Notes under the pieces: model-generated | What the model saw: only the letters and a program-made list of their open reading frames with translations | What the model was told of the DNA's origin: nothing | Database searches by the model: none | Shown here: piece by piece, positions 1 through 32,678 of the stretch | Layout of the letters: every line of letters starts with the position of its first letter | Numbering within the stretch: the first letter of the stretch is position 1 | Made by a program: the position numbers and the translations under genes | Source: Candidatus Fermentibacteraceae bacterium | Lineage (GTDB): Bacteria > Fermentibacterota > Fermentibacteria > Fermentibacterales > JCC-6 | Length of the DNA: 32,678 bases | NCBI GenBank assembly: GCA_016936235.1 | Contig: JAFGPK010000052.1 | Coordinates: 1-32,678 of the forward strand | Direction: 5' to 3'

Positions 1-929
1 CCCTCCGAGGTTACGTTCACCGGATCGGTTATCCCAAGACTGATCCGGCACCACGCGCAGAGGTGGGCGGGACTCCATCCGCCGCCGTTGTAGACTCCGA
101 AGGACATGAGCCCCCAGTCACCTATGCCGAAGGAATCGTAGTCGTAGTCGTAGAGGTCGGGCAGGCCCATCACATGGCCGAACTCATGGCAGATGGTGTT
201 GGCCGATTTGTCCCCGGGAACGCTCTCGTACTCGTTCTGCACGCTGAACGAGTAGACGAACACTCCATCGAACTCCCTTCCCCCGCCGGGCAGGCTCCAG
301 GCGTGGGGCCAGATGGTCTGGGGAGTGCCGTCGAAGGTCCCGGCGTATACGACATTGACCCCGTCCACGTATCCGTCGGAATCGTTGTCGTACCTGGCGA
401 AGTCCACTGCGGAATCCACCAGTTCACACAGGTCCTCCACCATTCCCTGGGAGTTGGCGGGGTAGTATCCCCATCCGTAGTTGTCCCCCACGTAATACTC
501 GTAGGTCTCCGGAGCCCTCTGCCATCCGGTGGCGGAAGGATAGTCCACCGTGACGATGTCGATCTGTCCGAGGGAGACCTGGTTGTAGTAGTTCCTGAGG
601 GAAAGCGTGTCTGCGGAGTAACCCATGGAGTCGAAGTACACAGCCGGCGTCCCGGCGATGTTGTCCGAGAAATCAACCAGCAGGATCAGTACGTTCATGC
701 CTGCGTCGGAGCTTCCGATGGAGCCGTCGGGTCCGAAGGGCGGGTTGCCGGGTCCGTAGAGTGGATTGGGCGCATCGACGCCCCTGGCCCGGGCGTCCGC
801 GTAGGACTCCTCGTAGGATCGCATCCGGACCCCGCCGTCGCCCGCTTCTTCCATGAACCAGGGCGGGGGAGGGACCGCCTGCGCGGCCACTGCAGCCATC
901 AGGATCACCATGACATTCAAGGACTTCAT
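1..929 (-). CDS. M6-family secreted metalloprotease (3' end cut off)
   Basis: This is a secreted zinc protease related to the immune inhibitor A (M6) family. It starts at ATG 929-927 behind a good AGGTGAGG ribosome site and runs off the window edge, so only about 309 N-terminal residues are visible. Residues 1-18 form a signal peptide ending in AAQA. The zinc motif HEFGH (248-252) continues into GLPDLYD, with Asp258 as the likely third ligand region, which matches the HExxHxxGxxD pattern of M6 peptidases. A D-rich stretch at 181-190 (DNDSDGYVDG) looks like a calcium loop. Substrate is unknown; secreted protein degradation for nutrition is a reasonable guess. The nitroreductase gene lies 75 bases upstream on the same strand, so the two may be co-transcribed. 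C-terminal domains, often sorting or adhesion modules, cannot be seen. Confidence 0.9.
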   Translation of the reverse strand, partial: MKSLNVMVILMAAVAAQAVPPPPWFMEEAGDGGVRMRSYEESYADARARGVDAPNPLYGPGNPPFGPDGSIGSSDAGMNVLILLVDFSDNIAGTPAVYFDSMGYSADTLSLRNYYNQVSLGQIDIVTVDYPSATGWQRAPETYEYYVGDNYGWGYYPANSQGMVEDLCELVDSAVDFARYDNDSDGYVDGVNVVYAGTFDGTPQTIWPHAWSLPGGGREFDGVFVYSFSVQNEYESVPGDKSANTICHEFGHVMGLPDLYDYDYDSFGIGDWGLMSFGVYNGGGWSPAHLCAWCRISLGITDPVNVTSE

Positions 930-1004
930 TAGCCTCACCTTTCAGTGACGTTACCGTGTTCCTTACGTTATGTATATGCCCCTTGTCTTCTTTGCGGTTC
1001 CCCG

Positions 1005-1781
1005 CTATTCCACTTCATTGCCGGGGCATATGTGAAACCCGCAGAGTTCGAGGACCCTGATTAGCTCCTCGGGGTCCCTGCCCCAGAGTCCCAGTTTTCT
1101 GGATATGTGCTCGCTCCACGAGTAGCTGTCGAGATCGTACTTCTCCTCCATGTCCTTCGGCAGCTGGATCATGTAGTTCGCCCTCCGGTAGTAGTCCTGA
1201 TCCAGATATCCTTCGTCCATCACATTCATCGCCCTGTCCACGGCGTCATCTCCCATTTCGGGATAGGAGTCCTCGAACAGATGGAATTCCATGGGGTACC
1301 TGGGTCTTACCGGAGGATCCTCCGCAGGATATCCCATGGTCAGGATCACCAGGGGAAGAACCCTGTCGGGAAGGTTGTATTCGCCGCGGATCCTGCCGGC
1401 CATGAAGGGGGCAGCACCTATGTAACAGCTTCCCATTCCCAGGCTCTCCGCCGCCGTGACCATGTTCTGGGCCATGTATGCAGCGTCCTGAACTGCGAAA
1501 AGCAGAGTGTACAGGTCGGACGCGGCCCTCTTCCAGCCCCTGCGCTCCATGACCTTCTCCATTCGGTGCACATCGGCGCAGATAACGAACTGGAGAGGGG
1601 CTCTGAATACGTTCCTGACCGAATCCCTGGAAAGCAGCACGCTTCCCATCTGCATGGCGAAGGGAGCCTGCTGTCCGGCCCTCACAACGGTATCCACCTC
1701 TTCGTCCGACGGCTGCTCGACCCTGTACTTCCTGATGGACTTCCTGCTCATCAGAGCGTCAGTTACCGGATTGCCGATCAT
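1005..1781 (-). CDS. Nitroreductase-family FMN oxidoreductase
   Basis: A 258-residue flavin oxidoreductase of the nitroreductase fold, which reduces nitro compounds, quinones or flavins with NAD(P)H in the cytoplasm. The family's N-terminal FMN phosphate signature is seen as SRKSIRKYR (12-20). A QQAPFAMQ segment (37-44) and GMGSCYIGA (114-122), followed by LVILTMGYP, match the usual flavin-binding and dimer regions. The C-terminal extension of about 60 residues resembles the NfsA/FRP-like branch. ATG at 1781 is preceded by GGAGG at suitable spacing. The physiological substrate cannot be predicted; many such proteins are annotated only as nitroreductase. It is read toward the M6 protease gene and lies back to back with the lipoprotein gene that starts at 1948. 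Confidence 0.9.
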   Translation of the reverse strand: MIGNPVTDALMSRKSIRKYRVEQPSDEEVDTVVRAGQQAPFAMQMGSVLLSRDSVRNVFRAPLQFVICADVHRMEKVMERRGWKRAASDLYTLLFAVQDAAYMAQNMVTAAESLGMGSCYIGAAPFMAGRIRGEYNLPDRVLPLVILTMGYPAEDPPVRPRYPMEFHLFEDSYPEMGDDAVDRAMNVMDEGYLDQDYYRRANYMIQLPKDMEEKYDLDSYSWSEHISRKLGLWGRDPEELIRVLELCGFHICPGNEVE

Positions 1782-1868
1782 CGATATCCTCCCGTTCCGG
1801 TGTCTTCGGTTCGTACAACGACAAAACTAATCCTCATGTCCTCCCTCGTCACCACAGCACGGAAGGGC

Positions 1869-1897
1869 TTGCCCCGGCGCTGCCACGGATTTACATT
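1869..1897 (+). promoter_or_regulatory. Possible sigma-70-type promoter for the lipoprotein gene
   Basis: TTGCCC (1869-1874) and TACATT (1892-1897) are separated by 17 bases and lie about 50 bases before the ATG at 1948. Each box matches the consensus at only four of six positions, so this is a weak, position-based call. Confidence 0.3.
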
Positions 1898-1947
1898 GAG
1901 CGGAACGTCCAGTCCCGGTCTTTTACAGGGATCAAGGAGGAGTCTTG

Positions 1948-3669
1948 ATGACATCATCTGCCAGGGTTACAGCGCTGCTCCTGGTAATTCCGTTCTGTTA
2001 CGGCTGCTCACAGGGGCCGGATGAGGAGGTCTCCTCCATTCCGGAACATGCTCTGGTGAGATTCGATTCCATCGGTGCGCAGATGGGGGATTCCAACTAT
2101 GTCTTCGGGATGCCCAGAGCGCTGGAGATAACCTCAAGGGGCAATATAGTCGTCGGGGACATCGTGAGGATGAAGATGATGATGTACTCCCCGGAAGGCG
2201 TCTTCATCAGATCCGGCGGAAACCGTGGTGAAGGTCCGGGAGAGTATTCCGCTCCTACCGGGATATCCGCCACTCCCGACGGAGGGATCCTCGTGTCTGA
2301 CGCCATGGGAGGCAAGCTGATCATCTACGATTCTCTTCTGGATTACGGCAGCGAACTGATGGGCTTCACTCCCTACCCGCCCGAGGACCCGGTCATGCTG
2401 GATGATGGAAGCATCATCGGCTCAAGGGCGGTATTCGACCGGGAGTCGGGCACTCTTACCAGGACCCTGGCCAGGTGGGCGTCAGGGGAAGTGGAGCCGT
2501 CGCTGATCTATCTCCGGAGGGAGGGGGAGTTCGATCAGACGTATCCCGGCAGGGTCTATCGGGAAACCTCCATCGTCTTCTGCACGCTGCCTGGAGGACG
2601 GGTCGCCGCCTCCCCGCTCAGCACCGAGGAGTACACCGTCACATGCTACGACCCTGACGGCGGGACTGAGTGGGTGCTGGAACCGGAATACCGGGTCCGG
2701 GACCGTCAGGAAGAGGACATCGAGATAGAGAGAGAGATGATGCGGGCTGCGATAAGAAGGAACGGCGGAGATCCCGACCTGGCGGACAGGATGCCGATCG
2801 AGGAGCGCGCCTGTGCAGTGACGGCACTCTACTTCGATGGTCAGCATATCTGGGCCAGACGGGGAGGCGAACTGGAACCGCTCTTCGATGTTCTTTCCAC
2901 CGAAGGGGAGTACCTGTACTCATGTCGTGTTCCCTCCCTTCCGTACGGAAGCGGGGTGGCCTTCGCCATCTCGCCCTACAGCAGCACAGTGCTTGCATAC
3001 CTGGCCAATCCCCAGGACTACTCCCGAATATGGATGCTGAGGGACCGGGACTTCGCAGCCGAGGGGGAGGTGTCCCCGGTCAGCCCGGGACTGACATCCT
3101 GCACTCTTTCGGTCCACGATGACCTGGAGCCTTTCCTGGTATCCCTCTACTGGGTCGGCCCGCCGGAGACCCCGGATGGTTTCCGCATGGCGCACACCGT
3201 TTCGATGTCGCCTATCGGGTCTGACAGTGTCACCACCTTCCAGGGTCTCGAGGCCTACTACCACGGCTCCTCGGACGTGAACGGGTACCTGGTGGCAGAG
3301 GACATGAACTTCGACGGATATGCAGACCTCAGACTGATGGAGTCACCCTCCGCAGGACCGAACACTTGCTGGTACTACTGGCTGTTCCACCCCGAGACGG
3401 GGACCTTCTTGAGGGCCGATATCTGGGAAGAGACCGGACTCGTCTCTCCCTCCTTCGATCCCGGGGAAGGTGTTATCACCAGTTTCCATCGTGACGGAGG
3501 GGGCTTCTACGGCACCGAATACTACAGAGTTGAAGATAACGTTCCGGTGCTGGTCAGGTCTGAGACGACGGAGTACATTTCACCCGATTCGGCAGTCACC
3601 ACGGTAATGGAACTGATAGACGGCGAAATGAAAGTTATAGGAACGAGCACAGAGGCAATCGAACGATGA
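1948..3669 (+). CDS. Probable lipoprotein with six-bladed beta-propeller and XAC2610-like C-terminal region
   Basis: A 573-residue exported protein. ATG 1948 is chosen over an in-frame TTG at 1945 because AAGGAGG (1934-1940) sits seven bases before it. The N-terminus has a hydrophobic signal segment ending in Cys20 (FCYGC), an imperfect lipobox. Residues about 45-340 show propeller-like repeats with features of the '6-bladed beta-propeller' family common in Bacteroidota-like genomes, including GEGPGEYSAP and a GGILVSDAMGGKL blade. Later, around residue 450, EDMNFDGYADLRLM followed by WYYWLFHPETGTF resembles the FNFDGYxD/YYWxxxPxTGxF pattern of XAC2610-related domains. Function is unknown; a surface sensing or binding role is possible. 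The MazG-like gene follows 43 bases later. The domain reading is from memory of motifs. Confidence 0.75.
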   Translation: MTSSARVTALLLVIPFCYGCSQGPDEEVSSIPEHALVRFDSIGAQMGDSNYVFGMPRALEITSRGNIVVGDIVRMKMMMYSPEGVFIRSGGNRGEGPGEYSAPTGISATPDGGILVSDAMGGKLIIYDSLLDYGSELMGFTPYPPEDPVMLDDGSIIGSRAVFDRESGTLTRTLARWASGEVEPSLIYLRREGEFDQTYPGRVYRETSIVFCTLPGGRVAASPLSTEEYTVTCYDPDGGTEWVLEPEYRVRDRQEEDIEIEREMMRAAIRRNGGDPDLADRMPIEERACAVTALYFDGQHIWARRGGELEPLFDVLSTEGEYLYSCRVPSLPYGSGVAFAISPYSSTVLAYLANPQDYSRIWMLRDRDFAAEGEVSPVSPGLTSCTLSVHDDLEPFLVSLYWVGPPETPDGFRMAHTVSMSPIGSDSVTTFQGLEAYYHGSSDVNGYLVAEDMNFDGYADLRLMESPSAGPNTCWYYWLFHPETGTFLRADIWEETGLVSPSFDPGEGVITSFHRDGGGFYGTEYYRVEDNVPVLVRSETTEYISPDSAVTTVMELIDGEMKVIGTSTEAIER

Positions 3670-3712
3670 GCACAGGATCGGAAAAGAGCAGGATTTCCGG
3701 AGGGAGGACAGG

Positions 3713-4048
3713 ATGCTGGACAGACTCAGGGAGAAGATATTGCAGTTCAGGGACCTGAGGGACTGGAAGCAGTTCCACGACCCCAAGAATCTCGCAGAGG
3801 CCATCGTCATCGAATCGGGAGAGCTCCTGGAGAATTTCCTGTGGAGAACGTGCGACGAGTGCAGAAAGCCCCCGGAAGAGATGTTCGGCGACATCGGAGA
3901 GGAGATCGCGGACATTGCCATTTTCCTGACAATACTCGCCCATGAGCTTAAGCTCGACATAGAGACCATAGTCAACAGGAAACTGGAGCTGAACGAGGAG
4001 AAGTACCCGGTGGAGACTTCCAGGGGAAAGGCCGGGAAACATCACTGA
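3713..4048 (+). CDS. MazG-like / dCTPase-like nucleotide pyrophosphohydrolase
   Basis: A 111-residue all-alpha NTP pyrophosphohydrolase, which cleaves (d)NTPs to the monophosphate and pyrophosphate and cleans the nucleotide pool. The segment FHDPKNLAEAIVIESGELLE closely follows the XTP3TPA/RS21-C6 pattern (HxPxNLxxALxxExxELxExFxW). The metal ligands are visible as E34xxE37 and E64xxD67. Length matches stand-alone single-domain members rather than two-domain MazG. ATG 3713 is preceded by GGGAGGAC. The gene lies between the lipoprotein and the diguanylate cyclase and may be co-transcribed with the former. Preferred substrate cannot be told from sequence; dCTP-type substrates are typical of close relatives. 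A weak hairpin (CTGACC/GGTCAG, 4045-4063) overlaps its stop codon without a T tract. Confidence 0.88.
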   Translation: MLDRLREKILQFRDLRDWKQFHDPKNLAEAIVIESGELLENFLWRTCDECRKPPEEMFGDIGEEIADIAIFLTILAHELKLDIETIVNRKLELNEEKYPVETSRGKAGKHH

Positions 4049-4146
4049 CCGGTTTCGGGTCAGATCGATACGCTCCACTCCCCCTTTTATGATTATTGGA
4101 ATATCTTAGAGGTCAATGCTCAAGGATTCACCAAGGAGAGATTCTG

Positions 4147-5514
4147 TTGGAAACCCCCTCTGAATCAGCAGAAGGCACGACGCAGGGCGCAGACAGGAAC
4201 ACGGACGCGCTGAAGAAGGAGAACGCCATCCTGAGGCGCAGGCTCCAGAGCCTGGAACTGGTCTTCCGCAACTCTGTGGATGTTCTTCTGATTGTGGATG
4301 CAAAGACCGGAAAGATAAAGAGGATCAGCGATGCCGCCGAGAACGTGCTGGGCTATCAGCGGGATATACTCATCGGCAGGAGGATAAGCGATCTGCTGCC
4401 TGACACTGACGCGAACAGCCCGGATCCACGGGGGATCGATGACGTGCCCGAGATACTGGACGGTGTCTTCCTCGATCGGAAGATCCTGTGTGCCGACGGG
4501 TCATTGAAGTCAATGGACATGACCACGAGCCTGGTGGAAAGCAATGGGTTCAGCTCTATCCTGATAACCTTCCGCGAGACCTCCGAGAGGAGGAGGTTCC
4601 AGCGGGAGATGATGAAGAAGAACAGGGCCCTGGACGCCTCCCTCAGTTCAATGATAATCACCGACTGCTCCTGGCGGATAGGCTATGCCAACGCGGAATC
4701 CCTGAACTACTGGAGGTACGGGAGAGCGGAGATACTGCGAATGGAGCTGGCGGACCTCATCTCCTTCATAGGTGATTTCGACAGCATTCAGGCGACAATA
4801 GAGGAGAAGGGCCAGTGGGAGGGGGAAGTCGAGTGCCAGCGGAGGGACAGCACGACCTTCACTGCATCCGCCACCGCCATCGCAGTCGAATCGGTGGATG
4901 AGGGTGAGTCTTGCTACGTCCTTTCCTTCCTTGACATAACCGACCGTGTGAGACTGGAGAAGAGACTGACGGAGCTTTCCCTTCATGACAGCCTTACAGG
5001 CCTCTACAACAGGAGAGGCTTCATGACGCTCGGACGACAGCTGCTGGATTCATCGAGGAGGAAACAGCCGGAGATAGGACTCCTGTACGTCGACCTCGAC
5101 TATCTGAAGCTGATAAACGACGAGCTTGGGCACACGGCGGGTGACAGCGCCATAGAGACAACGGCCAGGCTTCTTCGGAGCTGTTTCCGTGAGTCGGACA
5201 TCATCGCCCGCCTTGGAGGTGACGAGTTCGTGGTCCTGTTCCTCGACACAGCCGGGTTCACCGTGGAATCGATAAGGGAGAGGATAGACTCGCGCCTGGA
5301 GGAGTTCTTATCATCGAAGCCGCTGCCCTTCAGACTGTCCCTCAGCATAGGCTACTACGCAACGGTGCTTCACTACCAGACCCAGATCGGCAGCCTTCTC
5401 AGCAGTGCCGATTCGCTGATGTACGAGGAGAAGGCGCAGCGCAGGAGCAGGATATCGGAGAATGACATCCTTCTTCGCAGCAAAGCCGATACGGACAGGC
5501 ACGATCCATCCTGA
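4147..5514 (+). CDS. PAS-PAS-GGDEF diguanylate cyclase
   Basis: A soluble sensor enzyme making cyclic di-GMP from two GTP. I choose TTG 4147 (455 residues) because AAGGAG at 4133-4138 lies eight bases before it; a TTG at 4096 is in frame but lacks such a site. Order: a short coiled coil (about 22-40), PAS 1 (about 36-150), PAS 2 (about 155-260), then the GGDEF domain (about 275-440). The active-site GGDEF is intact (357-361), and RESD at 348-351 is an RxxD inhibitory site at the correct distance, so product feedback is expected. There is no transmembrane segment, so the signal is cytoplasmic, possibly redox or a small ligand through PAS, though no cofactor residues can be assigned. The next operon starts about 130 bases later with its own promoter. 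Confidence 0.93.
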   Translation: METPSESAEGTTQGADRNTDALKKENAILRRRLQSLELVFRNSVDVLLIVDAKTGKIKRISDAAENVLGYQRDILIGRRISDLLPDTDANSPDPRGIDDVPEILDGVFLDRKILCADGSLKSMDMTTSLVESNGFSSILITFRETSERRRFQREMMKKNRALDASLSSMIITDCSWRIGYANAESLNYWRYGRAEILRMELADLISFIGDFDSIQATIEEKGQWEGEVECQRRDSTTFTASATAIAVESVDEGESCYVLSFLDITDRVRLEKRLTELSLHDSLTGLYNRRGFMTLGRQLLDSSRRKQPEIGLLYVDLDYLKLINDELGHTAGDSAIETTARLLRSCFRESDIIARLGGDEFVVLFLDTAGFTVESIRERIDSRLEEFLSSKPLPFRLSLSIGYYATVLHYQTQIGSLLSSADSLMYEEKAQRRSRISENDILLRSKADTDRHDPS

Positions 5515-5560
5515 GCATTTCCCACCGGCTTCACCGGTTCCTCAAGGAGCATACGGATGC

Positions 5561-5589
5561 TTGACAGCAGCCCCTGATTGGACTAACAT
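5561..5589 (+). promoter_or_regulatory. Promoter of the ArsR-DsrE-TusA-Hdr operon
   Basis: TTGACA (5561-5566, perfect -35 consensus) and TAACAT (5584-5589, four of six at -10) are exactly 17 bases apart. Transcription would begin near 5596, inside the first palindrome at 5593-5604 and about 50 bases before the ArsR ATG. Among the candidate promoters found in this window it is one of the two best, together with that of birA. Confidence 0.65.
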
Positions 5590-5592
5590 TCC

Positions 5593-5615
5593 ATATTCGA
5601 ATATTAGAATATTCT
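5593..5615. promoter_or_regulatory. Paired palindromes, probable ArsR operator
   Basis: Two perfect palindromes lie next to each other: ATATTCGAATAT (5593-5604) and AGAATATTCT (5606-5615). They share the half-site GAATAT and form an AT-rich block in GC-rich surroundings. They begin four bases after the -10 box and cover the predicted start of transcription, which is a classic place for repression. ArsR-family proteins usually bind such symmetric AT-rich sites upstream of their own gene, so autoregulation by the gene at 5646 is the simplest reading. Confidence 0.6.
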
Positions 5616-5645
5616 ACTATCTCTGCTTCAAAGGAGTTGCCACCC

Positions 5646-6038
5646 ATGTCCTCAGAACGCCGGGAAGGCTCTCTTTCGGAGAACTTCTCAGGGATACTAA
5701 AGGCTATGGCCCACCCTGTCAGACTGATGATCCTGAAGGAACTCCTCAAGAATCCCCGCTGCGTCAACGCTATCCACGAGATACTATATGTGAGGCAGCC
5801 GAATATTTCGCAGCACCTGACCATACTCAAGAACTCGGGTCTGGTCCTTGCGGACCGTGATGGGGCTTACAGATGCTATTACCTGCGCTGGCCGGGCTTC
5901 GTGAAGGCGGTTCTCGATGCACTGGAAAACAGCTGGCCTGAAGCCGACATCGATGTAGTGAAAAGCAGTTTCAGGATCGCTCTGAACAAGCGCCTGGAAG
6001 CAAAAAGGAAACCACAGAAAGGAGTCCATGATGGGTAA
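5646..6038 (+). CDS. ArsR-family winged-helix repressor
   Basis: A 130-residue DNA-binding regulator, first gene of the eight-gene operon. ATG 5646 is chosen because AAGGAG (5630-5635) sits ten bases upstream; a TTG at 5637 would be too close. The ArsR core begins at LKAMAHPVRLMIL (18-30); the recognition helix region is VRQPNISQHLTILKNSGLV (49-67), followed by the beta-wing with YRCYYL (75-80). It lacks the CxC metal site of classical arsenic sensors. Instead it has just two cysteines, Cys39 (NPRCVN) and Cys77 (in the wing), which might sense persulfides or oxidants. Its 3' end overlaps the DsrE-like gene by eight bases. Repression through the palindromes at 5593-5615 is likely. Family assignment is firm; the signal is inferred from the neighbours. 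Confidence 0.9.
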   Translation: MSSERREGSLSENFSGILKAMAHPVRLMILKELLKNPRCVNAIHEILYVRQPNISQHLTILKNSGLVLADRDGAYRCYYLRWPGFVKAVLDALENSWPEADIDVVKSSFRIALNKRLEAKRKPQKGVHDG

Positions 6039-6384
6039 AGTAGCCATCGTGTGCAATGGAAGCGAGAACTCGAACGTTTATCCCACCTTCATAATAGGGT
6101 CGGCCGCGGCAGCATCCGGCGATGATGTGATAATCTTCTTCACACCCGGAGCGGTCCCCGCCCTGAAACCCGGTCACCTCGAGGGCATCAACGGCAAGGG
6201 CATGCCTCCGATGAAGGAGCTTGTAAACGGCGTCAAGGCTCTTGGTGGGAGGATGATCCTCTGCGAGCTGGCCCTGGAGGCCAAGGACGTAACCCCGGGT
6301 GACCTTAGGGATGACCTTGAGATCGGCGGGGCTACCAGCTTCATGGCGGACATCAGGGACGCGAACGTTACATTTTCATTCTAA
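6031..6384 (+). CDS. DsrE/DsrF-like putative sulfur-carrier protein
   Basis: A 117-residue protein of the DsrE superfamily, small cytoplasmic proteins that often carry persulfide sulfur on a cysteine and work with TusA. The Rossmann-like start MGKVAIVCNG, the VIIFFTPGAV strand-turn (33-42) and the GGRMILCELAL segment (72-82) match the fold. Cys78, at the end of a beta strand, is at the usual active-site place; Cys8 is a second cysteine. ATG 6031 gives six-base spacing from AAAGGAG (6018-6024); an ATG at 6028 is directly upstream and also possible. The gene overlaps arsR and is 17 bases from the TusA-like gene, which suggests the two carriers act together. A peroxiredoxin-like label is sometimes given to this branch, but no peroxidatic motif is seen. 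Confidence 0.85.
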   Translation: MGKVAIVCNGSENSNVYPTFIIGSAAAASGDDVIIFFTPGAVPALKPGHLEGINGKGMPPMKELVNGVKALGGRMILCELALEAKDVTPGDLRDDLEIGGATSFMADIRDANVTFSF

Positions 6385-6401
6385 CCGGAGAGGACAGAAA
6401 A

Positions 6402-6626
6402 GTGGCTACACATACACTGGACGCACTCGGGCTGAAATGCCCGCAGCCGATACTCAAGATAGCCGTCAAGGCCAAGGAGCTTCAGGAGGGAGACATGCTT
6501 GAGATCCTGGCGGACTGCCCCTCCTTCCCCGATGACATAAAGGCCTGGTGCGAGAGGACCGGAAGAACCCTTCTCTTTTGCGCGGATGAAGGCGGAGGCA
6601 AGCACAAGGCACAGATACAGTTCTGA
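6402..6626 (+). CDS. TusA-family sulfur-carrier protein
   Basis: A 74-residue TusA/SirA-like protein starting at GTG 6402. The defining Cys-Pro motif is present in LGLKCPQPILK (Cys13-Pro14), the cysteine that carries persulfide sulfur in this family. It has three more cysteines (39, 50 and 60), unlike E. coli TusA, in a region DDIKAWCERTGRTLLFC typical of TusA/YeeD-like proteins. Typical length and lack of a signal peptide suggest a cytoplasmic carrier. It is placed between the DsrE-like and MvhD-like genes, 14 bases before the latter. The likely job is relaying sulfur between the DsrE-like protein and the Hdr-type proteins, as in the tusA-dsrE-hdr clusters of sulfur oxidisers, but direction and partner are inference. 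Confidence 0.92.
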   Translation: MATHTLDALGLKCPQPILKIAVKAKELQEGDMLEILADCPSFPDDIKAWCERTGRTLLFCADEGGGKHKAQIQF

Positions 6627-6640
6627 CGGGCATAGCTTAC

Positions 6641-7063
6641 ATGGATGAATTCGAACCCCGTATAATCGGCTTCCTCTGCAACTGGTGTTCTTACGCCGGC
6701 GCCGACCTCGCCGGTACCAGCAGGCTGGAAATGCCGTCCAATCTGGTTCCAATAAAGGTGATGTGTTCCAGCAGGGTCGATCCCGAGATGGTGGCCGATG
6801 CTTTCCTGAGGGGCGCCGACGGCGTCCTTATCGCGGGATGCCACCCCGGTGACTGCCATTACGACAAGGGGAACTACTACGCCAGACGCAGGTTCGCCGT
6901 GCTGAAGAAAGTGGTGGAGAGTCTCGGGCTGGAGGCGGACAGGCTTCGCCTTTCATGGATATCAGCCTCAGAAGGAGCCAGGTTCAGGAAGGTGGTCGAG
7001 GAGTTCACCGAAAAGGTTCGAAAGCTGGGGCCGAATCCCGCCGGGAAGGAAACACTTCTCTAG
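6641..7063 (+). CDS. mvhD: MvhD-like iron-sulfur electron-transfer subunit
   Basis: A 140-residue homologue of MvhD, the [2Fe-2S] protein that passes electrons from a hydrogenase or other donor to HdrA in methanogens and many anaerobes. Family motifs are all present: FLCNWCSYAGADLAG (11-25), a CSSRVDPEMV segment, ADGVLIAGCHPGDCHY and RRRFAVLKKVVE, followed by RLRLSWISASEGARFRKVVEEF. The five conserved cysteines (13, 16, 46, 67, 72 by my count) fit cluster binding. It starts at ATG 6641. Its TAG stop shares one base with the GTG start of the first HdrA-like gene, so the two are translationally coupled. No hydrogenase gene lies nearby, so its electron donor is probably one of the FdhB-like proteins of the same operon. 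Confidence 0.93.
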   Translation: MDEFEPRIIGFLCNWCSYAGADLAGTSRLEMPSNLVPIKVMCSSRVDPEMVADAFLRGADGVLIAGCHPGDCHYDKGNYYARRRFAVLKKVVESLGLEADRLRLSWISASEGARFRKVVEEFTEKVRKLGPNPAGKETLL

Positions 7064-8325
7064 TGGCCGGAGATATCCTCGTGATAGGAGCCGGGGTGGC
7101 CGGTATGAAGGCTTCCCTCATGCTGGCTTCAGCCGGGAGAAAAGTGTTCCTCGTGGAGAAATCCTCGATGATAGGCGGTCGGGTCATACGATGCGAGGAT
7201 ATTTTTCCGGCCATGGAGTGCGCCACATGCATGGTCTCACCGATGCAGCAGGAAGTTCTCAGGACCGGACTGATCCAGGTGATAGCGAATGGACATGTGG
7301 TCTCGGTCGACGGCCCCCGGGGCGATTTCAGTGTAAGGCTGGCGCAGAGAGCGTCATCGGTGGACCCCCAGGCGTGCATCGGGTGCGCCGAGTGCTGGGG
7401 AGCATGCCCTGTAGAGGCCGACAATGAGTTCGAAGAGGGCCTCTCGAGGAGAAAAGCCATCTCCGTTCCCTGCGCCGGGGCACTGCCGAACGTACCATGG
7501 ATAGACAGGGGAGTATGTCTCAGGTGGACGGGAGAGCGGGACTGCAGCCTCTGCTCGGAGGCATGCGTCTTTGCAGCCATCGACTACGGAGACTCGGACA
7601 GGGAGATCCTGATCAAAGTGTCTGAGATCGTGCTTGCAACTGGTTATGATACAGGATCGAGTGCCCTCGAGACCGGCGGCAGCGCAGCCGTGTTCTCAGC
7701 TCCCGAATTCGAGCGGTACTACGCCTCGAACGGACCAACTTCCGGCGAACTCGTCAGAAAGGACGGCGCACGGCCAGGTTCCGCCGCCATCCTGGTCCAC
7801 GCGGGGGGGATCGGGTCTCATTCTCCGATAAACACGATGTATTGCCTGAAATTCCTCCACTACCTCCATGAGAAGCTCCCGGAGATCCGGCCCCTGGTCC
7901 TGCTGGACGATTCATACTGTCCGGACATTGTAAGCGACGTCCACCACTTTCTGTGGGAGGGCACCGGGGCTGAGATCATCCTCCACTCGGGTCCCGTTCG
8001 CTGGGAGGGAAGTGAAGGCTGTGCAAGGCTGTTCTGGAAGAATGCCGAAGGAGACCGGGAGAGGGATATCGACCTGCTGATCCTCGGTACACCGATGCTC
8101 CCCTCGGAAGGAACAAGGGAGATGATCCGGCTGCTTGGGATGGAATCGGATGTAAAGGGCTTCGCCCTTAATCCGGACCCTCTGCTGTCATCGGTGGGTA
8201 CTTCCATATCGGGTATCTTCACAGCAGGTTGCGCAGGCGGTCCGATGAGCATAGCCGCCTCCGTGACGAGCGCCTCGGCCGCTGTGGGCAGGATCCTTTC
8301 ATACAATACAGGGACAGCGGGCTGA
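7063..8325 (+). CDS. hdrA: HdrA-like FAD/iron-sulfur protein (with inserted ferredoxin region)
   Basis: A 420-residue HdrA/QmoA-like flavoprotein. GTG 7063 is the chosen start: it immediately precedes the FAD-binding motif DILVIGAGVAGM (4-15) and overlaps the MvhD stop. Residues Cys44, Cys53 and Cys56 (MECATCMVSPMQ) match the HdrA-specific cysteine region near the flavin. Two ferredoxin-type sets follow: C105xxC108xxC111xxxC115 and C152...C161xxC164xxxC168. The C-terminal part has the closing FAD motif (SGIFTAGCAGGP). In heterodisulfide reductases HdrA is the flavin-based electron-bifurcating subunit. Unlike full-length HdrA it lacks the N-terminal GVFICxCG domain and the C-terminal ferredoxin, both of which occur in the next gene. 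It probably forms a complex with MvhD and the second HdrA-like protein. Confidence 0.9.
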   Translation: MAGDILVIGAGVAGMKASLMLASAGRKVFLVEKSSMIGGRVIRCEDIFPAMECATCMVSPMQQEVLRTGLIQVIANGHVVSVDGPRGDFSVRLAQRASSVDPQACIGCAECWGACPVEADNEFEEGLSRRKAISVPCAGALPNVPWIDRGVCLRWTGERDCSLCSEACVFAAIDYGDSDREILIKVSEIVLATGYDTGSSALETGGSAAVFSAPEFERYYASNGPTSGELVRKDGARPGSAAILVHAGGIGSHSPINTMYCLKFLHYLHEKLPEIRPLVLLDDSYCPDIVSDVHHFLWEGTGAEIILHSGPVRWEGSEGCARLFWKNAEGDRERDIDLLILGTPMLPSEGTREMIRLLGMESDVKGFALNPDPLLSSVGTSISGIFTAGCAGGPMSIAASVTSASAAVGRILSYNTGTAG

Positions 8326-9539
8326 TGCCTGTCAGGACCGGCGTGTTCATCTGCAGCTGCGGCCCCAATGTGGGCGGCAGGATGGATATAGAGAGGATAG
8401 CGGCGGAAGCGGCCGGAATGACCGGCGTGGTCCTGGCGGAGACCTTCGGGCTGTTATGCTCCCCGAAGGGGAAGCAGTATCTGGCGGAGAAGATAAGGGA
8501 GAACAGGCTTGACAGGGTGGTGATAGCCGCCTGTTCCCCGAGGGAGCATGAGGCTACTTTCATGCAGGTCTGCGAATCGGCCGGACTCAACCCGTTCATG
8601 ATGGAGATGGCCAATATCCGTGAACAGGTGGCCTGGGTCACCTCCGACCCGCAGGCAGCCACGCGGAAGGCTCTGAGGGTGGTCACGGCTGCGGTGGACA
8701 GGATCGACCGTCACATACCCCTGCAGAAGACCAGCATCGTGTGCAACCCTGAAGTGATGGTAGTCGGAGGCGGGATAGCAGGAATGACGGCTTCCCTGCT
8801 GCTGGCTGACGCGGACAGGAGGGTCACCCTCCTGGAACGAAGCGTGGAGCTTGGCGGTCTGACAGACGCTGAGACTGCCGGAAAAGCCCGTGAACTGGCC
8901 GTCCTTGTCTCCCGGCGAGATGAGATAACGGTCCTCACTGGCAGCGAACCGCGGGAAATAGTCGGTTTCTTCGGCAATTTCATCGTCAGCGTCGACGATG
9001 ACCAGGATGTCATCAGGGTTGGGTCCATCGTGCTGGCCACCGGATGCAGATGGAACGGACCCGGAACAGCCGAGCCGGCAGAGGGATTTGCCGATATCGC
9101 CCGAATGCTTCGCGTGCCTTTGGATGAGACGGGCTTCCCAGGAAGGGAACACGATTCCCTTGCGCCGGTCTCCACCCCCATCGACGGCATCCATCTGGCG
9201 GGCTGCGCAGGCGGTCCATGCAGCCTGGAAGAGGCTGTCAGAAGCGCTGAGGCCGCGGCCGGAACCATACTCTCCACACTGGTCCCTGGCCGGGAAGTCG
9301 AGACGGAGCCAAGGACCTCGGTAATATCGGAGACCCTGTGCAGGGGGTGCCGGACATGCATGGACGTCTGCGGTTTCGGAGCCATATCATTCGACTCCGA
9401 GAGGAATGTCTGCACCGTGAACGGCGTACTGTGCAAGGGATGCGGCAACTGCGCCGCGGCATGCCCTTCCGGTGCTGTGAGATCGATGCACTTCACGCCT
9501 GATCAGTTAAGGTACCAGATGACGGGAGCCCTGAGATGA
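8325..9539 (+). CDS. HdrA-like flavoprotein (N-terminal HdrA domain plus C-terminal 2[4Fe-4S] ferredoxin)
   Basis: A 404-residue second HdrA/QmoB-like protein. ATG 8325 overlaps the preceding TGA stop by one base. Residues 1-130 are the HdrA N-terminal domain, beginning GVFICSCGPNVGG (6-18) with Cys10 and Cys12, and containing VVIAACSPREHE. The FAD motif is MVVGGGIAGM (145-154), the second FAD part LATGCRW (237-243), and the closing motif GIHLAGCAGGPC (288-299). The flavin domain is short, about 190 residues, and lacks the inserted ferredoxin region. The C-terminus carries C339xxC342xxC345xxxC349 and C370xxC373xxC376xxxC380. It therefore supplies the parts missing from the first HdrA-like protein. 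A pair with QmoA/QmoB-like division of work is the closest known analogy. Whether it binds FAD needs structure-level comparison. Confidence 0.88.
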   Translation: MPVRTGVFICSCGPNVGGRMDIERIAAEAAGMTGVVLAETFGLLCSPKGKQYLAEKIRENRLDRVVIAACSPREHEATFMQVCESAGLNPFMMEMANIREQVAWVTSDPQAATRKALRVVTAAVDRIDRHIPLQKTSIVCNPEVMVVGGGIAGMTASLLLADADRRVTLLERSVELGGLTDAETAGKARELAVLVSRRDEITVLTGSEPREIVGFFGNFIVSVDDDQDVIRVGSIVLATGCRWNGPGTAEPAEGFADIARMLRVPLDETGFPGREHDSLAPVSTPIDGIHLAGCAGGPCSLEEAVRSAEAAAGTILSTLVPGREVETEPRTSVISETLCRGCRTCMDVCGFGAISFDSERNVCTVNGVLCKGCGNCAAACPSGAVRSMHFTPDQLRYQMTGALR

Positions 9540-10600
9540 AGGGTATCCCTCTGGAAACCTGTGATTCCCTGCGTCATGCTCTGGGATGGATCATGAGGAA
9601 AGCCCTTCAGGATGGAGTGGTGGATCATGTGCTCGTACCCTCAAGGGGTCCGGAGGACTCCTTTCCCTGGATACTGGCCGCAAGACCTGAACCGCTGAGC
9701 GATGCCGAACCGATACCGCCTGTGATGTCGGTCCAGGGAGCAAGGGCACTGTCATCGGTGACGGGATCAACGTCCGAGGGCGCGATGCTGGCCGTCATGC
9801 GCCCCTGTGAGGCAAGGGCTTCCATCGAGGTTGCGAAGCTCCGGCAGTCGGACCTGAGCAGCGTGGTTGTCCTGACCATGGACTGCCCGGGAGCCGTTCC
9901 CCTTGCCCGGTACCGGGATGGCGACATCATGGAGCCCGACCCGGAGGATCCGGAGTCTCTTCGTCCGCTGTGCAGGCAGTGTACCGGCTTCACAGCCGCC
10001 GGCGACCTCTGTCTGGTCCGTTCAGGGGAGAACGTTCTGGCGGTCCCGCTGACTGAAGGGGGCCGTCGATTCGCAGCTGCCCTGGGACTGGATGGGGAGG
10101 GCGACCTCGATGAGTGGCTGGAATGGAAGGAAGGGCTGGGGAAGCAGCGCGAGAGGACGGGGGAGGAAGCCAGGCAGAGCCTGAAAGAGGATACCCGGGG
10201 CCTGTCGGGTCTGGCCGCCGTTTACAGCGGATGCGTCGGTTGCCGCAGCTGTCGGACCGTCTGCCCGGTGTGCTACTGCAGACTCTGTTTCATTGACATG
10301 AAAGACAGGAGAAGTCCGGCCGCCGCCCATCTTGACCGTTCGGTCTCCGCCGGGGCCGCCAGGCTGGTTTCCGATACACTGCTCTTCCACATAGGACGCA
10401 TGGCCCATATGAGCCTCTCCTGCGTGGCCTGCGGAATGTGCGAGGATGCCTGCCCGGCGGATATACCCGTTGGAAGGCTCGTAAGCATGGTCGGCAGGGA
10501 GACGGCGGCACTGTTCGATTACACGGCGGGTGAGGACCCTGACGAACCACTTCCGCTTAGCACTTTCCTGACGGAGGAACTCCATGATTTCGAAGACTGA
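9536..10600 (+). CDS. FdhB/FrhB-like iron-sulfur flavoprotein, copy 1
   Basis: A 354-residue member of the coenzyme F420 hydrogenase/formate dehydrogenase beta-subunit family. ATG 9536 overlaps the previous stop as ATGA. The N-terminal region has PVMSVQGARALSSVT (62-76) and the signature AVMRPCEARASIEVAKLRQ (86-104), then TMDCPGAVP (114-122). The C-terminal part has C233xxC236xxC239xxxC243 followed by CYCRLC (246-251), and a second cluster motif C296xxC299xxC302xxxC306. In relatives this subunit holds FAD and clusters and connects NAD(P)H, F420 or formate to MvhD-HdrA. No catalytic partner such as FdhA is present here, so it may use a soluble pyridine or flavin donor; that is inference. It is 23 bases from its paralogue. 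Confidence 0.85.
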   Translation: MKGIPLETCDSLRHALGWIMRKALQDGVVDHVLVPSRGPEDSFPWILAARPEPLSDAEPIPPVMSVQGARALSSVTGSTSEGAMLAVMRPCEARASIEVAKLRQSDLSSVVVLTMDCPGAVPLARYRDGDIMEPDPEDPESLRPLCRQCTGFTAAGDLCLVRSGENVLAVPLTEGGRRFAAALGLDGEGDLDEWLEWKEGLGKQRERTGEEARQSLKEDTRGLSGLAAVYSGCVGCRSCRTVCPVCYCRLCFIDMKDRRSPAAAHLDRSVSAGAARLVSDTLLFHIGRMAHMSLSCVACGMCEDACPADIPVGRLVSMVGRETAALFDYTAGEDPDEPLPLSTFLTEELHDFED

Positions 10601-10623
10601 TCCCTTCCGCCGGAGGTGCTGCA

Positions 10624-11715
10624 TTGACTGAGAGCCGTTACATCGTCAGCCCTGAGGAGTACGGTGACGGTACAAGGAGAGTCCTGAGGCAGCTCCTGGC
10701 GTCCGGCGCCATGGGGTCCGTGTTCGCGATGCGTCGCACCGGGGAGGAAGGCAGCTTCTGCTACTCGCTCGTATCCGATCCATCCATGGTGGATGACATC
10801 GTTCCCTTCTATCCGGTCATGCCTGTCCAGGCCGCCAGGGCTCTTACACAGCTCACCATCACCAGGCCTCTCGACAGACCTGTGGCCGCCCTTCTCCGCC
10901 CGTGCGAGGTCAGGGCTTTCGTGGAGAACGTCAAGCAGTCGCAGGGGAGTATGGAGAACCTGTTCATAATAAGCTGCACCTGTCCTGGTGTTGTGCCGAC
11001 GGCGGACATCAGGGACATGAAGGACGAGATCGCAATCAGGGAACGTGAGTTCGTTATCAGGGACGCCTGCTCCGCCTGCATCGAGTTCGTGCCGGGACCT
11101 CAGACGGATATGGTACTGCTGATGGCCTGCGACGACCCGCCGGAGGGCACCAGACTCCTCCTGCAGTCGAGAAGGGCTTTGGAGACCGCTGCCGGACTCG
11201 ATGGATTCGAAATGGAGACGGACCGTCCGCTCGGGGAGCTGACAGCCGTTACGGCCCGTCAGAGGGCGAGCAGTCGCAACAGACTGTTGAAGAATGCTCC
11301 CGTGGCCGGACGGGGCCTTGAGGATCTTGTGTCGATGTTCTCCATGTGCATAGGATGCCGCGCCTGCAGGCAGGCCTGTCCTCTATGCAACTGCATCCTG
11401 TGCGATTACGAGACCGCCAGGACCATTCACACGCCTGAACTCGTCAGGGAGGAATCGAATCGAAGGGGAGCAGTGAGAGTTCCCTCGGGCTCCATTCAGT
11501 TCCAGCTGGGGAGGCTGAACCATATCGCCCCCTACTGCACGGGGTGCGGCCAGTGCAGCGATGTGTGCCCCGTTCACATACCCGTTGCGGAGATCTTCAT
11601 AAGGGCTGCCGAACTTGTCCAGACATCCCTGGGGTACTCCCCGGGGAAAGACATTGATGATGCCCCGGCGCTTTCCACCTATGTCGAAGGCGAACTGCAG
11701 GATATCACTGACTGA
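10624..11715 (+). CDS. FdhB/FrhB-like iron-sulfur flavoprotein, copy 2
   Basis: A 363-residue paralogue of the preceding gene, starting at TTG 10624 with GGAGGTG (10612-10618) five bases upstream. It shows the same signatures: PVMPVQAARALTQLT (64-78), ALLRPCEVRAFVENVK (89-104) and CTCPGVVP (118-125). Cluster ligands are C242xxC245xxC248xxxC252 with CNCILC (255-260), and C305xxC308xxC311xxxC315. Sequence between motifs differs a lot from copy 1, for example in the middle region, so the two are old duplicates with probably distinct roles, perhaps as a heterodimer or two entry points for electrons. This is the last gene of the operon; it ends 15 bases from the end of the convergent exported-protein gene, and I see no clear terminator in that gap. 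Confidence 0.85.
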   Translation: MTESRYIVSPEEYGDGTRRVLRQLLASGAMGSVFAMRRTGEEGSFCYSLVSDPSMVDDIVPFYPVMPVQAARALTQLTITRPLDRPVAALLRPCEVRAFVENVKQSQGSMENLFIISCTCPGVVPTADIRDMKDEIAIREREFVIRDACSACIEFVPGPQTDMVLLMACDDPPEGTRLLLQSRRALETAAGLDGFEMETDRPLGELTAVTARQRASSRNRLLKNAPVAGRGLEDLVSMFSMCIGCRACRQACPLCNCILCDYETARTIHTPELVREESNRRGAVRVPSGSIQFQLGRLNHIAPYCTGCGQCSDVCPVHIPVAEIFIRAAELVQTSLGYSPGKDIDDAPALSTYVEGELQDITD

Positions 11716-11730
11716 CCGATACCGGAGGAG

Positions 11731-12231
11731 CTACCTGCCGCCGCCCCCCCGCGGGTCCGACACCACTTCCTCTTCTCCCGCCCCGTAGATGTAATCGTAA
11801 GGAGTGGTGAAGAAGTCGTCCAGCAGAACCTCGGGCTCTCCGATCGCCCTCAGGGAATCGCCCCACTCTTCGAAGGTAGTCCCCCCAGCTGAGGCGTCCA
11901 CCACTCGTAGCAGGCGGACCATTTCTTCCTCATGCATCAGCCAGGTTTCCACATCCTCTATTTCAAGTACCACCGCCTGGTCCACATGCAGGGCGAGGAA
12001 GTAGTTGAGAAGGGGATCGAAGGACCAGAAAGCTTCGGTCCCGCCGTTTCGCAGGTCTACGACGGCGAGAGTGCGTTCGTCCCCGATCTGGAATCCCATC
12101 ATAGTTCCGGTCCTGGTGATGTTGCCGTATACGATGTCAGGAGGAAGCTCGAAGTCGTCGGCCACGACCCCTACAAGCAGAGCGAGTATGAGAAACAGGC
12201 TCAAATCCCACCTTCCTTTTGAAATCCGCAT
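11731..12231 (-). CDS. Exported protein of unknown function
   Basis: A predicted 166-residue secreted protein I do not recognise. From ATG 12231 it has a basic n-region (RISKGRW) and a hydrophobic stretch SLFLILALLVGVVA, then a mature part beginning near DDFELPPD. A TTG at 12204 has a better ribosome site (AGGAAGG, 12217-12211) but would leave the signal peptide without positive charge, so the start is uncertain. The mature region is acidic and ends in a glycine-rich tail (DPRGGGGR). It has no cysteine motif or known catalytic pattern. It lies downstream of birA on the same strand with about 140 bases between, containing a possible hairpin at 12324-12349. Confidence 0.6.
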   Translation of the reverse strand: MRISKGRWDLSLFLILALLVGVVADDFELPPDIVYGNITRTGTMMGFQIGDERTLAVVDLRNGGTEAFWSFDPLLNYFLALHVDQAVVLEIEDVETWLMHEEEMVRLLRVVDASAGGTTFEEWGDSLRAIGEPEVLLDDFFTTPYDYIYGAGEEEVVSDPRGGGGR

Positions 12232-12323
12232 TCCCGTCAAAGGATCATTTCAGACAGCTCTTCCGCTTCTCTGAAGTGATACTCAGGCAGATGAATATTG
12301 TTCCCTCCCATCCCCGGCGCAAT

Positions 12324-12349
12324 CCCGCTTCCGGGAAATCGAAGCCGGG
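12324..12349 (-). terminator. Possible hairpin after birA
   Basis: CCCGCTTC and GAAGCCGGG pair with one bulged base around a nine-base loop, 22 bases past the birA stop. No T tract follows on the minus strand, so an intrinsic terminator is doubtful; it may only slow the polymerase between birA and the downstream exported-protein gene. Confidence 0.25.
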
Positions 12350-12370
12350 CTCCGCTTTCTCCCAGGGGGG

Positions 12371-13363
12371 TCAGACGATTTCGAACTTCCCGTGCAGCGT
12401 GGCGTCCCCGGCATAGACCAGCTGCACAGAACCGTCACTGAGCTGGAGCCTGAGAGCCCCGCTTTCGGTTATGCCCATGGATCTCCCGGTTATTATCCTG
12501 CTGGCGGTCCTGACGTCTATCCTTCTTCCAAGGAGGAGGGATCCGGCTTCCCACTCCTTCAGGAAGCATTTCAGGCTGCCTTCGGCCAGCCATTGATCGT
12601 AAACGGCCTCGAAATCCTCCAGAAGCTTTGCCGCAAGACGGGACCTTGATTGACTGCATCCTGTCTCCATGAGAAGAGATGTGGCCGTTTCAGGCATATC
12701 ACTGTTCAGAGGGTCCATGTTCACGTTGATACCAGTTCCCACCACGACATGCTCCACCCTGTCCATCTCAGCCTTCATCTCGCACAGGGTACCGCTGATC
12801 TTCCTGCCTCCGCAGAATACGTCGTTCGGCCACTTCACTCCGCAGTCCAGCCCCGGACAGAGACGCCCCAGCGCCCTCATGGATGCTATCACTGAGATAA
12901 CGGGGATCTGGGAAGCTTCGGCCGGTGATACCGGGGGTCTGAGGATCATGGACAGATAGAGATTGGTCCCGGGTGGCGAATGCCATTCGCGGCCCTTTCT
13001 TCCCCTGCCCGCTGTCTGACTGTCGGCGGTTACCACCGTGCCGTGCAGGGCACCCTGGGCTGCCAGCATCATGGCAAGGATGTTGGTGGAATCAACTGAT
13101 TTCATGTAGATTATATCCCTGCCCAGCCAGCGGGCGGTGCTGTGACGACCTATTTCATCGGCAGTGGGAAGATCGATGCTTTCCAGGAGCCTGTATCCCC
13201 TGTTCGACACCGCGTCTATGGAATAACCGGTTTCCCGGAGACTGTTCACGTTCTTCCAGACGGCGGTCCGGGATATCCCGAGTTCGGATGAGATATCCTG
13301 TCCCGAGACATACCGTCCGCTGTCGCGGAGGATACGAAGTATCCTGCTGGCGCTTTCACCCAT
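12371..13363 (-). CDS. birA: Bifunctional biotin protein ligase / biotin operon repressor
   Basis: A 330-residue BirA. It makes biotinyl-5'-AMP from biotin and ATP and attaches biotin to a lysine of carboxylase carrier proteins; it can also repress biotin genes. Residues 1-60 are a winged helix-turn-helix (SGQDISSELGISRTAVWKNVNSLR), so it is the two-function class. The ligase domain shows the biotin/ATP loop GRGRKGREWHSP (119-130), NLYLSM, KWPNDV (177-182) and KISGTLCEM with Lys188. A C-terminal SH3-like domain follows from about residue 275. Start is ATG 13363 with a modest GGGGA site. A strong promoter lies upstream at 13429-13457. No biotin synthesis gene or carboxylase is in this window. 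Confidence 0.95.
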   Translation of the reverse strand: MGESASRILRILRDSGRYVSGQDISSELGISRTAVWKNVNSLRETGYSIDAVSNRGYRLLESIDLPTADEIGRHSTARWLGRDIIYMKSVDSTNILAMMLAAQGALHGTVVTADSQTAGRGRKGREWHSPPGTNLYLSMILRPPVSPAEASQIPVISVIASMRALGRLCPGLDCGVKWPNDVFCGGRKISGTLCEMKAEMDRVEHVVVGTGINVNMDPLNSDMPETATSLLMETGCSQSRSRLAAKLLEDFEAVYDQWLAEGSLKCFLKEWEAGSLLLGRRIDVRTASRIITGRSMGITESGALRLQLSDGSVQLVYAGDATLHGKFEIV

Positions 13364-13428
13364 GGACTGATCCCCAACACTTTTTTACGGAAATGATGAT
13401 TCCTGTCCCGCAATGGACTTCAAGCGTG

Positions 13429-13457
13429 ATTATTCGTAACCGGCCGCATATTGTCAA
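13429..13457 (-). promoter_or_regulatory. Promoter of birA
   Basis: On the minus strand TTGACA (13457-13452, perfect) and AATAAT (13434-13429, five of six) are 17 bases apart. Transcription would start near 13422, giving a leader of about 60 bases before the birA ATG at 13363. The block is AT-rich against GC-rich surroundings. Confidence 0.65.
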
Positions 13458-13571
13458 CTATTTATCGAATACCAGTTCACGTTATTGAGCGGACGAGCAC
13501 TTCCGAAACCAGTATCCGGATGCTCATGCAGCTTCCCGCATCCCGCGGACGGGGTGTCACCCATCCCCCTG

Positions 13572-14027
13572 TCAGGGTCTCGGGACCATGAGCTGGTCCA
13601 CGTTGAACATCCCGCTCTCGATATCTATACCGGTCACCTCATCGCCCAGGGATACATGGACAGGTACGGGTTCCAGAGTCCCGTCATCCGCAGGAGCGCA
13701 GAATACTGCGCCCACCAGAACACGGCTGAACTCCGGATCCGTCCAGGCGAATACCACATAGGTCCCCGGTTCGCAGACGGTTATGGTGTACTCGATGTTC
13801 GCCCCGGTATCGAACGACCCTCCGGAATAGACGGCGAAGGTGCTCCTGGAATCAATGTTCTTTGCGTATACATACATGGGCGGGAACCAGTCCGACGGGT
13901 AACCCGCTATCCTGCCGGATATCGTAGCGACGGTGTGCTCTGCGGGTCCTTCCGATGCCATCAGGGCACCCGAGTTCAAAAGCATCAGTAACGCACCCAG
14001 AGACACCAGGACCCTGTTTCCGGTCAT
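13572..14027 (-). CDS. Exported protein of unknown function
   Basis: A 151-residue predicted secreted protein. ATG 14027 is preceded by GGGAGGTG at good spacing. Residues 1-23 make a signal peptide (MTGNRVLVSLGALLML...) ending near ALMASEG. The mature part begins THR/VAL-rich with ISGRIAGYP, and has a GTYVVFAWTDPEFSRVLVGAVFCAPADDG segment, suggesting a beta-sandwich, carboxypeptidase-regulatory-like or transthyretin-like fold (an ISGRI...G...VYAKN...Y.GGSFDTG...Y.ITVCEPGTY.V pattern). That fold call is a guess from the pattern of strands. It is transcribed toward birA but ends about 208 bases from it; birA has its own promoter in that gap. Confidence 0.68.
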   Translation of the reverse strand: MTGNRVLVSLGALLMLLNSGALMASEGPAEHTVATISGRIAGYPSDWFPPMYVYAKNIDSRSTFAVYSGGSFDTGANIEYTITVCEPGTYVVFAWTDPEFSRVLVGAVFCAPADDGTLEPVPVHVSLGDEVTGIDIESGMFNVDQLMVPRP

Positions 14028-14260
14028 ACGACACCTCCCGTGATCATCGGTCATAGTGAATGCAGCAGGGAGACACACAAGACAGGAGTGACTCCGGTGT
14101 CACCCGGTCCCTTCTCCGGATCGCCGCCCACCAGTATACCCGTCTCGAGGACGAGCCTCCAGCGATTCTCGTTCAGGGTCATTTCAACACCGCACCAGCC
14201 GCGCCCGGCGGTCCCGTCATCATGACATGAAGTATGAACACAGTCAGAAGAGGAGCTCCG

Positions 14261-14731
14261 TTACTCATCGACCCCTCCCTTTGTCCTGGTTGTTCCTGCA
14301 GGATTCCCACTCCCGTGCAGCAGCTTGGAATCCAGTCCTATGTATGGTTTGATATCAAGCAGCGGTGAACCGTCAAGGGCGCTGAGCCCGGAGGTGTATA
14401 CCCTTGCGCCGTCCACTCTGATGATCCGAGCCACGTCCAGACCGATGGGATTCGGCCGGTTGGGTGACCGGCTGGCGAAGAGGCCCACGGACTTCCCGTT
14501 CATATGGGGGGGATGGGCGATGTTCGAACCGTCGTAACCCCTGATCCTGTCCATGTGGAACAGGACGATTATGTATTCGAAACCCTCCAGGTCCAGGAGG
14601 GCGGTCTCAAGACCCGGGAGCACTTCCAGATAGAACTGCCCTGTAACATCATCCTCCCTTCCCTGTGATGGAGCCCTCTCCCTGTAGGGCGATCGGATGA
14701 TCCCAATTGGATGGTATTCTATACTGTCCAT
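14261..14731 (-). CDS. trmO: TrmO-like tRNA (N6-threonylcarbamoyladenosine37-N6)-methyltransferase
   Basis: A 156-residue protein of the TrmO/TsaA (UPF0066) family, which uses S-adenosylmethionine to methylate t6A37 in tRNAs for threonine codons, improving decoding. The start PIGIIRSPYRERAPSQGRE (7-25) and the family signature ASRSPNRPNPIGL (92-104) are clear, as is FHMDRIRGYDG. ATG 14731 is chosen because GGAGGAA directly precedes it; longer in-frame starts upstream lack homology to the family. Length suits the single-domain bacterial or archaeal form without the C-terminal extension of E. coli TrmO. In some bacteria TsaA-like proteins are annotated as metal-linked methyltransferases, so the tRNA target is from family knowledge. 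It is divergent from the kinase gene at 14891. Confidence 0.88.
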   Translation of the reverse strand: MDSIEYHPIGIIRSPYRERAPSQGREDDVTGQFYLEVLPGLETALLDLEGFEYIIVLFHMDRIRGYDGSNIAHPPHMNGKSVGLFASRSPNRPNPIGLDVARIIRVDGARVYTSGLSALDGSPLLDIKPYIGLDSKLLHGSGNPAGTTRTKGGVDE

Positions 14732-14890
14732 TTTCCTCCATGATGTCTGAGCGATAATACCATCCCGGGACCCGGTTTCAAAGCTCGGGTACCCCGCGAA
14801 TATGGTCCCAAGGTACTTGCCTCGGCTCACATCGAACTGTTATATGATACCCGAGTGTGAAAATCGTCCCATTAAACAGGGGTATCCAGC

Positions 14891-17329
14891 ATGGAAGAAT
14901 CCGACAGGCCAAAGGAAGAACTCCTGAAAGAACCGGCAGCCCTCAAGGGTCTGATCTCCGAACGGGGCGAACAGGGATGTGCCTGCCCCGTCGAGGGTCT
15001 GAACACCGAAGAGTGCGTGGATTTCCTCTCAAGCATAATATCCGCGATCACCGAACCGATCCTGATTCTTGATTCGGGCCTGAAATGCGTTTTCTCCAAC
15101 AGGAGCTTCACTGAGATGTTCGGAATAGAGCCGGACACGGTGAAGGGGGAATCTGTCTACTCTATCGGCGACGGCCTTCTGAACATCAGGGGTCTCAAGG
15201 ACCTGCTGGACGAACTCCTTTCGATCCACAGGGATTTCGACGGGTACGAGGCCAATCTGAACCTTCTGAACGTCGGCGAGAGGATAATGTCCCTCAACGC
15301 CACGGATGTCCACCAGAAGACTGATTCTGGCAGACTCCTCCTGCTGAGTTTCATTGACATGACCGAGCAGAAGAAGGCGGAGAAGAAGCAGAGGGAGGAC
15401 GAGGAGAGGTACAGGTCGCTCTTCGAGAACTCAAGGGACGCCATAATGACCCTGGAGCCGCCGGACTGGCTCTTCACCGCAGGAAACCCGTCCACCATCA
15501 GGATGTTCCAGTGCAGGAGCGAAGCCGATTTCACTTCCCACCAGCCATGGAAGCTATCGCCGGAATACCAGCCCGACGGCCAGATCTCGGCCATCAAGGC
15601 GAAGGACATGATAGACAGGGCGATGGAGAACGGCTCCAATTTCTTTGAGTGGACCCACAGGAGGGTCACAGGGGAGGAGTTCCCGGCCACTGTACTGCTC
15701 AGTCGCATAGAAATAAGGGGAAAGCAGCTGCTTCAGGCAACGGTCAGGGACATTACCGGCCGCAAGCAGGTGGAGGAGGAACTGGCGAACCACAGGTTCC
15801 ACCTCGAGGAGCTGGTCAAGGAGCGGACGGCTGAGCTGGAGGAGAGCGAGAGAAAATACAGGATACTGGTCGAGCAGAGCCATGACGGCATCTATATCTA
15901 CGGCGGCAACCGTTTCCTGTTCGTGAACGACAGGGTATGCGACATAACACGGTACAGCAGGGAAGAACTCCTGGAGATGGAATTCGATGGACTCCTCCAT
16001 CCGGATGACCGTGAAAGGATCAACCGTGACGGGACAGCCGGAGATGGTCTCTTCGAGGTTCCCAACGTCTTCCAGTTAAGGCTGTTGAGGAAGGATGGAG
16101 ATGTGCGGAATGTCGAGTTCTCCGTCCGGGAAATATCCTACGGGGGGGAAGAGGCGGTACTTGGAGTAGCGAGGGACATTACGGACATCAAGAAACTCGA
16201 GGAGGAGCAGAAGAGGATAGAGAAGCTGGAATCCGTGGGCCTCCTGGCCGGCGGGATCGCTCACGATTTCAACAATTTCCTCACTGCCATCATGGGCAAC
16301 ATCTCACTTGCCCGGACCATGGTCGAGCCCGGCAGCGACCTCTACGAGATACTGACCAGTTCCGAACACGCTACAAGCAAGGCATCCAACCTCACCAGAC
16401 AGCTCCTCACGTTCTCAAGGGGAGGGAACCCGATCAAGAAGAGCGTATCAGTTGACAGCCTGCTGAGGGAGGCTGCAGCATTCGTCCTCAGCGGCTCTAA
16501 CGTCACGGCGGACTTCGACTTCCCGCCGGACCTGCCTAAAGTGACAGCCGACAGTGACCAGATGGTGCAGGTCTTCAGCAACATCATAATCAATTCCTGC
16601 CAGGCCATGCCGGAAGGGGGAAGGGTTCACATCAGCGCTGAATCCTACACGGTGGGCGACGGGAAACCTTCCGGCGCTCCCCAGGGTCAGTACGTCAGGT
16701 CGATCATCAAGGATGACGGTTACGGAATACAGGAGGAGCATCTCAGCAGGCTCTTCGATCCTTTCTTCACCACGAAGCAGAACGGAACCGGTCTCGGTCT
16801 GGCCACGGCGTATTCGATAATCAGGAAGCACGGCGGCCACATAAGCGTCGACACCGAAGTGGGAAAGGGAACGGCGTTCATCATCTGCCTCCCTGTCAGT
16901 TCCGAGGTGCCCCGGGAGAAGCCCGTGGAGCTTGAGCACGGGCGGCATCAGGGTGGCAGGATCCTCATCATGGACGATCAGGAGATGATAAGAGAAACCG
17001 CGGGGTCCATCCTGAGGGAACTGGGGTACGAGGTCGAAAGTGCGGCAAACGGTAAGGAAGCCATAGAGAAGTACAGGCTCGGCATTGAATCTCTGCGCCC
17101 CTACGACGCCGTTATCCTTGACCTAACAATCCCTGACGGGATGGGGGGCACTGAGACCATGCAGGAACTCCTGAAGCTGGACCCGCATGTCAAGGCAGTG
17201 GTATCCAGCGGATACTCCAATGCAGTCATAATGGATGAATACGCCAGATACGGATTCTCCGGTGTCATGACCAAGCCCTATTCAATCAACCAGTTATCGG
17301 ATCTCCTGAGCAGCATTCTCAGCGGATGA
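14891..17329 (+). CDS. Soluble PAS hybrid histidine kinase with receiver domain
   Basis: An 812-residue two-component sensor without transmembrane segments. Order: PAS 1 (about 45-160), PAS 2 (about 172-290), a coiled coil (about 295-322), PAS 3 (about 323-435), a dimerisation/phosphoacceptor domain with His458 in AGGIAHDFNNFL, an HATPase domain (N box NIIINSCQAMPEGG from about 564, G1 DDGYGI 608-613, F box FDPFFTTK, G2 GTGLGL 632-637) and a C-terminal receiver with Asp744 (VILDLTIPDG) and the MTKPYS lysine. The HDFNN type H box is common in hybrid kinases of this layout. No output domain or phosphotransfer protein is adjacent, so the receiver may regulate the kinase or feed a distant partner. 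A TATGAT at 14843-14848 may be its -10 box. Signal unknown. Confidence 0.93.
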   Translation: MEESDRPKEELLKEPAALKGLISERGEQGCACPVEGLNTEECVDFLSSIISAITEPILILDSGLKCVFSNRSFTEMFGIEPDTVKGESVYSIGDGLLNIRGLKDLLDELLSIHRDFDGYEANLNLLNVGERIMSLNATDVHQKTDSGRLLLLSFIDMTEQKKAEKKQREDEERYRSLFENSRDAIMTLEPPDWLFTAGNPSTIRMFQCRSEADFTSHQPWKLSPEYQPDGQISAIKAKDMIDRAMENGSNFFEWTHRRVTGEEFPATVLLSRIEIRGKQLLQATVRDITGRKQVEEELANHRFHLEELVKERTAELEESERKYRILVEQSHDGIYIYGGNRFLFVNDRVCDITRYSREELLEMEFDGLLHPDDRERINRDGTAGDGLFEVPNVFQLRLLRKDGDVRNVEFSVREISYGGEEAVLGVARDITDIKKLEEEQKRIEKLESVGLLAGGIAHDFNNFLTAIMGNISLARTMVEPGSDLYEILTSSEHATSKASNLTRQLLTFSRGGNPIKKSVSVDSLLREAAAFVLSGSNVTADFDFPPDLPKVTADSDQMVQVFSNIIINSCQAMPEGGRVHISAESYTVGDGKPSGAPQGQYVRSIIKDDGYGIQEEHLSRLFDPFFTTKQNGTGLGLATAYSIIRKHGGHISVDTEVGKGTAFIICLPVSSEVPREKPVELEHGRHQGGRILIMDDQEMIRETAGSILRELGYEVESAANGKEAIEKYRLGIESLRPYDAVILDLTIPDGMGGTETMQELLKLDPHVKAVVSSGYSNAVIMDEYARYGFSGVMTKPYSINQLSDLLSSILSG

Positions 17330-17377
17330 TGATCCCCCCGGACCTCGAACCCTGTAACTCTCTCAGACGGAGACGCT

Positions 17378-18214
17378 ATGAAAAAGGCAGCAACGATCGT
17401 ACTGTTCCTCTCCTGGACCCTTCTCCCCGGATTGAGAGCCGACTACTGGCACGGCGACTTCACCGATGACAGGACCTTCGTTTTTTCCGGGAATTCCCCT
17501 ATCTACTCGTCGCCGGATACAGGCTCGGAAATAGTGGTGGAGACTCCTGCCGGAACGGAAGTCCATATTTCTGGTTCGGCGGGTGAGGCCCTGCTGGACG
17601 GCGGTTTCATGACCTACTGGTACCAGGTCAGGGCGGTGCTTTCCGGTATCGAATACTCGGGATACATGCCGGGCTCATCACTGGCCATGACAGCCATGCA
17701 GCTGGGCGCCGATACTCTGTTCATGTTCAGCGTGACAGGATCCGACCCGGATTACGGTTTCCGTTCATCCGCCAGGATCCTTTCGGCGGGAATGGTATTG
17801 GATGAAGTGGAATTCAGACCGGTGGACGGTGGTTTCGGGCAGGTGCCTTACAGCTATTCCGTAAGGAGCCTTCCCCTTGACCCGGAGGGGCTCCAGGATA
17901 TCAGGGACCTTGTTGAGCTTTCCTTCATCTACGAGGCCTGCGGCTTCCTCAATCGCGACATCCTGTTCGCATGGACTGGAGAGAGGCTGATCATGGGGCC
18001 CGAGGCGGATTCCCAGTTCGAGGCCTCCGAATACCGTTACATCGAGGATTTCATCATGCCGTCCGACAGCGGGGGCTCCCCCGGAACGGTCATGGTCCGG
18101 ACCACCATATCGGAGTGGGACGAGGAGATAGACGATTACGTCGTGAAGGATAGCTACTCCACTGACCATGGCTGGACCGGGGCCGAGTTCGAGTCGGAAG
18201 GAGAACCCTACTAG
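17378..18214 (+). CDS. Exported protein with probable SH3b-like domain
   Basis: A 278-residue secreted protein with a clear signal peptide (MKKAATIVLFLSWTLLPG..., cut near LRADY). Residues about 37-105 look like a bacterial SH3 domain: SPIYSSPDTGSEIV, a GTEVHIS strand, then WYQVRA and SGYMPGSSLAM, the usual 'VRAxPxxxSxxVxxLxxGxxVxV...WxxVxxxGxxGWV' order. The C-terminal 170 residues are not recognised. Such proteins bind cell-wall or surface polymers, but this one may be only a sensor or anchor. It follows the hybrid kinase by 48 bases and could be co-transcribed with it. Its TAG stop overlaps the stop of the convergent cyclase gene in the palindrome CTAG. Confidence 0.75.
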   Translation: MKKAATIVLFLSWTLLPGLRADYWHGDFTDDRTFVFSGNSPIYSSPDTGSEIVVETPAGTEVHISGSAGEALLDGGFMTYWYQVRAVLSGIEYSGYMPGSSLAMTAMQLGADTLFMFSVTGSDPDYGFRSSARILSAGMVLDEVEFRPVDGGFGQVPYSYSVRSLPLDPEGLQDIRDLVELSFIYEACGFLNRDILFAWTGERLIMGPEADSQFEASEYRYIEDFIMPSDSGGSPGTVMVRTTISEWDEEIDDYVVKDSYSTDHGWTGAEFESEGEPY

Positions 18215-21200
18215 CCCTCTTCCCTCCAGCCGGACGGGATCCTGCAGGCCAGACCTCTTTCCAGGAGCATCTCCCTGAACTCTTCAAAATCCTCCACGAC
18301 TCCGGGTTTGATGTCCATCTCCTCGACTATGGAAAGAGCCTTTGCGTAGTCCTCAGCCGCGCGGTCCGGTTCTTCAAGCTGCAGGTGCGTCATCCCCCTG
18401 ATGCTGAAAGCGTGGCAGTTGGTGAAGTGATCCTTGGCCTGCGAGGCCGTTTCAAGCGCTCTGGCGCAGTATTCGAAGGCTTTGTCCGGCTCTTCCATGA
18501 GTCTGTAGATATTGCCCAGATTAGTCTGGGCTATCGCCAGCGATCTCAGACTCCCCGCCTGCCGGGCCATCTCCAGGGCCGAGAGCCTGTACTGGAGCGA
18601 GCGGTCGTAATCCCCCAGCATCCTTGTCAGCACACCGAGATTGTTCAGTATCATGGTCTGAAGTGTCTTGTTCCCTATGTCAAGCTGGTATTCGTAAGCC
18701 TCCTCGAACAATCCCCGGGCTTCTTCCAGCTCCCCGCTGATGGCCCTGTTTATGGCAAGCCCGTTCAGCGAATAGGCCAGGGATGTCCTCCGTCCCAGTT
18801 TCCTGAAGATATCTATGGACCTGTTGTACTCCTCAGCCGCTTCCTCCCTTCGACCGAGCTTCATCAGGAGGTTCGCCATGTTGGCCTTGGCAGAACCGAG
18901 GGGCCGCATCATACCCCGTTCAGTGAAGATCAGCTGGGCCTTTTCGAAATGCTCAAGGGCGGGGCCGATCATGCCCAGGTCGGAGTAATGGTTCGCCATC
19001 GAACTGAGTATGTTCCCCCTGAGCCCCTCATCGCCCGCCTCCTCCGCTTTCTGCAGTGCCAGTTCGAAAAGGCCCCCGACCCGGTCCACCTCGCCCACCT
19101 CAGGGAGGAGGATACACCTGAACCTTATGGCTGCGGCCTCCAGATCGGATCTGCCCCTCAGACCGGATTCCTCGTAGAGCTTCTCAACAAGCGCCAGGGC
19201 ACTGGATACATCCCCTGTTCTGGCAAGAACGTCATGCCTTGCTTCAAGGGCCATGGCCCGGGCCGGCCATTCCTCATCGTCAGCATCTTCACCTGCAAGA
19301 CCGAGGATCGTGTCCGTTATTCCGAGAACCTCTCCGTTCTGCTCATTGTCCTGGGCGCTGACCAGTGCTTTGAGCGACCATTGCAGGACCTTATCCCTCT
19401 CGCCCGAGTTCTTCCAGTGGCCGAATATCATGGGAGCCAGAACAGCCGACTCGTCCGGGAACAGCTTCTCGTACGCCCTGGCCGTGAGGCTGTGGACTAT
19501 CCTTCTGTTGTGCCTCAGTACGGTGCCGTAGACGGATGACTGCACAAGATCGTGCCTGAATGACAGGCTTCCCCTGTCTCCTCTCACGAGGAATCCCTTC
19601 CTGACCAGGGCTTCGATTGTCTCCTCCCTGTCGATGCCGGGTTCGAGCATCGACATGACCTGATGAAGGACCGGGGCCCGGAAGCTCGTCCCGATGACCG
19701 ACGCGAGCTGAAGGACCTTCCTCTCAGCGCCGGTCAGCATGTCCACCCTGGACTGTATAATTGCCCGGACGGAGGTGGGCACCACCATGCGGTCCCGCTC
19801 CATCGTCAGGCGCCATGTCCCGTCATCCCCGGCTTCTATCCCCCCGATCTCCAGCAGGCTCAATACCAGCTCCTCAGCGTAGAAGGGGTTGCCCCTGGCT
19901 CCATTGCTCAGAAGCTCGAGCAGACCGGGGGAGAAGCCGGCTTCTTCGGCCCCGCGGGCCAGAAGATGGCCTGAGATGGCGATTATCTCACGGCTCTCCA
20001 GGGGATTCAGATCCAGTATCTCCCAGTCCTCGGCAGGGATATCACCGAAGCTCTCATTCGGTCGTTCCGTGACGGCTATCAAAGTGCTGGAGGGCCCGGC
20101 ACCGCTTTCCACAAAAAGCTTCAGCACCTTCCAGGAGGGTTCATCCATCCAGTGAACGTCCTCCAGCGCCAGCAGCAGATCACCGCATGCGCCGATGGCA
20201 TCAAGGATCAGCCGTATGGCCACAACGATGCTCCGGCTGTCCTCGTCGGAGCCTTCGGAGGTTCCTCTCCGAGTCAGGGACAGGAGTCCCTTCATCCTTG
20301 ATGCTTCCTCCCTCACCTTTGCAGCCAGTTTCCCGTCGGGACATTCACCGGCAAGGCCCTCTATCTTCTCCATTATCTCTCCGGGAAGTTCGTCTGTTAT
20401 TCCGAAGTAGGCCCGGAGCAAATCTATCCATATCCAGAAAGGCGTCCGGGAATAGTGCTCCGCATGGCCGTGAAGAACCCTGAAGCCCCGGGCCTGTTCC
20501 ATAAGATGGTGCAGGAGCCTGGATTTTCCGATCCCGGCATCTCCCCTTATCCTCAGCATTACAGTGTTGCCAGGCTCTTTCCCGGTCTCGTCGAGAAGCC
20601 TTGAAAGAACCTCCCTTTCCATCAGCCTGTCCACCAGAGGTGAGCAGATCAGCCTGGCCGCCCTGTCCCATCTCTCAAGTCTAAGGCTTCCGGGACCAAG
20701 GGGAGCGTAAAGGGGAACGGGAACGCTGATCCCCCTGACATCGAAGGAGCCAAGGCGGGAGAAGCTGAAGAGGTTCCCGCATTCCTTCCATACGCTGTCG
20801 GAGACCGATATCCTCCCGGGTTCCGTCATCTCCTCGATACGCGACGCAAGGTTCACGGTGGCTCCGGTGGCCGTCACGTGGCCGGTGGGGTCAGGAGCCA
20901 CGGTCACAGGTCCGAAGTGTATGCCGATCCTGGCCGTTACCGCAGGTTCTGACCGGACTATCGGTCCTGACCGCAGTATAGGTCCGACTTCATCAAGTAC
21001 ATCAATCATTCTCATGGCGCAGCCCACTGCCCTTGCGCTGTCGTTCTCGGCGGCCGACCTCGCCCCGAAAAGCGCCATCAGCCTGTCTCCCTCGAACTTG
21101 TCCACATAGCCTCCGTATGATTCCACCACGGAGGAGAGGAATCCCATTATCATGCTGACTATGCCGTGGAGCACCTCATGGTCTACGGACTCCCCCAGGT

Positions 21201-21372
21201 CGGTGAACCCCGTCAGGTCCAGGAAGAGGACCGCCACCGAACGTCTTTCCCCCTCGATCATCCTGTTCGTCCTGCCTGCCAGCAGTTTCTCGATACCCGC
21301 ATATCTCGACAGGCTCTCCTCCAGAGCCTCTGCTATTCCGTGCGGGAAGAAATCAGGATCTGGAGAAGACAA
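18211..21372 (-). CDS. Class III adenylate/guanylate cyclase fused to AAA-type ATPase and TPR repeats
   Basis: A 1053-residue soluble signalling protein. Residues about 40-225 form a class III nucleotide cyclase with both metal aspartates (Asp52 in FLDLTGFTDLG, Asp96 in FEGDRLMALFG), Lys92 for base choice, and Asn174/Arg178 in TVNLASRIEE, so it is probably active. Then comes an AAA/STAND-like ATPase: Walker A GDAGIGKS (277-284) and Walker B LLLALEDVHWMD (399-410). The C-terminal third has at least five TPR-type repeats (LGNIYRLMEEPDKAFEYCARAL is one unit). Start is TTG 21372. This cyclase-AAA-TPR layout is widespread in bacteria, with the repeats and ATPase thought to gate the cyclase in response to a protein partner. 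It is transcribed away from the transporter gene and meets the SH3-like gene. Confidence 0.9.
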   Translation of the reverse strand: MSSPDPDFFPHGIAEALEESLSRYAGIEKLLAGRTNRMIEGERRSVAVLFLDLTGFTDLGESVDHEVLHGIVSMIMGFLSSVVESYGGYVDKFEGDRLMALFGARSAAENDSARAVGCAMRMIDVLDEVGPILRSGPIVRSEPAVTARIGIHFGPVTVAPDPTGHVTATGATVNLASRIEEMTEPGRISVSDSVWKECGNLFSFSRLGSFDVRGISVPVPLYAPLGPGSLRLERWDRAARLICSPLVDRLMEREVLSRLLDETGKEPGNTVMLRIRGDAGIGKSRLLHHLMEQARGFRVLHGHAEHYSRTPFWIWIDLLRAYFGITDELPGEIMEKIEGLAGECPDGKLAAKVREEASRMKGLLSLTRRGTSEGSDEDSRSIVVAIRLILDAIGACGDLLLALEDVHWMDEPSWKVLKLFVESGAGPSSTLIAVTERPNESFGDIPAEDWEILDLNPLESREIIAISGHLLARGAEEAGFSPGLLELLSNGARGNPFYAEELVLSLLEIGGIEAGDDGTWRLTMERDRMVVPTSVRAIIQSRVDMLTGAERKVLQLASVIGTSFRAPVLHQVMSMLEPGIDREETIEALVRKGFLVRGDRGSLSFRHDLVQSSVYGTVLRHNRRIVHSLTARAYEKLFPDESAVLAPMIFGHWKNSGERDKVLQWSLKALVSAQDNEQNGEVLGITDTILGLAGEDADDEEWPARAMALEARHDVLARTGDVSSALALVEKLYEESGLRGRSDLEAAAIRFRCILLPEVGEVDRVGGLFELALQKAEEAGDEGLRGNILSSMANHYSDLGMIGPALEHFEKAQLIFTERGMMRPLGSAKANMANLLMKLGRREEAAEEYNRSIDIFRKLGRRTSLAYSLNGLAINRAISGELEEARGLFEEAYEYQLDIGNKTLQTMILNNLGVLTRMLGDYDRSLQYRLSALEMARQAGSLRSLAIAQTNLGNIYRLMEEPDKAFEYCARALETASQAKDHFTNCHAFSIRGMTHLQLEEPDRAAEDYAKALSIVEEMDIKPGVVEDFEEFREMLLERGLACRIPSGWREEG

Positions 21373-21530
21373 TTTCGCCCCTCTCGTTCAGTGAACAGAT
21401 CTGAAGAATGAGCAGTGTCCGCCGGAGTCCTTCAGCCGCCGGTGACCTTGCCGAAACCGCCGGGAAAGATACCCCGGCTGCATGGTCATCTTATAATACA
21501 ACCCGTTCGGGGAATGAAGAAGGGAGATCA

Positions 21531-22412
21531 ATGGGAGCGGGTGAGCTGGCGGCACTGGGAACCGCCCTCTGCTGGACGGTTACGGTAATGTCCTTCGAGG
21601 CAGCGGGCAGGAGGGTCGGTTCGATTCCCGTCAACATGATCAGGCTCATCCTCGGCCTGGCGTTCCTCTCCGCTTACTGCGGCATCGTCCGGGGAATGCC
21701 GCTGCCTCTTGATGCCACGGGTTTCCAGTGGCTTTGGCTCGGCCTGTCCGGGGCGGTGGGCTTTGTACTGGGCGACCTTTGCCTTTTCAGAGCCTTCGTT
21801 CTCATCGGCAGCAGGATCTCCATGGTGATCTACGCCCTGGTCCCTCCGGTTACGGCCTTCGCCGGATGGGTTTTCCTGCGCGAGAATCTCTCCATCAAGC
21901 ACTGGATGGGGATACTCATCACGGTCACAGGGATATGCATGGTCATACTGATCAGGGAATCAAGGAAGGTGAAACTGGCGCATCCCCTGAGCGGTGTCCT
22001 GCTTGCCCTGGGAGGGACACTGGGTCAGGCGGCGGGTCTTGTGCTCAGCAAGTACGGTATGGGAGAATACAGCGCCTTCGCAGCCAACCAGATCAGGATA
22101 ATCGCGGCACTGGCGATATTCATTGTCATCCTCCCCTTCACGGGTCTTGCGGGAAGGATAGCCAGGGCTCTCCGAAACAGGGAGGCGGTGGGATTCATCG
22201 GCATGGGCTCCTTCTTCGGCCCCTTCCTGGGCGTTTCACTGTCGCTTGTCGCGGTAAGGCTGATCAATGTTGGCATTGCGTCCACCATAATGGCCATGGT
22301 GCCGGTCTTCATAATCGTACCGGAGGTGGCCCTGACGGGTAAAAGGGTCAGACCGCTGGAAGTGGCGGGAGCCCTGGTGGCCGTGGCGGGTGTGGCGCTG
22401 GTCAGTCTATAG
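21531..22412 (+). CDS. EamA/DMT-family transporter
   Basis: A 293-residue inner-membrane protein with about ten hydrophobic helices in two EamA repeats, typical of the drug/metabolite transporter superfamily (nucleotide sugars, amino acids and other small metabolites). Features are an N-terminal GELAALGTALCWTVTVMSF, the LRENLSIKHWMGILITVTGICMVI segment that ends the first repeat, and the second repeat's IASTIMAMVPVFIIVPEVALTGKRV ending in EVAGALVAVAGVALVSL. ATG 21531 is preceded by AGGGAG; in-frame upstream starts would add about 40 non-hydrophobic residues and are rejected. TATAAT at 21492-21497 may be its -10 box, though no convincing -35 box was found. It is divergent from the cyclase gene. 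Substrate is not predictable. Confidence 0.9.
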   Translation: MGAGELAALGTALCWTVTVMSFEAAGRRVGSIPVNMIRLILGLAFLSAYCGIVRGMPLPLDATGFQWLWLGLSGAVGFVLGDLCLFRAFVLIGSRISMVIYALVPPVTAFAGWVFLRENLSIKHWMGILITVTGICMVILIRESRKVKLAHPLSGVLLALGGTLGQAAGLVLSKYGMGEYSAFAANQIRIIAALAIFIVILPFTGLAGRIARALRNREAVGFIGMGSFFGPFLGVSLSLVAVRLINVGIASTIMAMVPVFIIVPEVALTGKRVRPLEVAGALVAVAGVALVSL

Positions 22413-22482
22413 GACCTCTCTTGATTATACTAGACGGAAGAACGGAATCGGTATTCCAGACATTCAATCCGGAGGTTTTACA

Positions 22483-23298
22483 ATGAGGTTTTCCAGTGCC
22501 CTGGCCGCGTGTCCGCTCTTCGCCTGCATGGCTCTCCAGGCAGGCATCCCGTTTGATGCCGCCGACTCAATCAGCTCAAGGCTGGCTACAGGGGGAGGGG
22601 AGGAAGTGATCAGTTATATCACTGAATTCCAGCCCCTTGAGAGACTGGAGCTCTACCGGCTGGCAAGGGAGATAATGGTCTTCCGGGGTTGGGAAGGACA
22701 GAACCTGGACGACATCGCAGCCGTTTCAGAGGAGGGTATCCAGGAGGCGATGGACCAGGCGAACAGCGCCGCGGACCAGCTATCCAGAGAGACTCTCCTG
22801 GACATGGCGAACGTCATGTCCTACGACCTCTCGGCCGACCTAGCCGGATGCTGGCCGGGGGATACAATGACAAGGGCTGAGAGGCATTTCGAACGGGGTC
22901 TCTCCGCAGCCCTCCAGTGCATCGAATGGAGGAGGGAGCTTGAAAAGGGCGATTACTCCCTGTTCCTGGCCTACTGGGCCGCGGGAATGCACCAGCTCTC
23001 ACTTGGCAGGCATCGAGAGGCCGTATACAACCTGGTGAAGTCGCTGAACCATGCCCAGCAATTCACCATCGACCAGGGAAGGCCCCTGGGGCTGGCCCCT
23101 CAGGTCGGTTTCGAACTTCTGCTGGCCCATGGATATCTCGGACTGGCCATGGAACTCTGTGGATACGAGGACGACCAGTACGAAAGAGCAATCAGTGCAT
23201 TCAGGGAGGGCATGGAGCAGTATCCCGAACTGGCGGATGACTACGGATTCGGGATCGACCAGCTGGAATGGGCAAGGGGCAGCCTGACAGTCGATTAA
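22483..23298 (+). CDS. Exported helical protein of unknown function
   Basis: A 271-residue secreted protein beginning at ATG 22483 after CCGGAGG. The signal peptide covers the first 25 or so residues (FSSALAACPLFACMALQAG). The mature part looks all-helical, with a repeat-like pattern such as YLAYWAAGMHQLSLGRHREAVYNLVKSLNHA (first residues cut here) and AHGYLGLAMELCGYEDDQYERAISAFREGMEQ, which resembles TPR helices, so a protein-binding scaffold in the periplasm is possible. I do not recognise a named family. It is 70 bases downstream of the transporter gene and may share its transcript. The gap of 168 bases after it holds palindromes and the promoter of the next gene. Confidence 0.65.
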   Translation: MRFSSALAACPLFACMALQAGIPFDAADSISSRLATGGGEEVISYITEFQPLERLELYRLAREIMVFRGWEGQNLDDIAAVSEEGIQEAMDQANSAADQLSRETLLDMANVMSYDLSADLAGCWPGDTMTRAERHFERGLSAALQCIEWRRELEKGDYSLFLAYWAAGMHQLSLGRHREAVYNLVKSLNHAQQFTIDQGRPLGLAPQVGFELLLAHGYLGLAMELCGYEDDQYERAISAFREGMEQYPELADDYGFGIDQLEWARGSLTVD

Positions 23299-23322
23299 AG
23301 GCGTGTTTCGAATATGCGCCGG

Positions 23323-23345
23323 ATATTGTCAATATAGTAATATTA
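23323..23345. promoter_or_regulatory. Two AT-rich palindromes upstream of a hybrid kinase gene
   Basis: ATATTG-T-CAATAT (23323-23335) and TAATATTA (23338-23345) are both perfect inverted repeats and lie 16 bases before the -35 box at 23362. They stand out as an AT-rich island. The position suits an activator or a repressor site, but the binding protein is unknown. Confidence 0.4.
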
Positions 23346-23361
23346 AACTAATTTACTGGAA

Positions 23362-23389
23362 TTGACTGGCGGAATAGAGTGAGTATTAT
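23362..23389 (+). promoter_or_regulatory. Promoter of the hybrid kinase gene at 23467
   Basis: TTGACT (23362-23367) and TATTAT (23384-23389), each matching five of six consensus bases, are 16 bases apart. Transcription would begin near 23396, leaving a leader of about 70 bases before the ATG at 23467. Confidence 0.55.
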
Positions 23390-23466
23390 CGTCACAGTCA
23401 TGGTTGCATCGTTGCTTCTTGAACAAGGGGTCCGGTGAGTGCTCAACGCACGTACAGGAATTGACA

Positions 23467-25773
23467 ATGAATGATTCAGGTACTGTCCTGTCATACATGT
23501 CCGCAGAGGATATTCTCAGGGATTCCGACCAGCTGCTGCTCTTCATAAGCCGCAGCGGCAAGATAATACTCAACAACAGCAACGGCGGCTCTCTCCTCGG
23601 TTACCGGGAGGGTGAAATGGCCGGCATGAACTGGTTTGATGAGATCGTCTCCGAGTCCGTCCGGAACGAAGTCAGGGAAGGGTTCCGGGCAGCTCTCAGC
23701 GAGACCGGAGAACCTGACTTCATCCAGGAGTACCCGGTAGTGTCAGCCGACTCCACCGAGAGGGCCGGGTGTTTCCATAACAGGGTCATGAGGGACGAAG
23801 ACGGTATAGTGATGTGCATCCTTGTCTCGGGGCATCTTCAGGAGTCGCCGCCCGAGTACCCTGTTGAACTCGTAAGGGACGCCGGGCTGTACCGGAGCAT
23901 GATGAAGCAGTCGGTCCACGGTCTTCTGGTGATCCGCGACGACCCTCTCAGGATCGTTTATGCCGGCGAACACATGGGAAGGATCTGCGGTTACACTGAT
24001 GGTGAGCTGAAAGCCATGGCACCCGGGGAGATCGAGCAGCTCATCCATCAGGATTCCAGGACGGAACTCCTGGTAAGGGTGCGCGAGCAGCTGAAAGGCG
24101 TGGACGTGTCGGATACCATGGAGGTCAGGCTGAACACCAGGGATGGTGACAGCGCATGGGTCCTGATGCGAAGCACCCTGATGGAGTACGAGGAAGCCCC
24201 GGCGATCCAGATGGTCTGCATAGACATATCCATGACCAGAAGGACGATGGAGTTCCTGAGGGAGAGCGAGGAGAAGTACCGTACCCTGGTGGAGAACAGC
24301 AGCGACGCGATTGTGATCCACCGCGACGGCAGAATCGTCTTCGCCAACCGAACCGCCATGGAAATGACCGGCTACGAGGAGGAGGAACTCCTCGGGAACA
24401 GCATATTGAACTTCGTATCGCATGATTTCGAGGCCCTTGTCCTGAGGAACATGACGAACAGGATCTCCGGAAAGGAAGTACCCTCCATATACAACATCGA
24501 GGTTCTGCGGAATGACGGCGGCATCATTCCTGTGGAGATAAACGTCTCGGAGATACACTACGAGGGCGACAAGTCCTACATGGTCCTGATACGTGATCTC
24601 TCTGAGCGTCAGGAACTGGAGGGACAGCTGCGCCAGGCGCAGAAAATGGAGGCCGTCGGCCAGCTTGCCGGCGGTGTTGCGCATGATTTCAACAACATTC
24701 TGCAGGTGATTAACGGATACACGGAACTTGCGGAAACAGCCCTCGAGGAAGACCATCCTGTACGTGAGATGATAGACCAGATAGCCAAAGCGGGTGAGAG
24801 GGCGAGCGAACTGGTCAGACAGCTGCTGCTGTTCAGCCGGAACCAGATAATCGTGACCAGCATTCTTGACCTGAACCAGATAGTCTCCGAACACCTTTCC
24901 ATGCTCAAGAGGATCATAGGCGAGGATATCGTGATAGAATTCGCCTCCTCCCCGGAACCGATCTATGTCAACGCTGACCATTCAATGATGGGACAGATAC
25001 TGCTCAACATCTGCCTGAACGCGAGGGATGCCATGCCCGGCGGCGGAGACATAGTCGTCAGGACCGACAGGATCTACCTCAACAGCGAATTCTGCGAAAT
25101 GAACCCTTCCGCGAAGCCCGGCTACTTCGGAATGCTGTCAATCTCCGATTCGGGTCAGGGAATGGACGAGGACACTCTCGGCAGGATATTCGAACCCTTC
25201 TTCAGCACGAAGGGCATCACCGCGGGGACAGGTCTCGGGCTTTCAACCGTCTACGGGATAGTCACACAGCACGACGGGCTGATAAAGGCCGCCAGTGAAC
25301 CGGGCAGCGGGGCGACATTCAGCGTCTACCTTCCCGTTGCCGACCGGAACATCGAGATAGAGGAGATTCCCCAGGAGTACGAGCTGGAGGAGACCGCGTC
25401 ACTGACCGTAGTAATAGCGGAAGACGACGAGAACGTCAGGAACCTGACCTGCGAAGTCCTGTCTGAAGCCGGGCATGAGGTCATCACCGCCGCCGACGGC
25501 GGGGAAGCCGTTGTCCTGGTGAGTGATTCGCCGGACAGCGTGGACCTTGTGATACTTGATGCCGTGATGCCTGTGATGAACGGCTTCCTGGCGGCGGAGA
25601 AGATCCGGGAAATCAGACCCGAGATGCCCATCATCTTCTGCAGCGGATACAGCAGGGAGAAGAGCAGCGAGAGCATCGGCAGGTTCAAGGAGTACTCGAG
25701 GTTCCTTCTCAAACCCTATTCCATGTCGCAGCTGATGACGGCGATGAACGAACTTCTGTCGGAGAAACACTAA
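23467..25773 (+). CDS. Soluble PAS hybrid histidine kinase with receiver domain
   Basis: A 768-residue two-component sensor without transmembrane helices. ATG 23467 has only a weak ribosome site (AGGAATTGAC). Order: PAS 1 (about 18-125), PAS 2 (about 140-260), PAS 3 (about 268-385), phosphoacceptor domain with His406 in GGVAHDFNNIL, HATPase (N box ICLNARDAMPGGG from about 515, SDSGQGM, FEPFFSTK, GTGLGL 587-592), and receiver domain with Asp698 in LVILDAVMP and a KPYS lysine. It is a relative of the kinase at 14891 with the same plan, though the PAS regions differ. No cognate output gene is adjacent. The exported chalcone-isomerase-fold gene starts 15 bases later and may be co-transcribed. Signal unknown. 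Confidence 0.93.
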   Translation: MNDSGTVLSYMSAEDILRDSDQLLLFISRSGKIILNNSNGGSLLGYREGEMAGMNWFDEIVSESVRNEVREGFRAALSETGEPDFIQEYPVVSADSTERAGCFHNRVMRDEDGIVMCILVSGHLQESPPEYPVELVRDAGLYRSMMKQSVHGLLVIRDDPLRIVYAGEHMGRICGYTDGELKAMAPGEIEQLIHQDSRTELLVRVREQLKGVDVSDTMEVRLNTRDGDSAWVLMRSTLMEYEEAPAIQMVCIDISMTRRTMEFLRESEEKYRTLVENSSDAIVIHRDGRIVFANRTAMEMTGYEEEELLGNSILNFVSHDFEALVLRNMTNRISGKEVPSIYNIEVLRNDGGIIPVEINVSEIHYEGDKSYMVLIRDLSERQELEGQLRQAQKMEAVGQLAGGVAHDFNNILQVINGYTELAETALEEDHPVREMIDQIAKAGERASELVRQLLLFSRNQIIVTSILDLNQIVSEHLSMLKRIIGEDIVIEFASSPEPIYVNADHSMMGQILLNICLNARDAMPGGGDIVVRTDRIYLNSEFCEMNPSAKPGYFGMLSISDSGQGMDEDTLGRIFEPFFSTKGITAGTGLGLSTVYGIVTQHDGLIKAASEPGSGATFSVYLPVADRNIEIEEIPQEYELEETASLTVVIAEDDENVRNLTCEVLSEAGHEVITAADGGEAVVLVSDSPDSVDLVILDAVMPVMNGFLAAEKIREIRPEMPIIFCSGYSREKSSESIGRFKEYSRFLLKPYSMSQLMTAMNELLSEKH

Positions 25774-25787
25774 TACAGGGGGGCATG

Positions 25788-26357
25788 ATGAATCCAAGAG
25801 CCTCAGTCGCAGTGATCATTCTACTGCTGGCGATCTCGGCGGTCACTTTTTCCATGGAGAAGGATGGTGTCACCTACCCTGACCGGATAACGGTCAACGG
25901 TGCGGAGCTGTTGCTGAACGGACTCGGGACCAGGGAGGCGACAATCTTCAAGGTCAACGTATATGTAGCGGCCCTTTATCTCGAGAACCCTTCCAGCGAC
26001 GGCTACGCAATATGCAGTTCTGAGGAGACCAGGCGCCTTATCCTTCACTTCGTCCGGGACGTGGGAGAGTCGGACATCGCATCCGCCTGGGCTGAGGGAT
26101 TCATGAAGAACGCCGGCGACGACCTCCCCGATTATGAGGACCGGATCATCACCCTCAACTCATGGATGAGCCAGATGAACGACGGTGAACAGATGATGTT
26201 CACCTACGTTCCGGGCAGCGGGCTCGAGGTCTCGGTAAAGGGCTCTGTACAGGGGACGATCGAGGGCAGTGATTTCGCCTCTGTCTTCTTCTCCATCTGG
26301 CTCGGGGACCATCCGCCCAACGGAGGTCTTCGCGACGGCCTGCTGGGGCTGGATTAG
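25788..26357 (+). CDS. Exported chalcone-isomerase-fold (CHI-like) protein
   Basis: A 189-residue exported protein with a signal peptide (ASVAVIILLLAISAVTFS) and a mature part typical of the bacterial chalcone isomerase-like family: PDRITVNGAELLLNGLGTREA, TIFKVNVYVAALYLENPS, and LHFVRDVGESDIASAWAEGF with NGGLRDGLLG at the end. The family is common as single periplasmic proteins without the catalytic residues of plant chalcone isomerases, and probably binds fatty-acid-like ligands; a catalytic role is doubtful here too. Two ATGs (25785, 25788) are possible; 25788 has better spacing from AGGGGGG. It follows the hybrid kinase by 14 bases, so the two are likely in one operon. Confidence 0.82.
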   Translation: MNPRASVAVIILLLAISAVTFSMEKDGVTYPDRITVNGAELLLNGLGTREATIFKVNVYVAALYLENPSSDGYAICSSEETRRLILHFVRDVGESDIASAWAEGFMKNAGDDLPDYEDRIITLNSWMSQMNDGEQMMFTYVPGSGLEVSVKGSVQGTIEGSDFASVFFSIWLGDHPPNGGLRDGLLGLD

Positions 26358-26439
26358 CATTCCATCCGCTGAACTGGATGGCCGGGTCCCGCATGGATGA
26401 CATGGAGGAGGAATCCTTCAGCCCCGCCGCCAGGAAGAA

Positions 26440-27210
26440 ATGAAGACCGCCCGTTTCAGAGACTGCATGAGAAAGGAGATCCTGGAGCTTTTCGAGCCCC
26501 GGCCATGGGTCCGCGCCATCTGGGAGGGGGGTTCCGCCGCCACAGGATTTCTCGACGAGTATTCGGATCTGGACCTCGCGATGGTGGTGGAGGATGACCT
26601 CATAGAAGAGGCGTTTCTGACCTTCGAGGGATACCTGGAGGAAGAGTACGGGATAGAGTACAGAATGCGGCTTCCCGAACCGACCTGGCACGGGCACAGC
26701 CAGAGTTTCTATTTCATAGGTGGATGTCCTCCGCTGTTCTACATCGATTTCCTCGTGGAGAAGCTCTCATCCGGGGACAGGCTTCTGGAGACCGACAGAC
26801 ATGGCAATGCCTGTATATGGCTGAACAGGGACGGAGTCCTTGCACCGGCTCCTTCCCGGCCCGATGAGCTGGAGGAGCGCAGATCCGGTTTTCTGGAGAA
26901 TATCCGGGTCTCATTCCCGCTTGTTGTGACCGAGGTGCGGAAGCAGATAGCGAGAGGAAAACCCATCGATTCAATCGCACAGCACCAGCGGTTCGTAACC
27001 GGAAGGCTCGCTGGTCTGCTCAACCTCAGGTACAGGCCCTCTAGGTTCGATTTCGGGATCAGGTATGCGGAGAGAGCCTATCCTCCCGAAGTCAACCGGC
27101 GGCTGGAGCAACTCCTTTACATACGCAGCTCGGAGGACCTGGAACCAGCCTTCGAGAGGGCCGTGCGATGGGCCGCCGAGCTTCTGGAGGAACTCACCTT
27201 ACAGCAGTGA
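26440..27210 (+). CDS. Nucleotidyltransferase-fold protein (aminoglycoside adenylyltransferase-like)
   Basis: A 256-residue cytoplasmic protein of the nucleotidyltransferase superfamily. The active-site pattern is complete: GGS (30-32), Asp43-Leu-Asp45 in DEYSDLDLAMVV, and Asp103 in FYIDFLVE. The C-terminal half is helical with RKQIARGKPIDSIAQHQRFVTGRLAGLLNLRYRP, similar to the accessory domain of aminoglycoside adenylyltransferase-like enzymes. It could modify an antibiotic, a tRNA or a protein; there is no HEPN-type or toxin partner adjacent, so a MNT antitoxin is less likely. ATG 26440 has AGGAAGAA directly before it. Neighbours give no clear substrate. No sign of horizontal transfer is seen in base use. 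Confidence 0.8.
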   Translation: MKTARFRDCMRKEILELFEPRPWVRAIWEGGSAATGFLDEYSDLDLAMVVEDDLIEEAFLTFEGYLEEEYGIEYRMRLPEPTWHGHSQSFYFIGGCPPLFYIDFLVEKLSSGDRLLETDRHGNACIWLNRDGVLAPAPSRPDELEERRSGFLENIRVSFPLVVTEVRKQIARGKPIDSIAQHQRFVTGRLAGLLNLRYRPSRFDFGIRYAERAYPPEVNRRLEQLLYIRSSEDLEPAFERAVRWAAELLEELTLQQ

Positions 27211-27265
27211 TACCGGCTCCTTCGATCCTGACGGAGAGGCAGCCCCATATCAGTGCCGGGTTATG

Positions 27266-27496
27266 TCACTCCGGAATGCTGATACTTGAATCTACTCTCT
27301 CGAGGGCGCTGTCGCTCCACTCCACGAGCATTCGCGTGAGCCTGCACCAGAAATCGACGTTCATCCTCCTGGTCTGCGCCCGAAGCGAATCCTCCTCGAT
27401 CCCCTCGAGGTGCTGCAGGTTCTCATAATAATCCGGAAGCCTGGACTTGTGATAATCCAGGTGCTCCCGGAGAGAATCAATCCTCGGCCAGGACAA
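27266..27496 (-). CDS. Small helical protein of unknown function
   Basis: A possible 76-residue protein starting at TTG 27496, inside the last 20 bases of the channel gene, with AAAAGGA eight bases upstream, a typical arrangement for translational coupling. The sequence is charged and helical, with three tryptophans and no signal peptide: RIDSLREHLDYHKSRLPDYY, then EEDSLRAQTRRMNVDFWCRL. Its codon use resembles that of neighbours. It has no recognised domain. It might act with the channel protein. The lack of an ATG start and homologues makes it moderately uncertain. Confidence 0.5.
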   Translation of the reverse strand: MSWPRIDSLREHLDYHKSRLPDYYENLQHLEGIEEDSLRAQTRRMNVDFWCRLTRMLVEWSDSALERVDSSISIPE

Positions 27497-29366
27497 CTAT
27501 CATGTCCTTTTCGCCGAAGGTCACCGTATCGCTCTTATCCGGGTTCACCACCACGCCGTACGAGCTTTCCGCATTGTCCTTCAGTCTGTATATGCGATAT
27601 CCTATGGCTACCTCATTCCTCTTGGCGGCGCTTTCGATGACTGTATAGAAGTTCAACGGGACATCGGTTGCGACGTACCTCTGGACCGGCTTCAGGTATA
27701 TCTCGGATCCCTCGGGATCGAAGAGGTCCCAGAAGACACCGCTCAGGTACCGGTTCTCCGATATCTGGGTCAGCAGAAGGCTGAGCATCTGATCGCTGAC
27801 GATGTAGTCGTCGGCTCCTGTAACCTCTGCCAGGTTACGGTTCCTGATGTCCTTCATCTCGCTGACTATGGAGTACTCCCCGCCGAGTCCCTCGGTGATG
27901 TCGCGGATGTGAAGCAGGGTCATGAGCGTGGTCGAATCCGCTTCCTGGGCTTCCATGGAATCGGTGTAGCAGAGGATGATGATGTGGTCGTAACTCTCTA
28001 TGCTGAGACCCTCCAGCACCTTACGGTCCGTGGTGCTGGCGGGGGTGTACTCCAGCTGCAGGTTATCCAGACTGAAGACCTGGTTCTGGAAACCGCACAT
28101 GTGCTCGTTCGCTACCACCTTTATGAAAGAACCGGGCATAATGTAGTTGTCCAGCTCCCTAATGATGATGGGGGCCCGCCAGTTCCAGCCCAGCATGATG
28201 ATCCTCGCAGGCGACCTGTCCTCGATGTGATCGGTCCGGATGGCATCTGCTTTGATATCGAACCCGGTCCTTCCGGACAGGATGATCGTATCATCATCCT
28301 CCGAGATGGCGATGATGGAATCGTCATCCTTCATGACCCTGTCCATCGGCGCGTTGAGTATGGGGAGCTCTCCTGAGGGCATCACCCCGATGACGCTGCT
28401 GGTCTCGTACATTGAGAGGACCTCCCTGAAGGTCCTGCCCGAAAGGGATGGTTCGGAATGGAAGTATATCTCATCCCCGCCGTAATCCATCAGTTCCTGA
28501 TAGACAACGGAAAGGCCTGACTGAAGCGCGGTCTGGGCCGCCATCCTGGCGACCAGATCGCCGGCAAGTACTATCTCCGCCTTGTCCCTGCCCGCAATGT
28601 GAGCCACCTGCACGTTCTCGGGATCCCGGATCAGCGCTACTATGTTGAGGTCAAGCGGCGCCAGCAGCGGATTGTTGACTATGGCCAGCATTATCTTGAT
28701 CACCTCGGGGTCGGGATTGTCCCCCTCGGGTGAGAGTATGATTATGGACTTTGAGGTCTCCAGGCTCATTATCCCCAGATCGGCGGGTTCCATGGGGTTT
28801 CCGGTCCTGCAGACCACCCTCGTATTCCTGGTGGAGGATATCTTGCCCCTTATCTCGTCCTCCATCTCCACCTTGTCCATTTCCGCCATTATGGCCACAC
28901 ACGGGTTCTTCTGGTTCTCGTTGGCTATCGTCAGCTCGGAGATGATTGTGAACACCTGCTCCGACCAGCCGAGGACAACCGTATGACCCTCCTCGACAAC
29001 CTTGGACCTGCCCTTGCGCAAAGACTCCAGCTTGGCTTCAAGACTGGTGGTCACAATACCTATCAGCGCGCTGATGATGAAGATACCCCCCAGGGTGACG
29101 CACAGCATCGCCAGCAGGAACAGGGTATCCCCCTCGTCGCCTCCCATTGTCCCCGGATCGAGGGTCCTCATCAGGCTCATCCATGTCATCTGTACGAAAC
29201 CCTCGTCACCGGGGGCTGTCCTGGTCAACAGGACCACTACGGAGAAGAACACTATGAGGATTATTGAAAGAACCCCCAGCCAGAGTATCAGACCGGAGGT
29301 GCCGCGGGACATCATGCTGTCAAATGCGTAGCTGATCTTATCCCTTAGACTGTACTTGTTCTGCAT
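27477..29366 (-). CDS. CASTOR/POLLUX-like ion channel with RCK-type domains
   Basis: A 629-residue membrane protein related to the CASTOR/POLLUX (DMI1) channel family, known from plant nuclear envelopes and found in many bacteria. Two hydrophobic segments (about 24-48 and 82-108) flank a pore-like loop (TWMSLMRTLDPGTMGGDEGD, 61-80), which lacks the TVGYG filter of potassium channels. The long cytoplasmic part has an RCK-like start GHTVVLGWSEQVFTIISELT (127-146) and a second such block near residue 390 (ARIIMLGWNWRAPIIIRELDN), so a tetrameric or octameric gating ring is expected. Ion choice is unknown; K+ or Ca2+ are possible. Start is ATG 29366. It is divergent from nifS with paired palindromes between. 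Confidence 0.85.
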   Translation of the reverse strand: MQNKYSLRDKISYAFDSMMSRGTSGLILWLGVLSIILIVFFSVVVLLTRTAPGDEGFVQMTWMSLMRTLDPGTMGGDEGDTLFLLAMLCVTLGGIFIISALIGIVTTSLEAKLESLRKGRSKVVEEGHTVVLGWSEQVFTIISELTIANENQKNPCVAIMAEMDKVEMEDEIRGKISSTRNTRVVCRTGNPMEPADLGIMSLETSKSIIILSPEGDNPDPEVIKIMLAIVNNPLLAPLDLNIVALIRDPENVQVAHIAGRDKAEIVLAGDLVARMAAQTALQSGLSVVYQELMDYGGDEIYFHSEPSLSGRTFREVLSMYETSSVIGVMPSGELPILNAPMDRVMKDDDSIIAISEDDDTIILSGRTGFDIKADAIRTDHIEDRSPARIIMLGWNWRAPIIIRELDNYIMPGSFIKVVANEHMCGFQNQVFSLDNLQLEYTPASTTDRKVLEGLSIESYDHIIILCYTDSMEAQEADSTTLMTLLHIRDITEGLGGEYSIVSEMKDIRNRNLAEVTGADDYIVSDQMLSLLLTQISENRYLSGVFWDLFDPEGSEIYLKPVQRYVATDVPLNFYTVIESAAKRNEVAIGYRIYRLKDNAESSYGVVVNPDKSDTVTFGEKDMIVVLAED

Positions 29367-29439
29367 ATCCCGCCCCGTTCATGCTGCCTGCCGTTAGGGT
29401 GACCTGCTCCGGCCTCCCGGTGCCCCTTGAGGAGGATCC

Positions 29440-29461
29440 GTTCCCGGAACCTTACCGGTAA
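29440..29461. promoter_or_regulatory. Two adjacent palindromes between the channel gene and nifS
   Basis: GTTCC-C-GGAAC (29440-29450) and TTACCGGTAA (29452-29461) are perfect inverted repeats side by side. They lie just downstream of the possible channel promoter -10 box (29467-29462, minus strand) and about 75 bases from the channel start codon, so they could be an operator. They may equally be a chance pair. Confidence 0.35.
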
Positions 29462-29490
29462 ACTATGTTTCAAGGCAAGTGAGGAATCAA
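29462..29490 (-). promoter_or_regulatory. Possible promoter of the channel gene
   Basis: On the minus strand TTGATT (29490-29485) and CATAGT (29467-29462), each four of six, are 17 bases apart. Transcription would start around 29455, inside the second palindrome. The boxes are weak. Confidence 0.3.
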
Positions 29491-29591
29491 TGATATGGAA
29501 CCATCGGGATTCGTTTGCGTTTGGCAACTGATGAGCACATAGTTCGAGAAGGCATGGGGCAGTTGCCCGTCCCGAGGAACACGGAGGCATG

Positions 29592-30776
29592 ATGAACAGG
29601 ATCTATTTCGACCACAACGCTACCACGCCTCTCCATCCCGAGGTCAGAAAGGCCATAACCGGCGCCATGGACACATTCGGAAATCCTTCCAGCCTGCATG
29701 AGGATGGAAGGGAGGCCAGAGCACTTGTCGAGGATGCCAGGGAGAAGGTGGCGGCGCTGATCAACGCAGAGCCGGAGGAGATAATGTTCGTGGGCAGCGG
29801 CTCGGAGGGGAACAACACAGTGCTCTCCATCATGAGCTGCACCGGCGCCCAGTGCGGCATGCACCCACCCGTCAACAGCCAGCTTGTGGTCTCCACGATA
29901 GAACATCCCTGCATTCTCGAGACTTCCAGGTGCCTTGAGAACAGGGGGATCGGAGTAAGGAGGGTGGGAGTTGACGGCCGGGGCCTGCTGAGGATGGATG
30001 AACTTGAAGAAGCCCTGGAGAGCGACACCTCCCTGGTTTCCATCATGATGGTGAACAACGAGACGGGCTCGATCCAGGACATTCCCCGGGCCGTCGAGCT
30101 TGCCCATGCCGCAGGAGCCCTGTTCCACACCGACGCTGTTCAGGCGGTGGGAAAGCTGCCCGTGGATGTGAAGGAACTTGATGTGGATTTCCTAACCATA
30201 TCCGCCCATAAGATATACGGTCCAAAGGGCGCGGGTGCCCTCTTCGTCAGGAAGGGCACACCCTTCTGCCCCCTGATAAGGGGCGGACACCAGGAGATGG
30301 GCAGGAGGGCCGGGACGGAGAACACCCTGGGGATCGTGGGCCTGGGAAGGGCTGCGGAGCTCAGGGCCCTGGAAATGGATGCTGAGGAAGAGAGGCTGGC
30401 CCGGCTCAACCTGCTGCTCAGGGATGGCATAGAGGACCGGATAGAGAATACTCACTTCAACAGTTTCCCGGAATTCTGCCTGCCGTCAACCCTCAACGTC
30501 TCCTTCCTCGGAGTGGAAGGCGAAGCCCTCCTCCTCTACCTCGACATGGAGGGTATTGAGGTCTCCACCGGCTCCGCATGCGCCTCCGGCTCCCTGGACC
30601 CGTCACATGTGCTTCTGGAGATGGACCTGCCTGTGGAATACAGCCACGGATCCCTCAGGATGAGCATGGGAAGGTCGACCACCGAGGAGGAAGTACTGCG
30701 CGTGGTCGAGGTTCTGCCTGGCATAGTCGAAAGACTCAGAATGATGTCCACCGCTTACGACGGGAGCTGTCGATGA
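29592..30776 (+). CDS. nifS: NifS-like cysteine desulfurase
   Basis: A 394-residue PLP enzyme releasing sulfur from cysteine as a persulfide for iron-sulfur cluster assembly. ATG 29592 is preferred over ATG 29589 because GGAGG (29583-29587) is four bases before it. The N-terminal MNRIYFDHNATTPLHP is standard, with GNPSSLHEDGREA; the PLP lysine is Lys207 (SAHKIYGPKG), with His-Thr-Asp-Ala-Val-Gln at 179-184; the catalytic cysteine is Cys330 in STGSACASGSLDPSHV. The long loop with the cysteine places it in the NifS/IscS group, not SufS. It overlaps nifU by ATGA, which favours a NifS-NifU pair. No nitrogenase gene is seen, so it is likely the general cluster system, or one for the iron-sulfur proteins of the Hdr locus. 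Confidence 0.95.
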   Translation: MNRIYFDHNATTPLHPEVRKAITGAMDTFGNPSSLHEDGREARALVEDAREKVAALINAEPEEIMFVGSGSEGNNTVLSIMSCTGAQCGMHPPVNSQLVVSTIEHPCILETSRCLENRGIGVRRVGVDGRGLLRMDELEEALESDTSLVSIMMVNNETGSIQDIPRAVELAHAAGALFHTDAVQAVGKLPVDVKELDVDFLTISAHKIYGPKGAGALFVRKGTPFCPLIRGGHQEMGRRAGTENTLGIVGLGRAAELRALEMDAEEERLARLNLLLRDGIEDRIENTHFNSFPEFCLPSTLNVSFLGVEGEALLLYLDMEGIEVSTGSACASGSLDPSHVLLEMDLPVEYSHGSLRMSMGRSTTEEEVLRVVEVLPGIVERLRMMSTAYDGSCR

Positions 30777-31417
30777 GTTCCTGGCTGTACTCCGACAAGG
30801 TAAAGGCCCATTTCATGGACCCGAAGAACATAATGTTCGACGATGAAGGCTTCGAATACGACGCAGTGGGGACCACGGGCAACATAAAGTGCGGCGACGA
30901 GATGACGTTCTACCTCAAGATAGATCCTGAAACCCTGACTGTTACCGACTGCCGCTGGAAGACCTTCGGCTGCGCCAGCGCCATCGCAAGCACTTCCGTC
31001 CTCTCCGAGATGATCAAGGGCATGAAGCTGGACGACGCGTACAGCATTTCCAACGTCGACATAATGAAGGAGCTGGGCGGACTCCCTGAGAACAAGGTCC
31101 ACTGCTCGGTGCTGGGTGACAAGGCCCTCCAGAAGGCGATTGACAATTACTACCGCTCCCGGGGTATGGATGACAGGGTCCATGAAACGGAATCAAGGAT
31201 AATCTGCCGGTGCCTGAACGTATCAGAAGAGGAGATCGAGCACGCGGTCCTCGAGGGCGCCCGCAACTACTACCAGCTGCAGGAGATGACCAAGGTGGGC
31301 ACCTCCTGCGGACAATGCGAGGAGGAGGCCAGGGAACGGCTGGCCTTCTATATCGAAAAGCACTTCGGCAACGACTCGAAAGATTCTGCACAGGGCCGAA
31401 AGCTCCCAGGGAGGTAA
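30773..31417 (+). CDS. nifU: NifU-like iron-sulfur scaffold (IscU domain plus BFD-type [2Fe-2S] domain)
   Basis: A 214-residue scaffold protein on which clusters are built from NifS sulfur. ATG 30773 overlaps the nifS stop. The IscU-type domain has the three cysteine ligands Cys40 (NIKCGDEM, with Asp42), Cys67 (FGCASAIASTSV) and Cys111 (HCSVLG). The second domain, a BFD-like [2Fe-2S] unit, has C145xC147 and C179xxC182. The third, Nfu domain of full NifU is missing and the protein ends with a short polar tail, so it is the two-domain form seen in many anaerobes. No frameshift is evident; a following gene begins two bases after the stop. Confidence 0.93.
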   Translation: MSSWLYSDKVKAHFMDPKNIMFDDEGFEYDAVGTTGNIKCGDEMTFYLKIDPETLTVTDCRWKTFGCASAIASTSVLSEMIKGMKLDDAYSISNVDIMKELGGLPENKVHCSVLGDKALQKAIDNYYRSRGMDDRVHETESRIICRCLNVSEEEIEHAVLEGARNYYQLQEMTKVGTSCGQCEEEARERLAFYIEKHFGNDSKDSAQGRKLPGR

Positions 31418-31418
31418 A

Positions 31419-31841
31419 ATGATGCTGCTGCTGGCCGTTCTCATAGCCATAGCTCCCGGTGACCTCACCGGCTTCTGGAACTCGGAACCGGACCTTGACG
31501 ACGGATACGGAAGCTGCTACTTCTTCTGGGAATCCGGGGAGTACGCATACCTGCGTTCCGTCAACGAGGGGATCGTTTACATCGGCGACTGGCACCTCGC
31601 CTCAGACGAGCTGGTGCTAAGCAGGCGCGACGCAATCCTCATCGACGGCACTCCGGTGAACATGGGCCCGAGGGAGATATCCCTCACGCTGACCGTTCCG
31701 CGGGGGAAGGCAGGCTGCGTCCTGCTCGACGGCGACCTTTTCTACCTTCTGGGTGCGGACCCGGATGAAGCCGTAATAAGTCTTGTGCCCACCTGGGGCA
31801 TGACCGCCGCTGAAAGCGAGGCCTTCTCCACCTACGACTGA
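31419..31841 (+). CDS. Small exported protein of unknown function
   Basis: A 140-residue protein with a short signal-like N-terminus (MMLLLAVLIAIAPG), followed by a beta-rich part: GFWNSEPDLDDGYGSCYFFWESGEYAYLR (first half), then IGDWHLASDELVLSRRD and GKAGCVLLDGDLFYLLG. The pattern GxWxxxx...YYFxxxGxY.......GxWxxxxxxLxL resembles lipocalin-like or copper-resistance NlpE-like small barrels, but no family can be named. GGGAGG precedes two ATGs at 31419 and 31422. It begins two bases after the nifU stop, so co-transcription is likely although a role in cluster assembly is not supported. The signal segment has no positive charge, so export is not certain. Confidence 0.65.
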   Translation: MMLLLAVLIAIAPGDLTGFWNSEPDLDDGYGSCYFFWESGEYAYLRSVNEGIVYIGDWHLASDELVLSRRDAILIDGTPVNMGPREISLTLTVPRGKAGCVLLDGDLFYLLGADPDEAVISLVPTWGMTAAESEAFSTYD

Positions 31842-31904
31842 GACGGGGACGGAGGGTTTTTATTCACTCAGTTCCTGTAAACCGTCCCTGAGGCGGGGTC
31901 CGGG

Positions 31905-32678
31905 TCACCTGCCGAGTTCTTTCAGAGCTTGCTCGAATACTTCGGGTCCGGGTAGTTCAATGGACACCGTCTTCCTGTTGTTCTGCATCCTCACCCTGGC
32001 CCTGGGCTTCAGCACCTTAAGAGACCAGTGGCGGACCTTTTCGGCATCCAATCGGCCCGATGCGAAATGCAGGGCCGCGATCTGTCTCAGGTACCATATG
32101 GACGACAGCCTCTCGAACCTCTCGCCCATGTCGAACACCTGCTGGTCCCCCGTGAATATCCCGGGCTTGAACCCCGACAGTGAATCCCTGAGAACCGCCA
32201 GCATTTCGGCGAAGATCCGGTCCAGGTCCCCGAAAATCCCCAGGAAATCGTCCACCGCCGCCTCCGGTGAAGCAGCCGTCCCGGCCAGGAATCTTGTGAA
32301 GGCCTCCACCATGGCCGAGTACCTGGGGTAGAGGCTGTTCCCCACCGTGTCCTTCATTCCCGAATCCTCTAATGACCTGGTCCCCTGGAAGTACTCCAGC
32401 GAATCCTGCAGCGCCCTCCTCACCGCCGCCGGCTTCAGCTCGCCGGTCAGTCCCGTCCTGGGAAGTATGGTGGACACCAGTGAGTAGAAGGCTCCCGACC
32501 TTTCGGGGAAGTTGTCAATGTCGTACCAGAAAATGTCCCTCGGACTTATGCCCCTGATGGACCCGTAGTACACCAGTCCGACCTTGAAACAGCCTCCGGT
32601 CCCGACGAACTTCCAGTCCAGGAAGTTCGAGGCGTTGTTGGCCTGTAGCTTCGTTATCTCGGAGTATGGAACGCTTTC
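31905..32678 (-). CDS. Unrecognised protein, 5' end cut off
   Basis: An open reading frame that runs from the right window edge to its stop at 31905; about 257 residues are visible and the true start lies outside. The frame stays open through positions 32574-32678 (KLQANNASNFLDWKFVGTGG and further), so starts inside the window are not meaningful. The visible part is mostly helical with aromatic-rich beginning (GLVYYGSIRGISPRDIFWYDID), no signal peptide seen, and a basic end (KPRARVRMQNNRKTVSIELPG). I do not recognise it. It is convergent with the small exported gene; the 63-base gap contains a T-run (31858-31862) but no clear hairpin. Confidence 0.7.
   Translation of the reverse strand, partial: ESVPYSEITKLQANNASNFLDWKFVGTGGCFKVGLVYYGSIRGISPRDIFWYDIDNFPERSGAFYSLVSTILPRTGLTGELKPAAVRRALQDSLEYFQGTRSLEDSGMKDTVGNSLYPRYSAMVEAFTRFLAGTAASPEAAVDDFLGIFGDLDRIFAEMLAVLRDSLSGFKPGIFTGDQQVFDMGERFERLSSIWYLRQIAALHFASGRLDAEKVRHWSLKVLKPRARVRMQNNRKTVSIELPGPEVFEQALKELGR

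Follow-up and report, generated by a model that had tools for sequence, protein, structure and literature searches.

A DsrE-TusA operon with a divided HdrA, MvhD and two FdhB-type proteins in Candidatus Aegiribacteria (Fermentibacterota)

Introduction

The use of zero-valent sulfur in the cytoplasm of fermenting and syntrophic anaerobes is, in our judgement, poorly known, and a conserved operon devoted to it would provide a recognisable marker. A candidate lies in the window analysed here, a stretch of 32,678 nucleotides from an uncultured anaerobic host placed with Candidatus Aegiribacteria (Fermentibacterota), and it ties sulfur carriers to the Hdr/FdhB world of electron transfer.

Operon and host genome

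Behind a promoter-like site at 5561, eight genes lie at 5637-11715 in the order ArsR-DsrE-TusA-MvhD-HdrA1-HdrA2-FdhB1-FdhB2, confirming the operon proposed in the preliminary description.

5561..5589, + strand: promoter-like site, TTGACA-17-TAACAT, 10 of 12 positions matching
5593..5612, no strand assigned: operator-like palindrome TATTCGAATATTAGAATAT, between the promoter-like site and arsR
5637..6038, + strand: ArsR-family regulator, 133 aa, TTG start; Cys42 and Cys80 genus-conserved
6028..6384, + strand: DsrE-family sulfurtransferase, 118 aa; Cys79 conserved
6402..6626, + strand: TusA sulfur carrier, 74 aa, GTG start; CPQP active site, Cys13
6641..7063, + strand: MvhD/FlpD, 140 aa; five Cys conserved
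7063..8325, + strand: HdrA1, 420 aa, GTG start; FAD (thioredoxin-reductase-like) domain with inserted ferredoxin domain
8325..9539, + strand: HdrA2, 404 aa; N-terminal domain, shortened FAD domain, C-terminal double ferredoxin
9536..10600, + strand: FdhB1, 354 aa, formate-dehydrogenase-beta family; two C-terminal 4Fe-4S motifs and a CPxCYC motif
10624..11715, + strand: FdhB2, 363 aa, TTG start, formate-dehydrogenase-beta family; model mean pLDDT 86.9

A scan of the + strand between 5400 and 12000 gave no terminator-like site. A profile search found neither HdrB nor HdrC among the eight products, QmoC and FdhA were not found in the operon, and neither an NAD module nor a catalytic subunit for persulfide chemistry was recognised there. 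A check for hdrBC elsewhere located an HdrA-HdrB-HdrC set on another contig of the host (C46; a CCG protein beside HdrA and HdrC). The host also carries a second cluster, C32, in which the same five redox genes are joined to modules of the HdrL-MvhD-FdhAB-like soluble Hdr kind; the names HdrC and FloxB-, ShyB-, NuoE- and NuoG-like are based partly on reading and partly on matches to C32 proteins.

The sulfur carriers

As judged from sequence, DsrE and TusA both retain their sulfur-binding cysteines. TusA reached 65.2 bits against PF01206 (cut-off 28.6) and has the CPxP motif, which reads CPQP in the window and in 39 other operon rows. DsrE reached 28.9 bits against PF02635 (cut-off 22.7) and 50.4 bits against PF13686 (cut-off 25), with Cys79 conserved; it scored 43.1 bits against the NCBIfam DsrE2 model (cut-off 210) and had no PDB match at 0.01.

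Carriers of this kind might serve biosynthesis or cluster assembly, feeding thiolated tRNA, molybdopterin, Fe-S or selenium, with the redox complex only giving electrons there. TusA is described as a general sulfur hub (PMC11582611), the operon's copy is the only TusA that PF01206 detected in the host genome, and in several related clusters an in-frame TGA stands at the place of a conserved Cys of MvhD, which brings selenium metabolism within reach for some relatives. However, many genus genomes hold further TusAs, the eight products include no recognised biosynthetic family, and a multi-subunit flavin/Fe-S complex seems beyond the needs of such a step, and we regard biosynthetic supply as quite improbable.

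A duplicated and divided HdrA

Judged by domain content, HdrA1 and HdrA2 derive from one duplicated HdrA and complement each other, jointly holding one HdrA's domain set. Both have a predicted FAD-type fold; HdrA1 is without the N-terminal domain and the C-terminal ferredoxins, and the FAD domain of HdrA2 is without the inserted ferredoxin and has about 155 aa absent relative to other relatives. The rest of the predicted electron chain is supplied by MvhD and the two proteins of FdhB type, which carry several iron-sulfur motifs.

In HdrA, a four-Cys motif near the FAD has a role in flavin-based bifurcation. This motif (CxxxCC-type; C-x8 or x12-C-x3-CC) is absent from HdrA1 and HdrA2 of the window, and 12 genus HdrA1 rows have no conserved Cys at its position; it is kept in the host's canonical HdrA and in 5/5 aligned HdrA pairs of the non-window type. 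Its loss from both chains weakens the case for HdrA-type bifurcation in this operon, making it less likely than first claimed, and since one lineage has lost the motif from both HdrAs, it offers a natural experiment on what HdrA requires for bifurcation.

The layout of HdrA1 is that of QmoA, and HdrA2 together with the separate MvhD has that of QmoB. However, in a quick tree of 71 rows, from which sHdrA and the host's own C32 copies were left out, A1 and A2 grouped with two single-chain HdrAs (99) and Qmo stood apart (94), so the split looks convergent, a second and independent route to the QmoA/QmoB layout. With this tree position, no QmoC and two FdhBs, membership in Qmo was rejected despite the shared layout. 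A recent duplication from a C32-type cluster was likewise rejected, as the window HdrAs branch apart from those of L097, a C32-type locus from another genus of Fermentibacterota, whose HdrAs group with ones from Krumholzibacteriota and Armatimonadota; the host's own C32 copies lie outside this tree.

FdhB1 and FdhB2 belong with the formate-dehydrogenase beta subunits, the fold being assigned by a structure model for FdhB2 and by sequence only for FdhB1. Neither matched the Pfam FrhB_FdhB N and C models at 0.01; the strong match in the host genome is the FrhB of C32, and one C32 FdhB paralogue falls weakly over PF04432. An ATDGGVVT stretch, invariant in eight FrhB proteins, is missing from FdhB2 and its relatives, and the presence of FAD there is therefore uncertain.

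Recurrence in relatives

Among the best 80 of 331 relatives in GTDB, 39 loci had HdrA1 and HdrA2 split, MvhD in view and at least 800 upstream bases, and were taken as readable; eight further split loci were set aside because their upstream sequence was shorter than 800 bases or MvhD was out of view, and in the remaining 33 HdrA1 and HdrA2 were not both in view. TusA was present in 33 of these 39 readable loci from the best 80 of 331 relatives, and DsrE and TusA together in 31, so the conservation of dsrE-tusA beside the redox genes, set beforehand as a test, was borne out. The 39 loci carry about a dozen phylum labels, archaea included. That nearly the same gene set turns up in numerous distantly related anaerobic bacteria, and also in some archaea, suggests a widespread, uncharacterised route for electrons on to or off carrier-bound sulfur.

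TusA is absent from six of the 39 loci and DsrE from eight, so the redox core is able to do without the carriers. Where HdrA is fused, as in 6 loci, of which 5 have at least 600 upstream bases, neither DsrE nor TusA lies within 2.5 kb; a Fisher test of TusA in 33/39 split against 0/5 fused loci gave p = 0.0004, a guide only, as related loci are taken as independent. The TusA-free loci and the fused form would both be expected if the sulfur genes were passengers and the true unit were an Hdr-MvhD-FdhB electron-transfer complex with a non-sulfur acceptor, but DsrE-TusA adjoin the split core across bacteria and archaea with invariant active cysteines, and we give this explanation a slight chance at best.

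The core has further neighbours in some relatives: HdrBC, a NiFe hydrogenase or modules of NAD(P)H type. HdrC-HdrB adjoin it in L092, where HdrB was confirmed by Pfam CCG, and HdrB was recognised by motif match only in L070, L073, L076, L077, L085 and L103; an apparent HdrB in L125 was a false motif match to a NuoG-like protein. A NiFe hydrogenase lies downstream in L079, after MvhD-HdrA-MvhD. The condition set beforehand as a refutation, hdrB and hdrC or a hydrogenase directly outside the operon in relatives, thus applies in part, and the absence of HdrB and HdrC is true of the window but not of the family.

Relation to known systems

The operon shares HdrA-type proteins, MvhD and FdhB-type partners with HdrL-MvhD-FdhAB and related soluble Hdr clusters such as Flx and Bam. 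It differs from them in being without FdhA and the extra modules; HdrA/HdrL with MvhD beside a fused FdhAB has been proposed to act in sulfur disproportionation (PMC12142623), and the available part of that paper contains no such DsrE-TusA operon. Compared with the FdhAB-HdrABC-MvhD and Elp-Hdr complexes of methanogens (7bkb, 8rvu), FdhA, HdrB and HdrC are missing and there are instead two FdhBs with DsrE and TusA; cofD, the sole F420 gene searched, was found in 0/19 genus genomes and above cut-off in 3/14 controls. Heterodisulfide reductase HdrABC differs in having an HdrB with CCG domains in its operon. Relatives such as L092, with their added HdrC-HdrB, resemble the HdrAACB/QmoAB-HdrCB of sulfur oxidisers (QmoABHdrCB is named in PMC6397845). 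The yedE-tusA-dsrE (YTD) clusters of sulfur disproportionators also have tusA and dsrE, and yedE-type genes occur in the genus, but the operon has no yedE and the YeeE-type pair of the host is found on contig C95; with yedE not adjacent to tusA-dsrE, membership in YTD was rejected. YTD clusters are now read as dsrEFH type II, and the parts seen of PMC12998232, PMC8528874 and PMC13293266 name no Hdr genes in them.

The sHdr system is similar in having tusA and dsrE beside Hdr-type redox genes and in its ArsR-type regulation, but the window operon has two complementary HdrA chains, MvhD and two FdhBs in place of the HdrC1-B1-A-C2-B2 set. The lipoate-binding protein LbpA, which is linked to sHdr (PMC6067878), was searched for and not found among the eight products, and membership in sHdr was rejected. 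The sHdrA structure (6tjr) matches HdrA1 at residues 5-103 only, and the HdrA2 model gave a TMq of 0.40. An oxidative function could nevertheless be considered, in which sulfane sulfur bound to TusA/DsrE is oxidised and electrons pass via FdhB to ferredoxin or NAD(P)+, feeding carbon fixation or hydrogen production. Linkage of tusA-dsrE to Hdr-like genes is known in sulfur oxidisers (PMC4175335), an Hdr-TusA-sulfurtransferase cluster in Cloacimonadota was read as sulfur-oxidising by Williams et al. (PMC8542988), shdr genes are also under ArsR-type repressors (PMC12423496), and some relatives add HdrC-HdrB. Against oxidation, HdrB, HdrC and LbpA are all missing from the operon, the sulfite reductase domain NIR_SIR was found in 0/19 genus genomes, and a member of the phylum ferments according to the available account, though no DsrE-TusA operon occurs in those of its loci that were examined. 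We consider the oxidative function unlikely.

The combination of DsrE-TusA with split HdrA, MvhD and FdhB was found described nowhere in the literature searched, whose coverage leaves subscription journals mostly outside, and the survey and this search together support the preliminary view of a conserved, undescribed module.

Proposed function

The reading that we favour, at a little short of an even chance, is that the product of the operon is a soluble sulfane-sulfur oxidoreductase that does without HdrB, is fed by TusA/DsrE and is probably reductive. Sulfane sulfur would be loaded onto DsrE and TusA, and TusA-persulfide would dock on an HdrA1-HdrA2-MvhD-FdhB1-FdhB2 complex and be reduced to sulfide by electrons that FdhB1 and FdhB2 take in, with ferredoxin or NAD(P)H as their most likely source. 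In a fermenting host, sulfide formation would be an electron sink; in other phyla the same core comes together with a hydrogenase, with HdrBC or with NAD(P)H modules. The argument for the reductive direction is weak, since neither Sabulitectum locus, L097 or L120, has DsrE or TusA, both being of the C32 type, and since, as far as the available account goes, no sulfhydrogenase was found in the fermentative phylum member S. silens although sulfur was present.

More tentatively, and with the balance somewhat against it, these elements may form a soluble Hdr-type complex of a new class, DsrE-TusA-MvhD-HdrA1-HdrA2-FdhB1-FdhB2(-MvhD). Such a complex, occurring in archaea and in uncultured anaerobes from about a dozen phyla, would need no HdrB and would have persulfide on its carrier as direct substrate. 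Its HdrAs would have arisen by duplication and complementary domain loss, convergent with QmoAB, and the Aegiribacteria form would have been reduced to a non-bifurcating persulfide reductase under the same repressor as a larger Hdr complex with a link to NAD(P)H.

Regulation

ArsR would repress the operon via the palindrome at 5593-5612 and be released by an inducer, probably a sulfur species. The palindrome is the only distinct site of its kind in the host genome, and a reversed-pattern control gave 0 matches in all 19 genomes; promoter-like sites in the 6.6 kb scanned numbered 5, against 1.9 expected from shuffles. Within the genus, Cys42 is present in 10/10 ArsR rows and Cys80 in 9/10. The sulfane-sulfur sensor sHdrR has conserved Cys50 and Cys116 (PMC12423496), 66 residues apart, and with the window cysteines spaced by 38 and off the known sensor positions, SqrR/BigR/sHdrR-type sensing was rejected.

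The two conserved ArsR cysteines, a weak similarity to the BigR model (48.3 bits, cut-off 155) and two-mismatch palindromes upstream of a permease gene in two genomes would suit a stress system against sulfide, polysulfide or thiols, in which reactive sulfur or a metal is the signal for ArsR and excess persulfide or disulfide is cleared by the complex. However, the cysteine spacing differs from that of the sulfane-sulfur sensors, the permease in one of these genomes (G010), of the ArsP_1/SO_0444 metal type, has a small ArsR-like ORF of its own nearby, and the eight products and the paralogous cluster appear to resemble central metabolism, and we judge a stress function very improbable. In six related genomes, the operator-like palindrome also lies upstream of the larger paralogous Hdr cluster.

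Results

Searching GTDB genomes once with an FdhB alignment returned 331 relatives; of the best 80, which were kept, 47 loci encode both HdrA1 and HdrA2. Within the same best 80, 39 split-HdrA loci are readable (HdrA1, HdrA2, MvhD, and at least 800 bases upstream); 33 of these encode TusA and 15 ArsR, while the conservation of dsrE-tusA beside the redox genes, which the preliminary description had named beforehand as a test, was found in 31. When the window-type Aegiribacteria loci, the form found in the host, are excluded, TusA is present in 26 and DsrE with TusA in 24 of the 32 readable loci. Where TusA is missing, L070, L073, and L077 carry an HdrA-MvhD unit upstream instead, and L095, L097, and L101 are Fermentibacterota loci of the C32 type, a larger paralogous Hdr cluster named after a host contig. 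The loci with DsrE and TusA derive mostly from metagenome bins, and their labels include Fermentibacterota, Thermoplasmatota, another euryarchaeote, Aminicenantes, WOR-3, Stahlbacteria, Delongbacteria, Cloacimonadota, Krumholzibacteriota, Neomarinimicrobiota, Eisenbacteria, and Armatimonadota, although the Armatimonadota bin (L117) is likely mis-binned, as its cluster is nearly identical to those of Cloacimonadota L110 and L119. All 40 operon rows keep the CPQP motif of TusA, and all 36 rows that cover the active cysteine of DsrE keep that residue. In one genus contig (G016:C44; L054, 4397-4750; L038, 3285-3638), an in-frame stop divides DsrE while the other operon genes are intact, reflecting either sequencing error or decay.

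Aligned to the canonical HdrA of the host, HdrA1 consists solely of the FAD domain with its inserted ferredoxin domain, and HdrA2 of the N-terminal domain, an insert-free FAD domain, and the C-terminal ferredoxins, so that the pair makes up one HdrA and an extra FAD fold. The same division of domains is seen in the QmoA and QmoB proteins of sulfate reducers, compared from seven genomes. However, in a 71-row tree (quick search, SH-aLRT support only, midpoint root for drawing), HdrA1 and HdrA2 each form a single group (support 99 each) and both join two single-chain HdrAs (99), whereas QmoA and QmoB branch apart from them (94); the other canonical HdrAs fall elsewhere. The simplest reading is that one HdrA was duplicated and complementary domains were lost, in convergence with Qmo.

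In HdrA, the cysteines of a four-Cys motif hold the cluster adjacent to FAD. This motif is present as C-x12-C-x3-CC in the canonical HdrA of the host and kept as C-x8-C-x3-CC in five aligned HdrA1/HdrA2 pairs outside the window type. The window type reads as a derived form: no conserved cysteine occupies the position in the Aegiribacteria HdrA1s (12 rows), and the window HdrA2 lacks ~155 residues, the motif stretch among them. The flavin-based bifurcation initially suggested is therefore probably absent from the window complex, at least in the HdrA manner, if these cysteines bind the FAD-adjacent cluster; in the wider family, bifurcation may be possible.

Outside the window type, an additional MvhD directly follows the FdhB pair in 60 of 67 loci among the best 80 of 331, and the window has no such gene. 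What lies past it varies. Several Aminicenantes and Thermoplasmata L074 have no other labeled redox gene there; L092 continues with HdrC-HdrB, the HdrB being assigned by Pfam, and L079 with HdrA-MvhD and a NiFe hydrogenase, whose small subunit was identified by Pfam and whose large subunit was identified by reading. Elsewhere, an HdrA of ~1,015 aa is accompanied by MvhD, FloxB-, ShyB-, and ShyG-like genes, HdrC, FrhB, and NuoE/F-like genes. In L107, a porin and three rhodanese-domain proteins are encoded upstream of DsrE. Given these varied partners, the core looks like a sulfur-carrier module wired by lineage to differing electron sources or sinks. Six loci (L071, L078, L091, L098, L125, and L131) have both HdrA parts in one chain of 973-1075 aa, with the gene order MvhD-FdhB-FdhB-MvhD and neither DsrE nor TusA nearby. 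In several clusters (L087, L094, L100, L110, L113, L117, L119, L121, L123, L124, and others), MvhD genes carry an in-frame TGA exactly where GCHPGDCHY has its first Cys; frequently two or three MvhD copies of a cluster do so, and these are probable selenocysteine MvhDs.

The C32 cluster of the host, in which neither HdrB nor TusA was seen, is arranged as follows.

Host C32 cluster (L033, 727-20000)
First half: ArsR (88 aa)-MvhD-HdrA-HdrA-FdhB-FdhB-MvhD-HdrA (1019 aa)-MvhD
Second half: FloxB-like-ShyB-like-ShyG-like-HdrC-FrhB-HdrA/NuoE-like fusion-NuoF-NuoG/HdrA-like

The palindrome preceding arsR was searched for in 19 genomes of the host genus (≤2 mismatches), yielding 28 distinct sites in 17 genomes and none in any for the reversed-pattern control. 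Thirteen sites precede ArsR-DsrE-TusA, one in the window and the others in 12 fetched loci; judged by its position, the site in G023:C92 makes a fourteenth. Six more belong to C32-type clusters, where they are located 32 to 133 bases upstream of the first MvhD, counted from its mechanical start. The fetched stretches of these six loci contain no ArsR, and the two examined genus C32-type loci with a local 88-aa ArsR (in the host and G014) lack the palindrome. This distribution supports common control of the window operon and the putative C32-type complex; alternatively, related ArsRs may bind alike. Of the remaining sites, one with two mismatches is ahead of a second TusA in G010, two lie before a permease gene, two before an HU-like gene, and three before other genes. 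The permease in G010 is a metal permease of the ArsP_1 type and has a small ArsR-like ORF of its own. The conserved cysteines of ArsR (42 and 80) differ in spacing from those of sulfane-sulfur sensors, and SqrR-type sensing was rejected on this basis.

Other genes in the window
4096-5514: PAS-GGDEF protein, directly upstream of the operon
14891-17329 and 23404-25773: hybrid histidine kinases, both with PAS and receiver domains, downstream of the operon
18211-21372 (-): adenylate/guanylate cyclase domain, AAA, and TPR repeats in a single protein
27477-29366 (-): Castor/Pollux-like ion channel protein

By its named relatives, the genus of the host belongs to Candidatus Aegiribacteria (Fermentibacterota). 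In the host genome (117 contigs, 2.68 Mb), contig C46 encodes HdrA, HdrB, and HdrC as a set; CCG was recognized by Pfam, and the remainder by reading and alignment. The absence of HdrB and HdrC originally described thus holds for the window operon, but not for the host genome or for L092. A fumarate-reductase-like flavoprotein and a hydrogenase maturation protease, both by reading only, adjoin this set (L153, 1-6731). NiFe hydrogenase matches are found on C111 and C30, and a split YeeE/YedE pair on C95, a contig other than that of the operon; PF01206 detected no second TusA in the host. Some Aegiribacteria have a second TusA, separated from the operon by ~4 to 10 kb (L154, 3389-4579; L155, 3467-4657; G010:C146:12717; G021:C35:20641), beside a YeeE/YedE-type transporter in G014 and G019. 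Neither F420_cofD nor a sulfite or nitrite reductase domain was detected in any of the 19 genus genomes (metagenome bins, 61 to 98% complete), with controls positive; FrhB occurs in the host C32 cluster despite the former result.

Discussion

All parts of the operon are members of known families, and tusA-dsrE adjoining Hdr-like genes has already been described in sulfur oxidizers (PMC4175335). In the accessible portions of the open-access literature, we found no description of an HdrB-free complex that combines a split HdrA with a pair of FdhBs and occurs in bacteria and archaea. The genes, folds, active cysteines, conservation, and common operator-like site are observed directly, and the system is most likely a soluble sulfane-sulfur oxidoreductase, fed by TusA and DsrE, that reduces TusA-bound persulfide to sulfide. 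We infer complex formation, the electron donor, the direction, the site of sulfur chemistry, and the inducer. Persulfide reduction would serve as an electron sink for a fermenting host. The chief rival is an sHdr-like, oxidative direction, as Williams et al. propose for an Hdr-TusA-sulfurtransferase-transporter cluster of Cloacimonadota (PMC8542988). This is the nearest published mention found, although FdhB, MvhD, and split HdrA are not named in the accessible part of that paper. The carriers do not settle the direction, since sulfur transfer between a TusA and a DsrE of cable bacteria was shown to be reversible in vitro (PMC13293266). The fermenting relative with described physiology is Sabulitectum silens (PMC5763382), and the loci of its lineage are among the relatives without DsrE-TusA.
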